From IMG/VR virus record IMGVR_UViG_3300002835_000154, positions 1 through 64,000 of that record: DNA of 64,000 nt, one strand, 5' to 3'. The stretch comes from a virus. Below are positions 1 to 64,000 of the stretch, piece by piece. The position numbers and the translations under genes are program-made. The notes beneath the pieces were generated by a model, which did not search any database, was not told the DNA's origin, and saw only the letters and a list, made by a program, of their open reading frames with translations. Each line of letters begins with the position of its first letter. Position 1 is the first letter of the stretch.

Positions 1-2586
1 TCAGGAACTAGTGGAAGCTCAGGTTCTTCAGGAACTAGCGGTAGCTCAGGTTCTTCAGGAACTTCAGGTTCAAGTGGTACCTCAGGTTCTTCAGGAACTT
101 CAGGTTCAAGCGGTTCATCAGGAACTAGTGGAAGCTCAGGTTCTTCAGGAACTAGCGGTAGCTCAGGTTCATCAGGAACTAGCGGTAGCTCAGGTTCTTC
201 AGGAACTAGCGGTAGCTCAGGTTCTTCAGGAACATCTGGTTCAAGTGGTTCTTCAGGAACATCTGGTTCAAGTGGTACCTCAGGTTCTTCAGGAACATCA
301 GGTTCAAGTGGTTCTTCAGGAACTAGTGGAAGCTCAGGTTCATCAGGAACTAGTGGAAGCTCAGGTTCTTCAGGAACTAGTGGAAGCTCAGGTTCATCAG
401 GAACTAGTGGAAGCTCAGGTTCTTCAGGAACTTCAGGTTCAAGCGGTTCATCAGGTTCAAGTGGTTCATCAGGAACATCTGGTTCAAGTGGTACATCAGG
501 TTCAAGAGGAACATCAGGAACTAGCGGTAGCTCAGGTTCTTCAGGAACATCAGGTTCAAGCGGTTCTTCAGGAACTAGCGGTAGCTCAGGTTCATCAGGA
601 ACTAGTGGAAGCTCAGGTTCTTCAGGAACATCTGGTTCAAGTGGTTCTTCAGGTTCTTCAGGAACTAGTGGAAGCTCAGGTTCTTCAGGAACATCTGGTT
701 CAAGCGGTTCATCAGGAACTAGTGGAAGCTCAGGTTCTTCAGGAACATCAGGTTCAAGTGGTACATCAGGTTCTTCAGGAACTTCAGGTTCAAGCGGTTC
801 TTCAGGAACTAGCGGAAGCTCAGGTTCTTCAGGAACATCAGGATCAAGTGGTTCTTCAGGAACTTCAGGTTCAAGTGGATCTTCAGGAACTAGCGGAAGC
901 TCAGGTTCTTCAGGAACATCAGGATCAAGTGGTTCTTCAGGAACTTCAGGTTCAAGCGGTTCATCAGGAACTAGTGGAAGCTCAGGTTCTTCAGGAACAT
1001 CAGGTTCAAGTGGTACATCAGGTTCTTCAGGAACTTCAGGTTCAAGTGGATCTTCAGGAACTAGCGGTAGCTCAGGTTCATCAGGAACATCAGGTTCAAG
1101 TGGTTCTTCAGGAACTAGTGGTAGTTCAGGTTCTTCAGGAACATCTGGTTCAAGTGGTTCATCAGGTTCAAGCGGTAGTTCAGGAGTTTCAGGAGCTTCA
1201 GGAACTAGTGGAACTTCAGGTTCAAGTGGTTCTTCAGGAACTAGCGGTAGCTCAGGTTCATCAGGAACATCTGGTTCAAGTGGTTCAAGCGGTTCATCAG
1301 GTTCAAGCGGTTCTTCAGGAACTAGCGGTAGCTCAGGTTCTTCAGGTTCAAGTGGTTCATCTGGTTCAAGCGGTTCATCAGGAACTAGCGGTAGCTCAGG
1401 TTCTTCAGGAACATCTGGTTCAAGTGGTTCATCAGGATCTTCAGGTTCAAGCGGTTCTTCAGGAACATCTGGTTCTTCAGGAACATCTGGTTCAAGCGGT
1501 TCTTCAGGAACATCTGGTTCAAGCGGTTCTTCAGGAACTAGCGGTAGCTCAGGTTCTTCAGGTTCAAGTGGTTCATCTGGTTCAAGTGGTTCTTCAGGAA
1601 CATCAGGTTCAAGCGGTTCATCAGGAACTAGTGGAAGCTCAGGTTCTTCAGGAACATCAGGTTCAAGTGGTACCTCAGGTTCTTCAGGAACTTCAGGTTC
1701 AAGCGGTTCATCAGGAACTAGTGGAAGCTCAGGTTCTTCAGGAACATCAGGATCAAGTGGTTCTTCAGGAACATCAGGTTCAAGCGGTTCATCAGGAACT
1801 AGTGGAAGCTCAGGTTCTTCAGGAACTAGTGGAAGCTCAGGTTCTTCAGGAACATCTGGTTCAAGCGGTTCATCAGGAACTAGTGGAAGCTCAGGTTCTT
1901 CAGGAACATCAGGTTCAAGTGGATCTTCAGGAACTTCAGGTTCAAGTGGTTCTTCAGGAACATCTGGATCAAGTGGTACATCAGCGGCGTCTGCATTAAC
2001 TAATAATACTAACAATTATTTGGTAACGGCAACAGGAGACAGTGGAACTCCTTTTAATGGTGAGGCTAATGCTACATTTGACGGATCTCAATTAACCCTT
2101 CTTGATGGAACAACCACGGCTCCGGCATATTCATTTCTTAATGATAGAGATACAGGTTTTTTAAGTAGAGCGGCAAATACACTATCACTTACTCTTGCTG
2201 GCGCTGAAGAATTTAGATGGCTTTTAAATGGTTCAGATGGTGAATTCCACGCAACTGGTGATATAGTAGCATTTTCAACAACTCCTTCAGATGAAAGATT
2301 GAAAGAAAATGTACAAGATGTTGAAAACCCTATTGAAATCATACAAAAATTAAGAGGAGTTACTTTTGATTGGAAGTATAATAACAGAGGAAGTGATATT
2401 GGTTTTATTGCGCAGGAAGTAGAAAAAGTATTACCTCAAATTGTTAGAGAGAAAAATCTAATGAAATCTCCTGATGAGAATGAAAAATATAAAGTAGTTG
2501 CTTACGATAGATTAATACCAATTCTTGTAGAATCTATTAAAGTATTAACCGCAAGAATAGATGAACTTGAAAAAAAACAAAAATAA
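1..2586 (+). CDS. Collagen-like Gly-Ser/Thr-Ser tail fibre with C-terminal peptidase S74 chaperone (5' end outside window)
   Basis: Frame 1 is open from the first base to the TAA at 2584-2586 (861 visible residues). Residues 2-661 form 220 uninterrupted Gly-X-Y triplets in which X is Ser or Thr and Y is Ser, with only three exceptions noticed (R169, V396, A399). A short linker (AASALTNNTNNY) leads to a beta-rich segment and then a peptidase_S74 domain containing SDERLKENV and GFIAQEVEKVLPQIV. In this family the C-terminal chaperone trimerises the fibre and cleaves itself off at the Ser of the S-D motif, here codon 2287-2289. A TTG at 2020 lies in the same frame and is not a separate start. 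The product is probably a trimeric receptor-binding fibre. The repeat contains no proline, so collagen-like describes the periodicity, not a proven triple helix. Confidence 0.9.
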   Translation, partial: SGTSGSSGSSGTSGSSGSSGTSGSSGTSGSSGTSGSSGSSGTSGSSGSSGTSGSSGSSGTSGSSGSSGTSGSSGSSGTSGSSGSSGTSGSSGTSGSSGTSGSSGSSGTSGSSGSSGTSGSSGSSGTSGSSGSSGTSGSSGSSGTSGSSGSSGSSGSSGTSGSSGTSGSRGTSGTSGSSGSSGTSGSSGSSGTSGSSGSSGTSGSSGSSGTSGSSGSSGSSGTSGSSGSSGTSGSSGSSGTSGSSGSSGTSGSSGTSGSSGTSGSSGSSGTSGSSGSSGTSGSSGSSGTSGSSGSSGTSGSSGSSGTSGSSGSSGTSGSSGSSGTSGSSGSSGTSGSSGTSGSSGTSGSSGSSGTSGSSGSSGTSGSSGSSGTSGSSGSSGTSGSSGSSGSSGSSGVSGASGTSGTSGSSGSSGTSGSSGSSGTSGSSGSSGSSGSSGSSGTSGSSGSSGSSGSSGSSGSSGTSGSSGSSGTSGSSGSSGSSGSSGSSGTSGSSGTSGSSGSSGTSGSSGSSGTSGSSGSSGSSGSSGSSGSSGTSGSSGSSGTSGSSGSSGTSGSSGTSGSSGTSGSSGSSGTSGSSGSSGTSGSSGSSGTSGSSGSSGTSGSSGSSGTSGSSGSSGTSGSSGSSGTSGSSGSSGTSGSSGSSGTSGSSGSSGTSGSSGTSAASALTNNTNNYLVTATGDSGTPFNGEANATFDGSQLTLLDGTTTAPAYSFLNDRDTGFLSRAANTLSLTLAGAEEFRWLLNGSDGEFHATGDIVAFSTTPSDERLKENVQDVENPIEIIQKLRGVTFDWKYNNRGSDIGFIAQEVEKVLPQIVREKNLMKSPDENEKYKVVAYDRLIPILVESIKVLTARIDELEKKQK
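2..1983 (+). repeat. Degenerate 9-bp tandem repeat encoding Gly-Ser/Thr-Ser triplets
   Basis: Nearly 2 kb is built from 9-bp units such as GGTTCAAGT, GGTTCTTCA, GGAACATCA and GGAACTAGT. Synonymous Ser and Thr codons (TCA, TCT, AGT, AGC; ACT, ACA, ACC) alternate, so the protein period is stricter than the DNA period. Longer higher-order blocks recur, for example GGAACTAGTGGAAGCTCAGG many times. Low complexity also keeps frame 2 open over the same stretch. Such a tract can change length by recombination or slippage. Confidence 0.95.
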
Positions 2587-2607
2587 AATTAAACAAATAA
2601 AACTAAA

Positions 2608-3249
2608 ATGACAGTCCCAAGTACAAACGTAAAATTTAGTGATGTGTGGAGTGAAGCTAATGGAACCTATACTTCAGGTTCCCTTGGCTTAAACTATCCA
2701 ATGAGTTTCTATAATTATTTTGAGGGTCCAAATGGATCGTTTTCGGTAGGAGATAATAATTGGGGTCAAGGATCAAATTCTGGTTCGGATAGAATATATG
2801 GTACCTCAGCAAAAACAACAAATATAAAAGTTGGTGATTTTAAGGGACTAACGTATTTTTATGATCAAAGTCAATTTAAAATTTTAATAAATGTTACAAA
2901 TAATGCGTCGACACCTAACGATGATGATGTACAAGTAACAGTTACTTTATTTGATAGTGCTTTTACTTATTCTTATGTTACTGGTGGTCAATTGGTAGAT
3001 GCTGGTGATAATGTTAGTTTTGATATATCACTATCAACAACTCCTATAATTGCTATAGGTTATTGGCAAGTTAGTCTTGAAACAACTATGGCTTTTACAG
3101 GTTCTATTGTAGATATATCTATTAATGGAACATCTAAAGTTAGTTCGGTATCCTTACCTCAAGGTACAACAACCTTTTTTGATTCTAACACATATGGTGT
3201 TCAGGGTGCGGATGGTAACGGACTTACTTTTGATATAACTATAAATTAA
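2608..3249 (+). CDS. Probable tail-fibre-associated structural protein
   Basis: This 213-residue protein is rich in Gly, Ser, Thr and Asn with alternating beta-like segments and no signal peptide or catalytic motif. It opens with MTVPSTNVKFSDVWSEA, a style common to small virion proteins. It starts 21 bp after the S74 fibre stop and is followed by a hairpin, so it is probably the last gene of the fibre transcript. A fibre tip, capping or adhesin-accessory role is inferred from position and composition only. I do not recognise the family. Confidence 0.6.
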   Translation: MTVPSTNVKFSDVWSEANGTYTSGSLGLNYPMSFYNYFEGPNGSFSVGDNNWGQGSNSGSDRIYGTSAKTTNIKVGDFKGLTYFYDQSQFKILINVTNNASTPNDDDVQVTVTLFDSAFTYSYVTGGQLVDAGDNVSFDISLSTTPIIAIGYWQVSLETTMAFTGSIVDISINGTSKVSSVSLPQGTTTFFDSNTYGVQGADGNGLTFDITIN

Positions 3250-3259
3250 TAACATAAAA

Positions 3260-3292
3260 AAACCCCAACCATACTAAACGACTGGGTTTCTA
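3260..3292 (+). terminator. Possible weak terminator after the fibre genes
   Basis: AAACCC (3260-3265) can pair with GGGTTT (3284-3289) around an 18-nt loop, directly after the stop at 3249. The stem is only 6 bp and the following T-tract is poor, so this is a weak call. Confidence 0.35.
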
Positions 3293-3405
3293 ATTATTCT
3301 AACGATTATCTATATGAATAATGATTTGTTTATAACATTCTAAAAAATGTTCATTTCATAAATCTCATTTAATATTGTAATCCGACACAAAAGTAAAAAC
3401 AAAAA

Positions 3406-3427
3406 AAGGGAGCCATTTGACTCCCTT
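3406..3427 (-). terminator. Rho-independent terminator of the minus-strand gene 3452-3826
   Basis: AAGGGAG (3406-3412) pairs perfectly with CTCCCTT (3421-3427) around an 8-nt loop. Read on the minus strand, the hairpin is followed by the T-run complementary to the A-tract at 3401-3407. It lies 25 bp past the minus gene's stop and may also block plus-strand read-through. The rest of 3250-3451 shows no gene. Confidence 0.75.
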
Positions 3428-3451
3428 GTTCATTTAATGATTTATAATAAC

Positions 3452-3826
3452 TTATTGATAACTTGAATAGGATTTTTCCTCAACAAATAAGGAACCGTAT
3501 TTTAAATTAATATCTTTTTTTATTTCGGCTCTTACATCATTGGTTATATATACGGACCGAGCTAATTCGATAAATTCAGAATCAAATTGTTTGTCCCTTT
3601 CCTTATCTCTTAATTTATCTTCAATAACCCATAAGGTTTTATTAATCTCAAATAATCTAAGATAATCATCATGATTAGTTTTTAATTCCGTAAATACTAT
3701 TTCATATAAATAATGGAATTCTTTTTTTATGTTTTCTAACTTAACCTCATCTTTGATAAATTGTGTTTTAATTTGGAGGATTGATAATTTATCGACAATT
3801 TCCCCGATTGATACTTCTATTTTCAT
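3452..3826 (-). CDS. Small helical protein resembling the DUF6165 family
   Basis: The 124-residue protein begins MKIEVSIGEIVDKLSILQIK, which matches my recollection of DUF6165 proteins (IEVSVGE..DKL.IL.IK). These are small, function unknown, and often encoded near glycan or sulfotransferase genes. The remainder is alpha-helical and charged. It lies alone on the minus strand, tail-to-tail with the fibre genes and head-to-head with the glycan cassette, with its own terminator. A link to the neighbouring sugar genes is inferred from location only. Confidence 0.6.
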   Translation of the reverse strand: MKIEVSIGEIVDKLSILQIKTQFIKDEVKLENIKKEFHYLYEIVFTELKTNHDDYLRLFEINKTLWVIEDKLRDKERDKQFDSEFIELARSVYITNDVRAEIKKDINLKYGSLFVEEKSYSSYQ

Positions 3827-3901
3827 GGTTTTGCGTTAATTTTATTATGGTAACTTTATTTACTTGAAAAGTAATGTTATATTACCAAAAAGGAAATAAT
3901 A

Positions 3902-4468
3902 ATGATTAATACTCAAGAAAGAAAAGAATTTTTATTGAATTCTTACAGAATGTTTGGTCTTCATGATGATGAAGGAGGAGTTAACAAAACTCAAGGTTTG
4001 TTTATGATGTGTGATGACATCGTTAAACCAGAATTTGTGGTTGCAGAAATCGGTTCTTATGCTGGTGTTAGTAGCGAAGTTTTGGCATTAAATTGTAAAA
4101 AATTAACTTGTATCGACACATGGGAAGATTGGAATAATGATGGAATTATATTCCAAGCTATGGGATTGTTTGATAATATGATATCATTGTATCCTCACGT
4201 TGATAAGTTACATATGAGGGGAGATGAAGCATCCAAATTATTCCCTGATGAACATTTTGATCTGGTTTATATTGACGCATCGCATTGGTATGATGATGTT
4301 GTAAATGACATTAATACTTGGTTACCAAAAATTAAAAGTGGTGGTTATTTGGCTGGACATGATTATATAGAATGTAATGATGTTCTATATGTTGTTAACG
4401 ATTATTTTGGTAAAACACATTCAATAACAAGATACCCTGATAGTAGTTGGGTGATTAAAAAGAATTAA
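3902..4468 (+). CDS. Class I SAM-dependent methyltransferase (Methyltransf_24-like)
   Basis: The 188-residue protein has a Rossmann-type methyltransferase core: motif I as VAEIGSYAGVSSEVLA (about residues 47-62), an acidic strand-2 residue in CIDTWEDW, and motif IV-like FDLVYIDASHWYDDVVND, followed by LKSGGYLAGHD-type post-strand text. This layout is typical of small-molecule or sugar methyltransferases next to glycosyltransferases. It opens the cassette; AAGGAAATAATAATG is a recognisable though weak ribosome binding site. The next gene starts 4 bp after its stop. The substrate is unknown, probably a sugar. Confidence 0.75.
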   Translation: MINTQERKEFLLNSYRMFGLHDDEGGVNKTQGLFMMCDDIVKPEFVVAEIGSYAGVSSEVLALNCKKLTCIDTWEDWNNDGIIFQAMGLFDNMISLYPHVDKLHMRGDEASKLFPDEHFDLVYIDASHWYDDVVNDINTWLPKIKSGGYLAGHDYIECNDVLYVVNDYFGKTHSITRYPDSSWVIKKN

Positions 4469-4472
4469 ATTT

Positions 4473-6371
4473 ATGAGTAATATATACTATCTAATTCACA
4501 GTAGAAGTTTTGGCGATACATTGGCGTCAACACCAACATTGCGTTACCTATCACAATCACACAACCAAAAAATTAATATTGTTACACATAAAAAACATAT
4601 TTTTAAAAATAATCAATATGTTAATAATTGTCTAAGTTTTGACGAATTTAATGATTTGGGTATGTCCAATATTATCAAATATGAATCATTCACTTACGCT
4701 GGAAGACAAGACAATAATGGTATTGAAAAAAAGTTTTCACATATTGATACAAGACAACTCCACGCAATGGATTTAGGTTTTCAATTAATGTCACATCAAA
4801 TGGAATATGATTATACTCCAGACTATGTTGAATTACCATACGATTTACCTGAAAAGTATGTTGTTTGTCATATCACCCAAAATTGGGCGAATAGGACTTG
4901 GGACACCAAAAATTGGCAAAGATTAATTGATTGGTTGTCCGATAATAAAATCTTTACGATTTTAATTGGTCAGGACCACTCTGAAAAACTTCATGATTCA
5001 ATTAGTGTGGACCCTTTAATTAAAGCTTGCCCTAAATTAGATAATCTTTATGGTTTAGATTTAACTAACATAATAGAGTTAGAAGAAATGTACCAAGTGA
5101 TTAAAGGTTCATCGGTTATTGTTACTATGGATACTGGACCACTTCACATTGCAGGTTGTACTGACACACATATCTTACAACTTGGAAGTGCAACTCACCC
5201 ATTATTAAGAATACCTTACCGAAACAATACCCAAAATTATAAATATGATTTTGTTGGTGGTACTTGTAATATATTTTGTAATAGTGATTTGAAATATAAT
5301 GTTAAAGAGTGGGGTCATATAAATGCGGTTGCACCACTTACTGACTGTTCTGAAAATAAACCAACATTTGAATGTCATCCACATGTGGATAAAGTTATTA
5401 GTAAATTGAAAGAAATAATTCAATTCCAAGAAGAAAATAAATATTTAGAGTTCTTTGAACTACTACCTGATACCGATGAAGATAAAATTAATTTTAATTT
5501 CAAAAAAACAACAGATGATGTTGTTAGTATTGTAGTTAAAGATGTTCATACGGGGTTAATTAGAGATAGATTTACCAATCGATGCGAACGATTATCTGAA
5601 GGGAATTATTGGTGGGCACCAATGCCTGGAAAAGTAAAAAATCTTGGAGACATCGATTTGTATTTTTATTTGAATGATGAATTCCAAGGTAAACAAAGAT
5701 TGTATTATCCTGGTGGAATGGATTTAATCGTTAATGACAAAAAATATACATTAGATTATTTAGACGGATACGATTACCCAACATTTTGGGAAATATTTGT
5801 AAATGGTGATTACGAAAAAGAACCATCATGTGTTATAGAAAAAGGTGATGTTGTTTTGGATATCGGAGCAAATAAAGGATTTTTTACTCTAAATGCATTA
5901 CAGAAAGGTGCATCTAAAGTTTATAGTGTTGAACCTGTTAAACATTCGTATGAGCAGATAAAAAAATTATTAAATGATTTTCCAAATGTTGAACCAATAA
6001 ATAATGCGATTGGTGAAACTAATGGAACTATAAGTATGTTTGTTGACTCGGACGCTTCGGCAACCAATTGTGTTACAACATATGGCGATATGTTTGGTAG
6101 AGAATCAAACAAAGTTGACGTAGAATCAATTAATATCAATACTCTAATTGAACAAATTGACTCAAAAATTAACTACATGAAAGTTGATTGTGAGGGTTCT
6201 GAGTTTGAGTTATTTAAAACAATAACAGAACAAAATCTAAAAAATATCGATAAGTTAGTAATTGAAACTCATGGTGATGAGATTGATGCTTTTGTACATA
6301 AAACACTAACCAATAATAATTTCAGAGTTCATAAACACAATAATATACTATATGCAATTAACGAAAACTAA
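4473..6371 (+). CDS. Fusion of a GT9 heptosyltransferase-like domain and an FkbM methyltransferase
   Basis: The 632-residue protein has two enzymes in one chain. Residues 1-310 are GT9-like: an N-terminal SFGDTLASTPTLRYL loop, VVCHITQNWANRTWDTKNW, and TMDTGPLHIAGCTD, the GT9 nucleotide-sugar site. Four cysteines (C265, C269, C292, C301) end the domain and resemble the metal site of autotransporter heptosyltransferases. Residues about 400-632 are FkbM-type: VVLDIGANKGFFTLNA (motif I), YSVEPVKHSYEQ, and NYMKVDCEGSEFELF. The domain order suggests transfer of a sugar and methylation of it or of a neighbour. The same two domains occur as separate adjacent genes at 7526-9242. Donor and acceptor are not known. 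Confidence 0.8.
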   Translation: MSNIYYLIHSRSFGDTLASTPTLRYLSQSHNQKINIVTHKKHIFKNNQYVNNCLSFDEFNDLGMSNIIKYESFTYAGRQDNNGIEKKFSHIDTRQLHAMDLGFQLMSHQMEYDYTPDYVELPYDLPEKYVVCHITQNWANRTWDTKNWQRLIDWLSDNKIFTILIGQDHSEKLHDSISVDPLIKACPKLDNLYGLDLTNIIELEEMYQVIKGSSVIVTMDTGPLHIAGCTDTHILQLGSATHPLLRIPYRNNTQNYKYDFVGGTCNIFCNSDLKYNVKEWGHINAVAPLTDCSENKPTFECHPHVDKVISKLKEIIQFQEENKYLEFFELLPDTDEDKINFNFKKTTDDVVSIVVKDVHTGLIRDRFTNRCERLSEGNYWWAPMPGKVKNLGDIDLYFYLNDEFQGKQRLYYPGGMDLIVNDKKYTLDYLDGYDYPTFWEIFVNGDYEKEPSCVIEKGDVVLDIGANKGFFTLNALQKGASKVYSVEPVKHSYEQIKKLLNDFPNVEPINNAIGETNGTISMFVDSDASATNCVTTYGDMFGRESNKVDVESININTLIEQIDSKINYMKVDCEGSEFELFKTITEQNLKNIDKLVIETHGDEIDAFVHKTLTNNNFRVHKHNNILYAINEN

Positions 6372-6372
6372 T

Positions 6373-7524
6373 ATGTTAAAATTTGGTGTGTATACAACTT
6401 TCTATAATTGTGAAAGGTTTATTGATAAAATATTCACATCAATAGAATTATTAAATTATGATAATTTTGAATGGCACATAACTGATGATTATTCAACCGA
6501 TAATACTAAAAGTTTGGTATTTGAAAGATTAGACAAAAGTCCATTGAAACATAAAATAATTTATTATGAACAATCGGAAAAAAAACAAATGTATTGGAAA
6601 CCAAATGAGTTTTTTGATGAAACATTTGATTGGATTATTTTGGTTGATGCTGACGATGATTTTGATAAAAATTTCCTAAATGTATACAATACTTTTTTAT
6701 ACGGAAGAGATGATGTCTCTTTGGTATCATCTGACTTCTTTAAAATTAATGAAAGTGATAATTCAAGACACTCAATATCATATGTAATAAATAATGATAT
6801 TATATCAAATAAAATTAACCAATATCATCCATCTTGTGATTACTTGAATAACATTAGTTATAGTTGTTTTGGTCATTTAAGAGGATTTAAAAATATAATA
6901 CCATCATTCGATGTTGATGACATGTTGGCGTGTGCTGAAGATAGTTATCACATATTTTGGTCCAATTCATTTGGAAAGTATTTACACATCCCAAGACCAT
7001 TATATACATGGTATTTAAGGGATGACTCCGAATCTCATCGTAAAACGATACCCGCAAATTTTAATGATAATTTTAATATTGCCTTAAATAAACTTAATCA
7101 AAGTGATGGTGGTGTTGATAAAATGTTTAATGACATTTATATTGAAACATCAACTTTGGGATCATACGACTTCAAAAACTTAAAGGGTCGAAAGGTATCA
7201 TTATGGACAAGAGTATTATCCCAAGGTCAAAAAGAAACATTACAAAGTTTGTACTATGACATTGATTTGGTATTTAATGACGATACCGCCGAAATACATC
7301 TTTATACTTTAAACTTCTATAATGAAAGTGGTTTAGATAATTTGTTACAAAAAACAAAAGGTAAAAAGTTAATGTTTTATTATCAAAACCAAAATTATCA
7401 TGAAACTAATGAACAAAAAGAAAACGAATTAGATTTTCAACTTAACAAATATCTTAATACTATAGGTAAACATACTGGTTATAGTTGGTGGACATATATT
7501 AGACATTTTATTATAAAAAATTAA
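6373..7524 (+). CDS. Family 2 (GT-A) glycosyltransferase
   Basis: A GT2-like inverting glycosyltransferase with N-terminal FGVYTTFYNCERFIDKIF, WHITDDYSTDNTKSLV (nucleotide-binding Asp) and the metal-binding DxD region IILVDADDDFDKNFL. The DDDSESHRKT stretch near residue 220 fits the acceptor side. The C-terminal 120 residues are an extension without a recognised fold. An in-frame ATG exists upstream at 6352 inside the previous gene, but ATG 6373, one base after that gene's stop, fits the coupled layout better. Acceptor and donor are unknown. Confidence 0.75.
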   Translation: MLKFGVYTTFYNCERFIDKIFTSIELLNYDNFEWHITDDYSTDNTKSLVFERLDKSPLKHKIIYYEQSEKKQMYWKPNEFFDETFDWIILVDADDDFDKNFLNVYNTFLYGRDDVSLVSSDFFKINESDNSRHSISYVINNDIISNKINQYHPSCDYLNNISYSCFGHLRGFKNIIPSFDVDDMLACAEDSYHIFWSNSFGKYLHIPRPLYTWYLRDDSESHRKTIPANFNDNFNIALNKLNQSDGGVDKMFNDIYIETSTLGSYDFKNLKGRKVSLWTRVLSQGQKETLQSLYYDIDLVFNDDTAEIHLYTLNFYNESGLDNLLQKTKGKKLMFYYQNQNYHETNEQKENELDFQLNKYLNTIGKHTGYSWWTYIRHFIIKN

Positions 7525-7525
7525 T

Positions 7526-8476
7526 ATGAATAAAAAAGTTTTTTTGAATTTATCAGAGTGTTATGCAATAGGTGATACTTTATGCTCAACACCTACGGTT
7601 CGTAAATTGTGTGAAAGTTATGGTAGAAAGATTTATGTTGTAACTCACTTTCCTGAATTATTTGATAATAACCCTTATGTTGAAAAAACATATCATCCAA
7701 ATACAATTAACGTAGGTCATATAAGAGAACAATTTATTGTTCACACAACTTTTGATATTTTAGGTAATAAGACCGAAAGGGGTGTTGAATATAAACATGC
7801 CCGTATTGATATTCGTCAATACCATGCAATTAGTTTGGGGTTCATGTTATCACCTGATGAAATGGAATGTAATTACTATCCTAAAGACTACGAACCCATT
7901 GAAAACTTACCTGAAAAATATGTTTTAATTCACCCTGTTCAAACTTGGCCAAATAGAACTTGGTCATCTTCCAATTGGATGAAACTAACAAAAAAATTAA
8001 ATGATTTAGGTATTTCAGTAGTATCAATTGGAAAAGATAGTTCTGAGAAAGGGTTCTTTAATGTTAATAAACCAACATTTAATTTTGATATTGAAAACGG
8101 ATTAAACTTAATGAATAAGACAAGTTTATCACAAGCTTGGCATTTGATTAATAAGTCATTATGTTTTGTTACTATGGACTCAGGATTATTACATTTGGCA
8201 GGAACATCAGACGCTGAAATTGTTATGTTGGGTAGTGCAATTAAACCTGAGTTTAGAAAACCTTATAGACAAGGTTCACAAGATTATAAACTATCTTACG
8301 TTTTAGGTGGATGTGATTTACATTGTTGTTCCGATATGAAACATAGTATTAAAGAGTGGGGTAATATTCAAGGTGTACCTCCACTAATTAATTGCTTAGA
8401 AAATAAAAAAACATTTGAATGTCACCCTGGTGTTGATTCAGTTGTAAGATTAATTGAAAATATTAAAAATGGATAA
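7526..8476 (+). CDS. GT9 heptosyltransferase-like glycosyltransferase, stand-alone paralogue
   Basis: The 316-residue protein aligns by eye with the N-terminal half of the 4473-6371 fusion: GDTLCSTPTVRKL, VLIHPVQTWPNRTWSSSNW and TMDSGLLHLAGTSDAEIVML. It carries the same C-terminal cysteine set (C263, C267/C268, C290, C299) and the shared endings KEWG and TFECHP. GT9 enzymes use ADP- or GDP-heptose-type donors; the four-Cys signature is closer to autotransporter heptosyltransferases than to LPS WaaC/WaaF. It overlaps the following FkbM gene by 8 bp, so the split pair mirrors the upstream fusion. Confidence 0.75.
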   Translation: MNKKVFLNLSECYAIGDTLCSTPTVRKLCESYGRKIYVVTHFPELFDNNPYVEKTYHPNTINVGHIREQFIVHTTFDILGNKTERGVEYKHARIDIRQYHAISLGFMLSPDEMECNYYPKDYEPIENLPEKYVLIHPVQTWPNRTWSSSNWMKLTKKLNDLGISVVSIGKDSSEKGFFNVNKPTFNFDIENGLNLMNKTSLSQAWHLINKSLCFVTMDSGLLHLAGTSDAEIVMLGSAIKPEFRKPYRQGSQDYKLSYVLGGCDLHCCSDMKHSIKEWGNIQGVPPLINCLENKKTFECHPGVDSVVRLIENIKNG

Positions 8477-9242
8477 TAAATTATTTTGGACTTTAAGTCC
8501 TAATGGTGAAGAAGTTTTAAGAAACTTAGAACAAGAGAATAAAAATTTTTCACGGGAAGCCTATTTAAGGGGTGAATTTGACGCTAATAATTACCAATGG
8601 TTTGAAATGTTTCACCATTATGTCTTTGACGATAATGGGTGTGATTATGAGAGACTTGGTTGTTATATAAAAGAAGGTGATGTTGTATTAGACTTGGGTG
8701 CTAATATTGGTGTATTTGCACACAGAGCAGAAATTCGTGGAGCGTCAAAAGTAATTTCATTTGAACCAGTTACACCAACTTTTAACTGTTTAATAAAGAA
8801 CAAAGGTCCTAAAACTTTAGTTTATAAAAACGCTGTTGGTGGTAAACATGGTTTTACAACATTTAGGATTCACACAGATTTTACACACATTGGTGGTGGA
8901 ACAAGTGAAAACCAAGATTTAATGTTAAACCAAAGACCTATTATTCACTCAGAAAGAGTCATTATTATTGGTATTAATGAAATATTTGAAAACATGGAAA
9001 CCAAAATTGACTTTATGAAAATAGATATTGAAGGTGGTGAAGTTGATGTATTAACATCAATTACTGATGAAAATTTATCATCATTAAGGTGTTTATCCGC
9101 AGAATTTCATAAAACATACGAAGAATTTGATGAGTTTCAATCTAACTTTACAGATAGAATGACTTTATTAGGATTTAAGCATTTTACGGCTTATTATGGT
9201 GATGGTAATCTAAGAACTTTAACTTTTTGGAAAGAATCATGA
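8469..9242 (+). CDS. FkbM-family SAM-dependent methyltransferase
   Basis: FkbM-type O-methyltransferase with VVLDLGANIGVFAHRAEIRG (motif I), ISFEPVTPTFNCL, a conserved KNAVGG segment, and DFMKIDIEGGEVDVL. These correspond one by one to the C-terminal half of the 4473-6371 protein. A TTG at 8454 is in frame, but ATG 8469, overlapping the GT9 stop by 8 bp, is the natural start. FkbM enzymes methylate sugar hydroxyls in many polysaccharide clusters. The target here is inferred to be the sugar placed by the neighbouring GT9. Confidence 0.75.
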   Translation: MDNKLFWTLSPNGEEVLRNLEQENKNFSREAYLRGEFDANNYQWFEMFHHYVFDDNGCDYERLGCYIKEGDVVLDLGANIGVFAHRAEIRGASKVISFEPVTPTFNCLIKNKGPKTLVYKNAVGGKHGFTTFRIHTDFTHIGGGTSENQDLMLNQRPIIHSERVIIIGINEIFENMETKIDFMKIDIEGGEVDVLTSITDENLSSLRCLSAEFHKTYEEFDEFQSNFTDRMTLLGFKHFTAYYGDGNLRTLTFWKES

Positions 9243-9934
9243 AAATATGTATTTTAACATCATATACCGACCACATTAGATGGGATAATTACGGTAAATG
9301 TGATTATGGTGATTTCGCATCATTAAATCATCACGAATATTCAAATAAAAATGGGTATTCGTATGTTAAAGAAATTGTAAAAAATGAAGACTATATTAAT
9401 TGGCACCCAACATGGATTAAAATTGATGTTTTAAAAAAATATCTTCCATTATACGATTATATTGTATGGATAGATGCCGATGCGGTATTTGTTAATCAGG
9501 ACATCACAATTGAAAATTTAATTTACGGTAATGTTGATTTGGTTATCCCTAAACTTGAGTTAGACCGAGTTAGTGGTAATATGTGGACACATACAACAAC
9601 AGGATTTATGATATGGAAAAATAGTGAGTGGTCAAAAAATATATTAAATTTATTATGGGACGAACCAAAACAATTTAGGTTTGAATTTTTTCATGAACAA
9701 TCTAGACTTGATGAATTGTTGTATGATAATTTTACTTTTAATGGTGGTGAAAATATTTTAAATAAAGAGATTACAGATATTGAAACACCAGTTATATTAA
9801 ACAACATAAAAATATTACCATATTCTTATCATAGATGTTGGGATGATGGTGAAATAAAATATGTTTACCATGCTGGTGGTAATACAGGAACTAAATTAGA
9901 AAGAATAAAAAGAATATTAAAAAAAGATGAATAA
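9239..9934 (+). CDS. GMA12/MNN10-like galactosyl/mannosyl transferase
   Basis: The 231-residue protein shows the architecture of the GT34 (GMA12/MNN10) family: N-terminal KICILTSYTD, a WIKIDVLKKYLPLYDYIVW segment, the metal-binding motif WIDADAVFVN, and the TTGFMIWKNSEWS region that holds the acceptor loop. The in-frame upstream TTG (9227) is less likely than ATG 9239, which overlaps the previous stop as ATGA. It probably transfers hexose from a nucleotide sugar. The linkage is unknown. Confidence 0.65.
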   Translation: MKICILTSYTDHIRWDNYGKCDYGDFASLNHHEYSNKNGYSYVKEIVKNEDYINWHPTWIKIDVLKKYLPLYDYIVWIDADAVFVNQDITIENLIYGNVDLVIPKLELDRVSGNMWTHTTTGFMIWKNSEWSKNILNLLWDEPKQFRFEFFHEQSRLDELLYDNFTFNGGENILNKEITDIETPVILNNIKILPYSYHRCWDDGEIKYVYHAGGNTGTKLERIKRILKKDE

Positions 9935-10910
9935 AGAATTAATTTTAATACCATCATATTGTCCTGATAAAAAAAGAAAAGAAATTTTTTTTGCATTTTT
10001 AAAACAATTGCAAAATTTTAGAGACAAATACGATATTTTAGTTGCATCACACACACCATTAGATACCCACTTTTTTGACTACTTTGATTATTTTTATTAT
10101 GATAAAAATAATGTTATTCTAACCAATATTGAATATAGACAAAATGGATTTTTTTGTCCCTTTGATAACTATGTTATATGGAGTAGTTATATTGGAAGTG
10201 GTAATACCATTAAAGCGATTTTAGATTTAATAATACCATCAATATCAATCGCTAAAGACTTAAAATACCGTAAAATACATTATATTGAGTATGATACTAG
10301 CATAACTGATGATAAAGAAATAATTGAAAATTCAAAATTGTTAGATGAATACGATTACGTAATATACAACACGGATTATACACACAAACTTGTTGGTGCA
10401 TTTTTTTCTTTTAAAACAAACTCAATAATTGATGAATGGAAAGAATGTAATGACGAGATTTTTAAAAAATCTTATTTTGGTGTTTACCCAAAAGTTCCTG
10501 AAAATATATTATATAATCAAATTAGTAATCAGAGAAAATATATTGAAAAAAATTATAATGATTTAAAATTAAATGGTATTGAAACTAATATTGTTCATGA
10601 AAATCGTTCTAATTGGAATGTACCTTTTTTTGACCCAAAAGATAAAAATTTAAAATTTGTAAGTCATAATAACACTAACTCAGAATATGATATTAAAGTA
10701 ATTGTTAATAATAAATTACATAATCTAGGAATAATAAAACCAAGGAATTGGAAAATAATAAGTTTATTGGAAAATTTTTATGACGTAGAATATGTTACCG
10801 TATTAAAAAACAATGAAAAAATTTTACATCTAGAGTTCAATGACTTAGATTTTAAAAATAAATTTGAGTATTATAACTCCGCATTAAATAGTAGTAGTAT
10901 TCATATATGA
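9927..10910 (+). CDS. Unrecognised glycan-cassette protein, possibly a GT-A-like transferase
   Basis: This 327-residue soluble protein starts with LILIPSYCPDKKRKEIF and DILVASHTPLDTHFFDYFDY, the beginning expected of a nucleotide-sugar transferase fold. The segment KYRKIHYIEYDTSITDD could stand for a DxD-like site. I do not recognise the family and no other motif is decisive. It overlaps both neighbours (ATGAATAA upstream and ATGA downstream), so it is an integral cassette gene. Function as a glycosyltransferase is inferred from context. Confidence 0.5.
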   Translation: MNKELILIPSYCPDKKRKEIFFAFLKQLQNFRDKYDILVASHTPLDTHFFDYFDYFYYDKNNVILTNIEYRQNGFFCPFDNYVIWSSYIGSGNTIKAILDLIIPSISIAKDLKYRKIHYIEYDTSITDDKEIIENSKLLDEYDYVIYNTDYTHKLVGAFFSFKTNSIIDEWKECNDEIFKKSYFGVYPKVPENILYNQISNQRKYIEKNYNDLKLNGIETNIVHENRSNWNVPFFDPKDKNLKFVSHNNTNSEYDIKVIVNNKLHNLGIIKPRNWKIISLLENFYDVEYVTVLKNNEKILHLEFNDLDFKNKFEYYNSALNSSSIHI

Positions 10911-12580
10911 AAACACTTTTAATATTAACACCACATATGTCAACAGGAGGATGTCCTCAAGTTGTTGCAAAAAAAGTAGAATTACTTAAAGATTTTTATA
11001 ATGTAATTGTTGTGGAATGGGAAATGATTGCATGGTCATATGTAGTTCAAAGAAATAGGGTTATTAACATGATTGGTAATAAGTTTATTTCTTTATCCGA
11101 AAATAAAGAATATGACTTATTCAATATAATTGAAGACCATAAGGTTGACTGTATTATGATTGAGGAATTTTCTGAAACATTTATCCCAACACATATTATG
11201 AAACGTCTTTATTCAAAAGACAGAGAGTATAAAATATTTGAGACAACTCATAGTTCTCACACTCAACCAAGTTGGAAAAAATTCTTACCTGATAAATTTA
11301 TTTTTGTTTCCCCCCACTCATTAGATGTGTTTAAAGATATGGGAGTTCCTATGGACTTAATTGAATATCCCATAGATAAAAAAACACCTAACAAGGAATA
11401 TAATCAAAACCTATTAGGTTTGGACCCTGAATATAAACATGTCCTGAATATCGGTCTGTTTACATGGGGAAAAAATCAAGGTTATGCATTTGAAGTTGCT
11501 AGATTATTACAAGATTATAAAATTAAATTCCATTTTGTTGGTAACCAAGCAAGTAATTTTGTTGATTATTGGGGACCAATAATGGAAACAAAACCAGATA
11601 ATTGCGTTGTATGGGGTGAGAGAAACGATGTTGATACATTTATACAAGCATCTGATGTACATCTATTTAGTTCAATAATGGAATTAAACCCATTATCAAT
11701 TAAAGAATCTTTGGAATATGAAAAACCGACAATGATTTTCAATTTATCAACATATAAGGGTAAGTACGATACTGAAAAAAATATTAATTTTTTAACAGGA
11801 GATGTTAACACAGACAGTCATAATTTGTTAAAAATTTTAGGGATTCAACCTAAAGAACTTAAACAACCAAAAATACGTGTTGTACATTTATTATTAGACC
11901 CAAACGAACCTGAAGACTTACCATTAGATAGTTGGCAATCAAATATACAAAGACAGGAATACTCAATAAAATGTTGGGAAAATATGAAACATAAGTTTTT
12001 TGAATATATTCCTAGATATACTAAAGTTAATAGGACTGAATTACCTTATGATAATTGTATGAACCCTGAAATAATTAATCCATCTAAAGAATTAAAAAAT
12101 GAACCACCAGTTTTAACGTATGGTCATTACGGAGCATATAGGGCCCATAGTCAAGGTATTTTAGAAAATTTTACCGATGATATTGATGCGTTGATTATTG
12201 CCGAAGGAGATTCATTTACTAATCTATCACCACAAGATTTTTATGATAAAGTTATTGAATCTTATAATTTATCACAATCATTAAACACTAAAATAGTTAG
12301 TTATGCTGGTCCATATTATATTTCAGGTATTGATTGGTGGGGTATGAGTAATGAAGTTGAGGGTTGGATAAGGGCTCCTCATTTTTTAATGGGTACGACA
12401 TATATGATTATGAAATCGGAAAGAGAGGATATTTTAAATTGTGTTCATAATGTTGCGTGGCATTCTCCTGATTTTTGGTTGGCGTGGATTTGTCATAATA
12501 GATTTGATGTTTTAGTTAGTAAAGAAGCGATAGTTTTTCAAAAAGAAGGGTATTCTGTATTGGACTATTTAGAAAAATAA
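10907..12580 (+). CDS. Two-domain protein: GT4-like glycosyltransferase plus a C-terminal GT25-like domain
   Basis: The 557-residue protein has a GT-B N-terminal start (LLILTPHMSTGGCPQVVAKK) and a GT4-type second Rossmann domain: HVLNIGLFTWGKNQGYAFEV, HFVGNQA, DVHLFSSIMELNPLSIKES (the E-x7-E-like donor site). From about residue 322 a separate segment follows; PPVLTYGHYGAYRAHSQGIL and DALIIAEGDSF resemble the start-and-acidic-motif layout of family-25 LPS transferases. The second assignment is tentative. A double transferase adding two successive sugars would fit. It overlaps the previous gene by ATGA. Confidence 0.65.
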   Translation: MKTLLILTPHMSTGGCPQVVAKKVELLKDFYNVIVVEWEMIAWSYVVQRNRVINMIGNKFISLSENKEYDLFNIIEDHKVDCIMIEEFSETFIPTHIMKRLYSKDREYKIFETTHSSHTQPSWKKFLPDKFIFVSPHSLDVFKDMGVPMDLIEYPIDKKTPNKEYNQNLLGLDPEYKHVLNIGLFTWGKNQGYAFEVARLLQDYKIKFHFVGNQASNFVDYWGPIMETKPDNCVVWGERNDVDTFIQASDVHLFSSIMELNPLSIKESLEYEKPTMIFNLSTYKGKYDTEKNINFLTGDVNTDSHNLLKILGIQPKELKQPKIRVVHLLLDPNEPEDLPLDSWQSNIQRQEYSIKCWENMKHKFFEYIPRYTKVNRTELPYDNCMNPEIINPSKELKNEPPVLTYGHYGAYRAHSQGILENFTDDIDALIIAEGDSFTNLSPQDFYDKVIESYNLSQSLNTKIVSYAGPYYISGIDWWGMSNEVEGWIRAPHFLMGTTYMIMKSEREDILNCVHNVAWHSPDFWLAWICHNRFDVLVSKEAIVFQKEGYSVLDYLEK

Positions 12581-12596
12581 TTTATTATTATTGGAT

Positions 12597-13250
12597 ATGG
12601 AAGAAGTTTTTAAAAATATTGACGAACAAAGACTATGGAATAATGAATCCATGTGGTCAGATGGCGGTCATGAATGGTCCAAATCATTTGGTACTACAGA
12701 AAATTTATGGAATAACCATATTTTTGATGATATAAAGGAATTTAGAGGCAAAAAGATTTTAGAAATTGCACCAGGTTATGGACGAATTACACAATTTTTA
12801 TCTATTTTAGCGTCAGAACTATTAGTTGTTGATTTAAATGAAAATTGTATTAAAAAAACTAAAGAAAAACTTGGTCATCATGTTTTAGGTTATTTTGTAA
12901 ATAACGGAAATGATTTACCACATATTAGAGATAATTCTCAAGATTTAGTTTTTTCGTTTGACTCTTTTGTTCATATTCATAAAAATGTTATTGACGATTA
13001 CATTGGTGAAATATACCGAATACTAAAACCTGGTGGTAAATCATACATACATCATTCTTGGTTAATGGGTGGTCAAGATAATTCTTTTTTAAATTTTGCA
13101 GGTAGATCTTCAATGACACCTGACGTTTTTAAAAGTTTAGTTGAAAAACACAACATGAAAATTGTGGAACAAAAAACGATAAACTTCGCACCTCTTGGCG
13201 CTTGGGATGGTACTGATTCAATAACTATTTTTGAAAAACCAATTATATAA
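12597..13250 (+). CDS. Class I SAM-dependent methyltransferase (Methyltransf_11-like)
   Basis: Motif I reads KKILEIAPGYGRITQFLS, the acidic strand-2 residue is in LLVVDLNENCIKKT, and DLVFSFDSFVHIHKNVIDDY followed by RILKPGGKSYIHH is the classical Methyltransf_11 pattern. It is 217 residues long from ATG 12597; an in-frame TTG at 12591 is less likely. It lies 16 bp after the double glycosyltransferase and 3 bp before the aminotransferase gene. The substrate is probably a sugar or amino sugar in the same pathway. Confidence 0.75.
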   Translation: MEEVFKNIDEQRLWNNESMWSDGGHEWSKSFGTTENLWNNHIFDDIKEFRGKKILEIAPGYGRITQFLSILASELLVVDLNENCIKKTKEKLGHHVLGYFVNNGNDLPHIRDNSQDLVFSFDSFVHIHKNVIDDYIGEIYRILKPGGKSYIHHSWLMGGQDNSFLNFAGRSSMTPDVFKSLVEKHNMKIVEQKTINFAPLGAWDGTDSITIFEKPII

Positions 13251-13253
13251 ATT

Positions 13254-13898
13254 ATGTCAAATGGTGTTTATAAGATAACTGACGATTTTGAAAAAGAACT
13301 TGGTAGATATACTGGAGCTCCGTATGTCATTACATTAGATAACATGAGTAACGCATTATTTTTGGCGTTATATTATGAAAAAAATATAACAAAAACCATT
13401 ACGGGCGACACAATTACAATACCCAATAGAACTTACCCATCTGTACCATGTGAAATAATTCATTCAGGTTTAAAAGTTGACTTTGACTTAGTTGATGGTA
13501 GAACTATCAAGGGAGCCTATCAACTCAAGGGTAGTAATGTTTGGGATTCAGCATTAAGATTTACTGCAGATATGTACATTCCAAAAACACATATGTGTGT
13601 TTCATTTACAGGTCCATATAAACATTTTAAATTAAGTAAAGGTGGTGCTATTTTAACAGATAGTCATGACGCTTATCTATGGTTTAAGAGAGCAAGATAT
13701 AGTGGAAGACGTGAGTGTTCATATCATGATGATAACCTTGATATGTTAGGTTGGAATTTTTATATGATGCCAGAACTTGCTACTCGTGGTATGTTATTAA
13801 TGAATCAATTTTATAATATTGATGGTACCAAAAAACGTAATGAAGATTTGGAATTACCATATCCTGATTTATCTAAATTTAAAATTTATAGAAAATGA
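13254..13898 (+). CDS. Mini DegT/DnrJ/EryC1-type sugar aminotransferase lacking the C-terminal domain
   Basis: The order of motifs follows PLP-dependent nucleotide-sugar aminotransferases: FEKELGRYTGAPYVI with a NALFLAL segment, GDTITIPNRTYPSVPCEIIHSG, an Asp in VWDSALRF (D98, expected to touch the PLP nitrogen), and SFTGPYKHFKLSKGGAILTD where K123 is the likely Schiff-base lysine. LGWNFYMMPELATRGML matches the family's substrate loop. The protein is 214 residues versus about 370 for typical members, so the small C-terminal domain is absent, not merely shortened by a visible frameshift. With the NeuD-like gene at 15250 it suggests a 4-amino-4-deoxy sugar pathway. Activity of such a short form is uncertain. 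Confidence 0.65.
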   Translation: MSNGVYKITDDFEKELGRYTGAPYVITLDNMSNALFLALYYEKNITKTITGDTITIPNRTYPSVPCEIIHSGLKVDFDLVDGRTIKGAYQLKGSNVWDSALRFTADMYIPKTHMCVSFTGPYKHFKLSKGGAILTDSHDAYLWFKRARYSGRRECSYHDDNLDMLGWNFYMMPELATRGMLLMNQFYNIDGTKKRNEDLELPYPDLSKFKIYRK

Positions 13899-15253
13899 GA
13901 CTAGATTATATTGAAGTTGGTACTTCCGATTTTGACACTCTTGTTGAGACAAATAATGGTGTAGGAATTAGTGTCGAACCGTTATCCTTATATTTAAACA
14001 AGTTACCAAATAAAGAAAACAATATTAAGGTCCATGCTGCTATTAGCGATGAAGACGGGTATTGCATGGTGTTTTATATACACCCTGATGACATATTAAC
14101 TTATAATTTACCTGAATGGTTAAAGGGTTGTAATTCAATTAAAACCCCTCACCCGTCAGCGGTTAAAGTTTTAACAGAAAATGGACTAAACCACATTTAC
14201 AGGAGTGAAAAAATTAAAATTATTACATGGGATACACTTATTCGTGATTATAGTATTAGTTATGTTGACTATTTGAAGTTGGATACCGAAGGTCATGATA
14301 CTGTTATTTTAAATTCAATTTTAAATTCAACAACAAATATTTTACCTAAAAAAATACTATTTGAAACAAACGTTTTAATTAATCCTGAAGACATTAAAAA
14401 AATACTAATACGATTAAAAAATAGAGGGTACGAAATTATTGAGAATTATGGCGATAATATATTGGTTGAGTATAGGAGTAATTTACCAACTAAGATAATT
14501 TTTTCGTCTAACGATTCTAGATATCTTAAATATTGGTCAGATAATTCTAAAATGTGTTCTGAAATATTACAAATTACACCAATTTTAATTCACATAACCA
14601 ATGAGGATAGTAATTTTATGTGGGATGAATTTGGTCTTATTAAAAAAATTAAATGTGATAATAACACATCATTAGCAGCACAAGTTAGTCGATTATATTC
14701 GGGAGTTTTTTTCCCTAATGAAAAAATCATAATAAGTGATATTGACATGTTTTTTTTTGATAAAAATTACCTTAAAAAAAGTTTAATTAATAGTGAATTT
14801 TATGACGTAACAATTATTGGTTCCGATGGTTACGATAAAAATAGACCTGAATGTTTGGAATTTTTACACTCGTGTAAAGAAAGATTTCCAATGTGTTTTA
14901 TAGTTTGTTATGGTAATATACTTAATAATATAATGAACATTAACACCAACACAATATTTCAAAATTTTTTAGATAATAATAATTTTAATTTTGGGTTTAA
15001 TTCCGATGAAATTGTATTCACAAATAATTTATTAAAAACTGATTACAAAATAAATAGGGTAAATCGTGAATATGTAAGTAACTTTTATCTTAAGGAACGT
15101 ATTGAAAAATATATGTTTACCGAGAATTCTACTTTTAGAATTAATCTTAATTATCTAAATAATTTGAATGGATACTCTGAGTTTCATTGTCCTGACTATG
15201 ACGAACATGTTGACACCATAAAACATCTATTATCATTAATTTACAATAAATGA
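13895..15253 (+). CDS. Fusion of an FkbM-like methyltransferase domain and a DxD-containing transferase-like domain
   Basis: Residues 1-195 resemble the later part of FkbM enzymes: YIEVGTSDFDTLVE, GISVEPLSLYLNKL, and VDYLKLDTEGHDTVIL. Residues about 200-452 form a different domain with TKIIFSSNDSRYLKYW and IISDIDMFFFDKNYL, a DxD-type metal site typical of GT-A fold transferases, plus NFGFNSDEIVFTNNLL. It overlaps both neighbours by ATGA. A bifunctional methyltransferase-glycosyltransferase is the simplest reading. The second domain is not assignable to a GT family by eye. Confidence 0.6.
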   Translation: MRLDYIEVGTSDFDTLVETNNGVGISVEPLSLYLNKLPNKENNIKVHAAISDEDGYCMVFYIHPDDILTYNLPEWLKGCNSIKTPHPSAVKVLTENGLNHIYRSEKIKIITWDTLIRDYSISYVDYLKLDTEGHDTVILNSILNSTTNILPKKILFETNVLINPEDIKKILIRLKNRGYEIIENYGDNILVEYRSNLPTKIIFSSNDSRYLKYWSDNSKMCSEILQITPILIHITNEDSNFMWDEFGLIKKIKCDNNTSLAAQVSRLYSGVFFPNEKIIISDIDMFFFDKNYLKKSLINSEFYDVTIIGSDGYDKNRPECLEFLHSCKERFPMCFIVCYGNILNNIMNINTNTIFQNFLDNNNFNFGFNSDEIVFTNNLLKTDYKINRVNREYVSNFYLKERIEKYMFTENSTFRINLNYLNNLNGYSEFHCPDYDEHVDTIKHLLSLIYNK

Positions 15254-15849
15254 AAAAGGGGATTATAGGTGCTGGAGGTTTTGGTAGAGAAGTCTATTGG
15301 GGTTTATCTTTAATGGAAAGAATTAATACAGTTTTTTTTGTTGATGACAAATATTGGGATGGTAGTAATGAATTAATATTACCATTATCTAAATTTGACC
15401 CAACCGAGTATAGTATTGTTGTTGCAATTGGAGACCCTAAAGATAGATTTGATATTGTACAAAGATTACCTAAAGAAACCAAGTATTTTACACATATTCA
15501 TGATTCTTGTCAAATACTTGGTGATGATGTTATTATTGGTGAAGGTAGTATTATATGTGCAGGAACAATTATAACTACAAACGTTAAATTGGGTAAACAT
15601 GTGCATTTAAATTTACAAACCACAATTGGTCATGATTGTGAAATCGGTAATTACTTTACAACCGCACCTGGAGCCAAAATATCGGGTAATTGTAAAATAT
15701 ATGATTTGGTTTATGTTGGTACCAACGCATCAATTAAAGAAAAATTAACAATACATAGTTTAACAACTATTGGGTCAAATGCAACGGTAGTTAAAAATAT
15801 TGAAGAGTCGGGAACATACGTTGGCGTTCCGGTAAAAAAAATAAAATAA
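15250..15849 (+). CDS. NeuD/PglD-family sugar O/N-acetyltransferase (left-handed beta helix)
   Basis: The 199-residue protein has an N-terminal Rossmann-like nucleotide-sugar binding part (KKGIIGAGGFGREVYWGL) and then hexapeptide repeats (GDDVIIGEGSIICAGTIITT, IGHDCEIGNYFTTAPGAKIS), ending in AYVGVPVKKIK-like text, the standard NeuD/PglD layout. H162-type catalytic His is provided by the IGHDC segment. PglD enzymes acetylate UDP-4-amino sugars made by PglE, a DegT aminotransferase, which is the partner encoded two genes upstream. This pair predicts an N-acetylated 4-amino sugar such as a bacillosamine- or Qui4NAc-like residue; the exact sugar is not deducible. Confidence 0.8.
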   Translation: MKKGIIGAGGFGREVYWGLSLMERINTVFFVDDKYWDGSNELILPLSKFDPTEYSIVVAIGDPKDRFDIVQRLPKETKYFTHIHDSCQILGDDVIIGEGSIICAGTIITTNVKLGKHVHLNLQTTIGHDCEIGNYFTTAPGAKISGNCKIYDLVYVGTNASIKEKLTIHSLTTIGSNATVVKNIEESGTYVGVPVKKIK

Positions 15850-15850
15850 T

Positions 15851-17023
15851 ATGAACACATTAAAAATTAATAGTATTGAATATGACATGTCATCACCGTC
15901 AGGTTTAGAGTTTAGACATAGATACATATCATCTTTTGGTGATGAAATACCTCAATCAGTTGATGTGAATTGGCATCACGTAAATGGATTTTATTTAGAA
16001 ATTAAATCAGATTCTGAAGATTTATTCACTATTGAAATTATTGACAATTCAAACACTGTTGTATATAAAACAACTTTAAAAAGTGGTATGTATTCTAAAT
16101 TATCACGTCAATATTTTAATGGTATTAAATATAAAATATATCACAAAGAAAGGTTAATAAAAGAAGAAGATATTAATTTTAATAATAAAAAAGTGTTTAT
16201 ATCTTTTGATTCGTCATCATTAGGTGACACAATTTCTTGGTTACCATACTGTGAAGAGTTTAGAATAAAACACAATTGTGAAGTTGTGGTTTCAACATTT
16301 AAAAATTTCTTTTTTGAGAAATCATATCCAAATATTACATTTGTACAACCAGGAAGTGTTGTGAATAATATTCATGGCATGTTTAAAATAGGTTGGTTTT
16401 ATGATAATAATCTTGAACCTGAATACCCATCATCAATACCATTACAAAAAGCAATAACCAATATCTTAGGTTTAGATTTTAAAGAAATACAATCTAACGT
16501 GTATTTTGAACCAAAAGAAAGACCTTATAATGAAAAATATATTTGTATTGCAACAAACTCAACTGCGGGTTGTAAGTTGTGGAATAACCCTAATGGGTGG
16601 ACTGAACTTGTTAAATACCTTAAAGATTTAGGTTATAAGATTATTAATATCTCAAAAGATGGTGATAAGGTCGAAGGTGTTATTAATTTAGAAGATGATT
16701 CTATGTTAAATACAATGAATGTTATTCATCATAGTGAATTTGTTATAGGACTATCAAGTGGATTATCTTGGTTAAGTTGGGCATTAGAAAAACATGTTGT
16801 TATGATATCTAACTTTACTGAACCAAACCATGAATTCACTATTAATTGTACCCGTATTACTAACCCTAATGTATGTAATGGTTGTTGGAATAATCCAATG
16901 TTTAAATTCGATAAAGGTGATTGGAATTGGTGTCCAGAACATAAAAATACTGAAAGACAATTTGAATGTCACAAATCAATTACTCCTGAAATGGTAATAA
17001 ATAAAATAGAACATTTAATATAA
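15851..17023 (+). CDS. Autotransporter heptosyltransferase-like GT9 (BAHT/TibC-like) with N-terminal accessory domain
   Basis: This 390-residue protein has an N-terminal beta-rich domain (about 1-110) and a C-terminal GT9-like domain (FISFDSSSLGDTISWLPY, CIATNSTAGCKLWNNPNGW, FVIGLSSGLSWLSWALEKHV). It ends with C342-x2-C345, C361 and C373 in a CWNNP...WCPEHK...FECHKS context. This two-domain plan and four-cysteine iron site are hallmarks of bacterial autotransporter heptosyltransferases such as TibC and AAH, which O-heptosylate Ser residues of surface proteins. That makes a protein acceptor plausible. Family level confidence is good; donor sugar and target are inferred. Confidence 0.8.
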   Translation: MNTLKINSIEYDMSSPSGLEFRHRYISSFGDEIPQSVDVNWHHVNGFYLEIKSDSEDLFTIEIIDNSNTVVYKTTLKSGMYSKLSRQYFNGIKYKIYHKERLIKEEDINFNNKKVFISFDSSSLGDTISWLPYCEEFRIKHNCEVVVSTFKNFFFEKSYPNITFVQPGSVVNNIHGMFKIGWFYDNNLEPEYPSSIPLQKAITNILGLDFKEIQSNVYFEPKERPYNEKYICIATNSTAGCKLWNNPNGWTELVKYLKDLGYKIINISKDGDKVEGVINLEDDSMLNTMNVIHHSEFVIGLSSGLSWLSWALEKHVVMISNFTEPNHEFTINCTRITNPNVCNGCWNNPMFKFDKGDWNWCPEHKNTERQFECHKSITPEMVINKIEHLI

Positions 17024-17030
17024 TTTTTAA

Positions 17031-17918
17031 ATGAAAAAAATTTTAATTAGAATTGATACCCCAATAGGTGATACAATTGCAGCAACACCTTACGTTGAAA
17101 AATTTTCAATAGAAAATAATGATAAAAAAGTTCTGTTTGAAATTAATGATAATTTAATACCTTTATTATCACCAGTTTATCCAATTATTAATTTTGTTGG
17201 TAGACATCATAATGAAAAGTATGATGAAAAAATTGAATTTAGATATAATCACAATACCTCTGTACAGTCAGGATTTGCAAATCAATTAGGGTATGATAAT
17301 CCAAAATATATTAGACCTAAAATATTAAAACCGGAATCTAAAAAAACTATTAAAAATAAATATATTTCAATAGGTGTACATTCAACATCACAACTTAAAT
17401 ATTGGAATCACCCTGACGGCAAAAGAGTTCAGCCGTTATCACCCTATTGGAATGAATTATGTGGTATTTTAAGAAAAAAAGGATACACACCTGTGGTTGT
17501 TGAACAAAATGAAATGTTTGGTGTCGATCCATTTAGAAATGGATTACCAAACAAATCAAACAAAAAATTTGGTCAATCATTTTTAGAATCAATGGAACTA
17601 ATATATCATTCAGAGTTTTACATTGGTTTAGCATCTGGCATGTCTTGGGTTGCACATGCGTTAGGTAAAAAAGTTGTAATGTTGTCAAACTTCACAGAAG
17701 ATTGGTGTGAGTTTGATTTATCATTAGATGACTACATTAGAATTACAAATAAAAACGTGTGTCACGGTTGTTGGAATAAGATAGGTATTGATTATACTTT
17801 TGATAATTATGATTGGTATTGGTGTCCTGAACACAAAGGAACTGAAAGACAATTTGAATGTCACAAATCAATAACACCAGATATGGTAATTGAACAAATC
17901 CAACATTTATTGTTGTAA
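17031..17918 (+). CDS. BAHT/TibC-like GT9 glycosyltransferase without the N-terminal domain
   Basis: The 295-residue protein aligns with the C-terminal part of its upstream neighbour: RIDTPIGDTIAATPYVEKF, ISIGVHSTSQLKYWNHPDG, FYIGLASGMSWVAHALGKKV and the cysteine set C244-x2-C247, C265, C277 with nearly identical surroundings (WCPEHKGTERQFECHKSITP). It therefore shares the proposed metal site and nucleotide-sugar site but lacks the accessory beta domain. It is the last cassette gene, 29 bp before the first adhesin. It may form a hetero-oligomer with the larger paralogue or extend the glycan. Confidence 0.75.
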   Translation: MKKILIRIDTPIGDTIAATPYVEKFSIENNDKKVLFEINDNLIPLLSPVYPIINFVGRHHNEKYDEKIEFRYNHNTSVQSGFANQLGYDNPKYIRPKILKPESKKTIKNKYISIGVHSTSQLKYWNHPDGKRVQPLSPYWNELCGILRKKGYTPVVVEQNEMFGVDPFRNGLPNKSNKKFGQSFLESMELIYHSEFYIGLASGMSWVAHALGKKVVMLSNFTEDWCEFDLSLDDYIRITNKNVCHGCWNKIGIDYTFDNYDWYWCPEHKGTERQFECHKSITPDMVIEQIQHLLL

Positions 17919-17934
17919 TTTATTAAAATATTGG

Positions 17935-17942
17935 TATTTATA
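17935..17942 (+). promoter_or_regulatory. TATTTATA element upstream of the first LamG adhesin
   Basis: TATTTATA sits 5 bp before ATG 17948 in the short gap after the glycan cassette. It matches the element found before other structural genes. Candidate late promoter or translation-initiation element. Confidence 0.5.
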
Positions 17943-17947
17943 TTTGA

Positions 17948-20518
17948 ATGCCAAACGCAATAAAATATAATGTAAGTGCTGAAACATTAGCTCTTAAGAA
18001 AGGAAACTTTTGGATTGGAACTGGTGATGTTGGAAAGGGTCCAACAAACGTAACAGGATACTACAATGGTATCACACCACCAACAGGAGGATTTACAATC
18101 TATCTTAATAAAGAGAGTGGTGGGCCATCAATATATACGGTGACAACTGAAGCTCAATTGGTGTCATTAACTAATACAATTGGAGCTCAAAGTTTTACAA
18201 CATCAAGTCAATGTTTAAATTGGTTTGCAACTCAAACCGATAAGATGGTTTTCAACATTGATTATCCTGCGATTGTGACAAATGGACTGGTATTAAATGT
18301 AGATGCAGGATTTACGCCTTCATATCCAACAACAGGAACAACTTGGTATGATGTGAGTTCGAGTGTTAATAATGGAACCTTGGTTAATGGGCCTACATTT
18401 AGTTCTGCTGGAGGTGGTAGTATTGTGTTTGATGGGGCGGATGATTATGGTGTGACCTCACCTACTAATTTTACTGCAAATAATGATTTTACTTATGAAA
18501 TATGGGTTAATAGTAACCAATATATTGAAAGTAGAGGTATATTGTCAAACAAAGGATATTGGCAAGCCGGAGGTCAAGGAGCAGCAATTGGTAACATTTC
18601 AAATCCTCAATACATATATGGTTATGTTACAACAAATACAGGACATTTTGATATAAGTTCAAATGTTGGACCTACTTATGGATGGACTAATGTTATAATG
18701 AGACGTTCTAATAATGACTTAAGATTTTTTATAAACGGAGCACAACAAGGGAGTACCCAAACTATCTCAGGAACAGTAACTGATGTAAGTGATAAATTTT
18801 GGTTAGGTTCATATAATAACGGTAATACACCTTGGTTAGGTAATATGGCAATAGCTCGAGTTTACAACCGAGCACTAACAGCAGCAGAAGTTCTCCAAAA
18901 CTACAACGCAATGAAAGACCGATTTGCGTTTATCTTTACCGTTAAAACTGACAATGCGGGAGTATCTACGTCTACTCAGTTCAGAATGCCGTTAATAAGT
19001 TCTACGGGATTATATTTCACGGTAAATTGGGGAGATGGTACACCCGTTGAAACCATAACCAATCACACTTTAGCAATTCATACTTATGCAACTGCGGGTA
19101 CATATACAATCAGTACAGTTGGAAATCTTAAAAATTGGTCGTTTAATGAAGGTGGTGATTTACTAAAAATGCTTAATGTATTTCAATGGGCAGGGTTGGA
19201 AATTAATGAATTTAGAGCATTTAGGGGATGCACTAATTTAACCGCAACAGCAACGGACGCACCTTTAATTACGACTACAACTTTGGACCGTTTCTTCCAA
19301 AATTGCCCCAATTTCAATGGAGCAATTGGCAATTGGAATGTGTCGGGTATAACAGATATGCAACATATGTTTGAAGGTGCAACGGCATTTAATCAACCAA
19401 TTGGAAGTTGGAATGTTTCTAATGTTACTACTATGCAAAATATGTTTAGCCTTTCAACCGCATTCAACCAAGATATTGGAAGTTGGAATGTTTCTAATGT
19501 TACTACTATGCAAAATATGTTTAGCAATTCAACCGCATTCAACCAAGATATTGGAAGTTGGAATGTTTCTAATGTTACAAATTTTGTTAACTTCATGATT
19601 GGTAAAACTGCCGCCAACTATTCCCCATCAAATCTCGATAGCCTATATAATGGATGGAGTCAGTTAACATTAAAACCAAATTTGACTATTGATTTTGGAA
19701 ATATATTATACACAACAGCAGGTCAAGCAGGTAAAGATATATTAGATAACTCACCTAATAACTGGACCATAACAGATGGTGGTGTCTTAAGAGCCGAAAC
19801 TTTTCAGTTTAGTGTTAAGACTGACAATGCGGGAGTATCTACGTCTACTCAGTTCAGAATGCCGTTAATAAGTTCTACGGGATTATATTTCACGGTAAAT
19901 TGGGGAGATGGTACACCCGTTGAAACCATAACCAATCACACTTTAGCAATTCATACTTATGCAACTGCGGGTACGTATACAATTAGTACGGTTGGCAATC
20001 TTAGAAATTGGGCGTTTAATGAAGGTGGTGATTTATTAAAGATGTTAAATGTATTCCAATGGGAAGGTTTGGAAATTAATGAATTTAGGGTATTTAGAGG
20101 ATGTACTAATTTAACTGCTACGGCAACTGATGCCCCTTTGATTGCTGCGGGTGCATTTTTTGACCGTTTCTTCCAAAATTGCCCCAATTTCAATGGAGCA
20201 ATTGGCAATTGGAATGTGTCGGGTATAACAGATATGCAACATATGTTTGAAGGTGCAACGGCATTTAATCAAGACATAGGAGGATGGAACGTATCAAATG
20301 TGACAAACTTTGGGAGTTTCATGGCGGGAAAAACCGCAGCCAACTATTCAGCCGCAAACCTTGATAGCATATACAATGGATGGAGTTCAAGAGCTGTTAA
20401 ACCAAATATAAATATAACTTTTGGTTCAATCAAATACAACTCAACCGCACAATCAGGTAAAAATATATTAACAGGTTCACCTAATAACTGGACCATAACA
20501 GATGGAGGACAATTATAA
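17948..20518 (+). CDS. Multidomain adhesin: shared N-module, LamG lectin domain, two PKD-like/BspA-repeat units
   Basis: The 856-residue protein has a phage-specific N-module (residues 1-115, MPNAIKYN...GNFWIGTGDVGKG), a LamG/concanavalin-like domain (about 112-322, with GSIVFDGADDYG and IARVYNRALTAAEVLQNYNA), then two copies of a PKD-like beta domain (GLYFTVNWGDGTPVETITNH) each followed by BspA-type DUF285 repeats (GNWNVSGITDMQHMFEGATA, 25-residue period). LamG domains bind glycans or proteins, and BspA repeats occur in surface adhesins. It is probably a virion surface adhesin that uses the N-module to attach to the particle. Internal duplications are nearly identical at DNA level, so the gene grew recently. 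Confidence 0.8.
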   Translation: MPNAIKYNVSAETLALKKGNFWIGTGDVGKGPTNVTGYYNGITPPTGGFTIYLNKESGGPSIYTVTTEAQLVSLTNTIGAQSFTTSSQCLNWFATQTDKMVFNIDYPAIVTNGLVLNVDAGFTPSYPTTGTTWYDVSSSVNNGTLVNGPTFSSAGGGSIVFDGADDYGVTSPTNFTANNDFTYEIWVNSNQYIESRGILSNKGYWQAGGQGAAIGNISNPQYIYGYVTTNTGHFDISSNVGPTYGWTNVIMRRSNNDLRFFINGAQQGSTQTISGTVTDVSDKFWLGSYNNGNTPWLGNMAIARVYNRALTAAEVLQNYNAMKDRFAFIFTVKTDNAGVSTSTQFRMPLISSTGLYFTVNWGDGTPVETITNHTLAIHTYATAGTYTISTVGNLKNWSFNEGGDLLKMLNVFQWAGLEINEFRAFRGCTNLTATATDAPLITTTTLDRFFQNCPNFNGAIGNWNVSGITDMQHMFEGATAFNQPIGSWNVSNVTTMQNMFSLSTAFNQDIGSWNVSNVTTMQNMFSNSTAFNQDIGSWNVSNVTNFVNFMIGKTAANYSPSNLDSLYNGWSQLTLKPNLTIDFGNILYTTAGQAGKDILDNSPNNWTITDGGVLRAETFQFSVKTDNAGVSTSTQFRMPLISSTGLYFTVNWGDGTPVETITNHTLAIHTYATAGTYTISTVGNLRNWAFNEGGDLLKMLNVFQWEGLEINEFRVFRGCTNLTATATDAPLIAAGAFFDRFFQNCPNFNGAIGNWNVSGITDMQHMFEGATAFNQDIGGWNVSNVTNFGSFMAGKTAANYSAANLDSIYNGWSSRAVKPNINITFGSIKYNSTAQSGKNILTGSPNNWTITDGGQL
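17999..18154 (+). repeat. 156-bp block shared with the second adhesin gene, copy 1
   Basis: By direct reading it is identical to 20956-21111, while the sequence on both sides has diverged. It encodes the core of the N-terminal attachment module. Confidence 0.9.
18947..19101 (+). repeat. 155-bp direct repeat, copy 1 (PKD-like domain)
   Basis: By direct reading it is identical to 19820-19974 inside the same adhesin gene. It encodes the start of a PKD-like domain. Confidence 0.9.
19286..19396 (+). repeat. 111-bp direct repeat, copy 1 (BspA-type repeats)
   Basis: Identical to 20162-20272. It begins GACCGTTTCTTCC and ends GGCATTTAATCAA, encoding the first BspA-like repeats of each unit. Copy 1 is followed by two further 75-bp repeats that are missing after copy 2. 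Confidence 0.9.
19820..19974 (+). repeat. 155-bp direct repeat, copy 2 (PKD-like domain)
   Basis: Identical to 18947-19101. The flanks have diverged (GTTAAG versus GTTAAA before it, GTATAC versus ATATAC after it). Confidence 0.9.
20162..20272 (+). repeat. 111-bp direct repeat, copy 2 (BspA-type repeats)
   Basis: Identical to 19286-19396, in the second PKD/BspA unit of the adhesin. Confidence 0.9.
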
Positions 20519-20529
20519 AATAGATAATT

Positions 20530-20895
20530 ATGCAAGAAATAAAATACCCAACAGATACAACTTATTTTATAGCATATACCAATAGTAGAGTATGTGCTTG
20601 GGGTTCAGTAAATCCCGACCAAGAGATGTCAAGCGGACAACCTAATCTTTATCAAACAACCGATGAAACTCAGTGGTTAACAGAACTACAAAACTTTTAT
20701 GTAGTTTGGGGTTATCAGTTCTATAATTTAGAAACTGCTGAGACATATAAAATTATGATAAATAATTATTATGATAGTGATGTTGCTGAAGTAAAGTATG
20801 CCGAATACAATAATCCCACCTTTTGGTACATAGAGGGTGACTTTACTGAAGCAACCGAAGATGAACCAGAATCATTCCAAGTTTATCCAAATTAA
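20530..20895 (+). CDS. Small adhesin-associated protein of unknown function
   Basis: The 121-residue acidic protein (MQEIKYPTDTTYFIAYTNSR...) is rich in Tyr and Trp and lacks signal peptide, membrane segment or catalytic motif. It sits between two adhesins sharing the same N-module. Small proteins in this setting are often fibre assembly chaperones or adaptors, as in T4 gp38-type genes, but nothing in the sequence proves that. Confidence 0.5.
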   Translation: MQEIKYPTDTTYFIAYTNSRVCAWGSVNPDQEMSSGQPNLYQTTDETQWLTELQNFYVVWGYQFYNLETAETYKIMINNYYDSDVAEVKYAEYNNPTFWYIEGDFTEATEDEPESFQVYPN

Positions 20896-20904
20896 TGGAT
20901 TATA

Positions 20905-22392
20905 ATGCCAAATGCCATCAAATATAATACAAGTGCTGAAACACTAGCGTTGAAAAAAGGAAACTTTTGGATTGGAACTGGTGATGTTGGAAAGGGTCCA
21001 ACAAACGTAACAGGATACTACAATGGTATCACACCACCAACAGGAGGATTTACAATCTATCTTAATAAAGAGAGTGGTGGGCCATCAATATATACGGTGA
21101 CAACTGAAGCTGAACTAACAGGATTAACAAACACACTTAGTGTTTCAACAAACTTAATTAAAAACAACAATGGTGGGAATTTTGCTGATGGAACAATAGC
21201 TCCATTTACAGGTGCTTACGGAACTCTTCCAACCATAGTTGATATCACAAATGATAAACCATATTATGGTTCAACATCAACCAAAGCGGCAAAATTTGTT
21301 GCTGGCGGCGGGATGAATATTTACACCGACCCAAGTCCCTTTACAATGACTGTTGGTGTTACATATACATTTTCATTTTGGTATAGACAAACAAACGCAA
21401 ATCAGTTTAATATTGGGTTTAATAACCAAGGTGGTAGCGGAGATGTAAATGGTAATTTTCAGGCATATTCGGTTTATGGGTATTTTGCTCCTCCAACTCA
21501 AACTTGGCAAAGATGTAGTTGGACTTTTACAAATGTTATTGATAAAGTATATTTTTTTATTTATGACCAATCTTCAGCGGCTGGTTCAGAATGTTTAATG
21601 ACAGAATTTACCCTAACTGAAGGGTCAATGCCAGGTGGGCCAGGTCTTGCAACATCAGGAAATTGTTTGAATTGGTTTGCTTCAGTACCAACCGATAAAA
21701 TGATTTTTAATAGAGATTATGAATCTATTGTAACCAGTGGATTAACACTTAATTTGGATGCTGGATTCTCACCTTCATTTGCAACAATTCCTTTAAACTC
21801 CAATAATTCTACAGTTACACCTTGGTATGACTTAAGTGGAAATGGTAATAACGGAACGTTGGTTAATGGACCTACATTTAGTTCTGCTAATAGTGGTTCG
21901 ATTGTGTTTGATGGTGTGGATGATTATGCTACAGTGACTAGTCTAAATTTAACAGGAATTACTGAAAATTTTACATTTATTACAGTAATTAAATTTCCAA
22001 CATTTAATAACGTTGGTGCTATAGTGTGGCAGGCTTTTAGTAGTTATTGGGCTTTGATGACAAATACTAGTGTTGGTGCAGCTAATTTAACTTTTACTAC
22101 AAGAGGCACCAGAGGGCAAGCAGCGGTATCATCAACTTTAACAGCGAACCAATGGTATTATGTTGTTTGTAAAAGAGAAGGTGGTGTAAACTCTCTTTAT
22201 ATTAATAATACTGTATACACATACACTAGTGATGTTAGTTTCCCTGGAGATACTTTATTTACAATAGGTACTACTGGAACTTCTTATTGGTTTGATGGAA
22301 ACTTAGCACTTATCCAACTTTACAACAGAGCCTTATCCGCCTCAGAAATAACACAAAACTATAACGCAACTAAATCAAGATTCGGACTATAA
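20905..22392 (+). CDS. LamG adhesin with shared N-module and an inserted carbohydrate-binding-like domain
   Basis: The N-module is the same as at 17948. Residues about 85-245 are a beta-sandwich-like insertion (TVGVTYTFSFWYRQTNANQF, WQRCSWTFTNV) reminiscent of CBM_4_9-type carbohydrate-binding modules. A LamG domain follows (about 275-495; YDLSGNGNNGTLVNGPTFSS, GSIVFDGVDDYATV, IQLYNRALSASEITQNYNAT). A 156-bp stretch is identical in DNA to the first adhesin. It is likely an alternative receptor-binding or decoration protein. Its TAA overlaps the next ATG (TAATG). Confidence 0.8.
   Translation: MPNAIKYNTSAETLALKKGNFWIGTGDVGKGPTNVTGYYNGITPPTGGFTIYLNKESGGPSIYTVTTEAELTGLTNTLSVSTNLIKNNNGGNFADGTIAPFTGAYGTLPTIVDITNDKPYYGSTSTKAAKFVAGGGMNIYTDPSPFTMTVGVTYTFSFWYRQTNANQFNIGFNNQGGSGDVNGNFQAYSVYGYFAPPTQTWQRCSWTFTNVIDKVYFFIYDQSSAAGSECLMTEFTLTEGSMPGGPGLATSGNCLNWFASVPTDKMIFNRDYESIVTSGLTLNLDAGFSPSFATIPLNSNNSTVTPWYDLSGNGNNGTLVNGPTFSSANSGSIVFDGVDDYATVTSLNLTGITENFTFITVIKFPTFNNVGAIVWQAFSSYWALMTNTSVGAANLTFTTRGTRGQAAVSSTLTANQWYYVVCKREGGVNSLYINNTVYTYTSDVSFPGDTLFTIGTTGTSYWFDGNLALIQLYNRALSASEITQNYNATKSRFGL
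20956..21111 (+). repeat. 156-bp block shared with the first adhesin gene, copy 2
   Basis: Identical to 17999-18154. The third paralogue (from 22392) has the same protein module with many synonymous changes. Confidence 0.9.
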
Positions 22393-24149
22393 TGCCAAAC
22401 TCAATAAAATATAACGTAAGTACGGAAACACTAGCTCTTAAGAAAGGAAACTTTTGGATTGGCACTGGTGATGTTGGAAAAGGACCGACATCAAGTACTG
22501 GTTATTATAATGGAATAACTCCACCAGCAGGAGGATATACAATATATCTTAATAAAGAAACTAGTGGTCCAAGTATCTATACCGTATCGACTGAGTCTCA
22601 GTTGGTGTCATTAACCAATACAATTGGGGTTCAAAGTTTTACAACATCAGGTCAATGTTTAAATTGGTTTGCAACACAAACTGACAAGATGGTTTTCAAT
22701 ATTGATTATCCTGCAATTGTTACAGATGGGTTAGCGATGAATATCGACGCATCATTTACTCCATCATATCCCACCATAAATACTGTGTTATATGATGTGA
22801 GTCCACGCGGGAATAATGGTGTTTTAATAAATGGACCAACTTTTGGAACCACAGAAGGTGTTTCTTGTTTCAAACTGGACGGTATTGACGATAGGATAGA
22901 TGTACCTAAGGATTTGGTTGGATTCACACATAATATCCAATACGATATAGATTGGACAATTGAGTGCTGGATGTATATGTACACTCCCGATGCTACACCG
23001 CAAACCTATAAATATATATATGGTAATTATAATGGATGTAATTATGATGCATTAAAAGGTAATGCGGCTGGTTTCAGTTTAATTAGTGCTAATGAACCTT
23101 CTAATATTTCTTCAAACTTTACATTTGGACCAAGAAACAACCCAGGAGGTAGTCAATGCCCAGGTGTTGAAATTGGATGGAATAATTCTGAAACTGCTTG
23201 GGTATATGCATCGGCGGTAAATAAGTGGTGTAATTGGGTAATGACTTCTGATGATGGGACATATTACAAAATTTATGTTAATGGGGTGCAACAAGGGAGT
23301 ACAAAAACAGTTGATTTTAAAAATAGTCAATCGAGAATTGATAATAATTTAACCGCAACAAGTGATTATAGCTGGGGTGGTAATGTAATAGGATACAATC
23401 AAGTTGATTTTACAGTAATGAGAATGTATAATAAACCTTTATCACAATCAGAAATAATACAAAACTATCAAGCAATGTTTCCAAGATTTTTAGGTGAAAA
23501 TATTGTCACATCGGGATTGGTTTTATATTTGGACGCGGGATATCCCTCGTCCTATCCAACAACAGGAACAACTTGGTATGATGTGTCGGGTTATGGAAAT
23601 AATGGAACCTTGGTTAATGGGCCAACATATAATTCTGACGATGGTGGGTCAATTGTATTTGATGGTGTGGATGATTATGTAGATATCGGATATAAATTAA
23701 ACTTATTAAATAACGATATTACGCAGGAAGCGTGGGTTAATGCAAATTCATTTATTAATGGGTGGCATGGTATTATATCTAATATGCCTTCTTGGGGAAC
23801 AGGTTTTAGTTTACAAATTGGTACTATACAAAATATTGCGGCAATGGTTAGTGGTGTTTATTTAACAACTTCTTGGACTCCATCTTTAAATGTGTGGTAT
23901 CACATAGTTGCAACACATAGAAGTTCTGATAATTTAAATGTTTTATACGTAAACGGAGTACAAGAAAATACTGTAACAAGAGAAATATCTTATGTTGAGA
24001 ATGCTGTCACAAAAGTTGGTTTATTCTACACTTATAATGGACTTCCGTTTAGTGGTGATATTGATGTTGTTAGAAGTTATAACAGAGCTCTAACCTCATC
24101 AGAAGTACTACAAAACTATAACGCACAAAAATCAAGATTCGGATTATAG
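22392..24149 (+). CDS. Tandem LamG-domain adhesin with shared N-module
   Basis: 585 residues: N-module (about 1-115), a first LamG domain (about 118-368, containing CFKLDGIDDRIDVPKDLVGF and FTVMRMYNKPLSQSEIIQNY) and a second LamG domain (about 375-585; SGLVLYLDAGYPSSYPTTG, GSIVFDGVDDYVDIGY, DVVRSYNRALTSSEVLQNYN). LamG folds are common sugar- or protein-binding domains of phage and Bacteroidota surface proteins. The start codon overlaps the previous stop. Its second LamG is closer to those of the two upstream adhesins than its first is, which fits module shuffling. Confidence 0.8.
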   Translation: MPNSIKYNVSTETLALKKGNFWIGTGDVGKGPTSSTGYYNGITPPAGGYTIYLNKETSGPSIYTVSTESQLVSLTNTIGVQSFTTSGQCLNWFATQTDKMVFNIDYPAIVTDGLAMNIDASFTPSYPTINTVLYDVSPRGNNGVLINGPTFGTTEGVSCFKLDGIDDRIDVPKDLVGFTHNIQYDIDWTIECWMYMYTPDATPQTYKYIYGNYNGCNYDALKGNAAGFSLISANEPSNISSNFTFGPRNNPGGSQCPGVEIGWNNSETAWVYASAVNKWCNWVMTSDDGTYYKIYVNGVQQGSTKTVDFKNSQSRIDNNLTATSDYSWGGNVIGYNQVDFTVMRMYNKPLSQSEIIQNYQAMFPRFLGENIVTSGLVLYLDAGYPSSYPTTGTTWYDVSGYGNNGTLVNGPTYNSDDGGSIVFDGVDDYVDIGYKLNLLNNDITQEAWVNANSFINGWHGIISNMPSWGTGFSLQIGTIQNIAAMVSGVYLTTSWTPSLNVWYHIVATHRSSDNLNVLYVNGVQENTVTREISYVENAVTKVGLFYTYNGLPFSGDIDVVRSYNRALTSSEVLQNYNAQKSRFGL

Positions 24150-24151
24150 TG

Positions 24152-24159
24152 ATATTTAT
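24152..24159 (+). promoter_or_regulatory. ATATTTAT element before 24165
   Basis: Located 5 bp upstream of ATG 24165, right after the third adhesin's stop. Confidence 0.45.
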
Positions 24160-24164
24160 TAATT

Positions 24165-24434
24165 ATGTCAGACCCATATATAGATAGAGAGTTTATGATA
24201 TTCAACGTTTCAGAGTTGAATACAATTAATTTTAATGAAGTTTTAGAAACTTCAATAGATACTGTTAGAAAATCAGTTGATTTAACCAAAACATTTGTTA
24301 AATGGAATGGTTCAACACCACCATGTGTTCAAAACTTAACCACAAGTGAAGGTCCTTACAGTTACAATGAAATGTTAGACATTTTGGCAACGCCAGAATG
24401 GACGGACCCAAATCAACTAACAAGATTAATCTAA
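24165..24434 (+). CDS. Small protein of unknown function downstream of the adhesins
   Basis: The 89-residue protein begins MSDPYIDREFMIFNVSELNT and contains VRKSVDLTKTFVKW and a C-terminal TPEWTDPNQLTRLI. No membrane segment. The opening and the conserved FVKWNGSTPP look like a small virion-linked protein, but the family is unrecognised. It overlaps the tail of a minus-strand small gene by 9 bp. Confidence 0.55.
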   Translation: MSDPYIDREFMIFNVSELNTINFNEVLETSIDTVRKSVDLTKTFVKWNGSTPPCVQNLTTSEGPYSYNEMLDILATPEWTDPNQLTRLI

Positions 24435-24599
24435 TTTAGTTTTCTTAATTTGATTAAAGGTCTTCATTAATTTAAGACTATCTTGATAGTTCTTTTCAAG
24501 ACGGTCCAGTTCTTTTTCATCAACCACAGACTCCAATGCATTAGTATATAATTCCTCAGCTTCTTTGATTATTTTTTCTATTGTCTTAATAAGTTTCAT
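24426..24599 (-). CDS. 57-residue helical coiled-coil protein
   Basis: The minus strand encodes MKLIKTIEKIIKEAEELYTN and continues as a charged helix to KKTKLD, then TAA. Heptad-like spacing of Leu, Ile and Val suggests a short coiled coil. An exact ATATTTATA element lies 4 bp upstream of the start on the same strand (24612-24604), which supports a real gene. Function unknown. Confidence 0.6.
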   Translation of the reverse strand: MKLIKTIEKIIKEAEELYTNALESVVDEKELDRLEKNYQDSLKLMKTFNQIKKTKLD

Positions 24600-24603
24600 A
24601 TAA

Positions 24604-24612
24604 TATAAATAT
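24604..24612 (-). promoter_or_regulatory. ATATTTATA element before the 57-residue minus gene
   Basis: Read on the minus strand it is ATATTTATA, ending 4 bp before ATG 24599. It is one of the cases showing that the element follows gene orientation. Confidence 0.5.
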
Positions 24613-24681
24613 AGTTTAAGGGTCTGTTTATTTATCTTTCAATATTTCTATTTTTAAAATGTATAAAAACCGACTATCGGG

Positions 24682-24690
24682 TTATTTATA
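24682..24690 (+). promoter_or_regulatory. TTATTTATA element before the large mucin-like protein
   Basis: It sits 19 bp before ATG 24710, in a gap between divergent transcription units. It is followed by GTATAATTAA, which could serve as an additional -10-like box. Confidence 0.5.
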
Positions 24691-24709
24691 GTATAATTAA
24701 ATCAAATTA

Positions 24710-27502
24710 ATGGCAGGACCGTTTTATTATCAAAGTTGTTGTGGGAGTTATATAATTGAGGATACCAGTCCAGGTACCCTCGGTCTTATATATTCTGCGA
24801 CTAATGACGGAAGTTATTGGACTTGTGTTTCAGGAGGCACCGTACAACAAAATACAACACTTAATTTAGTTCTTGCAGAGGTATGTAGTACAACTTGTTA
24901 TAATTATTCTCTTCAAAATAATACTGGAGGGGATATTAATTTTGATTGGGTTGATTGTAATGGAACGGTTTATTTAAATAGTTCTTTACTTAATGGTCAG
25001 AGTGTTATATTAGACTGCGCTTGTTTATTACCATTCACGAGTGGATATTCTGTTAATTTGGTTGCTGCGGGATTATCCGTAATTAATCAAGGGGCTTGTC
25101 CAACTCCTACTCCAACACCAACACCTACCTTAACACCAGGGATAGAACCATTACCATCGGAAACACCAACGGAAACTCCTACGGAAACACCTACTGAAAC
25201 TCCTACACCTACAATTACAGATACACCTACTCCAACACCTACACCTACTATAACTGATACTCCGACATCAACTCCAACCGAAACTCCTACTGAAACTCCT
25301 ACAAATACGCCAACTAATACAGAAACCCCAACAGTTACTCCAACACCTGAATTATCACCAAGTGTTACTCCAACTAATACTCAAACACCAACCGAGACAC
25401 CTACTGAAACTCCTACAAATACACCAAGTGTTACTCCAACTAATACAGAAACCCCAACAGAGACGCCAACAGAAACTCCTACAAATACACCAAGTGAAAC
25501 GCCTACTCAAACGCCAGGAGCATCTCCAACAGAAACTCCTACAAATACACCAAGTGAAACGCCTACTCAAACGCCAGGAGCATCTCCAAGCGAAACTCCA
25601 ACAGAAACTCCTACAAATACACCAAGTGAAACGCCTACTCAAACACCAGGAGCGTCTCCAAGTCAAACCCCAACGGAGACTCCAACAAATACACCAACTA
25701 ATACCGAAACTCCGACACCTACAAATACTGAAACGCCAACTGAAACTCCGACTAATACTCCGAGCGAAACTCCAACAAATACACCAACGAACAGTGAAAC
25801 TCCGACACAAACTCCGACACCTACAGTTACACCAACTGAACCTTATGACGTTTATCTATTTGAAGATTGTTGTGACCCAACAAATCAGTTTAGAATTGAA
25901 AATGTACCAGGAATTTTAAATGTTGGTGAAGTGTGGAATATAACTAATGGTGGATTTACTGGATGTGCAACTGTAATTTCATATTCTGCAATAGGTCCAT
26001 TATATAGTGGAGGTATTTTTGTTGGACCTTATGTTGATTGTAGTGCATGTGGTAGTTGCCCATCACCAACACCAACACAAACGAGTACTCCAACTCAAAC
26101 GCCAACATCAACCCCAACACCCACCGTCACACCAACGATAGGTTCTTGTAGTTTAACATATTGTTTTAAAACTACATTACCATCACTTTCAGGTTATAGT
26201 GGAAACTATGTTCAAGGTAGTATATATAATACCAAATACACTTATTCTGGTGACGGTGTAAGTACGGGTGTTATATATTATACTGGTGACAGATGGTGTT
26301 TAAGTACGTCTTTGGGTGGTACGTGTTTATTAGAAGGGTCATACCCATGTTATTCAGAATGTCCTGATATATCAGCCAATTTATTTAGTAGTGGACCTTG
26401 TCCAACACCAACACCTTCACCATTAAATTGTGAATTGTTTAATTTCAATGCTTATTTTGATTGTGATTGGGAGCCAATTCCAACACCAACTCCAAGCGTA
26501 CCTTGTGATGATGTTAACTTTGACGTAACATCAATGGTGTTAACTCCGACTCCAACACCAACAAGTGTGTGTAATACAAGTTTATCTTTTAGTATTTGTA
26601 GTTATACTGAAACAACGCCAACACCTTCAATAACTCCAACATTAACTTTAACAAAAACTTGTGATGTTCAAGGACAAGTGTCGTTTGTAATGTTAAATGA
26701 AACCTTTACTTGTGTGTCGGTTAAAGTTCTTGTTGATTGTGTGAGTGGTACTGAATATTATGTAACTGATAGTTTGATTTATAATGGAATACCTATTGTG
26801 ACAGGTATGACGATGTCAGCATTTATTAATGGATCAAGTCTATGTGTTACTTATGTTAGGGACGATTCAAACATTTCTTCAAATTCAAATTTAACAAGTA
26901 TTTCACAAATATATTCAACATGTGGTAATTGTATTTCAACATGTCCTTGTTCAACATATTCTATTCAATTTAATGTTAATTGTGGTGAGGCAATAAATTG
27001 GACGGATTGTAACACTGGTCTTTCGATGAGTGAAGGTCCTTCTTATTTTAACCAACAATTTTTTGAAAATGGAAGTACCATAAACTTGTGTTCTTGTTCG
27101 GTACCGACTTCTGTTTGTCCGATGACAGTTACATTAATTGGTAGCGGTTGTAACTTGCCAAGTGCGACCCCAACTCCAACCCCAACTCCAACCCCAACGG
27201 TTACACCAACCACAGTTAATTCTGTTTATGTATATCAAACATGTGGTGGTCAGAATGAATCATATGGGTCTCAAGTACAAGTAATCCAAACTATTCCATC
27301 ACCAGTAACCAATTCGGTTGGTAGTACTTTCAAAGATTCAAATGGTATTTGCTGGTCATACCTTGGTCAATTTGGTTCTGATTACATTTCACCAATTGGG
27401 TATTTACCAATAACATATTCTGGCGATTATTTTGCAACAAGGTTGTTTACTCCACCTACGGTCTATGCTGATTGTAGCACTTGTATTACAACACCAAGTT
27501 AA
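24710..27502 (+). CDS. Large Cys-rich virion protein with Thr/Pro mucin-like stalk
   Basis: The 930-residue protein has an N-terminal Cys-rich domain ([14 protein letters not shown]), a Thr/Pro-rich region at about 131-377 made of [11 protein letters not shown]-type units, then several compact Cys-rich domains separated by shorter TPTPTPT linkers (about 455, 575, 610, 640 and 840). Bacteroidota proteins with similar stalks are surface-exposed, and such tracts are known O-glycosylation targets. There is no signal peptide, which fits a virion rather than a cell-surface protein. Together with the next three genes it is probably a set of flexible fibres. Paired CxxC and CC motifs suggest disulphides outside the cell. 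Confidence 0.7.
25100..25840 (+). repeat. Thr/Pro codon repeat encoding a mucin-like stalk
   Basis: About 740 bp of repeated ACTCCTACA/ACACCAACN-type codons with intermixed Glu, Asn, Ser and Gln codons. It includes imperfect tandem blocks around ACGCCAGGAGCATCTCCAA (three copies near 25510, 25570 and 25650). Open frames on either strand here are by-products of low complexity. Confidence 0.85.
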
Positions 27503-27513
27503 TTTTATAAGAA

Positions 27514-28170
27514 ATGGCAATACAAGTAACAATAAATAATATAGTAGGACAACCACCTTATGATATTTACATATGTCAAACAGGAGGAACAAGTTGTTTT
27601 TATATGACAACAATTAATTCTACGCCTTATTCTTTTGATATACCAGCACCTTATAATACATCAAGCGCTTATATGTTAAAAGTAATTGATAATAACGGAT
27701 GTGTTATAACAGGGGAAGAACCCGTTGTGACTTGTTCTTTTATTACTCCAACCCCAACGCCAACAATTACCCTTACACCAACAATAACATCAACACCTAC
27801 CGAGACTCCAACTAATACACTAACCGCAACACCAGGAACATCTCCAACTGAAACACCAACGGTTACTCCTACTAATACTCCTACATCAACACCTACCGAG
27901 ACACCTACAACAACCCCAACTCCAACTATTACACCAACCCCAACCGCAACACCACCATGTTGTTCTCAATGGACATATTACTTTAGTGGTAGTACAGGTG
28001 GGGTTAATATAATTTATCAAAACTGTGAAAATGTTGCCTCAACCACTCCTGTTTCTGGTTATAGTGAGATGGTACCACAAGTCTTTGGTTGTGTTTACCC
28101 TGGAACCACACCATATTTTGACGATACACAATGGGGTGGAGTTTTAACAAATACAAACCAATGTTGTTAA
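27514..28170 (+). CDS. Mucin-like virion protein with N-terminal SprB-like/Ig-like domain
   Basis: The 218-residue protein starts with a small beta domain ([39 protein letters not shown]) of the kind repeated in Bacteroidota adhesins of the SprB type. A Thr/Pro stalk follows (about 77-147, [20 protein letters not shown]) and a C-terminal Cys-rich tip (CCSQWTYYF...NTNQCC). Same plan as the following gene. No signal peptide. Virion fibre or decoration protein is the inference. Confidence 0.65.
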
Positions 28171-28182
28171 ATTATATTTTTT

Positions 28183-28190
28183 ATATTTAT
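28183..28190 (+). promoter_or_regulatory. ATATTTAT element before 28222
   Basis: Lies 31 bp upstream of ATG 28222, in the 51-bp gap after the previous stop. The spacing is longer than at most other copies. Confidence 0.4.
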
Positions 28191-28221
28191 GAAATATGAT
28201 ATCATTAAAACAATATAAAAT

Positions 28222-28869
28222 ATGAGTCAACTAGTAACAATAACATCAGTAACGGCCAACACTCCAGTAGATATATATTATTGTGATTCTATGAGTGAGA
28301 ATTGTGTTTATGTATCAACTGTGTCCACATTTCCATACACCTTTGAAGTGTTTCCTCCGTATAATACTGAAAACATTAACTTAAAGATTATTGATAGTCA
28401 AAATTGTGAAGTTATCGAAACCATTTTGATAAGCCCTACTCCTACCCCAACAAATACCAAAACACCAACACCCACACCATCAATTACACCAAGCATAACA
28501 CCTACTAATACCATAACACCTACCATAACACCAACAAATACCACAACCCCAACCGTAACTCCTACAATAACATCAACCCCGACACCAACACCTGTTGTTG
28601 TATCACATGCTGTTGGTTCCAACTTATCCGTAAGTTCGGCAAACACTTGTAATGATACGGTTACGATAGTTAATTATTACACTTACATTAGTGAAGCCAA
28701 TTTAACACCTGTAAATGGTGCGATAGTTTATCAAACTAATGTTAGTGGTACCCTATTCAATCCGTTTAACGGTAATGATAGGTATATTAAAATGGGTTTT
28801 GGTGGTAATTTTTATGTAATACAAATAAACTCAGTTGGGGTAATATTGAATTATTCAATATGTGTTTAA
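28222..28869 (+). CDS. Mucin-like virion protein, paralogue of the preceding gene
   Basis: 215 residues with the same order: beta domain (VTITSVTANTPVDIYYCDSM, YTFEVFPPYNTENINLKIID), a Thr/Pro stalk (about 73-130, [20 protein letters not shown]) and a C-terminal beta domain without the double-Cys end. The shared N-domain with 27514-28170 shows a duplication with an exchanged tip. Presumed receptor-recognition diversity, but no direct evidence. Confidence 0.65.
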   Translation: MSQLVTITSVTANTPVDIYYCDSMSENCVYVSTVSTFPYTFEVFPPYNTENINLKIIDSQNCEVIETILISPTPTPTNTKTPTPTPSITPSITPTNTITPTITPTNTTTPTVTPTITSTPTPTPVVVSHAVGSNLSVSSANTCNDTVTIVNYYTYISEANLTPVNGAIVYQTNVSGTLFNPFNGNDRYIKMGFGGNFYVIQINSVGVILNYSICV

Positions 28870-28920
28870 TATACACAAAAAACCCTAAAATATTATACTT
28901 ATAATAATATAATAAATTAA

Positions 28921-30957
28921 ATGGCAGGATGTTTTGAATGGTATTGGGAAACCATCACCAATAGTTCGAATATAACTTATAGAGATTGTCTTGGGAATAA
29001 TGTGACCTTTTTTGCAACATATCCAAGCTCGGGTACCATATGTGTTTTAGATGGGACTACTCCGACATATGCAACACCAGGTTCGAATTTGTTGATAAAT
29101 ACATTAACTGCTTGTTCTTCACCAACGCCAACACCTACAAGGACACCAACTCAAACTCCGACTCAAACAAAAACACCAAGTCAAACACCAACAAATAGTC
29201 AAACACCATCGACAACTCCAATTATCTGTGGTAGTGGAACTACAACTGGAAATTATTACTATACTGATTGTTGTGGTAATTTAATACAGGGGACAACTGT
29301 TGGCCTTATAGTTTCTATTGATTATACCAAACCATACAATGGTGTTGTTAAGTTAAATGTTCCGGCAACAACAGTTTGTTCAACCCCAACACCGACTCCA
29401 ACACCAACCTTAACTCCAACAATTACACCAACACAAACAACAACGCCAACATCAACTTTAACTCCAACACCAACAAATACTCCAAATGTTACACCAACAT
29501 CAAGTGGAGTTTTCGCATTAAAAAATGAATGTGATGTTTTTACTTTATTTGATATGGGTGTTCAATGTTATCCAATTACAATACCAACCTCACAAACATC
29601 AAGTGATGGTATTTTGGCGGTTCAAGTTACAGGTGGGACTGCACCATATTCATTTTATTGGGAAGGTGGACAAAGAACTCAGACTTTAGTTGGAATACCT
29701 CAAGGTAGTTATGAAGTTATTGTTGTTGATTATTATGGTGATTATAGTTCGACAACAGTTTGTAATCTATTCCCACCATCTCCTACTCCTACAAATACAA
29801 CAACACCAACGCCAACGGTTACACCAACGCCTGTTTATCCTGATTTATGTTTAATATATGTTAGTTCAACAATTAGTTATGGACCAATTCAATTTACTTT
29901 GAATGGTTTTTACAATAATAAACCTACTTGGACAGGAATTTATGATAACAGTCAATTAGATGTTGAATGGTCAATACAAAATTCAAGATGGGAAATCATA
30001 GGGTGGTCTTTCACACCAGGAATTCCTGTTAGTGTTAATTCTTCTAATATACCTGATAGTGGATGGTCAATGGCTGGAGGTCAACAAGCGACTCTGTCAA
30101 TGACCACAGGAAATTGTCCTAGTTACATACCATTAATGTCGGTACCAACAGTACAAAATCAAACTTGTCCTGCAAATCTTAACGGTTCAATTACATTAAT
30201 GACAAATTATGGAGTACCTCCATATGAATACTCAATTAATGGTGGTAATTCATATCAATCAAGTAATGTATTCCAAGGATTAGGTTCTTCAACATATACT
30301 GTGATTACAAGAGATTCTGCAACTCCAACAAAAAATACTTTAAGTAATACTGTGTTGGTTACAACATTAGGTGAAAATCTTAATTATAGTCTTGAAGTGG
30401 TTGTTGATAACGTTGTGAATTTAGGGATTGGTTCTCAATTGGCTAGTTGGAGAGTTAATATAACTCCTCCGTTACCAGTTGGAACCACAATATCTTTTGT
30501 GTTATCGGTTAACGAGATTAAAACGTATTATTCACCAGGAACTGGAACCATAAATGGAACAACTGTGGTTAAGTTTAATAATAACATTTTAAACTCGTAT
30601 CTTTCAGGATTTACACCTTTAGTTGAATCACCAAGAGAGTTCTGTTCACCAAATACACAATCAGCCACCACAACATCTGCATTTTATTCGACAAACTTAC
30701 AAAACCCTCAACAACTTCAAAGAGTTACAATGGGACATGGTGATGTTGTGTCAGGAACTTCATTATCTGAGTTAAATATAACTGAAGGTGCGGTAGGTTT
30801 TAATTCATGTATAACTAAACTTGAACAAAGTATATTAGTGTCTACTTCATCGGCCACCATTACAGGTGGTGTTTGTAATAGTATAACAAATAACCCACAG
30901 TCACAAGGAATTAATAATCATACAATAGTATTAGGTCAGAGTACGAGTGAAAACTAA
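28921..30957 (+). CDS. Large multidomain virion surface protein with three Thr/Pro linkers
   Basis: 678 residues. An N-terminal Cys-containing domain (AGCFEWYWETITNSS) recalls the 24710 protein. Thr/Pro linkers lie at about 68-100, 155-193 and 290-305. A SprB-like repeat follows the second linker (GGTAPYSFYWEGGQRTQTLV, IPQGSYEVIVVDYYGDYSST), and a second occurs near 405-455 (YGVPPYEYSINGGNSYQSSN, GSSTYTVITRDS). These are tell-tale of Bacteroidota gliding and adhesion proteins. The C-terminal 200 residues are a beta-rich domain of unknown type. Probable tail or baseplate fibre. Confidence 0.65.
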   Translation: MAGCFEWYWETITNSSNITYRDCLGNNVTFFATYPSSGTICVLDGTTPTYATPGSNLLINTLTACSSPTPTPTRTPTQTPTQTKTPSQTPTNSQTPSTTPIICGSGTTTGNYYYTDCCGNLIQGTTVGLIVSIDYTKPYNGVVKLNVPATTVCSTPTPTPTPTLTPTITPTQTTTPTSTLTPTPTNTPNVTPTSSGVFALKNECDVFTLFDMGVQCYPITIPTSQTSSDGILAVQVTGGTAPYSFYWEGGQRTQTLVGIPQGSYEVIVVDYYGDYSSTTVCNLFPPSPTPTNTTTPTPTVTPTPVYPDLCLIYVSSTISYGPIQFTLNGFYNNKPTWTGIYDNSQLDVEWSIQNSRWEIIGWSFTPGIPVSVNSSNIPDSGWSMAGGQQATLSMTTGNCPSYIPLMSVPTVQNQTCPANLNGSITLMTNYGVPPYEYSINGGNSYQSSNVFQGLGSSTYTVITRDSATPTKNTLSNTVLVTTLGENLNYSLEVVVDNVVNLGIGSQLASWRVNITPPLPVGTTISFVLSVNEIKTYYSPGTGTINGTTVVKFNNNILNSYLSGFTPLVESPREFCSPNTQSATTTSAFYSTNLQNPQQLQRVTMGHGDVVSGTSLSELNITEGAVGFNSCITKLEQSILVSTSSATITGGVCNSITNNPQSQGINNHTIVLGQSTSEN

Positions 30958-30984
30958 AAGTTTTAAAAATAAAATAGAATAAGA

Positions 30985-30993
30985 ATATTTATA
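30985..30993 (+). promoter_or_regulatory. ATATTTATA element before the 735-residue structural protein
   Basis: Exact ATATTTATA, 4 bp before ATG 30998. Confidence 0.55.
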
Positions 30994-30997
30994 AAAA

Positions 30998-33205
30998 ATG
31001 TCATACATTATAAAAAATACATCAGGATTAATTAACACCAGACTAACTGATGTTGGAAGAAGAAACATATCGCTGGGAAGCTTTAATATTTCTTATTTTC
31101 AAATTGGTGATAGTGAGGTTAATTATAGTGCGGTTCCAAACTACAATATAGTTAATAATAATATTTTAATGCCAGCCTTTAATGCTCAAAACGATACTGG
31201 TACACCACGTTCAAATAAACAAAACATTAAATACCCGTATTATGTTCAAGGCGGTGCAGGTAATACGTATGGTATTCCATTTTTAGATAGCCAATTCCAA
31301 TCTGTTTATAATTCGGCAGGTGTTAAGGGATTTTTTACAACAGGAGTAACGTCAGCACAAACAAGTTCGGCATATACCGTAACATCAAATTATTTGGTAG
31401 ATATGACAACTTTATCGGGTCAAACATCGATAGATATTACACTAGACTATTGTGCTGCAACAACTGGAACACCTTCAATAAATGACTACATTACTATATT
31501 CTTTGACCCTAATGGTGGTTGTGGTGATTTTGGAACATATCCAATTTTAACTTACAGAATTCAAGATATGAGTCCATCAACAGGGACTACAGGTACAACA
31601 GGTTATACTTTAACTTTAGATAGAAGTGTTCCTGATTACAGTGTAGTTGCACCTTCAGGAAGTATTGCAAGGGTGTTAATTTATCCATCTGGTATGACTC
31701 AACTATATGATTCTATAACTCCAGCACCTTATTGGCAAACAGACACACTTAATTTTGAGTCTCCTTGTGATGTGACAAATCGTGAAAATACGTTAGTTTG
31801 GAATATGAATATTCCATGGTCTGTAAGCCCTGCGGGTGTTTTTAGTAACCAATATGAAGATTATACTCAGTACGGTTCAGTTTCTTATATTGGTACAAAA
31901 GAATATTTGGGATATCAAGAGCCAAGTGGACAAACAGACACTAGTTTAGTTTTTTATTATAATTCATTTGACGAAAGAATAATAGTACCTCCAGCACAAC
32001 AAAAGGCTATTGGTATTATACACTATACTAATCAATCAATCGATAATGTTTATGGTGAAAAATTTTCAACTACACCTTTTGACCCACAAAATCCAACAGA
32101 TAGTACTGGTTTAGCAAGACATTTTAAGATAACATTACCTACATTAATGTGGCACAAATCTACAGGTGGTACTATTGGTGAAACATTCTATATAGACCCT
32201 CCAGGTTACGATAATTTATGTGTACCGTTCTATATTAAGTCTACTAAAAACATTGACATGAATGACCCTGGTATTAGGTATTATCATTTATGGGATACAA
32301 ATCCTGATAGTAACGGAAATCTAAATAGAATTGGAAAAGTTTTCCCTGATTCACAAATTGTTGTTATTGACGATGAAGAAGTAATTGCAGCAATGTCCTA
32401 CAAGGCAAATAGAAATTGGACAATACCTGCACCAAAGTTATCTTTATTAACTCCAAACACTTGTTTTTCAAACGGACAAAGTGCTACAGGTTTATTATCG
32501 AACGATACTCAAAAAATGTGGGTTACATACAGATTAGATTCTACAGGATTTACGAATTCATTACATTGTAATTATTATTCAATGATTACAGGACCTACAA
32601 CAGGTTGTACAACTGATTCGCAAAACGTAGCGGTTAGATTTGGAAGTGAATTCCCTTTCTTATCTGACGGAAGTTTTGGTGATGGAACACTCACAGGGTT
32701 TTCTGCAAATTCTTTAAAATTAATTTGTCAAATTGTAATAGGAGATGCTCAACCAAGTCCAACAAATTGGAAAGAGATTGATGTTACTAATGAAATTAGT
32801 GGTTCAACAATCAATGGTTATTTAACCGTAAGTGGTATTACAGGTAATACGTTCCAAATTACAAGTGACTTGTATAATAATGCTAGTCTTTATGATTTGT
32901 CGGATTACATTGATATACCAACAAACGGACAAACTGATATATTGAATTTTGGTGACGAATATTATTTTTATGGGAACTTAGAAAGTGATATAACTGCAAC
33001 CATTTATGAGATGAGATATCTTATAAATCTTGGAAGAAATCAGTTTACTAATACATCAAATCCTACATGGACTTCAGGAACAACTTCATATGTTACTGAA
33101 ATTGGTCTTTACGATGCAAATAAAGACCTTATAGTTATATCTAAGCTACAATCACCTGAGTTAAGGCAAGGTATTCAACAGTATGTGGTAAAACTTGATT
33201 TTTAG
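30998..33205 (+). CDS. Large phage structural protein (tail/baseplate region)
   Basis: The 735-residue protein begins MSYIIKNTSGLINTRLTDVG and RRNISLGSFNISYFQIGDSE, an N-terminus that looks like those of phage baseplate or tail components in Bacteroidota phages, though I cannot place a family name. It is beta-rich with few Cys and no catalytic signature. It carries its own ATATTTATA element and is the last structural gene before the DNA-metabolism block. Tail or baseplate role is inferred from location and size. Confidence 0.65.
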   Translation: MSYIIKNTSGLINTRLTDVGRRNISLGSFNISYFQIGDSEVNYSAVPNYNIVNNNILMPAFNAQNDTGTPRSNKQNIKYPYYVQGGAGNTYGIPFLDSQFQSVYNSAGVKGFFTTGVTSAQTSSAYTVTSNYLVDMTTLSGQTSIDITLDYCAATTGTPSINDYITIFFDPNGGCGDFGTYPILTYRIQDMSPSTGTTGTTGYTLTLDRSVPDYSVVAPSGSIARVLIYPSGMTQLYDSITPAPYWQTDTLNFESPCDVTNRENTLVWNMNIPWSVSPAGVFSNQYEDYTQYGSVSYIGTKEYLGYQEPSGQTDTSLVFYYNSFDERIIVPPAQQKAIGIIHYTNQSIDNVYGEKFSTTPFDPQNPTDSTGLARHFKITLPTLMWHKSTGGTIGETFYIDPPGYDNLCVPFYIKSTKNIDMNDPGIRYYHLWDTNPDSNGNLNRIGKVFPDSQIVVIDDEEVIAAMSYKANRNWTIPAPKLSLLTPNTCFSNGQSATGLLSNDTQKMWVTYRLDSTGFTNSLHCNYYSMITGPTTGCTTDSQNVAVRFGSEFPFLSDGSFGDGTLTGFSANSLKLICQIVIGDAQPSPTNWKEIDVTNEISGSTINGYLTVSGITGNTFQITSDLYNNASLYDLSDYIDIPTNGQTDILNFGDEYYFYGNLESDITATIYEMRYLINLGRNQFTNTSNPTWTSGTTSYVTEIGLYDANKDLIVISKLQSPELRQGIQQYVVKLDF

Positions 33206-33225
33206 GGTTACACTTCAGTACTAAC

Positions 33226-33253
33226 TACTTTTGTCGTAATTATGATATTTATA
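33226..33253 (+). promoter_or_regulatory. TACTTTTG box and ATATTTATA element before the homing endonuclease
   Basis: TACTTTTG (33226-33233) matches the Bacteroidota -7 consensus TAnnTTTG, and ATATTTATA (33245-33253) lies 3 bp before ATG 33257. Both elements share this 50-bp gap; no TTG at the right upstream distance was found. Confidence 0.4.
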
Positions 33254-33256
33254 ATT

Positions 33257-33934
33257 ATGACAAAAGTTTTTATTTATATTTTAATTGACCCACAATCAAA
33301 ACAACTCCGATATGTTGGAAAAACAACAGATATTAATCGTAGATTGAGGAGGCATATTAGTGAAAGGGTTTTACATGATAGTTATAAAGATAGGTGGATA
33401 AGAAAATTAATTGATAATAATTTTTTACCACAAATTGAGGTTATTGATGTTGTAGATAAATCTGATTGGGGTTATTGGGAAAAATTTTATATTTCGTATT
33501 TCAAGTATATTGGATGTGAATTAACCAACGGGACTATTGGTGGTGATGAACCACCATCAACAAAAGGAAGGAAACATACTTCAGAATCAAAGTTAAAAAT
33601 GTCTGAAACTAAGAAAGGTAAACCAATTCCTTGGCTTAATAATGGTCTTGAAAGAACTGAAACACATAAAAAAAATTTATCCAAATCGTGTAAAGGTAGA
33701 AAATCACCAAATAAAGGAAAAACATATACTGAAAAATTCAAAAAAAGATTATCTAACGCATCAACAGTTAAAATAAAAGTTAGACAATTAGATTTGAATG
33801 GTAATTTAATTAAAGTTTGGGAATCAATCGCATTAGCACAAAACTCTTTACAAATTAGACATATTTCCGAAGTTTGTAGAAATGTTCGTAATCATAAAAC
33901 CTCAGGAGGGTTTAGATGGGAATATGAAAAATAA
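33257..33934 (+). CDS. GIY-YIG homing endonuclease with NUMOD motifs
   Basis: 226 residues. The GIY-YIG domain is at the N-terminus (VFIYILIDPQ...LRYVGKT, followed by RRLRRHIS), and the YWEKFYISYFKYIGC segment carries the family's Glu. NUMOD3-type motifs follow (TKGRKHTSESKLKMSETKKG, GRKSPNKGKTYTEKFKKRLS), then a NUMOD1-like end (VRQLDLNGNLIKVWESIALA). ATG 33242 is in frame but lies inside the promoter-like element, so 33257 is preferred. It interrupts the junction between structural and replication genes as a selfish insert; no intron ends are visible. Confidence 0.85.
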   Translation: MTKVFIYILIDPQSKQLRYVGKTTDINRRLRRHISERVLHDSYKDRWIRKLIDNNFLPQIEVIDVVDKSDWGYWEKFYISYFKYIGCELTNGTIGGDEPPSTKGRKHTSESKLKMSETKKGKPIPWLNNGLERTETHKKNLSKSCKGRKSPNKGKTYTEKFKKRLSNASTVKIKVRQLDLNGNLIKVWESIALAQNSLQIRHISEVCRNVRNHKTSGGFRWEYEK

Positions 33935-33953
33935 AAAAGATATTAGAACAAAA

Positions 33954-34556
33954 ATGAATAAAAATAAACTTAATCAATCCCCCAAGGTATTAGGGTTAGA
34001 TGTGTCAACTCGTACAATTGGTGTTGCATTATTTGACATCCAAACAAAAGAACTTTTAGAATTAACACACATTTCTCCTGTACCTAAACCAAAGGTTGAA
34101 AATAAAATTGAAGAACTTATTCTTAAAGGACACATCTTTAGAAAAAAACTTGAAGATTATGTTGGAATGGGAATCACAAATGTTGTGATTGAGGAACCAC
34201 TTTTAAATTCTAATAACGTATATACCGTTGGAACCTTAATGAGGTTCAATACCTTGGTATGTAAAGAAGTCTACGATGTTCTTGGAATCGTACCTGAATT
34301 CATCTCAACTTATAATTCAAGAAAATTTGCCTTCCCCCACCTTGTACAACAAAACGATAAAGGAAAATTCGTTTTATTTGGTGGTCTTCCAAAAGACATA
34401 GACAAGAAAGTCGTGATATGGGAATTAGTAGCAAAACGCGAACCACAAATCTTGTGGCAATACACCAAAAACAATACCCTCAAAAAAGAAAATTTTGATT
34501 CTACTGATGCTTATTGTGCCGCACTCGGTTTAATGAAAATGAAAGAAATTTGGTAA
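33954..34556 (+). CDS. RuvC-like Holliday-junction resolvase/RNase H-fold nuclease
   Basis: The core motifs are LGLDVSTRTIGVALFDI (first catalytic Asp), TNVVIEEPLLNS (Glu) and the C-terminal FDSTDAYCAALGLMKM (two Asp), matching the D-E-D/D set of RuvC-type nucleases. Length is about 200 residues. In-frame ATGs exist at 33924 and earlier; ATG 33954, after the upstream stop, is chosen. It would resolve branched DNA before packaging, the job of endonuclease VII in T4, and works with the gp46/gp47 genes downstream. TTTG in its last codons may be the -33 box of the next gene. Confidence 0.75.
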   Translation: MNKNKLNQSPKVLGLDVSTRTIGVALFDIQTKELLELTHISPVPKPKVENKIEELILKGHIFRKKLEDYVGMGITNVVIEEPLLNSNNVYTVGTLMRFNTLVCKEVYDVLGIVPEFISTYNSRKFAFPHLVQQNDKGKFVLFGGLPKDIDKKVVIWELVAKREPQILWQYTKNNTLKKENFDSTDAYCAALGLMKMKEIW

Positions 34557-34579
34557 TTCCAAATTTTTGCCTATCTTTG
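34549..34579 (+). promoter_or_regulatory. Bacteroidota-type promoter TTTG-N19-TATCTTTG
   Basis: TTTG at 34549-34552 and TATCTTTG at 34572-34579 are separated by 19 bp, matching the known Bacteroidota -33/-7 consensus. ATG 34584 follows 4 bp after the -7 box, implying a very short or absent leader. The -33 box overlaps the stop region of the RuvC-like gene. Confidence 0.65.
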
Positions 34580-34583
34580 CTAA

Positions 34584-34958
34584 ATGGGAGTAAATGGTAA
34601 ATGTATTCGTGATGATGATTCAAAGGTAATTAAGAAATTACTCAAAAAGTTTTCTAAAAAAGAAATTACACCTTTTAACGATAGGTTAAGAGGGTCATTC
34701 TATATTGTTGGTTTTAGAAAATACGATTTTATTAACGAAGTTGATATTGAGTTCAATGGGGAAATACGTGCTAGATATAATTCATTCGAAGAGCATAGTT
34801 GGTTTAAATCTGACATATATAATAAATCTGGAGTTTCTAAAATCAAAGTTACTAAACTAATTAAAAGTGCAATTTTTAATGAGGTTAAAGACCAAGCGGC
34901 TTATTTTGGAATTAAATTAAGATATGTTGAGGAAATAAAAAAAATTAATTGGACATAA
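34584..34958 (+). CDS. Unknown 124-residue protein
   Basis: Basic, mixed alpha/beta protein beginning MGVNGKCIRDDDSKVIKKLL with SFYIVGFRKYDFINEVDIEF in the middle. No membrane segment or known motif. It is the first gene after a host-like promoter between the resolvase and the primase, so an early expression time is likely. Function unknown. Confidence 0.6.
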   Translation: MGVNGKCIRDDDSKVIKKLLKKFSKKEITPFNDRLRGSFYIVGFRKYDFINEVDIEFNGEIRARYNSFEEHSWFKSDIYNKSGVSKIKVTKLIKSAIFNEVKDQAAYFGIKLRYVEEIKKINWT

Positions 34959-34965
34959 GATAATT

Positions 34966-35139
34966 ATGTTTAATATGGTTCTTTTTAAAAAAATTTTAAT
35001 AAAATTATTTATTACTCATTTAATCATTTTGGCAATAATCTTTATGATTATTTTTATGGTTGAATATGAGTTATCTGAGGAAACCCCACTTAAAAAATGG
35101 TGGAGGAAGTATATTATAGGAAATGATCCTGAAGAATAG
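34966..35139 (+). CDS. 57-residue single-pass membrane protein
   Basis: MFNMVLFKKILIKLFITHLI then a hydrophobic stretch (ILAIIFMIIFMV), followed by a charged tail ending IGNDPEE and TAG. N-terminal lysines suggest an N-in topology. It starts 7 bp after the previous stop and ends 31 bp before the primase. Its TAG region overlaps the promoter area of the primase. Could be an inner-membrane host-takeover or superinfection protein; unproven. Confidence 0.6.
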   Translation: MFNMVLFKKILIKLFITHLIILAIIFMIIFMVEYELSEETPLKKWWRKYIIGNDPEE

Positions 35140-35158
35140 ATTTGTCGTAAATTTTTAC

Positions 35159-35166
35159 TATATTTG
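35159..35166 (+). promoter_or_regulatory. TATATTTG -7 box before the primase
   Basis: Matches TAnnTTTG and ends 4 bp before ATG 35171. The only nearby TTTG (35141) is 14 bp upstream, too close for the usual spacing, so the -33 element is weak. Confidence 0.45.
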
Positions 35167-35170
35167 AGAC

Positions 35171-36085
35171 ATGACAGAAGAGGTAGAGGTTTTAGTAGAA
35201 TTACTTAGGGATGTTTTAGGTAACGAAAAACAACACTATGAATCTAAGGGTCAAATATCATTTGACTGCCCTGTCTGTGCAGCTGAAAAAGGATTGGACA
35301 ATGGTGATGGTAAAGGAAACCTTGAGATTAACTATTCTAAACACGTATATAAATGTTGGTCATGTGGTGAGACATACGGAACTCAAGGACCATTAGGTAA
35401 ATTATTTGATAAACATGCCACCAAAGCCCAAAAGAAAGTTTATAACCTAATCAAACCTGAGGAGTTAAAACAACAAGATGCCAAGAAACCAAAATTAAAA
35501 TTGCCTGAGGGATATACGACCTTTGAGGACTCCAACCCAAGATTTATTCCACATATTGAGGCTTACCGATACCTACAATCAAGAGGTATTACAGATGAGA
35601 TAATCAAAAAATATAAGATAGGTTATACCGCTACTGGTGATTTTGCCTACAGAATCATCGTTCCTTCATTTAATAAAGAGGGTACGTTGAATTATTTTGT
35701 TGCAAGGTCGTGGGTAAAAGGTAGGATAAAATATAAGAATCCAACCGCGGCGAAAGATGAAATAATATTCAACGAAGGTATGATTGATTGGAATAAAGAT
35801 GTATATTTGGTGGAGGGGGCATTTGACGGATTCTTTTTGGATAACTCTATTGTGATGTTGGGTAAGAAGATGAGCAAGTTATTGTTTGAAACTCTATACT
35901 TGAACGCCAAGGGTAACGTGATTATATGTCCTGATGGCGACGCTTGGAAAGACGGATTAAAACTATACCACGAATTAAATGGCGGAGTGTTATATAACAA
36001 AATAAAAATAATAAAATTGCCGATTGATAAAGACATCTGTGATATAAGAGGACAAATTGATGAATACTACTATGAAATTAAATGA
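35171..36085 (+). CDS. DnaG/gp61-type DNA primase (zinc ribbon plus TOPRIM)
   Basis: 304 residues. An N-terminal zinc ribbon (C33-x2-C36 in FDCPVCAAEKG and C62-x2-C65 in YKCWSCGETYG), a linker, a helical region (YRYLQSRGITDEIIKKYKIG) and a TOPRIM domain (VYLVEGAFDGFFLDN with the Glu, NVIICPDGDAWKDG with the D-x-D). This is the shape of phage primases that make RNA primers for lagging-strand synthesis, in company with a helicase not seen in the window. Its 3' end overlaps the next gene by 26 bp. Confidence 0.85.
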   Translation: MTEEVEVLVELLRDVLGNEKQHYESKGQISFDCPVCAAEKGLDNGDGKGNLEINYSKHVYKCWSCGETYGTQGPLGKLFDKHATKAQKKVYNLIKPEELKQQDAKKPKLKLPEGYTTFEDSNPRFIPHIEAYRYLQSRGITDEIIKKYKIGYTATGDFAYRIIVPSFNKEGTLNYFVARSWVKGRIKYKNPTAAKDEIIFNEGMIDWNKDVYLVEGAFDGFFLDNSIVMLGKKMSKLLFETLYLNAKGNVIICPDGDAWKDGLKLYHELNGGVLYNKIKIIKLPIDKDICDIRGQIDEYYYEIK

Positions 36086-36920
36086 TATTGCGAAAGAGAT
36101 AAGGGAGATTATTTCTCAAAAACAAACCGAGCTCGGTTTATCGTTTGAGGAAGAAAACCACATCTATACCATGAATGGTAGGACAGACTACCCGTCAGTA
36201 TCTAAGGTATTAAAGAAATTCTATACAGAGTTTGCGACCGAAGAAATCGCTTTAAAAGTTGCGGGTGGTGACCCACAACGTCAACAAGAACTTATTGAAG
36301 AATGGGCTGCGGCAGGAACATACTCAACCAATATGGGAAGTCGTGTTCACTTTGTATTGGAGAGTGATGTTATCAAACGTAACGGAAACTACAAACAAGT
36401 AAGACAACCTGAATTCAAATGTGACTTGAGTCAGATTATGAAGGGGGACAATATGATTGTTGCTGGCAAAAAATATCTTGACTTGATGGAAGAAAGGGGG
36501 GCGATACTACTCGATACTGAGATGGTCTTGGGTCACCCTGAATTAGGGTACACGGGTCAGCCCGACAAAGTTTGGTTGATGATGAATCGTGACAAAAGTG
36601 AATATGGAATTGTCATTACCGATTGGAAAACAAACAAAAAAAAGAACTTTGCCTCCACAAACTATACAAAGAAAATGTTAAAACCATTTGAGAAATATGA
36701 CGATACCGCACTTGGTCACTACTATGTTCAATTACCACTTTATGGTAAGTTGTTATTAAAAATGTTGGAAGGCACAAAGTATGAGAACATTAAACTATAT
36801 GGTTGTGTAATATCTCATCTAAAAGATGATAGTTTATATGATGAATACAAAGTTCCTCAAGACATTGTGAATATCATTATGGGTATAGATGTCAAACAAT
36901 ATTTGACAAATCAGAAATAA
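36060..36920 (+). CDS. PD-(D/E)XK nuclease (RecB/Cas4-like exonuclease family)
   Basis: About 286 residues. The nuclease core shows a His in GSRVHFVLE, the Asp in GYTGQPDKVWLM and the D-x-K triad in IVITDWKTNKKK, followed by GHYYVQLPLYGKLLLKML (QxxxY-type motif). Starts are possible at TTG 36057, ATG 36060 and ATG 36072, all inside the primase end; 36060 is chosen. A role in DNA end processing or host DNA degradation is likely. The substrate polarity is not deducible. Confidence 0.75.
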   Translation: MNTTMKLNDIAKEIREIISQKQTELGLSFEEENHIYTMNGRTDYPSVSKVLKKFYTEFATEEIALKVAGGDPQRQQELIEEWAAAGTYSTNMGSRVHFVLESDVIKRNGNYKQVRQPEFKCDLSQIMKGDNMIVAGKKYLDLMEERGAILLDTEMVLGHPELGYTGQPDKVWLMMNRDKSEYGIVITDWKTNKKKNFASTNYTKKMLKPFEKYDDTALGHYYVQLPLYGKLLLKMLEGTKYENIKLYGCVISHLKDDSLYDEYKVPQDIVNIIMGIDVKQYLTNQK

Positions 36921-36947
36921 AGAATTAAACTTATCAAAAATTATATT

Positions 36948-37148
36948 ATGACTAAACTATCAAAATTTACTTATGCTATTATGTTAGCAGTATCATTAAT
37001 TACAATTACAACCAATTTAATCACATCCGAGTATAACACTGTTATAATGGCGACAGGGACTTTATGTTGGGTTGGGGTTGCGTTTATGATGGAATTACAA
37101 TGTATTAAACTACAAAAACAAATAGACGAATTAAATGGAAACAATTAA
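36948..37148 (+). CDS. 66-residue membrane protein with two hydrophobic segments
   Basis: Two hydrophobic stretches (FTYAIMLAVSLITITTNLI and VIMATGTLCWVGVAFMMEL) and a C-terminal charged tail KLQKQIDELNGNN. It overlaps the following zinc-ribbon gene by 14 bp. No family recognised. Confidence 0.6.
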   Translation: MTKLSKFTYAIMLAVSLITITTNLITSEYNTVIMATGTLCWVGVAFMMELQCIKLQKQIDELNGNN

Positions 37149-37377
37149 ACCAAAAGTTAACTTAAGAGAATGTGAGACAACCAAATGTGATGCTTGTAAT
37201 AGTATCTACTTTAGAGAAGTAATTTACATCAAAAAAGTGTCAAAATTATTGACAGGTTCCGCCGAGGACACAACAGTACCATTCCCAATTTACAAATGTG
37301 ATGAGTGTGGTCACATTAACAAAGGATTTAATCCTTTTGAGGATGAAGAGGAAACAAAACTAACATTAAATGATTAA
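37135..37377 (+). CDS. Small zinc-ribbon protein
   Basis: 80 residues with two CxxC knuckles, TTKCDACNSIYFREV and YKCDECGHINKGF, separated by about 35 residues, and an acidic tail ending ETKLTLND. This is a typical treble-clef or zinc-ribbon arrangement binding one Zn. Position just before gp47/SbcD, with an 8-bp overlap, suggests an accessory of the recombination complex. Functional assignment is not possible from sequence. Confidence 0.65.
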   Translation: METIKPKVNLRECETTKCDACNSIYFREVIYIKKVSKLLTGSAEDTTVPFPIYKCDECGHINKGFNPFEDEEETKLTLND

Positions 37378-38149
37378 GAGATTAGTACATTTTTCTGATT
37401 TACATATCAGACTGTTTAAAGACCATGATTTATATCGTGGGATATTGGAAACTGCATTAAAGGAGTGGGCATCCATCCGACCTGACCGTATTGTGTTCAC
37501 GGGAGACTTGGTACATTCAAAAAATCAGATGACGCCAGAACTGGTTGAATTCGTTGCTTGGGTGTTATCTGAATGTGCTAAAATTGCCAAAACTGTTGTT
37601 ATTATTGGGAACCATGATTTCTTGGAGAACAACAATACAAGGTTGGATGCGCTCACTCCTATAATTGATTCTTTGAAGAATGATAACATTACTTATTTAA
37701 AGAATCGTGGAGTTTACGAAGATGATAATGTAAATTGGTGTGTCTACTCTTTAATGGAACATAACATTCCACCTGACATTCAAAAATCAGATAAGAAAAA
37801 CATTGGATTATTCCATGGACCTATCCAAGGACTATACACTGATATTGGGTATAAGTTTGAAGATGGATTTGATGTAGATAAATTCAGTGGGTGCGACTTA
37901 GTATTATGTGGAGACATTCACAAACGACAAGTGTTTGATATCCCTGGTAAAAAGAAAGCATATATGATTGGTTCAACCATTCAACAAAATTTTGGTGAGA
38001 AGATTACCAAACATGGATATGGTGTATACGACCTTGAATCAGACCAATATGACTTTATTGACTTACCAAACCCTAAACCGTTTTTATCATTCTACATCAA
38101 CTCAATAGATAACTTGGTTGAAGGAACTGAAAAACTTGTTAACTACTAA
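37370..38149 (+). CDS. Recombination endonuclease subunit gp47/SbcD (Mre11-type phosphoesterase)
   Basis: 259 residues of calcineurin-like metallophosphoesterase with the Mre11 motif order: HFSDLHIR (I), VFTGDLVHSK (II), VVIIGNHDFLEN (III), GLFHGPIQG (IV) and VLCGDIHKRQ (V). All the expected metal-binding Asp, Asn and His residues are visible. With gp46/SbcC (39651-42029) it should form the phage nuclease that resects DNA ends for recombination-dependent replication. Three genes separate the pair from each other. The C-terminus is short, as in T4 gp47. Confidence 0.9.
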   Translation: MIKRLVHFSDLHIRLFKDHDLYRGILETALKEWASIRPDRIVFTGDLVHSKNQMTPELVEFVAWVLSECAKIAKTVVIIGNHDFLENNNTRLDALTPIIDSLKNDNITYLKNRGVYEDDNVNWCVYSLMEHNIPPDIQKSDKKNIGLFHGPIQGLYTDIGYKFEDGFDVDKFSGCDLVLCGDIHKRQVFDIPGKKKAYMIGSTIQQNFGEKITKHGYGVYDLESDQYDFIDLPNPKPFLSFYINSIDNLVEGTEKLVNY

Positions 38150-38150
38150 G

Positions 38151-38918
38151 ATGAACATCACCCTTGAACTTGATTCAAAACAATACAAAGACCTAACAAG
38201 ATACTGCGAACTGAATAAGTTCGTACCAGAAGATATTGTTAAGAAATCGTATTTGGAGGGGTTTACGATTGAAAAGTATGGTTTGTTGAGTAAAACGGGT
38301 GGAGAACAAGAAAAACGGGTGGAAATTGAGGTAATCCGAGAAAAACGGGTGGAAATACCTGTTGAGGTTATCAAAGAGGTAGTTAAGATTGAGTACGTGG
38401 AGGTTCCTGTTGAGGTAATTAAAGAAGTATTTGTGGAGGTTCCTGTTGAAAAAGAGGTGGTCAAAGAGATTCCTGTTGAAGTCGTTGTCACAAAAATAGA
38501 ATATATTTGTGACAACACACAAGAGAATGAACTGTTGTTAAAAATACAACAGTTGGAATCGGAAGGGCGAGAATTTTCCACTAAAACGACAGAAATGGAA
38601 AATATCTTCCAAGATAAAATGTCTAAAAAGGAGCAAGAACTAGATGAACTTAGACAAGAACTAGACAAACAACTAGATAGACCACCTGTTGAAAAGATAG
38701 TGGAAGTGGTCGTAGAGAAGGAATCAACCAACAATTCTTTGAAACCGAAGTTAGACGCGTTACAAACAACTTTAGCTAAAGTTAGACAGGAAACGTTGGA
38801 GAAAGACAAAAAAATAAGAGAATTGGAACAGACAATTCAAGAGATTCAAAAGTTCCAAGACAATAAACAAGCCGTCTATTTAAAAGGGTCAAACCTTGAC
38901 GATAAACTATATAAATAA
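38151..38918 (+). CDS. Coiled-coil protein with Pro-Val-Glu-Val repeats
   Basis: 255 residues from ATG 38151; an in-frame ATG at 38118 lies within gp47. An N-terminal DNA-binding-sized helical segment (ITLELDSKQYKDLTRYCELN) is followed by repeats of the type VEVPVEVIKEV (about residues 55-120) and a long Glu/Lys-rich coiled coil to the end. Similar repeated PVE(V/I) segments occur in structural or spacer proteins. Between gp47 and gp46 it could bridge the nuclease complex, but that is only a position-based idea. Confidence 0.65.
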   Translation: MNITLELDSKQYKDLTRYCELNKFVPEDIVKKSYLEGFTIEKYGLLSKTGGEQEKRVEIEVIREKRVEIPVEVIKEVVKIEYVEVPVEVIKEVFVEVPVEKEVVKEIPVEVVVTKIEYICDNTQENELLLKIQQLESEGREFSTKTTEMENIFQDKMSKKEQELDELRQELDKQLDRPPVEKIVEVVVEKESTNNSLKPKLDALQTTLAKVRQETLEKDKKIRELEQTIQEIQKFQDNKQAVYLKGSNLDDKLYK

Positions 38919-38926
38919 AAAAAAAT

Positions 38927-39097
38927 ATGATAACACAAGAAATTTTAGACACATTTGTCTATGAAACACCAGCGGGTTCATTTATTGTAATAGACCCAAC
39001 AGAACAAGATGGAGCAATTGGTTTTTACCCAACAAAGGAAGTTGCTGAGGGTGCTTTTAAACAGTACATTGAAAATGAGGGAATAATTTTCGAATAA
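38927..39097 (+). CDS. 56-residue unknown protein
   Basis: MITQEILDTFVYETPAGSFI... ends with GIIFE and TAA. Acidic, compact, with no membrane segment. It sits in the gap between the coiled-coil and a membrane gene, 8 bp and 3 bp from its neighbours, and uses phage-like codons. Unknown function. Confidence 0.6.
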   Translation: MITQEILDTFVYETPAGSFIVIDPTEQDGAIGFYPTKEVAEGAFKQYIENEGIIFE

Positions 39098-39100
39098 GAT

Positions 39101-39451
39101 ATGGTACAATTATTAGTATGGATGATTATGGCTTATGGGATAAGCAACATCTTAGTTTATGGTTCAATCTTTAACGGACCAAGAAATTTCATTAACAAGT
39201 GGGGTTCTAACCCAACCGCACCATTCCAAGGATTTGGAGAGTTCTTATCAAAAATGTTGGCATGTATGATGTGTTGTTCAGTTTGGGTTGGATTTTTTTA
39301 CGGAATTTTCTTATATTCACCTGTACACGAATTACTCGGAGTAACCGATATGGTTTCATGGTTCTTTGACGGTATGTTGGCTTCAGGGTCAGTATGGGCA
39401 ATCAACGCAATCGTTGAGTGGTTTGAAGAAAATAGACCTAAACAAAATTAA
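39101..39451 (+). CDS. Membrane protein with about three hydrophobic segments
   Basis: 116 residues. Hydrophobic stretches at about 3-22 (QLLVWMIMAYGISNILVYG), 51-72 (MLACMMCCSVWVGFFYGIFL) and 85-107 (MVSWFFDGMLASGSVWAINA). A MMCCSVW cysteine cluster lies inside the second. I do not recognise the family. Its place among recombination genes gives no clear role. Confidence 0.6.
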   Translation: MVQLLVWMIMAYGISNILVYGSIFNGPRNFINKWGSNPTAPFQGFGEFLSKMLACMMCCSVWVGFFYGIFLYSPVHELLGVTDMVSWFFDGMLASGSVWAINAIVEWFEENRPKQN

Positions 39452-39462
39452 AAACAGACAAA

Positions 39463-39651
39463 ATGGGAAAATCAAAAAAAAGGGGCGGTGAGACCGCACA
39501 CAGAAAAAGGATTGCCGCGAGAAACCAAGAAAATATAGGTCGACAAAACGCAATACAAAAATTATTTAACGAGTCGATGAAGACTCAACTTGAAGAATTA
39601 AAAAAACAACGTGAAGTTGAAATGTCTGGTGACACTCAAATAAAATTATAA
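39463..39651 (+). CDS. Small basic protein
   Basis: 62 residues, strongly basic at the N-terminus (MGKSKKRGGETAHRKRIAAR) and helical afterwards (MKTQLEELKKQREVEM). It could bind nucleic acid. Its stop overlaps the start of gp46 as TAATG, so the two are translationally coupled. Confidence 0.6.
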   Translation: MGKSKKRGGETAHRKRIAARNQENIGRQNAIQKLFNESMKTQLEELKKQREVEMSGDTQIKL

Positions 39652-42029
39652 TGAAATGGGATTTATTCAATCCAATACCAACGTACAACTATAAACACAT
39701 GGAAACAAAGTTAGATATTACAACTTTGGAGAATCCTTATATCCAAGTCATTTGGGAAGATACTCCAGAAAACTTCACACAAGAACGAATCAAGTCGGTT
39801 AAGCAATATTTCCAAAAGAAATATGACTCAACCAACATCAACGTCATAACAAAAGTTAAGACAACAGAAGAGACGCAACAAACAATTGATGTTTCAGTTA
39901 ATATCATGGATAAGAACTACCAAAAAGAACTTATCAAATCATTGTTGGAATCCAAAGGTCAAGACCAATATTATGACCAAGTGATGAACATTGATTCTGC
40001 AGTGGAGAATAGAATGTTGGCTAACGAAGTTGAAGTAACACCATTTAAAAGGTGGTACATTAAGAAGATTGAATTCAGTAACTTCTTATCTTATGGTGAG
40101 AACCAAGTTATTGATTTTGATAAATGTAATGGTATTACGGTTGTTGAATCCGACCCACCAAACTTTGGAGGTAAAACTGTTTTGACGGTAGATTTATTAT
40201 TATTCCTATTCTTTAACACAACGACAAAAACACAGAAGGCAGAAGAAATCTTTAATAGATTTACAGATATCAATAAGGTTAGTGTTAAGGGTGACATCGT
40301 AATTGATGGTGAGGAGTATATCATTGCTCGTCAGATTGAAAGAAAGAAATCCAAAGCAGGTGAATGGAATGTTAAAACTGAGTTAGAGTTTTTCAAGAAA
40401 CTTGCTGATGGTCAACTTCAAAACTTCACGGGAGAACAACGTAGGGAGACCGAGAACTTCATGAAAACATCTATTGGTAGTATGGATGACTTCTTAATGA
40501 CTATCGTCACCACAGCGTCTAATCTTGAGGATTTGTTGGAAGCAAAGCCGACCGCTCGTGGTCAGGTGTTGAGCAGATTCTTGGGTCTTGAATTCTTAAA
40601 AAAGAAGGAAGAAACTGGTAAAGAAATTTACTCAGAGTTTTCAAAAGGTATGATGTCAAATGTGTATAACACAGAATCATTGAAACAAGACAATGAGACA
40701 TCAACCGAAGAAATCCAACGTCTTAAGAACGAGATTACAGATGCCAACACCAAAATCACGGATGTTGATTTGAGATTACAAAAAGGTCAGGACTACAAAG
40801 ACAACTTGTTGAAGTCAAAGTACACCGACATTGACCAAGAGTTAATTGTATTGAACCCAATTAAATTACAGGGGGATATCACAGACCTTGAGAACTCAAG
40901 TGAAAGAATCAAAGGTCAAATCAACGAGGTTAAGATTGTGGAACCAAAAGAGTTTTATCATGAAGATAAACACGATGCGGTTAAAGAGGTTATCAAATCA
41001 AGGTTTGCTGAACTTGTTACCAGTGAAAACAAAGTTGAAGAGATTGAAGACCTTGTTGGAAAATACGGTGATGGTATTCAATGCGAACATTGTGGTATCA
41101 AACTCATGGAGGCCGAATTAACCAAGAAGAAAATTGACCAACTTGATGGATACAAAAAACTTGTTAAGGATTTCAAAAAAGAAATAAGTGATTATGAAAA
41201 GAAAGAACAATCATTTACGCAACTCAAGAAAGACTTTGATGAGTACGAAAGAAACAAACTTATCAAAGAGAAGTATGAGTTATCATTGGAATCAAATGAG
41301 TTGAAATTGGGTCAAGCCAAAGACAAACTTAAACGATACGAAGAGGTTCAAGACAAGATTAAGAAGAACAACGAGGTTGATGCTCAACTTGTTAAAGCTG
41401 GATTGAGAATTGATGAATTGATTAACGAGAAACGTGGATATGAAAGAGTCCAAGCGACAAACCAAAATCAAATTGAAAACCTTCATGCTCGTATTGAAAA
41501 AAACAATGGTATTATCTTGAAAATTGCCGAAGAGTTTGAACGTGAAAAGATTTACAAAATCTACGTTGATGTGTTTGGAAAGAACGGTATCACCAAGATG
41601 ATTATGAAAACCATGATGCCGTTGATTAACTCCGAACTTCAAAGACTCCTTCAGGACTCTTGTTTCTTTAACTTGGAGATTCGTATTAACGACAAGAACG
41701 AGGTTGACTTTATTATGGTTGATAACGGAACAGGAATTGAAAAACCAATGACCGCTGGTTCAGGATATGAAAAGACAATTGGAGCGTTGGCAATTAGGGC
41801 AGTACTTTCCAAAGTGTGCTCACTTCCAAAACCAAACATATCAGTTTACGATGAGACTTGGGGGAAGGTGTCTAACGAAAACTTGGAAATGGTTGGAGAC
41901 TTCTTTATGAAGTTAAAGGATTATTTTGAGAAAATCTTCGTAATATCGCATAACCCACTCATATCAAATTGGGCGGATAATGTGGTTAGAATTAACAAAA
42001 CAGATAACATTTCAAAAGTCTCACAATAG
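39651..42029 (+). CDS. Recombination endonuclease subunit gp46/SbcC (Rad50-type ATPase) with N-terminal extension
   Basis: 792 residues; gp46 of T4 is about 560. The ATPase head starts near residue 135 (IKKIEFSNFLSYGENQVIDF), with a Walker A ending GGKT (ESDPPNFGGKTV, 166-177), a long coiled coil with a zinc-hook C478-EH-C481, the signature-like TAGSGYEKTIGALAIR, and Walker B with NISVYDETWGKV and a switch FVISHNPLIS. The canonical GxxGxGK glycine pair is altered to PPNFGGK. The first 130 residues are an extra domain not expected in Rad50/SbcC. It pairs with gp47 for DNA-end resection. A terminator follows directly. Confidence 0.88.
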   Translation: MKWDLFNPIPTYNYKHMETKLDITTLENPYIQVIWEDTPENFTQERIKSVKQYFQKKYDSTNINVITKVKTTEETQQTIDVSVNIMDKNYQKELIKSLLESKGQDQYYDQVMNIDSAVENRMLANEVEVTPFKRWYIKKIEFSNFLSYGENQVIDFDKCNGITVVESDPPNFGGKTVLTVDLLLFLFFNTTTKTQKAEEIFNRFTDINKVSVKGDIVIDGEEYIIARQIERKKSKAGEWNVKTELEFFKKLADGQLQNFTGEQRRETENFMKTSIGSMDDFLMTIVTTASNLEDLLEAKPTARGQVLSRFLGLEFLKKKEETGKEIYSEFSKGMMSNVYNTESLKQDNETSTEEIQRLKNEITDANTKITDVDLRLQKGQDYKDNLLKSKYTDIDQELIVLNPIKLQGDITDLENSSERIKGQINEVKIVEPKEFYHEDKHDAVKEVIKSRFAELVTSENKVEEIEDLVGKYGDGIQCEHCGIKLMEAELTKKKIDQLDGYKKLVKDFKKEISDYEKKEQSFTQLKKDFDEYERNKLIKEKYELSLESNELKLGQAKDKLKRYEEVQDKIKKNNEVDAQLVKAGLRIDELINEKRGYERVQATNQNQIENLHARIEKNNGIILKIAEEFEREKIYKIYVDVFGKNGITKMIMKTMMPLINSELQRLLQDSCFFNLEIRINDKNEVDFIMVDNGTGIEKPMTAGSGYEKTIGALAIRAVLSKVCSLPKPNISVYDETWGKVSNENLEMVGDFFMKLKDYFEKIFVISHNPLISNWADNVVRINKTDNISKVSQ

Positions 42030-42042
42030 TGGGACTTTTTTG
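42014..42042 (+). terminator. Rho-independent terminator after gp46
   Basis: AAAAGTCTCAC (42014-42024) pairs with GTGGGACTTTT (42029-42039), with one G-T wobble, around a 4-nt loop, and a T-run follows. The TAG stop lies in the loop. Bases 42043-42084 hold the next promoter. Confidence 0.8.
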
Positions 42043-42058
42043 TTTAAAAAATTTTTAT

Positions 42059-42066
42059 TATCTTTG
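42059..42066 (+). promoter_or_regulatory. TATCTTTG promoter box
   Basis: Exact match to TAnnTTTG, 18 bp before ATG 42085. A TTTG at 42039-42042 lies 16 bp upstream, slightly short of the usual spacing, and is also part of the terminator T-run. Confidence 0.5.
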
Positions 42067-42084
42067 TAGTCTAAATAATAAACC

Positions 42085-42552
42085 ATGATCTTAAACCAAA
42101 ACCAATTATTTAATGCTCAGGAAACTTTAGAAGACTTTAAAGTTTTACTTATAAGATATCAACAAGTTAAAAATGATGAAAATAAATTAAGGGCTTTTTT
42201 TGTTAGAAATAGAAATCCACTTTGGGATTTGACAGGATGTAAATTTTATAAGACAGGGTTATTGTCTAAAGAGGCTAAAAAGTTAGACAAGAAAGATTTG
42301 GTAGACGACCACTACATTCAAAGAAGTAAGGGACTTAAGTTTGTATTTGCGGAACTTGAAAAAGACCCAAATATGAGTTTGGAAATGTTTATTAACATTG
42401 TTAAGAAGTATTCCTCAACAGTAAAACTATCTAAAGAAGAGCATGTAAAAGTTACATCTTTCGCTAAGAAGAATCCTACTTATTTAAATTATGAAACTTA
42501 TTTGGCTTGTGGAATTAAAGTTGATGGGTTATCGGATATTATTTTAAAATAA
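42085..42552 (+). CDS. Unknown 155-residue protein
   Basis: Helical, lysine-rich protein (MILNQNQLFNAQETLEDFKV...). No catalytic motif, membrane segment or coiled coil that stands out. It has its own terminator-promoter boundary, so it opens a short transcription unit leading toward the sigma factor. Not recognised. Confidence 0.6.
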   Translation: MILNQNQLFNAQETLEDFKVLLIRYQQVKNDENKLRAFFVRNRNPLWDLTGCKFYKTGLLSKEAKKLDKKDLVDDHYIQRSKGLKFVFAELEKDPNMSLEMFINIVKKYSSTVKLSKEEHVKVTSFAKKNPTYLNYETYLACGIKVDGLSDIILK

Positions 42553-42586
42553 TTGGTTATTCTAAGAAAGTTTAAATAAATTATTG

Positions 42587-42594
42587 TATCTTTG
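42587..42594 (+). promoter_or_regulatory. TATCTTTG promoter box
   Basis: Exact TAnnTTTG box, 14 bp before ATG 42609. No TTG is found at 17-23 bp upstream. Confidence 0.45.
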
Positions 42595-42608
42595 TCAAAA
42601 CAATTAGA

Positions 42609-43124
42609 ATGAAAAAATACCTATTAACAATATTCGGAGAATTTAAATCCGATGAAATTTGTAAAGAAATTGCAATTGCCTTAACACCAGTGGTTGATTC
42701 ACCAAACCTTAAGTTTCAATTTACGAAAGGTGTTTTAATTTTTCACTTTGCTTCTGAAATGGACATGAGTGATATACATGAGTACTTGGAAATGACATCT
42801 TATGATTTATATGAGTCATTCATTTTGTCAGAGTATACTGACAAAGTGTCAGTTTTTATGACAGAGGAAAACAAGAAACATTTGTTTAATTTGGATAAAA
42901 ATGATACTAATAATGGTATTGAATTGGTATTAACACCTAAGAATGGTATTCAGTATATGGATGAGGATGAAGATGATGAGTTCGTGGCACTTCTTTTGAA
43001 TGAAGTTAAGAATCACATAAAGACCCCAACTTTAGATCAATTACTTGAAAAAATTAAAAATGAAGGAGTTGGTAATCTAACACCATTTGAAAAAGGAACC
43101 TTAGATAACTACAGTAAAAATTAA
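42609..43124 (+). CDS. Unknown 171-residue acidic protein
   Basis: Starts MKKYLLTIFGEFKSDEICKE; a central LTPKNGIQYMDEDEDDEFVALLLNEV acidic linker leads to a C-terminal helical segment (PTLDQLLEKIKNEGVGNLTP). The C-terminal EKIKNEG..LTPFEKGTLDNYS resembles the tails of small Bacteroidota proteins. Precedes the sigma factor gene by 3 bp, so it may be co-expressed with or modulate it. Unproven. Confidence 0.6.
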   Translation: MKKYLLTIFGEFKSDEICKEIAIALTPVVDSPNLKFQFTKGVLIFHFASEMDMSDIHEYLEMTSYDLYESFILSEYTDKVSVFMTEENKKHLFNLDKNDTNNGIELVLTPKNGIQYMDEDEDDEFVALLLNEVKNHIKTPTLDQLLEKIKNEGVGNLTPFEKGTLDNYSKN

Positions 43125-43127
43125 TAT

Positions 43128-43925
43128 ATGAAAGAAAAATCAACAATACCAATTAACCAAGAAGAAATTACGGGATATCTTAAAGACATCCGCAAACTAC
43201 GAGTAATGACACCTGAACGTGAGAGAGAACTTGCGGAAAGAATGTTATCGGGTACCACAACTGAAACTGAGAAAAAACAAATTTATCAAGAGTTGTTGGA
43301 GGGTAATCTACGTTTTGTCATCACTGTTAGTAAACAATATCAGAATCAAGGATTAGATTTATCTGACCTTATTGCTGAAGGTAATTATGGTTTGATGAAG
43401 GCAATTGAAAATTTTGATTGGACGAAGAGGTTGCGATTCATATCTTATGCTGTTTGGTGGGTTCGTCAATCAATCTTGCAGTCACTAAACGAAAATGCAA
43501 GGACCATTCGTCTACCTGTTAATGTGGTTCAAGAACTGCATAGAGCCAAAAAAGAAATGGATGCTGTTGGTGTTGAACTCCCTGAAAAGTTTTCAACATT
43601 ACCATATACCATTAACTACGACAACCCACTTAATGAAGACGGTGATACATTGTTGGATGTTTTGAATAATCCAAATGCCGAACTTGCGGATGCTAATTTA
43701 TCAAGTGAAGAAACATTAAAGGAAAAGTTATTGGAAATGTTGAATGTTTTGGATAACCGTGAACGTATTATCATTGAAGATTATTTTGGTCTATCAGGTA
43801 ATACTAGAACATTAGAAGATATTGGCGGTGACTTTTCTTTAACTAAAGAAAGGGTAAGACAAATCAAGGAAAAGGCTTTACGAAAACTACGAAACGAGAC
43901 TGGTAGTTTATTCGATTATTTGTAA
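43128..43925 (+). CDS. RNA polymerase sigma-70 factor of the Bacteroidota RpoD type
   Basis: 265 residues. Region 1.2/2: EEITGYLKDIRKLRVMTPER, then NLRFVITVSKQYQNQGLDLS, DLIAEGNYGLMKAIENFDWT and RFISYAVWWVRQSILQSLNE, with ARTIRLPVNVVQELH after it. Region 4: NRERIIIEDYFGLSGNTRTL, DIGGDFSLTKERVRQIKEKA and LRKLR. Motifs are very close to Bacteroidota RpoD; region 3 is shortened. A phage sigma factor would redirect host RNA polymerase, most likely to middle or late genes. The ATATTTATA elements are the natural candidate targets. Confidence 0.88.
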   Translation: MKEKSTIPINQEEITGYLKDIRKLRVMTPERERELAERMLSGTTTETEKKQIYQELLEGNLRFVITVSKQYQNQGLDLSDLIAEGNYGLMKAIENFDWTKRLRFISYAVWWVRQSILQSLNENARTIRLPVNVVQELHRAKKEMDAVGVELPEKFSTLPYTINYDNPLNEDGDTLLDVLNNPNAELADANLSSEETLKEKLLEMLNVLDNRERIIIEDYFGLSGNTRTLEDIGGDFSLTKERVRQIKEKALRKLRNETGSLFDYL

Positions 43926-43934
43926 AACTAATTT

Positions 43935-43963
43935 AAGGGTGTATTTATTAAGTACACCCTTTA
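43935..43963 (+). terminator. Terminator after the sigma factor
   Basis: AAGGGTGTA (43935-43943) pairs with TACACCCTT (about 43953-43961) with a 9-nt loop, followed by T-rich sequence. The region also contains TATTTATT (43942-43949) within the hairpin and TATATTTAG just after it, 5' of ATG 43993. Confidence 0.75.
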
Positions 43964-43992
43964 TATTTAGGGTAAATTTAAAAATAAAAACT

Positions 43993-44274
43993 ATGAAAAA
44001 TTTTATACAAAAAAACTTTACAGTTATTGTACTGGTAATTGCATTACTTAGTTTCTTCAAAAGTTGTGGAGACGGAAGAGAGTTAGCTAAAATAAGAAAA
44101 GAAATTGAAGCGATTAAAGATTCGACTTACACTAAAAAAGAATTAGATAAAGAATTGAAAATTATGGGATTGGAATCAGAAAAAAGAATGATTCAAGCGA
44201 CTGATAGAAAATTATTGGACGTTCAAAGACAAACTCAAATTGAAGAGGAAATTAAAAAACTAACTTCAAAGTAA
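43993..44274 (+). CDS. Small membrane-anchored coiled-coil protein
   Basis: 93 residues from ATG 43993. An N-terminal hydrophobic helix (FTVIVLVIALLSFFKSC) is followed by a charged coiled coil. The cysteine at the end of the helix is reminiscent of a lipobox, but the upstream residues (FFKSC) do not fit it well. An upstream GTG-started frame begins inside the terminator and is not believed. Next to the probable lysis genes, so it may be a spanin-like or holin-accessory protein. Confidence 0.55.
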   Translation: MKNFIQKNFTVIVLVIALLSFFKSCGDGRELAKIRKEIEAIKDSTYTKKELDKELKIMGLESEKRMIQATDRKLLDVQRQTQIEEEIKKLTSK

Positions 44275-44275
44275 T

Positions 44276-44986
44276 ATGAATTGGATTCAAAGAAATTTTA
44301 AAAAAATAATTTATGTTGCGTTCTTGGTGCCGATTTTAACGGTGGCTGGTGTGTCAATATCCCACGTAACTTCTTGGTATGGTTTATCCAATCCATTTAG
44401 TTGGGCAATTTATTTGTCTGTAGGTATTGAGATTGCTGCCTTGTCAGCACTTGCTGCAATATCAGCTCAGATGGGTAAAAAAGTATATTTCCCATTCGGG
44501 ATTGTAACCCTTATTCAGTTTATTGGTAATATCTTTTTTGCTTATCAATACATTGATGTAAATTCACAAGCATTTAAAGATTGGATTGATTTGGTTGACC
44601 CAATTGTTTCTTATCTTGGTGTTGAATCAGGCGACCCTGTTGGTCATAAAAGATTCTTGGCATTATTTGCTGGTGGTATGTTACCAATTATATCATTGTC
44701 TTTTCTTCATATGTTAGTTAAATTTGAAGAAGAAGAAAAGAAAGGTGGTAATAATTTATCACAACCTGTTGTTGGTATAGATGAATTGAGTATTGAAGCA
44801 GGTAAAAGAGAAGCTGAAATTGAAAAAGAAAAATATACACCAACTCAAGAAGATTTAGAAAGACTTGAGAAGGAACTAATTAGGGTTAACGAACAAAAGT
44901 TTGGAAGTTTAGTTGAACAAATCCAAACAGAACCGATTGAAGATCCGGAGATTAAAAGATTAAGTTACATAAGAAGAGATGCTTAA
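44276..44986 (+). CDS. Multi-pass inner membrane protein, holin candidate
   Basis: 236 residues with about four hydrophobic segments: residues 8-28 (FKKIIYVAFLVPILTVAGV), 40-62 (SWAIYLSVGIEIAALSALAA), 72-92 (FPFGIVTLIQFIGNIFFAYQ) and 125-147 (FLALFAGGMLPIISLSFLHM). A charged C-terminal half with a coiled-coil-like tail follows. It overlaps the amidase gene by 8 bp. The placement immediately before an amidase suggests a lysis role, but typical holins are shorter, so a membrane scaffold is also possible. Confidence 0.55.
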   Translation: MNWIQRNFKKIIYVAFLVPILTVAGVSISHVTSWYGLSNPFSWAIYLSVGIEIAALSALAAISAQMGKKVYFPFGIVTLIQFIGNIFFAYQYIDVNSQAFKDWIDLVDPIVSYLGVESGDPVGHKRFLALFAGGMLPIISLSFLHMLVKFEEEEKKGGNNLSQPVVGIDELSIEAGKREAEIEKEKYTPTQEDLERLEKELIRVNEQKFGSLVEQIQTEPIEDPEIKRLSYIRRDA

Positions 44987-45575
44987 TATTGAAAAATACG
45001 GAAACTTCAAAACTACTGGCAAACAAAAAAAGAAAAAACAAATCATCTTGTGTCATACTTCAAGGGAGGTTGAGGAATACTTAGCCTCCCTTAAATATAG
45101 ATACAATTCTACGTACGATAAAATCCCAAACTACGTCATAACCAAAAATGGAACAGTTTTACAACTGTTACCCAACAACGGATATACCAATTTTTTTACT
45201 GAAGACAACATAAACAAAAACTCAATTGTGGTTTGTTTAGAGAATTTAGGGTGGTTAGAAAAGAAACCGCTAACAACCTATCATATTAACTGGAAAGGAA
45301 GTATTTATAATCAACAGGTTTACGAGAAAAAATGGAGGGACTTCTTCTTTTGGGAACCATACACAACCAATCAGATTGAAAAAACTGCTGAGTTATGTGG
45401 TTACCTGATAAATGAATTCCAAATTAAAAAAAATTGTGTAAGTCATAACACTAAGATTGACGGTGTTGAGAATTTTGAAGGAATTGTTTCAAGAAGCAAT
45501 TTTAACGAAAAATACACAGATTTAAATCCATCATTTAACTTTGAAAACTTTACAAAACTAATAGAAAATGGGTAA
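44979..45575 (+). CDS. N-acetylmuramoyl-L-alanine amidase-like endolysin (Amidase_2-type)
   Basis: 198 residues. Zinc-ligand pattern: QIILCHTSREV (H26), NCVSHNTKIDGV (H156) and YTDLNPSFNF (D181), with PNYVITKNGTVLQLLPN and NSIVVCLENLGWL in between, as in Amidase_2 enzymes. No signal peptide, so it needs a holin or similar to reach the wall. The loop between the two His motifs is longer than usual. It should cut the bond between MurNAc and L-Ala in host peptidoglycan. It overlaps both neighbouring genes. Confidence 0.7.
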   Translation: MLNIEKYGNFKTTGKQKKKKQIILCHTSREVEEYLASLKYRYNSTYDKIPNYVITKNGTVLQLLPNNGYTNFFTEDNINKNSIVVCLENLGWLEKKPLTTYHINWKGSIYNQQVYEKKWRDFFFWEPYTTNQIEKTAELCGYLINEFQIKKNCVSHNTKIDGVENFEGIVSRSNFNEKYTDLNPSFNFENFTKLIENG

Positions 45576-46140
45576 TTTACATAACGACAGGTACGACGAA
45601 ATAAAATCGTTGATTAAAAAATCAAAAATGTTATTTGAGCAAGATACTCAAGATAACATGGCGGCAAGTATTGAAAGTAGAATAGAACAAGATACTGAAT
45701 ACGAGACCGCGGTAGATGACAAGGAAGAAGGTGAAACTCAAACACCTAAGGATAAATCACAAAAATATAGAATATCAGGTGGTATTTTGGCCTTACATGG
45801 TAAAGGCAGAAATGATTTGGATATTACAACTGACGAAAAAGTTGCATTCCAAGAAACCATGGATGAATTCGTAGAGGAAGTTTCTGACTTGGCCGACTTT
45901 AATACATTAAATGTTTATACAAATAATGTTGATTGGTCGGGTAAAATCATTGACCAAGATATTGAGTTCACATTCACAATTGGTGAAAACAGTGGAATCT
46001 ATATTAACGGTGAAATGATGAAGGTTGATGAAGATTTCTTAGATATGATAAATAAACTTCAACAATTTTACCAAAAATTTAAATCTAAATGGGGTAAAGT
46101 TTTGGCAAATAGAAAGAAAACTAAAGAATCACCAAAATAA
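45568..46140 (+). CDS. Unknown acidic protein, possible internal-head protein
   Basis: 190 residues, beginning MGNLHNDRYDEIKSLIKKSKM then LFEQDTQDNMAASIES, and with a C-terminal KFKSKWGKVLANRKKT. The N-terminal helix ending LFEQ fits the (I/L)xE pattern less strictly than in other genes (it ends at residue 24). The centre is an alpha/beta fold (ISGGILALHGKGRNDLDITT). Overlaps both neighbours. Function unknown. Confidence 0.55.
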   Translation: MGNLHNDRYDEIKSLIKKSKMLFEQDTQDNMAASIESRIEQDTEYETAVDDKEEGETQTPKDKSQKYRISGGILALHGKGRNDLDITTDEKVAFQETMDEFVEEVSDLADFNTLNVYTNNVDWSGKIIDQDIEFTFTIGENSGIYINGEMMKVDEDFLDMINKLQQFYQKFKSKWGKVLANRKKTKESPK

Positions 46141-46496
46141 TGGAAACAATTAAAAATTTTGTAATTAAAAATTATGATACAATCTTATCGGCACTGATAA
46201 TATTGTTTATATTGTATTGGGCTATGACTATGTCAAACACAAGTACAATGAGCGCTATTGATAAAGCTAAACTTGATTCATTAACAAACGTTGTTAATGA
46301 ACTTAACAAAGAACAAGATATCTTAGAAGATAAAATTGAACTTATTGACGAAGAAGTTGAAAAGATTGATGATAACATTTCAAAGATAAAAACAAATAAA
46401 ACAAAAACAGGAAAAAAATATCATGAAGAAATTAATCGTGTTGATAAGTATTCTGAGCCTGAGCTTGACGGCTTTTTCTCAAACAGGTACAAATAA
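46140..46496 (+). CDS. Single-pass coiled-coil membrane protein, possible inner spanin
   Basis: 118 residues: N-terminal transmembrane helix (ILSALIILFILYWAMTM) followed by a periplasmic coiled coil rich in Glu, Asp and Lys (EQDILEDKIELIDEEVEKID). This is the topology of inner-membrane spanins. The next gene starts 73 bp before its end in another frame, as spanin pairs often do. The start overlaps the previous stop (TAATG). Identification as a spanin is an inference. Confidence 0.5.
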   Translation: METIKNFVIKNYDTILSALIILFILYWAMTMSNTSTMSAIDKAKLDSLTNVVNELNKEQDILEDKIELIDEEVEKIDDNISKIKTNKTKTGKKYHEEINRVDKYSEPELDGFFSNRYK

Positions 46497-46836
46497 TCAA
46501 CCAACTAAATGTTTTCCTATACCAGTTGTTAAGCAAATCACTAAAGATTTAATTAGCGGTGATTCTGCTAAAGCTCAGTTAAAATTAACAGAACAACAAT
46601 TGTTAGAAACAGAAAACAAAGTTGTTATGAAAGATAGTGTTATAAGTTTATTAAGGGTTAAAGAAAATAACTATCAAACAATCATTGGCGCTCAAGACCA
46701 AAAATATTCAATCTTAGAGGACCACACAAAGAAAGTGGAGTTAAATTTAAAAAAAGAAAAAATCAAAAATAAATTTACATCTGGTTTGGCCGGCATTGCC
46801 ATTTTAACATTAACCTTTTTATTAATAACAAACTAA
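46423..46836 (+). CDS. Secreted protein with C-terminal membrane anchor, possible partner of the coiled-coil protein
   Basis: 137 residues. A signal peptide (MKKLIVLISILSLSLTAFSQ) with a likely cleavage after AFS, a periplasmic helical domain, and a C-terminal hydrophobic helix (GLAGIAILTLTFLLITN). It is embedded in the end of the previous gene in another frame. No lipobox cysteine is present, so it does not fit an outer spanin; u-spanin-like or two-anchor forms are possible. Part of the lysis region by position. Confidence 0.5.
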   Translation: MKKLIVLISILSLSLTAFSQTGTNNQPTKCFPIPVVKQITKDLISGDSAKAQLKLTEQQLLETENKVVMKDSVISLLRVKENNYQTIIGAQDQKYSILEDHTKKVELNLKKEKIKNKFTSGLAGIAILTLTFLLITN

Positions 46837-47081
46837 TGGCACTTACATCAACCGAAAAAAACGAAATTGAAGTGATGATTCGTAAAGAGATTAGAAACTT
46901 TATGGACAATAACACAATTAAACAATTTGAAGACAAATTATTAGACAGAATCTCCAAAGAAATCAAGCGAGGTAAACTTGAAGGTGATGTTAAAGATATA
47001 ACCCTAAGAATGTTCCGTGAATTCTACCAATTTATGTGGATGAACCGTGGTTATTGGGAACCAAGACTTAAAAATGCTTAA
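46836..47081 (+). CDS. Small helical protein common in T4-like marine phages
   Basis: 81 residues, MALTSTEKNEIEVMIRKEIR... ends FYQFMWMNRGYWEPRLKNA. Helical and charged; this opening and closing pattern is familiar from myovirus genomes, but without a known function. Its start overlaps the previous stop (TAATG) and it lies 2 bp before the next gene. Confidence 0.6.
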   Translation: MALTSTEKNEIEVMIRKEIRNFMDNNTIKQFEDKLLDRISKEIKRGKLEGDVKDITLRMFREFYQFMWMNRGYWEPRLKNA

Positions 47082-47083
47082 CT

Positions 47084-47959
47084 ATGAATAATTCTACAAC
47101 TGAATTTAAAAATGCGATTGATAAAGCATATACTACTCAACCAAATGTTAAATTAAATACCACAACAATTGGTGATGCTTTAAAATATAAATCATCATTT
47201 ACTGAAGAGTTTGATGATGATGGTAATAAGTATGAAACTTTTTTAAATAAAAAGATGAATACCAAAAAAATTGATGAGGAAAAATTAAAAGGTGGTTTAT
47301 CTGATAATAAAACTATTGAAGATATCGCAAAAAAACACGACAAAAAAGGTTATTATGATATCAAAAATATGGTTTCTTCTTTGAAAAAAGAATTAAGTAT
47401 GGGTATTAAAGTTGAAATGGAACACACTAAAGATAAAACCAAAGCAAAAGAAATCGCCATGGACCATCTTTGGGAAAACCCAACTTACTATTCTAAATTA
47501 AAAAAAATAGAAACAAAAGAAGCTACAGGATCAGGTTCATCAGGTGCGTATTCAGGACCTGTTTTTGGTGGAGATAATCAGTTTTGGGAAAGAAGTAGAT
47601 CTGAAAACCCAAAATTAAAAGAAAGTGAAGTTGATAAAGTTGAAGCTAAAGAGGCAACAACATCTGGATCCGTTGGTGGTTATGAATCACCATCTATGTG
47701 GGCTAAATCAACAAGTAAAAAAGATTGGGGTCCAAGTAGAAAGACTCAAATACCTGGAGGAGGATTTGTAAAAATTAAGAAGAAATGTACCAAATTTCCA
47801 TATTGTAATCAGGGTGATATTAATAACCTTAAAATTAGTAAAAACGAATCAGTTAAAGAAGCTATTGAAAACGTGGCTAAAAAACTTGGGGTTAGTAAAG
47901 ACGTTATCATGACTATTTTAGAACATGAGTATGAAAACGTAGGTAAAAGAATAAAATAA
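47084..47959 (+). CDS. DUF5661-like phage protein, possibly head-associated
   Basis: 291 residues. The central LKGGLSDNKTIEDIAKKHDK and MGIKVEMEHTKDKTKAKEIA with MDHLWENPTYYSKL match the DUF5661 pattern (GxxxEMEHT...A..IA.DHL.E.P.YY). A Gly/Ser-rich stretch (ATGSGSSGAYSGPVF) and a basic C-terminal PFCNQGD-type region follow. DUF5661 proteins are widespread in phages, often attached to large internal proteins. It stands before the 563-residue head-protein candidate. Function unknown. Confidence 0.6.
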   Translation: MNNSTTEFKNAIDKAYTTQPNVKLNTTTIGDALKYKSSFTEEFDDDGNKYETFLNKKMNTKKIDEEKLKGGLSDNKTIEDIAKKHDKKGYYDIKNMVSSLKKELSMGIKVEMEHTKDKTKAKEIAMDHLWENPTYYSKLKKIETKEATGSGSSGAYSGPVFGGDNQFWERSRSENPKLKESEVDKVEAKEATTSGSVGGYESPSMWAKSTSKKDWGPSRKTQIPGGGFVKIKKKCTKFPYCNQGDINNLKISKNESVKEAIENVAKKLGVSKDVIMTILEHEYENVGKRIK

Positions 47960-47961
47960 AG

Positions 47962-47970
47962 ATATTTATA
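47962..47970 (+). promoter_or_regulatory. ATATTTATA element before the 563-residue protein
   Basis: Exact ATATTTATA, 14 bp before ATG 47985. Confidence 0.55.
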
Positions 47971-47984
47971 ATAAAAAATACAAG

Positions 47985-49676
47985 ATGAAAAACTTTCAAG
48001 AAAATATTGATAAATTAGTCTCAAAGATTTTAAATGAAGAAATTGAGACTAAAGTTAAACATATCACAGAGACAAAAGGTCAATGGGAAGAAATTAAAAT
48101 GGATGAGGAACTTAGTGGTAAACAGTCCAAAATTGATGTTGCCGAACCTAAAGGTAAGATAACTGCCGCAGATTTTAAAAAACTAAGAGACGCTAAAGCA
48201 CATAAAAAAGAAGTTGAAGAAATTTACACTGGTTATGATTCTGAAGAGGAAGAAGTTGAAAAATTATCTCAAAATGAACCAACATATGTTGGTAAAGGTT
48301 TAGCTGATAATAAAATTAAAAACAAAATTAGAAACAAAATGTTTGGTTCATTTGATGATGGACATGGTTGGTTTGACCAATCTGACAGAGAACATACAGG
48401 TGAATTTGATTTTGATTACGATGAAGAGGAGTTTGAAGACTTTCCATCATTAATGGATAAACACGGTAAAAATCAAAGATGGTTTGCACCAAATGATGGG
48501 GAAAAATTCTTTAATCAATATAAAGATAAGTTCGGTGGAAAACCGTTTAGAGTTAGAATTGCTAAAGGGTTGGAAGAAGAAGCTGAGACTGAAGAAGGTA
48601 ATGCGTTTACAGGAGCTTTAGCTAAGGCTAAAAAATCTGGTGATGATAGTTTTGAAGTTGATGGTAAAGAATATAATGTTAATGAATCTGAAGACAAATG
48701 GATTCAAAAAACTAACATGAAAAAAGGTGCGTTACATAAAGCGTTAGGGATTCCTGAAAGTCAAAAAATATCTAAAACTAAATTAAACTCAATTAAGAAA
48801 GATTTAATGTCTAAAGCTAAAGGTGATAAAAAATTATCTGATGCGGATTCTAAGTTGTTAAAACAAGTTAACATGGCATTAACATTAGGAAATATTAATG
48901 AGAGTAAAAATACTTTATCGTTAACAGAGAATGAGTTAATTGATATGATTGAAAATATTGTTAAAGAACAAACAGTTAAAGACTCATCAGAAAAAAATAA
49001 TTTTGGTGTTAATAAACCTCAAGGTTTAAAGAAAACTGAAAAAGCTCAAGGTGAAAGTCAAAAAGAAAATGACAAGTATGCTAAAGAAGTCGTTAAGAAA
49101 ATGAAAGATTACATGAAAGACATGTATATGGGTGGAGGAAGTTATGATGAAAATCCTGACGATTTCCCTCAAAGTAATTACGACATGGAGAAAGAACATA
49201 ATGAGATGAAGTACCACCCATCAGATGCGGTTGAGGAATACATTGAAGCTTTTTCTTATCCTGGTATGACAAATCTTGTTTATGATGAAATTAAACCAGA
49301 CGATGAAATGATTTCAAGACAAATTAAAGGTGATTCTAAAAACGGTAATGCTGTAAGTGGAAAAGATGGTAAAGCGTTAGGTAACGTTTCAAAAAGAAGT
49401 GAGAAGGTTGGAGAAAGATTTAAAAAGAACTTTGATGAAAATTTATATGGTGCAGAACAAATGAATGGTACTTATAAAAAAACAATCGCACCTGTTGATA
49501 TTGCTGGGGGTAAAAAACAACCAGGTTCTTTAAAAAGTATTAAAGGAGGCTCAACAGGTAAAGCAAACAAAATCATGAGTCAATTGGAGTCTACAGAAGC
49601 TAAAGCAACTAAGATTATCAACGAAGATTTACAGAAAATGAAAAATTTGATATCTTATAATAGAAAAACTCAATAA
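47985..49676 (+). CDS. Highly charged prohead-core or internal-head protein candidate
   Basis: 563 residues, very rich in Lys, Glu and Asp. The N-terminus MKNFQENIDKLVSKILNEEI ends in an (I/L)xE motif that resembles the T4 capsid-targeting sequence. A conserved block follows at about 220-305 (DKWIQKTNMKKGALHKALGI, KKLSDADSKLLKQVNMALTL), also seen by me in other myoviruses. Further (I/L)xE-like helices occur (ELIDMIENIVKEQ). No enzymatic motif. An inner-capsid scaffold or packaged protein is the best reading; it is not proven. Confidence 0.6.
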   Translation: MKNFQENIDKLVSKILNEEIETKVKHITETKGQWEEIKMDEELSGKQSKIDVAEPKGKITAADFKKLRDAKAHKKEVEEIYTGYDSEEEEVEKLSQNEPTYVGKGLADNKIKNKIRNKMFGSFDDGHGWFDQSDREHTGEFDFDYDEEEFEDFPSLMDKHGKNQRWFAPNDGEKFFNQYKDKFGGKPFRVRIAKGLEEEAETEEGNAFTGALAKAKKSGDDSFEVDGKEYNVNESEDKWIQKTNMKKGALHKALGIPESQKISKTKLNSIKKDLMSKAKGDKKLSDADSKLLKQVNMALTLGNINESKNTLSLTENELIDMIENIVKEQTVKDSSEKNNFGVNKPQGLKKTEKAQGESQKENDKYAKEVVKKMKDYMKDMYMGGGSYDENPDDFPQSNYDMEKEHNEMKYHPSDAVEEYIEAFSYPGMTNLVYDEIKPDDEMISRQIKGDSKNGNAVSGKDGKALGNVSKRSEKVGERFKKNFDENLYGAEQMNGTYKKTIAPVDIAGGKKQPGSLKSIKGGSTGKANKIMSQLESTEAKATKIINEDLQKMKNLISYNRKTQ

Positions 49677-49704
49677 AAATTCACATTTAATAAAATTAGA
49701 CTAT

Positions 49705-49738
49705 AATTCTCCATAGAAACAACATTCTATGGAGAATT
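49705..49738 (+). terminator. Perfect 14-bp hairpin that contains the next gene's start codon
   Basis: AATTCTCCATAGAA (49705-49718) is perfectly complementary to TTCTATGGAGAATT (49725-49738), with a 6-nt loop and a following T-run. The ATG of the next gene (49729) is inside the 3' arm. It can end the upstream transcript and can also hide the start codon of 49729-50187 in read-through RNA. Confidence 0.75.
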
Positions 49739-50187
49739 TTTTTAATTGGATGACTAAGCCAATGCCTCAAGAAGAAGTTATAATATGGTTCAATATTCAT
49801 AATATGAATTATGAAAAAATTGAATTGTATGGTGATATCTCTAAGTCATTAACCAAAATTATTATGGATACGTATCTCGGAGAAAACATATCTGAGACCA
49901 AAATAACGCTATCTGATGAAGATAATGCGTCTCATTTTGAATGGTGTTGGAAAAAAATGATTAATGACTTTAAAAAAGAAAATATTATTATTAAATTAAA
50001 TGGTGATCACAAAGAATATTTCCAATCTTTTTTTATGGACACATTCTATAATCAATCTAAAACTAGTATAAAACATTCAATCGATAAATTTTTAAATGAA
50101 ATATTTGACACTGAGGTAACATTTTCTAAATCAGATTTAGATTTATTAACAGAATTATATAAATTAATGGAAAAAAATATGGAATAA
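49729..50187 (+). CDS. Unknown 152-residue protein whose start codon lies in a hairpin
   Basis: The protein (MENFFNWMTKPMPQEEVIIW...) has an amphipathic N-terminus and a largely helical C-terminus ending MEKNME. No known family or motif. Its start codon and first codons (ATGGAGAATTTTTTT) form the 3' arm of a perfect hairpin plus T-run, so translation from read-through mRNA should be low unless the stem is melted or transcription starts within the loop. Function unknown. Confidence 0.6.
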   Translation: MENFFNWMTKPMPQEEVIIWFNIHNMNYEKIELYGDISKSLTKIIMDTYLGENISETKITLSDEDNASHFEWCWKKMINDFKKENIIIKLNGDHKEYFQSFFMDTFYNQSKTSIKHSIDKFLNEIFDTEVTFSKSDLDLLTELYKLMEKNME

Positions 50188-50265
50188 ATCGTTGATTCTA
50201 TTTACACCAGAAGGAAAAAACTTACTTTTTAATTATTAAAATAAACAATTACAATTTTTAAAGAA

Positions 50266-50448
50266 ATGGAAACATTAGAACAAATTAAAGTGTTGACTGA
50301 ATTACTTTCAGTAGATACTACAAAGTTTTTTGGCGGTAACAAAAGCGCAGGAACAAGAGCTAGAAAATCTGCTCAAGAGTTGAAGGCATTACTTCAACAA
50401 TTAAGAGGTGAAATTTTAGAACACAACAAGACAGAAAAAAATGCATAA
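50266..50448 (+). CDS. Histone H1-like Hc1-type DNA-binding protein
   Basis: 60 residues with FFGGNKSAGTRARKSAQELK and LLQQLRGEILEHNK, closely resembling the core GNKxAGTRARKxxxEL found in Hc1-like (histone H1-like) proteins of Bacteroidota. It is smaller than bacterial members and lacks the basic tail. A role in compacting phage or host DNA is likely. The next gene overlaps its stop by 8 bp. Confidence 0.7.
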   Translation: METLEQIKVLTELLSVDTTKFFGGNKSAGTRARKSAQELKALLQQLRGEILEHNKTEKNA

Positions 50449-50629
50449 TATTGATACAATATATCTTTTTATATTTGTTTTCACAATATTGGTGTCATTA
50501 AAAAATGTCACAAATTTTTTAGGTGCCCTGTTACAAAAAGAACCAAAACCATTGGTCTATAGTAACAGGGAACTTATCCTCTTAGGAGTATCAATTAGTT
50601 ATATTATAACATATCTATTACAAAAATGA
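50441..50629 (+). CDS. Small membrane protein with two hydrophobic segments
   Basis: 62 residues: segment 1 (TIYLFIFVFTILVSL) and segment 2 (LILLGVSISYIITYLL) separated by a short charged loop (LQKEPKPLVYSNRE). No family recognised. It overlaps its neighbours at both ends (ATGCATAA and ATGA-type junctions). Confidence 0.55.
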   Translation: MHNIDTIYLFIFVFTILVSLKNVTNFLGALLQKEPKPLVYSNRELILLGVSISYIITYLLQK

Positions 50630-51087
50630 GTTTTTATAAAGAAATATTACCATTCGTTGAATATATCCATTCAATTAGAAAGTTGGAGACATATCTAAGT
50701 TTTGATATGAAGTTCCCAACTAAATGGTCTATACCTAAGAGTATAGTAGATGAAGGACAGGTTATTGGGTTTGAGGTTGATGATCAAAACTCAAAAGGAA
50801 TAACATTTATTTGTCCAATTGCCGAAAAAGATATGTCAATCACTTTAGTTAAGATTGGTAAGGTAATTAAATTAAATAAAGAAAGAGAGTTAAAAGAAAG
50901 ATTGTTTAAGCAAACAGTAGAACAACTAAAACAAACTTTTGAAAAAACTGATTTAGATAAATTACAGAATCTATACTTTGATTTTGATGAGGGAGACCTT
51001 GATACAGAGTTAGATACAGAATTAGAGAATGAATTAGACAATGAGCAAGACAGACAGGAGTCAACAATTACTGAATTGGTTCAATAG
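50626..51087 (+). CDS. Unknown protein with acidic C-terminal repeat
   Basis: 153 residues. N-terminal beta-like region (WSIPKSIVDEGQVIGFEVDD, FICPIAEKDMSITLVKIGKV), then a coiled-coil segment and an acidic TELDTELENELDNEQD tail. Not recognised. The next gene starts inside this one in another frame (51041). Confidence 0.55.
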   Translation: MSFYKEILPFVEYIHSIRKLETYLSFDMKFPTKWSIPKSIVDEGQVIGFEVDDQNSKGITFICPIAEKDMSITLVKIGKVIKLNKERELKERLFKQTVEQLKQTFEKTDLDKLQNLYFDFDEGDLDTELDTELENELDNEQDRQESTITELVQ

Positions 51088-51235
51088 TGAAACACTAAAA
51101 GACAAAAGAGAGTTGGATAGACAAAAAGAAAAAATTGTTAGAGAAATAAAGGGGTTAAAAAAAGACGAGCTTTTTCCTAAGCCCGTTAAATTAAGTTTAT
51201 GGAAGAGAATAAAAATAATACTTTTGGGGAAATAG
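51041..51235 (+). CDS. Small basic amphipathic protein overlapping two neighbours
   Basis: 64 residues: a charged coiled-coil segment (LKDKRELDRQKEKIVREIKG) and an amphipathic C-terminus (LWKRIKIILLGK) that could lie on a membrane. It overlaps the end of 50626-51087 by 47 bp and the next gene by 37 bp, in different frames. Not recognised. Confidence 0.5.
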   Translation: MSKTDRSQQLLNWFNSETLKDKRELDRQKEKIVREIKGLKKDELFPKPVKLSLWKRIKIILLGK

Positions 51236-51432
51236 AAAAATTGGCGTTGATTGCAGAATCAGTCCAAACCCTTTTTAGTGGTAAAGGTACCATTATCTTT
51301 GAATTACCTAAAGGTGAGTACACCAATGTCATTAATCACTTTAGAGAGGTTGATAGATACCACAAACAGTTTTCTATTGATATATCAGGAACCGAGTTCC
51401 ATTTTATTTTGGACGAACAGGATAAGTCGTAA
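51199..51432 (+). CDS. Unknown 77-residue protein
   Basis: MEENKNNTFGEIEKLALIAE followed by an alpha/beta pattern ([38 protein letters not shown]). Its 3' end overlaps the minus-strand gene tail by 29 bp. No recognised family. Confidence 0.5.
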   Translation: MEENKNNTFGEIEKLALIAESVQTLFSGKGTIIFELPKGEYTNVINHFREVDRYHKQFSIDISGTEFHFILDEQDKS

Positions 51433-52051
51433 ACTTACGATATAAAACTTTTTTATCAAATCCGTTAGATTCTAACAAACTATACAAATATTTTCGTTGA
51501 GGGGAGGAACAATCTTTAATAAAAAGACAGTCTCCCCTTTTTCTTTTAAAGAAATATGAAGATAAAGACTCAACAAATCTAGTACACTCTGATTCATTTT
51601 TTAGTGAAAATAAATCAATTTCTTCGTCTTTTTGTAGGATAACTTTGTTGTTAAGTACTGATACCATTTTTAACCCATCACCTTTTAAGTGTTTTTTAAT
51701 AAATTCCTGGGCGGTAATCTTTATCTTATTTCTAACATCATAAATTAAATCTTCTTCTTTGTAATGGTTTATTGATAATATAGACATACCTCCATCTTCT
51801 AACTTAACCTTAACACTTCTACCAAACTCATCGGTCATATATACAGGTGCAGATTGATTTACGGACATTTCAATTAATCCTAATTCAAATCTACACTCTT
51901 TACCATTCTCAACTAAAACCTCAAAAATTACATCATTAGACTCTTTAATTAACTGTTTAAAATAATTTTTAGCACGAGATAAAGTTATAAACTTCTTTAT
52001 AATTTTTTTTCTTGTTTTATTCTTAAATAAGACTACCAAATAGTTTGCCAT
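51404..52051 (-). CDS. Unknown 215-residue protein opposed to DnaJ
   Basis: Lysine-rich N-terminal [20 protein letters not shown], a middle [18 protein letters not shown] and a basic C-terminal end ([16 protein letters not shown]). No membrane segment or catalytic signature. Its ATG lies only 2 bp from the DnaJ ATG, on the opposite strand, so each promoter must lie within the other gene unless transcription starts in the start codons. Not recognised. Confidence 0.6.
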
Positions 52052-52053
52052 AT

Positions 52054-52995
52054 ATGAATAATTATTACGAAATATTAGGAGTAAGTAAAGACGCTACTCA
52101 AGATGACATCAAAAAAGCGTACAGAAAACTCGCAATACAATACCATCCAGATAAAAACCCTGATGGCGCTGATAAATTTAAAGAAATTGCTCAAGCGTAT
52201 GATATCGTTGGTGATGAGAATAAAAGAAAGGATTATGATAATCGTTTGAGTAATCCTTTTGCTGGTGGCGGTAATCAGATGTCATATGAAGATTTTATTA
52301 ATCAAATGTTTGGTAATCAACAAAACAACCCATTTAACAATACCCAAAGACGAAAGTCAGCTCCTGATAAAATAATTAAAGTTCAAGTTAGTCCAATAGA
52401 GTCTTACCGAGGTTCTGATAAAACTATTAATTATATTAAGGATGATAAATGTGACATATGTAATGGGAGTGGAGGAGACCAACAAGTGTGTAATACTTGC
52501 AGAGGTGCTGGATTCCAAGTTAAAGCTTTTGGAACTGGTTTTATGACTCAACAAATTAGAACTGCGTGTGGTTCTTGTGGGGGTAGAGGATATACTTTAG
52601 TACACAGATGTTATAATTGTGGTGGTAATGGAGTTAAATCCAATGCTCGGGAAATAAATGTTAAATTACCTGTTGGTGTTGATAATGGTCAATATTTAAA
52701 GTTGGCGGATTTAGGTGACTTTAAAAATGGTGAATATGGTGATTTGGTTATTCAAATAGAAGTGGTAACTAAAGATGGATTTGAAAAAATAAATAATGAC
52801 TTGGTTTACAATTTATTTTTAAATTTAGAGGAAGTTAAACAAGATACATTTACAATACCACATCCTGATGGAAATTTAATTATGAACGCGTTAAAAACAT
52901 TCGACACCTCAAAACCTTTAAGATTGAGAAATAAAGGATATTCAGGTGGAGATATGTTTGTAAAACTAAATGTTAAGTTTGATAGGACTATTTAA
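52054..52995 (+). CDS. dnaJ: DnaJ (Hsp40) co-chaperone
   Basis: 313 residues. J domain with [23 protein letters not shown] and [13 protein letters not shown], a Gly/Asn linker, the four CxxCxGxG-type zinc-finger motifs ([35 protein letters not shown]) and the C-terminal substrate domains ([40 protein letters not shown]). It should recruit host DnaK to folding or replication complexes. ATG 52054 is chosen over the upstream in-frame start at 52045. No DnaK is seen. Phage DnaJ genes are uncommon. Confidence 0.93.
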
Positions 52996-53149
52996 ACCAA
53001 GAAACAATATGTTTAAATAATTCAATTGTTCCGTAAATTGATATGAATAAAATATAAAAACCTAAAAGTATAGTTCCAATTTGGAATGTTCCTGGTCCTT
53101 TTTGTTTACATGTTTTACATTCGGATTTTTGTTGTTCGTAGTTTTCCAT
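52988..53149 (-). CDS. 53-residue membrane protein with CxxC
   Basis: [20 protein letters not shown] on the minus strand, then a hydrophobic helix ([19 protein letters not shown]) and a short tail ending HIVSWFK. It contains an N-terminal CxxC and one membrane segment. It overlaps the DnaJ tail by 8 bp and starts 13 bp from the divergent gene at 53163; the ATATTTATA in between can be read from both strands as TATAAATAT or ATATTTATA. Confidence 0.55.
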
Positions 53150-53150
53150 T

Positions 53151-53159
53151 ATATTTATA
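53151..53159 (+). promoter_or_regulatory. ATATTTATA element between divergent small genes
   Basis: ATATTTATA lies in a 13-bp gap between ATGs at 53149 (minus) and 53163 (plus). It ends 3 bp before the plus start. Confidence 0.5.
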
Positions 53160-53162
53160 ATT

Positions 53163-53339
53163 ATGTTACTTGAGCAGATTATTAAAAGAGTTCTATATCA
53201 ATATCTTGATGAAAAAGAACAACACAAATATAAGAAACCTCGCAAATATAGTCAATCATATTGTGAGAAGACTCCATGTCGTAAAATGGGATTCACTCAA
53301 AAGGCGTCCTGCCGTCCATACAAAAATTGTTATAAATAA
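53163..53339 (+). CDS. 58-residue head-protein-like peptide
   Basis: MLLEQIIKRVLYQYLDEKEQ followed by KKPRKYSQSYCEKTPCRKMG and FTQKASCRPYKNCYK. A KMGFTQKASC-type end recurs in my memory of myovirus genomes, unassigned. The N-terminus is a helix ending LDE, similar to other candidate capsid-targeting ends here. A longer overlapping frame at 53170-53373 is a shadow. Function unknown. Confidence 0.65.
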   Translation: MLLEQIIKRVLYQYLDEKEQHKYKKPRKYSQSYCEKTPCRKMGFTQKASCRPYKNCYK

Positions 53340-53370
53340 TTTGCTTTTTGAAGTTTTTTTCGTATACTTG
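53340..53370 (+). promoter_or_regulatory. Bacteroidota-like promoter TTTG-N19-TATACTTG
   Basis: TTTG at 53340-53343 and TATACTTG at 53363-53370 are 19 bp apart; the -7 box has one mismatch to TAnnTTTG. It lies before ATG 53386. Confidence 0.5.
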
Positions 53371-53385
53371 TAGAAAAGTAATTAT

Positions 53386-54225
53386 ATGATCTCATACATC
53401 GGTGGAAAATCAAAAATAGGAAAATGGATAGTTCCGTTCTATCCTGAAGATATGGAAACATATCTTGAAACTTTCGGAGGAATGTTTTGGTGTTTCTTTA
53501 ACATGGACTTATCAAAGTACCCTAATCTTAAGAAGGTCGTTTATAACGACTTCAATCCACTGAATTATAATTTATTTCAGTGTATTAAAAATCCGACACT
53601 ATTGTTGGAGGCGATTAATTCTATTCCTTGTCAACAATTTGGGGAAGAAATTACGCCGACTATCTATAAAGAACAATTCAATAACTTTCAATCAGAGTTG
53701 TTTGAGAGTGGATTTACAATTAACTACCCTGACTATGTGGTGGCATCAAAGTATGTTTATATTTTAACATCTGTGTTTAGCGGTAGTAAACCTGAGACAA
53801 GTTCATTCATTGACTTGAAAGGTAAGTATAAATCAAAATATCTTACATTCAGGGATAAGTTATTAAAACCTGAATGGGTTGAACATTTCTTAAGGATAAC
53901 AGATGTTGAGAATATGGATTTTGCTGACGTTATTAAAAAGTATGATTCACCAACCACATACATTTATTTAGACCCACCCTATTATCGAACTGAAAATTAT
54001 TATTCTAATCATGATTTTGGAAGAAAAGACCATGAGAGATTAGCAGATTGTTTAAAAAACATACAAGGTAAGTTCAGTTTATCTTATTATGATTTTGATT
54101 TATTACATGAATGGTTTCCTGAGGACAAATATAGATGGGAGAAAAAAGAGTTTGCTAAAGCAGCCGCAGCAAAGAAAGGTACAAAACAAAATATGGGAGA
54201 AGAGTTGTTAATATTAAATTATTAA
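53386..54225 (+). CDS. DNA adenine methylase (D12 class, Dam-like)
   Basis: 279 residues. The N-terminal SAM-binding motif YIGGKSKIGKWIVPFYP, ETFGGMFWCFFNM and VVYNDFNPLNYNLFQCI, and the catalytic DPPY in YIYLDPPYYRTENYYS, followed by HDFGRKDHERLADCL. These are the motifs of N6-adenine methylases of the D12 class. It may protect phage DNA from host restriction or regulate packaging. The recognition site cannot be inferred. It has its own host-like promoter. Confidence 0.85.
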   Translation: MISYIGGKSKIGKWIVPFYPEDMETYLETFGGMFWCFFNMDLSKYPNLKKVVYNDFNPLNYNLFQCIKNPTLLLEAINSIPCQQFGEEITPTIYKEQFNNFQSELFESGFTINYPDYVVASKYVYILTSVFSGSKPETSSFIDLKGKYKSKYLTFRDKLLKPEWVEHFLRITDVENMDFADVIKKYDSPTTYIYLDPPYYRTENYYSNHDFGRKDHERLADCLKNIQGKFSLSYYDFDLLHEWFPEDKYRWEKKEFAKAAAAKKGTKQNMGEELLILNY

Positions 54226-54245
54226 GTTACTTTTGTGTCTTCAAT

Positions 54246-54254
54246 ATATTTATA
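54246..54254 (+). promoter_or_regulatory. ATATTTATA element before 54272
   Basis: Exact ATATTTATA ending 17 bp before ATG 54272, after the Dam stop. Confidence 0.55.
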
Positions 54255-54271
54255 GTATAAAAATACCGCAG

Positions 54272-55588
54272 ATGAAATTTACGTCGTTATTAAAAACAGT
54301 TATTCTTGAACAATCAAGATTCGAATTATTATTTGATGCGTTAACTAAACCGTCAAAAGATAAAGAAGGAAATAAGGTTAAGCCAAAGTTAAATAAAGAT
54401 GAGTTTATCTTATTAGTTAATGCTGACCCTACTACTAGAACTAATAATGTTAACATGTTAACTGCGGATTCTAAAGAACTTGCTAAAGTTAAGGCTGGTA
54501 AGTATGTTCAATGGTTAATTAAGAATTATTTATTACCAAAAACTGAAAGACAACCTGGCGATAATGGTTATGAAAAAGAAGTAAAACAAGTTAAAGAAAC
54601 TTTCATGGAGGACTTATATAAGGTTACTGATGACCTTACAAAGTTTGAAAGATTCAAGAACAGATTACCTCAAGATATGAGGGACATTAATAAACTAACT
54701 CCATCATTATTATATGATGCGGTTAAAGACTTTGATTTAACTTTAGCGACAACAACTAAATCTGAAAGAAAATCGGCACCTGTTCATCCTGGTTCTAAAT
54801 TATTATTTGACGGTCCAACATGGAGAGTTATTGAGATTAAAGATAAGGGAGCGGTTGGTAAAGAGGCAGCTTGTTTCTATGGTGGTAATCAAAAAGAAAC
54901 TAGATGGTGTACATCAGCACCAGGCCTATCATATTTTGAGAGATACATTAAAGACGGACCTTTGTATGTAATATATAAATCAGGTGATACAGACGTTACC
55001 TCTGATACAGGTTTACCAAAAGAAAGATACCAATTCCATTTCCCAAGTAATCAATTCATGGATAAGGATGACCGTCAAATTGATTTGGTTAACTATTTAA
55101 ACGGACCAATGTCTGAGTTAAAAGATTTCTTTAAACCTGAGTTTGCACAAGGATTAACCGTTGGTGGTGAAAAACTAGTTATTGATAGTTTTAGTCACGG
55201 GGCTGTTGGTAAATTTATCGGACTTTACGGTTTAGATGATTTAATTGATAATCTACCATCAACGTTGAAAGAGTTCCAAATTCAAAACAGAGATAAGAAT
55301 GATGTTATAATTACCATCCCTGAATCTATTGGTAGATTTAAAGATTTGAATATGGTTTTGTTTGACAATTGTGTTGAGAGTATTCCTGATTCAATCTGTA
55401 ATTTACCTAAATTAAGATTTTTAGCGTTAATTAACAACAAAAAACTTACTGAAATACCTGAGTGTGTTTCTGAATTACCAAACCTATTTTTCTTAAACCT
55501 TAAAGGAAGTCCAAATGTTAGAGTACCTGAAAGTGTACAAGCAAGAGGAACTGACATGGGTGGTGGAATGTGGGACCTACAAGACTAA
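54272..55588 (+). CDS. WCT-motif protein with C-terminal leucine-rich repeats, candidate packaged protein
   Basis: 438 residues from ATG 54272; the in-frame upstream start at 54233 is less plausible. The N-terminus MKFTSLLKTVILEQSRFELL ends in ILE-Q, like other (I/L)xE ends. A middle domain (AACFYGGNQKETRWCTSAPG, YFERYIKDGPLYVIYKSGD, YQFHFPSNQFMDKDDRQIDL) shares its WCT...F..Y..G.L..I pattern with 60956-62713. Five or so LRR units follow (IPDSICNLPKLRFLALINNK, IPECVSELPNLFFLNLKGSP). A protein packaged in the head or injected into the host, with LRR for protein binding, is the inference. Confidence 0.65.
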   Translation: MKFTSLLKTVILEQSRFELLFDALTKPSKDKEGNKVKPKLNKDEFILLVNADPTTRTNNVNMLTADSKELAKVKAGKYVQWLIKNYLLPKTERQPGDNGYEKEVKQVKETFMEDLYKVTDDLTKFERFKNRLPQDMRDINKLTPSLLYDAVKDFDLTLATTTKSERKSAPVHPGSKLLFDGPTWRVIEIKDKGAVGKEAACFYGGNQKETRWCTSAPGLSYFERYIKDGPLYVIYKSGDTDVTSDTGLPKERYQFHFPSNQFMDKDDRQIDLVNYLNGPMSELKDFFKPEFAQGLTVGGEKLVIDSFSHGAVGKFIGLYGLDDLIDNLPSTLKEFQIQNRDKNDVIITIPESIGRFKDLNMVLFDNCVESIPDSICNLPKLRFLALINNKKLTEIPECVSELPNLFFLNLKGSPNVRVPESVQARGTDMGGGMWDLQD

Positions 55589-55609
55589 TAACCTTTTAAA
55601 TCTAACAAA

Positions 55610-55903
55610 ATGAATGTTGATGTTGAAATATACATAAATAATATTGTCAAATTTTTTAAGTCAAACCCTAAAGACCTTTTAAATCTCGTTCCAAAAGAAA
55701 GAGAAGAAGATTTTTATGGTAAGATAAGAGAAGTTGCAATTGAAAACTCAGACAAGGGAAAGGATGCTCCATTAACTCAAAAACAAATGATTGACATATG
55801 TGTCGTGCTTAACGGTAAAACACCAAAAGAAGATAAAGTTGTTGAGGAAAAACTTGAGAGTTATATTATGGGGACAAAATTTGGACCTATGTTTTTAAAC
55901 TAA
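55610..55903 (+). CDS. Unknown 97-residue phage protein
   Basis: MNVDVEIYINNIVKFFKSNP then KDLLNLVPKEREEDFYGKIR and DAPLTQKQMIDICVVLNGKT. Such FFKSNP..LL.LVP...E..F...I proteins occur in many T4-like phages without known function. Helical, charged; 21 bp after the WCT/LRR gene. Confidence 0.6.
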   Translation: MNVDVEIYINNIVKFFKSNPKDLLNLVPKEREEDFYGKIREVAIENSDKGKDAPLTQKQMIDICVVLNGKTPKEDKVVEEKLESYIMGTKFGPMFLN

Positions 55904-55915
55904 TAAAAAAAAAAT

Positions 55916-56302
55916 ATGATATCATTAATTTTAGTAATTTTAGCGGGAATTTTAAATGCCGCAATGGATATTATTGTATCAGCGATACGATATAATAAAA
56001 GTGTGTTTATGATGTTACCCAAGAAATGGGAGACATTTTTTGACTCAACAGTTTCTTGGAAGAATAAATGGAAAAATGGGGATCCAAATCAAGGTGAAAA
56101 GTTTTTTGGATCAAGTACTTTTTTAGTGTGGACAACAGACGCTTGGCATTTGGCTAAGACAACAATGTTGTTTCTACTTTCAATGGCAATTACATTTTAT
56201 ACTCCTTTAGTGAATAAGAATATTGATATTTTTATTTATTGGATAGTATTTGGTTTTACATTTGAAATGTTTTTTAGTAAATTTTTTATGAAAAAAAAAT
56301 AA
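55916..56302 (+). CDS. Small membrane protein with about three hydrophobic segments
   Basis: 128 residues: SLILVILAGILNAAMDIIVS (2-21), FFGSSTFLVWTTDAWHLAK and TMLFLLSMAITFYTPLV (about 63-100), and IFIYWIVFGFTFEMFFSKFF near the C-terminus. Reads like a phage membrane protein (perhaps a superinfection-exclusion or lysis factor). No family recognised. Confidence 0.55.
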   Translation: MISLILVILAGILNAAMDIIVSAIRYNKSVFMMLPKKWETFFDSTVSWKNKWKNGDPNQGEKFFGSSTFLVWTTDAWHLAKTTMLFLLSMAITFYTPLVNKNIDIFIYWIVFGFTFEMFFSKFFMKKK

Positions 56303-56341
56303 GGTATAATATCATATACTTTATTAAAACAATTTTTAATT

Positions 56342-56671
56342 ATGGAAACACCATATATAATAAAAGATTATGAACAAAGAGAAGGTTTTTTGGCTAGAAA
56401 TCAAATCTTAATACCTAAAAAAGGATTTGACGAATATCTTAAAGATAAAAAAATGAGTCTTGTTTATAGTGAATCAACCTCTGATTTCGAAACTGGTAAA
56501 ATATCATTTGAGTCTAAAATTTATAAAACACAACAATCGTTTTATTTAAACTTATTGTTTGATGACGATGGTAGTACTAATATGACAATATATTATAAAC
56601 AACAACAGTTAAGTGAATTAACTATATTTGTAACACAACTATTAAAACAATTTAAAAATTATTCAAAATAA
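56342..56671 (+). CDS. Unknown 109-residue protein
   Basis: METPYIIKDYEQREGFLARN, followed by alternating strands (KMSLVYSESTSDFETGKISF) and a C-terminal helix (LTIFVTQLLKQFKNYSK). No membrane segment or motif. Located before the thioredoxin gene. Confidence 0.5.
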   Translation: METPYIIKDYEQREGFLARNQILIPKKGFDEYLKDKKMSLVYSESTSDFETGKISFESKIYKTQQSFYLNLLFDDDGSTNMTIYYKQQQLSELTIFVTQLLKQFKNYSK

Positions 56672-56676
56672 AAAAT

Positions 56677-57000
56677 ATGGAAATTACATCAAAAGAATTA
56701 AAAGAAAAAATTAAAAATGGTAATAAAGTTATTATTGATTTCTATGGTACATTTTGCGGACCTTGTAAGGTGATGAAACCTATGTTTGAAGAAGTAAGTC
56801 AAATGACTATAGAAAATAGGTTACCTGTAGAGTTATTTACGTTTAACATAGAGAATGACAGAGAGTTTATTACCGAATTAGGGTTAAGAAGTGTCCCAAC
56901 AATTAAAGGATTTTCAAATGGAAAAGAGGTTTTTTCAGAGATTGGACTTAAACAAACAAACGCCATTTTAGAAATGGTTAATAATTTAAACAAAATATGA
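56677..57000 (+). CDS. Thioredoxin
   Basis: 107 residues with the active site FYGTFCGPCKVMKPMFEEV (C27, C30, classic CGPC) and the cis-Pro region LGLRSVPTIKGFSNGKEV (P near residue 73). All secondary structure elements of a thioredoxin fold are present. It probably reduces phage ribonucleotide reductase or other targets, as phage thioredoxins do. Its stop overlaps the glutaredoxin start (ATGA). Confidence 0.9.
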   Translation: MEITSKELKEKIKNGNKVIIDFYGTFCGPCKVMKPMFEEVSQMTIENRLPVELFTFNIENDREFITELGLRSVPTIKGFSNGKEVFSEIGLKQTNAILEMVNNLNKI

Positions 57001-57296
57001 AAGATTTAAGTGTTGTAGTTTACACAATGAAAGGGTGTCCTTTTTGTACAGACTTTAAAGAAATGTTAGTCAAAGAAAACATTGAGTTCTTTGATAGAGA
57101 TATTGATGAATATAAAGAAGAATATGATTTATTTGTTGAAATAACCAATAATGATATGATTCCTTCGTTATTAATTATTGAAGGTGATGAAAATTCTCAC
57201 GAATCATTTTTATATGCACCTGAAAGAAACTACAATGAGTTAACTGAGGCTCTTGATATTATCAAAGGTCACAGAAAGAATGTTGGTATAATTTAA
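56997..57296 (+). CDS. Glutaredoxin
   Basis: 99 residues. VYTMKGCPFCTDFKEMLVKE holds the CxxC (C14, C17, CPFC), and DMIPSLLIIEGDENSHES corresponds to the cis-Pro region. Typical glutaredoxin fold and length. Coupled with the thioredoxin gene. It is tail-to-tail with the minus-strand gene (3-bp overlap). Confidence 0.85.
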   Translation: MKDLSVVVYTMKGCPFCTDFKEMLVKENIEFFDRDIDEYKEEYDLFVEITNNDMIPSLLIIEGDENSHESFLYAPERNYNELTEALDIIKGHRKNVGII

Positions 57297-58051
57297 AAAA
57301 TTATAAAATCTTTTATTCTTTTTTTAAGAAAATCATAATCCTGAAGTGGGTTGGTTATTTCAATAGACCAATCCACTTTTTTTATGTCCTGTTCTAACCA
57401 AGACATATCGAAGTCAAATACATCAAGAATTGCTGAAGTTAATACCATATCAACATCATTCAATTTAGTTTTAACTAAAAATAATTGGTCACCAGACTCG
57501 TCTTTTTTGGTTGACATTTCAAATACCAATGTGGATACAGGGTATAATGATGGTATATTGTAGAATATGTGTTTACCATAATAATATAATAATCTACCTT
57601 GATTCAATGAATATCCATGGGGAAATTCAGAACAAAAAATTAAATTGTTGCTTTCAGTTATAGGTTTTAGAAAATGTCGGTAATCATATGAAACTGTAGA
57701 ATCTTCTTCAAATGATTTTATTTGTGAGTTGTGATAAGAACAATTGTTAGTATTATGATATGCAAAGGTTAATGATTCTGATGGTTTTAACTTTGAATCA
57801 TACTCAATTAAATCTATTATATGTGTAAGTTTTACCTCACCAATTAAATCTTCAAATTTTATGATAAATTCATCTTTAAGTTTACCGATGTTTAACGGTT
57901 CGTTATATGTTGTTTTACCTTTAATAACGTAAAAGTTAAAACAATCAACAACTTGAATTATACTCTCTTCTTCTTTAGGTATTTGGTTTAAAATGAAATC
58001 TGCGAACAAATTTACAAGGGATAATCTACTAACAGGTGACTTTAATATCAT
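57293..58051 (-). CDS. Unknown 252-residue protein
   Basis: MILKSPVSRLSLVNLFADFI, LNQIPKEEESIIQVVDCFNF and YVIKGKTTYNEPLNIGKLKD recall the start of S-adenosylmethionine synthetases (DxxAD...VLD, GE-like), but catalytic motifs are not visible later. The second half (HGYSLNQGRLLYYYGKHIFY) is unrelated. I would not assign it. It ends at the glutaredoxin stop and starts upstream of a 130-bp gap. Confidence 0.55.
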   Translation of the reverse strand: MILKSPVSRLSLVNLFADFILNQIPKEEESIIQVVDCFNFYVIKGKTTYNEPLNIGKLKDEFIIKFEDLIGEVKLTHIIDLIEYDSKLKPSESLTFAYHNTNNCSYHNSQIKSFEEDSTVSYDYRHFLKPITESNNLIFCSEFPHGYSLNQGRLLYYYGKHIFYNIPSLYPVSTLVFEMSTKKDESGDQLFLVKTKLNDVDMVLTSAILDVFDFDMSWLEQDIKKVDWSIEITNPLQDYDFLKKRIKDFIIF

Positions 58052-58169
58052 TAGTTTTAGTTTTTAATATTTATTGTTTTACTAATTATAATAAATTTAA
58101 TTGTAAAAACAAATAAGTTTTTTAAGATAAAGGAACTATTGGGTGTTTACTTGAAGAAATTATAAAAGA

Positions 58170-58193
58170 AAAGGGACTAATTTAAGTCCCTTT
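58170..58193 (-). terminator. Minus-strand terminator containing a gene's stop codon
   Basis: AAAGGGACT (58170-58178) pairs perfectly with AGTCCCTTT (58185-58193), loop AATTTA. On the minus strand it is followed by a T-rich run (TTTTCTTTT). The TAA of 58182-59024 lies in the loop. Outside the hairpin, 58052-58169 shows nothing convincing apart from an AATATTTATT near 58062. Confidence 0.8.
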
Positions 58194-59024
58194 ATTTATT
58201 ATATCTTTTATCTCATCTACGGAATCGTATAACATTTTTAGAAATCTTGGCCACATATCAGGATTAAATTTCTTAATTGTATTGATTAAGATTAAATAAT
58301 ATGGTTCTTTATTATTCATAAATTCACTTGTTTCAGGATATTCAGTTGAAATATTTGCTAATAAGTTTGCAATTCTTGTATCTTCTAAACCTTCATCACT
58401 TATTCTATTAATAACATCTAAAGATAATCTTGATAAAGGTTCACTTTTAGCGAAATAGTTAAGGATATTGTTTAGTGATTTTAAAAGTAATTGCCTGTTT
58501 TCAACTTTAATTACCCCATCATTTCTTCTTCTAAACTCATTAACTAAACCTTCTAAAAATTCATTTGTGACGGATCTAAATTCAACAGGATGACCCCAAT
58601 ATTTCTCATCAACTGTAGGGTCATAATCTTTCCAATATTTGTCATTAGACCTTGTAGTAAAGTTTGGGTCGGTTGCATGCATTAATTCATGGTATAGGGT
58701 TAAAAATAAATTCTTTTTTGAACCAAATAGTTTTGGATTAAGTTGCATTACAAACTTTTGAGGGTTTCTTGTTGTTTTTGGGTTTAAATCCATTTGACCG
58801 TAATTTTTATATCTTGGATTTAAAAATATTCTAACTTTACCTTCACTACCATCTGCGGTTATGAATTCCATTTGGTCTACCTCAATCTTTCTTGGGATTT
58901 CTTTACTACGTAAAGTCCATAATCTATCAGTTAACTCCAATAGTTTGGTATAGTCTTCAGGTGACAATTTATATCTTTTTTGTTCAGATATAACGTTTGA
59001 TAGTATGTTTATAAACTTAATCAT
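58182..59024 (-). CDS. Zincin metalloprotease-like internal-head candidate
   Basis: 280 residues. The zinc motif HELMH is at 112-116 (LFLTLYHELMHATDPNF), with E148 of GHPVEFRSVTNEF a candidate third ligand, as in gluzincin-type peptidases. The N-terminus MIKFINILSNVISEQKRYKL has a helix ending ISE-Q, the capsid-targeting-like pattern. If packaged it could process host proteins after injection, or act in capsid maturation. The peptidase call is by motif only. It is the distal gene of a minus-strand pair. Confidence 0.65.
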   Translation of the reverse strand: MIKFINILSNVISEQKRYKLSPEDYTKLLELTDRLWTLRSKEIPRKIEVDQMEFITADGSEGKVRIFLNPRYKNYGQMDLNPKTTRNPQKFVMQLNPKLFGSKKNLFLTLYHELMHATDPNFTTRSNDKYWKDYDPTVDEKYWGHPVEFRSVTNEFLEGLVNEFRRRNDGVIKVENRQLLLKSLNNILNYFAKSEPLSRLSLDVINRISDEGLEDTRIANLLANISTEYPETSEFMNNKEPYYLILINTIKKFNPDMWPRFLKMLYDSVDEIKDIINKGT

Positions 59025-59030
59025 TCTATG

Positions 59031-60032
59031 TTAAATATAATCTCTGAAGTACATGTTGATGTTTTTATCAACTTTTCTTGAATCGGGATAATCAGGAGGG
59101 TAAACAGATAAACAATCCATACCATCTTTTAATAAACTCAAATAAGAACCCCAATATTCCAATGTACCACGATTATACCCTTTATTATCACCTAAATAAT
59201 CGGTAATATAACTTTCAAAGTTATGTATTGGTGTTCTAAATTTTTGAACTTCAGTATCTTTTTTGTATATATGTGGTCTTGTTACCCATTCACCTTTTCC
59301 AAAGTAAGTTAAAAGTTCGCTCCAAACATCTTCATATAATTCTTCTTCATATGCGTTATTGTAAGCCGAACCATAGATACTATATAACTCACCTTTTAAT
59401 TCATCAAGTTCGTTATCCATTAGTTCATTCATGGTCTCTGAATTATCAACCACTTGGTCTATATTTGATTGGTCAATAATAACATATTCAGGATGACCCT
59501 GTTGTTGGGCGTAATCTTCAAGTAAATCGGTATGTACTCCAATTTGTTTACCTTCTAACGATTTAATAATATATTCTTTTAGGCGTAATAAGTTTTCTTT
59601 AGTTAGTTCTTCAATTACGTCACGATAAAGATTGTCAGTTAAATCATAAGAACCCCAACCATAGGAATGACTATCATACTCACCACTTAATAGTGACTCA
59701 ACCGTATCTTTTGAAAGGTCGTTTCTATTTCCACTACAAAATAATTCGGCAAGGTCTCCCTGATTGTCAATAACCAAATATACTTCACCATTAACTAATT
59801 CAACATCACCTAAATACTTTAAGACATATTTCAAAAACTTCTCATTATTGGTTTCATAATAAAATAATAATAACTCATTTTGGTATTCTTCCGCAAATCT
59901 TCCTTCAGGGTCTAATTCATCTAATAACCCTCTCTTATTGACAATCTTAAGGAATGTTTCAATGTCGTTGATATACTTGATAAAATCAGTATCACCTTCA
60001 TTAAACATTTCAATTAACTCATTAATATTCAT
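59031..60032 (-). CDS. Unknown acidic protein, head-associated candidate
   Basis: 333 residues from ATG 60032 (MNINELIEMFNEGDTDFIKY); the longer frame to 60047 starts inside the upstream element and is not favoured. The N-terminus ends FNE-G after a helix. A Gln/Tyr-rich acidic body (YGWGSYDLTDNLYRDVIEEL, YEDVWSELLTYFGKGEWVTR) has no known motif. TATTTATA is 4 bp upstream on the same strand. It precedes the metalloprotease gene by 6 bp. Confidence 0.55.
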   Translation of the reverse strand: MNINELIEMFNEGDTDFIKYINDIETFLKIVNKRGLLDELDPEGRFAEEYQNELLLFYYETNNEKFLKYVLKYLGDVELVNGEVYLVIDNQGDLAELFCSGNRNDLSKDTVESLLSGEYDSHSYGWGSYDLTDNLYRDVIEELTKENLLRLKEYIIKSLEGKQIGVHTDLLEDYAQQQGHPEYVIIDQSNIDQVVDNSETMNELMDNELDELKGELYSIYGSAYNNAYEEELYEDVWSELLTYFGKGEWVTRPHIYKKDTEVQKFRTPIHNFESYITDYLGDNKGYNRGTLEYWGSYLSLLKDGMDCLSVYPPDYPDSRKVDKNINMYFRDYI

Positions 60033-60036
60033 AATA

Positions 60037-60044
60037 TATAAATA
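60037..60044 (-). promoter_or_regulatory. TATTTATA element before 60032 (minus strand)
   Basis: Read on the minus strand, TATTTATA ends 4 bp before ATG 60032, just after the terminator of the upstream small gene. Confidence 0.5.
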
Positions 60045-60049
60045 CAAAA

Positions 60050-60073
60050 AAAGGGGTAAAATTTTACCCCTTT
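60050..60073 (-). terminator. Minus-strand terminator of the 54-residue gene
   Basis: AAAGGGGTAA (60050-60059) pairs perfectly with TTACCCCTTT (60064-60073) around a 4-nt loop, followed on the minus strand by a T7 run. It separates 60099-60263 from the gene at 59031-60032. Confidence 0.85.
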
Positions 60074-60098
60074 CATAATTTTGTTAAATGTAAGACAA

Positions 60099-60263
60099 TT
60101 AGTTACTTGTCTTGTTCACATTGTAGTACTTTTCAATAGTCTTTTTGATTGCACTTTTAACACTTTCTGTTGTTTGTTGTTTCTGTGCTTGTGCTGCTTG
60201 TACTTGTTGAACAGTAGGCTGTTGTGATTCGTTTCCTTTATTTTTGCATCCGCATCCTGACAT
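60099..60263 (-). CDS. 54-residue Cys-start protein
   Basis: MSGCGCKNKGNESQQPTVQQ then a Gln-rich middle and a helical end (SAIKKTIEKYYNVNKTSN). A CxCxx start followed by a Gln/Ala-rich stretch is seen in small phage proteins in my memory, with no known function. The gene has a clear terminator downstream and lies in a minus-strand group. The start codon ATG 60263 lies 18 bp from the homing endonuclease's stop. Confidence 0.6.
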   Translation of the reverse strand: MSGCGCKNKGNESQQPTVQQVQAAQAQKQQTTESVKSAIKKTIEKYYNVNKTSN

Positions 60264-60281
60264 AATTTTTATTTTTTAATT

Positions 60282-60869
60282 TTAGTTTATTAGTTTAAAG
60301 TTATGTTTATAAATAGTTTTTCTTATGGAACCATTATAACCATTGTTTACTTTTACCCCTCTTAATGCCGATGATAATTTAACTCTAACATAAGATGGAT
60401 TACCTTTTGCAAATCCAGTTTCTATTAAATAATTTGCACCATCAACCAAAGTTTCAAATATAAATTCTTCATTAGTTTCAAGATTTGTTAATGAAAATTT
60501 ATTTATATTCCCATTCTTATTTAAATTATATTTTGATAATTTAATTTTCACTTCATCATTAAATGTGTTTCGTCTAAATTCGTTTACCGATGCTAAATTA
60601 TAACCATTTTTAAGATTATTAGATTCATATAGTGTAATAAATTTATTTTCAGTTTCAATTAACTCACTAGGGTCACAATATTCAACAATTTCAAATATAA
60701 AAACACCTTTACCATATTTGTTATATGATTTTTGTAAATATTCATTATCGTGAATACCTTTATCCAACATCCAAAAATGTTTATATTCTCGGTTTGAAAT
60801 ATTAACACTACTACCAATGTAAACCTTGTTATTAATGGTGTTAGTTATTTTGTAGATACCAGAATTCAT
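60282..60869 (-). CDS. GIY-YIG homing endonuclease
   Basis: 195 residues. SGIYKITNTINNKVYIGSSV carries the GIY-YIG motif, followed by NREYKHFWMLDKG and KSYNKYGKGVFIFEIVEYC, with an IETENKFITLYESN catalytic Glu segment. The second half has a DNA-binding-like region. Likely a mobile selfish gene; no intron or intein ends are seen around it. TATTTATT (minus strand, 60903-60896) lies 26 bp upstream of its start. Confidence 0.85.
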   Translation of the reverse strand: MNSGIYKITNTINNKVYIGSSVNISNREYKHFWMLDKGIHDNEYLQKSYNKYGKGVFIFEIVEYCDPSELIETENKFITLYESNNLKNGYNLASVNEFRRNTFNDEVKIKLSKYNLNKNGNINKFSLTNLETNEEFIFETLVDGANYLIETGFAKGNPSYVRVKLSSALRGVKVNNGYNGSIRKTIYKHNFKLIN

Positions 60870-60880
60870 AAAAATTGAAA

Positions 60881-60912
60881 TTGTTCTTTCTTAATAATAA
60901 ATACTATCTTTG
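60881..60912 (+). promoter_or_regulatory. Bacteroidota-type promoter TTG-N21-TATCTTTG
   Basis: TTG at 60881-60883 and TATCTTTG at 60905-60912 are 21 bp apart, as in the Flavobacterium consensus TTG-N17-23-TAnnTTTG. It lies 43 bp before ATG 60956, upstream of the ATATTTAT element at 60934-60941. Confidence 0.55.
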
Positions 60913-60933
60913 ATGAAATATAGATACAAAAGA

Positions 60934-60941
60934 ATATTTAT
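60934..60941 (+). promoter_or_regulatory. ATATTTAT element before 60956
   Basis: Located 14 bp upstream of ATG 60956. Confidence 0.45.
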
Positions 60942-60955
60942 CAAATAAAAGTGTG

Positions 60956-62713
60956 ATGGATTTTTTAAAATTAATACAAGAAGGAAGAGTTGATGACTTT
61001 AAAGTCAAGTATTCTCAGAAATTTGGTGGGGACAATGTAAATAAGATTATTGCGTCAGTTCCACAAAAATATTTGGATTGGGTTGGTAAGAACTTAGATG
61101 TTGTAAACTTTGACGAAACGTTCGGTAAAACTACCGAGGCATTAAATAAGTTTGAAAAGATTTCAAGTAATTTACCTATAACTGATTTAAGTCAATACAA
61201 AAGTGTTGGTCAGTTATTGGGGGCGTTAAGTGAATATGATGGTAGACAAAGAAGAAATGTTAAGAAGGTTGAGGGTGGTAATGTTGTTTATGATGATGAT
61301 AGGTTTTTTGTTGTTAATCCACTAACTCACGAGTCATCTTGTTATTATGGTCGGGGAACCAAATGGTGTACTACCGCTGAAACGGATACACATTTTAAAA
61401 GATATAATGAAGACGGTAAATTATTTTACATAATAGATAAAACCCTCCCAACCAATGATCCTTTTTATAAGGTAGCACTTCTTAAAAAGTTCGATGGGGA
61501 TAAAACCTATTATGATAGTAAAAATGAAACCATTAAAAATGGGTGGATATTAAATACAAATAAATTAAATGAAATTTTAACATCAATTGACGAGTATCTT
61601 AATGCTGAATATGCCCAACAAATAAAAATATTCTCAGACAAAGAAGCCGCTAAAAAAGAAAGAGAAAGACTTGATAGATTGAGAATACAAAGAGTTCTTC
61701 AAGATAGAAGAGAAGAAGCGCAAGAAAGAAGATTGGAAGGTGAGTGGGAGTTAGGTCCTGACTGCCCTGACGTAGGTTTGAGGGCACATGCATTACTCAA
61801 TTCGTTAGCTTCAAATGACGATGTTGAGATTATCACCAATGAAGATCGTGGTGAAATTGCCAGAATTGAAAATGAAATTCAAAGACTACAGACAGAATAT
61901 GATAATGATGAAAATGTTAGACAAGATCTATTGGATGAGATAAGTGAATTGGAAGATACTTTGGAAGAACTAAAGACAAAAATTGATGTTTATAATATTG
62001 TCCCAACTGATGATTATTATGATACAACTGTTTTTGAAGTAATTGACGAACCAAATCTTGAAAATAATAGATACGCGGTGGGTGATGAAGATGAAATGCA
62101 ATCAAGTGCATATGAATCTGTTGAGGAATTAATTGACGATATTGGTTATAAAGGATTCAACGAAAATTTTGCAAAATATTATATTGATGAAGCTGAGGTT
62201 ATTCGTTATGCTGAGGATTTGTTTGAGGACGATGTTAGAGAAAACCCTGATTCATATATTAATGAAGATATGAGGATGTTATCGGATGACCAAGAAGATA
62301 GTATTAAACAATTGAGATTTAGAATATCTAAAGCTGAATCTATGATTAACCGATTTGAATCTGAAATGGATGGTGAGAATGATGATGATTTACAGGAAAG
62401 AATTGATGAGATGAATGAGGTAATTGAAGAAATGAATGATGAGATTACAGATATTGAATCAGACCCTGAAGGAGACTTTCCTGAAGACGAAATTGAAAAT
62501 GCAATTAAAAACAGACTTTATGATATCAAACGTGATGTAACAGGGTTTATGGAAGAATATGGATTGAATTGGGAAGATTATATTAATAGGAGGGAATTTA
62601 TTGATGGTGTAATTGATGAGGATGGTTATGGTGTTACTTTAAATCGTTATGATGGAAGTGTTGATGATGTGAGAGTTCAAGACCAATTGTTTTATGTTAT
62701 GAGAATTGATTGA
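60956..62713 (+). CDS. WCT-motif protein with acidic coiled coil, candidate packaged protein
   Basis: 585 residues from ATG 60956; GTG 60953 is one codon upstream. The N-terminus MDFLKLIQEGRVDDFKVKYS has IQE-G, matching the T4 gp21 (I/L)xE-G cleavage pattern exactly. The middle (SSCYYGRGTKWCTTAETDTH, FKRYNEDGKLFYIIDKTLPT) shares the WCT pattern of 54272-55588. A Glu/Asp-rich coiled coil fills the rest (DLLDEISELEDTLEELKTKI). Probably a large internal or injected protein. No enzyme motif found. Confidence 0.65.
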   Translation: MDFLKLIQEGRVDDFKVKYSQKFGGDNVNKIIASVPQKYLDWVGKNLDVVNFDETFGKTTEALNKFEKISSNLPITDLSQYKSVGQLLGALSEYDGRQRRNVKKVEGGNVVYDDDRFFVVNPLTHESSCYYGRGTKWCTTAETDTHFKRYNEDGKLFYIIDKTLPTNDPFYKVALLKKFDGDKTYYDSKNETIKNGWILNTNKLNEILTSIDEYLNAEYAQQIKIFSDKEAAKKERERLDRLRIQRVLQDRREEAQERRLEGEWELGPDCPDVGLRAHALLNSLASNDDVEIITNEDRGEIARIENEIQRLQTEYDNDENVRQDLLDEISELEDTLEELKTKIDVYNIVPTDDYYDTTVFEVIDEPNLENNRYAVGDEDEMQSSAYESVEELIDDIGYKGFNENFAKYYIDEAEVIRYAEDLFEDDVRENPDSYINEDMRMLSDDQEDSIKQLRFRISKAESMINRFESEMDGENDDDLQERIDEMNEVIEEMNDEITDIESDPEGDFPEDEIENAIKNRLYDIKRDVTGFMEEYGLNWEDYINRREFIDGVIDEDGYGVTLNRYDGSVDDVRVQDQLFYVMRID

Positions 62714-62743
62714 TTAGTATAAAATTTCAATTATTATTCCTGT

Positions 62744-63520
62744 ATGGCGAGAAAAAAGAAAATGTCATTTAAATTGAATCCTGAGTGGATGTTAAAAGAA
62801 CCATTGGATTTTGAATACAACAAGTACACCTTGTTGGACTATATACAGAAATGCGAAAAAAGCCTTGATAGGTTTGAAATATATCCTGATTTTATTGAAT
62901 TGTCATTACACTTGGCAAACATGCAATCGTTAACAAAAGAACATACCTTATTATTAACGAACAAGAAGTTCGAGTCATGTGATGATGAAATCATGTTGAA
63001 AGACTTATACCCAAAAAAACCTCGCCAACTTTCCGAAGAAGAAGAAAATGAGTTAACCAAAACAATTCAATATTCAAATAACAAATTATACGACACCTTT
63101 AATTTTGCCAAATCAATATGGAACTTAGCGTTTGATAGTGTTGAAATTTCTTTAAAAAAGAACAAAGGTTTTTTATCCTCAGGAATTGGTTATGTGTTCT
63201 ATTACAGAAAAAAAGAAAACAAAGTATTTGTTTGGGAGTATCAAATAAAAAGAGACCGAAAACAACCAAATAGTAATAAAACAACTCTTAATTTAATATA
63301 TGGGAATTCACCTGAAGACATAACATTATCTTCAATAATTGAAACCAATTCATCATTTGTTAAATCTAAAAATTATAAGACATTCCCTGTATTTGAAATG
63401 CAGTGTAATCAAGACTTTCCAATGGAACAGACAATAGTTCCAATAATGAAAAGAAAAGTTATAGCATACATTTTTCAAATTCTTAATATTAGTAAAATAA
63501 AAAATTTTGACTCTGAGTAA
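62744..63520 (+). CDS. Unknown 258-residue protein
   Basis: MARKKKMSFKLNPEWMLKEP, a mostly helical basic N-terminus, then strands (IGYVFYYRKKENKVFVWEYQ) and a C-terminal VPIMKRKVIAYIFQIL. No membrane segment or catalytic motif. Follows the WCT protein by 30 bp. Not recognised. Confidence 0.55.
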   Translation: MARKKKMSFKLNPEWMLKEPLDFEYNKYTLLDYIQKCEKSLDRFEIYPDFIELSLHLANMQSLTKEHTLLLTNKKFESCDDEIMLKDLYPKKPRQLSEEEENELTKTIQYSNNKLYDTFNFAKSIWNLAFDSVEISLKKNKGFLSSGIGYVFYYRKKENKVFVWEYQIKRDRKQPNSNKTTLNLIYGNSPEDITLSSIIETNSSFVKSKNYKTFPVFEMQCNQDFPMEQTIVPIMKRKVIAYIFQILNISKIKNFDSE

Positions 63521-63543
63521 TATTTTTTTTATAATTGGTTATC

Positions 63544-63729
63544 ATGGGATTTAATAAGAGATATATAAACCACCAAAATACCTTAATTGCTCTTCAATCC
63601 AACAGATTAAAGGAGTATTATGGAAAAACTGATGCATTTATTTTCCAAGATTATGAAAGCGAAAAGATTTATGACTTATTTGTTGAAGGTAAAACAGAGA
63701 AAGAAATATTAAAAATTATTCAAAAATAA
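63544..63729 (+). CDS. 61-residue unknown protein
   Basis: MGFNKRYINHQNTLIALQSN, then YYGKTDAFIFQDYESEKIYD and a C-terminal helix (EGKTEKEILKIIQK). Start ATG 63544 chosen over the TTG at 63535. Compact helical protein, 1 bp before the next gene. Function unknown. Confidence 0.5.
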   Translation: MGFNKRYINHQNTLIALQSNRLKEYYGKTDAFIFQDYESEKIYDLFVEGKTEKEILKIIQK

Positions 63730-63730
63730 T

Positions 63731-63919
63731 ATGGAACAAAAAATTATCAAAAACTTATTGGGTAAACTCAGGCAACCCATACATATCGATTACATATCGA
63801 AATACATCCTTAATCAATCAATGGATGATACCATAAATTTAATTAATAAATTGGTTGAAGAAAATATTATAGAAGAATCAAAATACGCGAAGAATTATTA
63901 TGTGGTTAAAAGTATATAA
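63731..63919 (+). CDS. 62-residue winged-helix-like small protein
   Basis: MEQKIIKNLLGKLRQPIHID followed by SKYILNQSMDDTINLINKLV and ENIIEESKYAKNYYVVKSI. The pattern helix - helix - recognition helix - beta wing (IIEES...YYVV) resembles a small winged-helix DNA-binding domain. Regulatory function is possible but unproven. Confidence 0.5.
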   Translation: MEQKIIKNLLGKLRQPIHIDYISKYILNQSMDDTINLINKLVEENIIEESKYAKNYYVVKSI

Positions 63920-63927
63920 AAAATAAT

Positions 63928-64000
63928 ATGGAAGAAAAAGAAATGGTTAATCACCCAAGTCATTATGGGGGAGAAAGTAACCCATATGAGGTAATTAAAG
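63928..64000 (+). CDS. DUF3310-family protein (3' end outside window)
   Basis: The visible start MEEKEMVNHPSHYGGESNPY and EVIK matches the HPSHY..G.....YEVI signature of DUF3310 proteins, which are frequent in phages and sometimes fused to or beside nucleotide kinase domains. Only 24 residues are in the window. Function of the family is not settled. Confidence 0.7.
   Translation, partial: MEEKEMVNHPSHYGGESNPYEVIK

Follow-up and report, generated by a model that had tools for sequence, protein, structure and literature searches.

A phage-encoded glycan cluster with four GT9 proteins

Why should a freshwater phage encode members of an enzyme family with which bacteria attach sugars to their surface adhesins? 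The question arises from a source virus record of 68,296 bases (IMGVR_UViG_3300002835_000154), part of which, positions 1 to 64,000, was analysed here and is referred to as the window. The window carries genes for a primase, an exonuclease, SbcCD-like proteins, a sigma factor and a DNA methyltransferase; considered alongside its relatives, it appears to derive from a tailed phage. Genes for glycosyltransferases, methyltransferases and sugar enzymes are clustered at ~3.9–17.9 kb; upstream lies a fibre whose C-terminus is an S74 chaperone domain, and downstream lie three LamG proteins. The features are as follows:

1–2583, + strand: collagen-like fibre followed by a C-terminal Peptidase_S74 domain (PF13884, 6e-18), open at the record's start
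4473–6371, + strand: protein A, Cx3C-type GT9 (residues ~1–315) fused to an FkbM methyltransferase; Cys 265/269/292/301
6352–7524, + strand: GT2 glycosyltransferase of the same cluster (PF00535, 4e-12)
7526–8476, + strand: protein B, Cx3C-type GT9 without a beta domain; Cys 263/267/290/299
8454–9242, + strand: FkbM-type methyltransferase (PF05050, 4e-13)
9227–9934, + strand: GT34-like glycosyltransferase (PF05637, 3e-8)
10907–12580, + strand: GT4-like glycosyltransferase, in relatives often fused to a BAHT
12591–13250, + strand: SAM methyltransferase (PF08241, 9e-14)
13254–13898, + strand: DegT/DnrJ sugar aminotransferase, N-terminal part (PF01041, 3e-10, residues 7–79 only)
15250–15849, + strand: PglD-like hexapeptide acetyltransferase (PF17836, 6e-11; PF00132, 6e-11)
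15851–17023, + strand: protein C, BAHT-family GT9 with an N-terminal beta domain, four Cys spaced as in TibC and a shortened thumb
17031–17918, + strand: protein D, sister BAHT lineage without a beta domain, with a thumb-length loop of other sequence
17948–20518, 20905–22392 and 22392–24149, + strand: three Laminin_G_3 lectin-like fibre/adhesin proteins (PF13385)

A conserved four-cysteine signature in two families

An earlier note, made from the sequence alone, had described A–D as four GT9 paralogues ending in a shared four-cysteine signature and had linked them to BAHTs, the autotransporter heptosyltransferases. All four open reading frames lie at the coordinates listed above and carry the pattern, which in each case runs into FECH: C265-x3-C269-x22-C292-x8-C301 in A, C263-x3-C267-x22-C290-x8-C299 in B (where C268 is an extra cysteine), C342-x2-C345-x15-C361-x11-C373 in C and C244-x2-C247-x17-C265-x11-C277 in D. 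The terminal position does not apply to A, in which the motif is found mid-protein (265–301 of 632 residues) and is followed by the C-terminal FkbM methyltransferase domain. Composition shuffles give such a pattern a chance of 0.4–2.9% per protein. A stronger argument against chance is that the four cysteines are invariant in the alignments of A/B (n=36 sequences) and C/D (n=44), as well as in 67 phage C/D sequences. The two proposed subtypes correspond to two families, with the Cx2C pair in C and D and the Cx3C pair in A and B. 'Four paralogues' is thus a loose description: A and B share 42% identity, whereas A is only ~21% identical to C/D and the two pairs form separate clades.

Proteins C and D belong with the BAHTs

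The BAHT link holds for C and D and does not extend to A and B. With the whole-protein HMM TIGR04414, protein C scores 289.9 bits, above the curated cut-off of 200, and protein D falls just below it with 189.2 bits. Both match TibC in the PDB (E = 8e-56 for C and 5e-30 for D). Structural comparison of C and phylogeny of both proteins, two of the checks suggested by the earlier note, agree with this assignment. The predicted structure of protein C (pLDDT 91.6) matches TibC in Foldseek with E = 2e-36 and TM 0.78, and its cysteine spacing, x2/x15/x11, is identical to that of the TibC finger, C339/342/358/370 (PMC4358343). In the tree, C, D and the bacterial BAHTs (only three, namely, TibC residues 50–380 taken from the alignment and two plasmid proteins) form one 100/100 clade that is not nested within WaaC/F/Q, and D is a separate 100/100 lineage inside it. 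Protein C is a true BAHT relative and protein D represents a sister BAHT lineage without the beta domain.

Within the Cx2C type of the window, the N-terminal beta domain is confined to C, as had been proposed: strands span residues 37–119 of the predicted structure, and D begins directly at the GT fold. TibC loses activity upon removal of its N-terminal 80–95 residues (PMC4358343), and therefore D alone may be inactive. One D-clade relative (L069) appears, from its sequence, to have a beta domain. Obligate pairing of C with D was rejected, as a D-sized match stands alone in one contig (G070).

The catalytic base D110 and the donor residues T226, K230 and W305 are all present in protein C, and D110, K230 and W305 are kept in 66–67 of the 67 phage BAHT sequences. 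By contrast, the adenine-contacting Arg286 is lost in 64 of the 67, mostly to Thr or Val (Thr in protein C), implying that ADP-heptose may not be the donor. No match to gmhA or rfaE-II was detected in the window's record, and weak rfaE-II-like matches in 7 of 42 records all remained below the cut-off. Synthesis of ADP-heptose as a general phage feature was rejected: a GmhA-like gene is found in a single 343-kb record (239 and 188 bits, just under the cut-offs), which also encodes an rfaE-II-like enzyme. There is no support for the 'cytidylyltransferase' of Microcystis phage Mel-JY01, an isolated phage that has both a BAHT and a fibre of the kind discussed below, as a heptose enzyme.

A further difference concerns the beta-hairpin thumb, which comprises 18 residues in protein C and 17–20 in most phage BAHTs, as opposed to 28 in TibC, and which lacks the F265/V266 tip. 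In TibC, the thumb joins dimers hand in hand and the tip is needed for the dodecameric ring (PMC4358343). Given the TibC structure, the missing tip predicts that these phage BAHTs form a dimer and probably not the 12-mer ring.

Proteins A and B form a separate GT9 clade

Proteins A and B are more distant. TIGR04414 gives 33.2 bits for B and no match for A (cut-off 200), both proteins are without a beta domain, and their cysteine spacing differs from that of the BAHTs. Phylogenetically, they form a 100/100 clade of their own, with joint grouping with BAHTs being weak (88/28). Matches to the heptosyltransferase I and II models TIGR02193 and TIGR02195 are likewise weak, at best 35–37 bits against cut-offs of 134–185; indeed, all four proteins of the window are far under every cut-off for LPS heptosyltransferases I, II and III. 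The catalytic core of A and B fits the I/II models better than TIGR04414. Together with the different spacing, the weak grouping with BAHTs and the hhalign comparison, in which the cysteines of the A/B and BAHT families are cleanly paired only in part, this is what would be expected if A and B were ordinary heptosyltransferases that have four cysteines by chance, without any relationship to TibC's iron finger. We regard that explanation as possible though somewhat improbable. Against it stand the invariance of the four cysteines in all 36 sequences and the whole-length hhalign alignment of the two families, including the FECH end, with E-x-K-x-T-FECH common to both. Moreover, the best PDB match of protein B is TibC (1.2e-11), narrowly ahead of WaaF (7e-11). 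The predicted structure of B has an overall pLDDT of 88.6, and of 62–79 around the four cysteines.

A B-type alignment compared with 84,980 genomes, by a scan of short peptide patterns that distant relatives could escape, recovered one 6.4-kb contig of low coverage (L153) in a Lokiarchaeota bin. A single ORF on this contig combines a B-type GT9 domain with a GT4 and the beginning of a BAHT, and we infer that the contig is probably a misbinned phage. A viral scan with protein A alone yielded no confirmed relative. Other GT9-like proteins of 297 aa ('E') are without the cysteine motif. A and B likely represent a phage-confined four-cysteine GT9 family with a fold similar to that of BAHTs and a finger that is likely similar as well.

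Gene company and Ser/Thr-rich fibres

Among 49 relative records, obtained in BAHT and protein B searches, TIGR04414 is matched above cut-off in 48, and a GT4 like that at 10907–12580 is present in 46. GT4–BAHT fusions are frequent, with open frames of ~900–1500 aa, and fusions to FkbM also occur; the remaining genes of the cluster are variable. BAHTs above cut-off accompany 16 of the 17 records found with protein B, the last one running off the record's end. A/B-type proteins are found in 33 of the 49 records but in only 5 of 22 independent BAHT-positive contigs, and universal pairing of A/B with BAHTs was accordingly rejected.

The fibre frame at 1–2583 was missed by the plain ORF list. It encodes at least 220 Gly-x-y triplets, of which the first 220 include 144 GSS and 72 GTS. 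Serine is encoded by TCA, TCT, AGT and AGC, which argues for maintenance of the repeat at the protein level. Of 73 non-redundant loci with a BAHT or A/B gene, 41 have collagen-like runs within ~8 kb, and nearly all of these runs are rich in Ser/Thr. To test the association without bias, the DNA pattern alone served to select viral contigs: 38 with Gly-Ser/Thr-Ser repeats and a length of 30 kb or more (two of them, L197 and L207, already known from the BAHT searches), 30 control contigs with Gly-Pro-x repeats and 31 GC-matched controls with Gly-x-Gln/Glu repeats. TIGR04414 matches were present in 22 of the 38 Gly-Ser/Thr-Ser contigs (21 above cut-off) and absent from 16, compared with 0/30 and 1/31 in the respective controls (Fisher p 1e-7 and 6e-7; the contigs are not matched by phage lineage). 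For contigs of 30–100 kb, the counts are 14/29 and 0/29 (p 1.5e-5). According to distances worked out by hand, the fibre and the BAHT are less than 15 kb apart in 10 of 16 contigs longer than 60 kb, where 4.3 are expected (KS p 0.007); for the full set of 22 positive contigs, proximity does not reach significance (p 0.13), and in only one of them do the two fall in a single stored stretch. The association may be partly due to phage lineage, the main confounder.

What is glycosylated?

The frequent long Ser/Thr-Gly fibres in BAHT-encoding viruses suggest that these fibres are glycosylated by enzymes of the phage itself. We consider it somewhat probable that C and D, together with the GT4, other glycosyltransferases, FkbM proteins and A/B, constitute a module for O-glycosylation of the Ser/Thr-rich fibres that the phage itself encodes. 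Under such a scheme, a nucleotide donor would supply the first sugar, which protein C, perhaps with D, would attach to Ser/Thr residues of the (Gly-Ser/Thr-Ser)n fibre before the virion is assembled or while assembly is under way. The GT4, GT2 and other GT9/GT gene products could then extend the sugar, and the FkbM methyltransferases could cap it by methylation. A and B would contribute to this pathway, perhaps by acting on the sugar that protein C has attached. The four cysteines of C and D may form a TibC-like single-metal finger stabilizing a back-to-back dimer. The acceptors of TibC are beta-helix autotransporter passengers, with a fold unlike the collagen helix, and this weakens the proposal.

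Two other functions of the cluster have to be weighed. The GT9 cluster might serve to modify LPS, the capsule or a protein at the host surface during infection, for instance as a barrier to superinfection, with the fibre being a bystander. LPS heptosyltransferases are the classical GT9 enzymes, A and B do match TIGR02193/TIGR02195, albeit weakly, and serotype-converting phage glycosyltransferases are known. We nevertheless think this unlikely: the scores of all four proteins are far too low for LPS heptosyltransferases, protein C matches a protein O-glycosyltransferase family, which tracks Ser/Thr-rich fibres, and a late surface change would presumably be of little gain to a lytic phage. Alternatively, BAHTs and Ser/Thr fibres may co-occur via a single group of large aquatic phages, the acceptor being another virion protein. 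The three LamG/DUF285 proteins, which share an N-terminus and directly follow protein D, are alternative acceptors of this kind, and both the non-significant proximity over the 22 contigs and the 16 fibre contigs without a BAHT would fit. To this explanation, too, we assign a low probability, because the positive contigs span a GC content of 0.28–0.57 and lengths of 30–548 kb, their BAHTs range from 299 to 1527 aa with diverse architectures, and only 6 of 72 relative loci contain homologues of the window's LamG proteins. As an extension of fibre O-glycosylation, a ring-less BAHT pathway coating collagen-like fibres in many large aquatic phages, with participation of A/B and possibly with a non-heptose donor, is a tentative proposal with something short of an even chance.

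Where phage glycosyltransferases turn up in environmental genomes, the usual interpretation is that they modify DNA or the host surface (e.g. PMC10202952, PMC12619734). In the open-licence papers searched, we found no earlier description of phage-encoded BAHTs. New are phage BAHTs that mostly lack the ring-forming thumb tip, their genomic partner other than autotransporters, and the phage-confined four-cysteine GT9 clade. The tracking of Ser/Thr-Gly fibres by BAHTs provides a specific enzyme–acceptor pair for testing. If the proposal is true, it would be common for large aquatic phages to glycosylate their virion fibres, much as bacteria hyperglycosylate their adhesins; this would have a bearing on receptor binding, and BAHT protein glycosylation would be separable from both autotransporters and the 12-mer ring.

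Comparison with known systems

Of the characterized systems, TibC/AAH (TIGR04414; PDB 4RAP, 4RB4) is closest to protein C, sharing the beta domain, the GT-B fold, D110/K230/W305 and the cysteine spacing. Protein C differs in being phage-encoded, in having a thumb 10 residues shorter and in the Thr replacing Arg286; furthermore, its phage relatives are often fused to GT4 and FkbM domains and are accompanied by Ser/Thr-Gly fibres, with no adjoining autotransporter. WaaC, WaaF and WaaQ have the GT9 fold in common with the window's proteins, and A and B share with them the catalytic Asp and the donor-loop motif TMDSGxLHLAG, both of which they retain. The window's proteins are set apart from these enzymes by scores below the cut-offs, the four-cysteine C-terminus and clades of their own. 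Mycobacteriophage virions carry glycans on structural proteins (Freeman et al. 2023, cited in PMC12619734); the modified sites there are the C-termini of capsid and tail-tube proteins, unlike the fibre target proposed here, and BAHTs are unmentioned in the passage. The arrangement of genes finds its parallel in Clostridioides difficile, where SgtA glycosylates Thr in the collagen-like BclA3 encoded alongside, adding GlcNAc onto the GPT repeats of this spore protein (PMC7157674). The likeness is one of arrangement, a glycosyltransferase gene beside that of a collagen-like Thr-rich protein, and we claim no homology; it provides a precedent that a glycosyltransferase adjoining a collagen-like protein can glycosylate such a protein.

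Glycosyltransferase company in other records

In the 735-kb record of an uncultured phage (LR756501, L164), an autotransporter-heptosyltransferase (BAHT) gene lies ~4 kb from a homologue of the window's GT4-like glycosyltransferase, the two GT4 proteins sharing 41% identity. A single ORF comprising a B-type GT9, a GT4 and the start of a BAHT is found on L153, a 6.4-kb contig from a Lokiarchaeota MAG bin, which also encodes a NodU-like carbamoyltransferase; this contig is probably misbinned phage DNA. One 343-kb phage record has genes for two enzymes that may supply heptose, one a sedoheptulose-7-phosphate isomerase resembling GmhA, the other a nucleotidyltransferase resembling RfaE domain II:

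L161:1465-2061 and L155:1483-1896 (minus strand), the two heptose-type enzyme genes

Other genes of the window

The true frame of the (GSS/GTS)n fibre is 1-2583, and the 662-aa ORF listed at 11-1999 is a wrong frame of the same gene. Further genes are:

13254-13898, DegT/DnrJ aminotransferase (214 aa; family-model match to the N-terminal part only)
33242-34556, gene resembling those of homing endonucleases; it overlaps a gene for a RuvC-like resolvase

GT9 and BAHT variants

Related phages encode an additional GT9-like family of ~297 aa without the four-cysteine motif:

L077:11949-12839, GT9-like protein
L028:6817-7707, GT9-like protein

In the BAHT of a Gluconobacter plasmid (L162:5785-7068), the fourth finger cysteine is replaced by arginine, giving QFER rather than QFEC.
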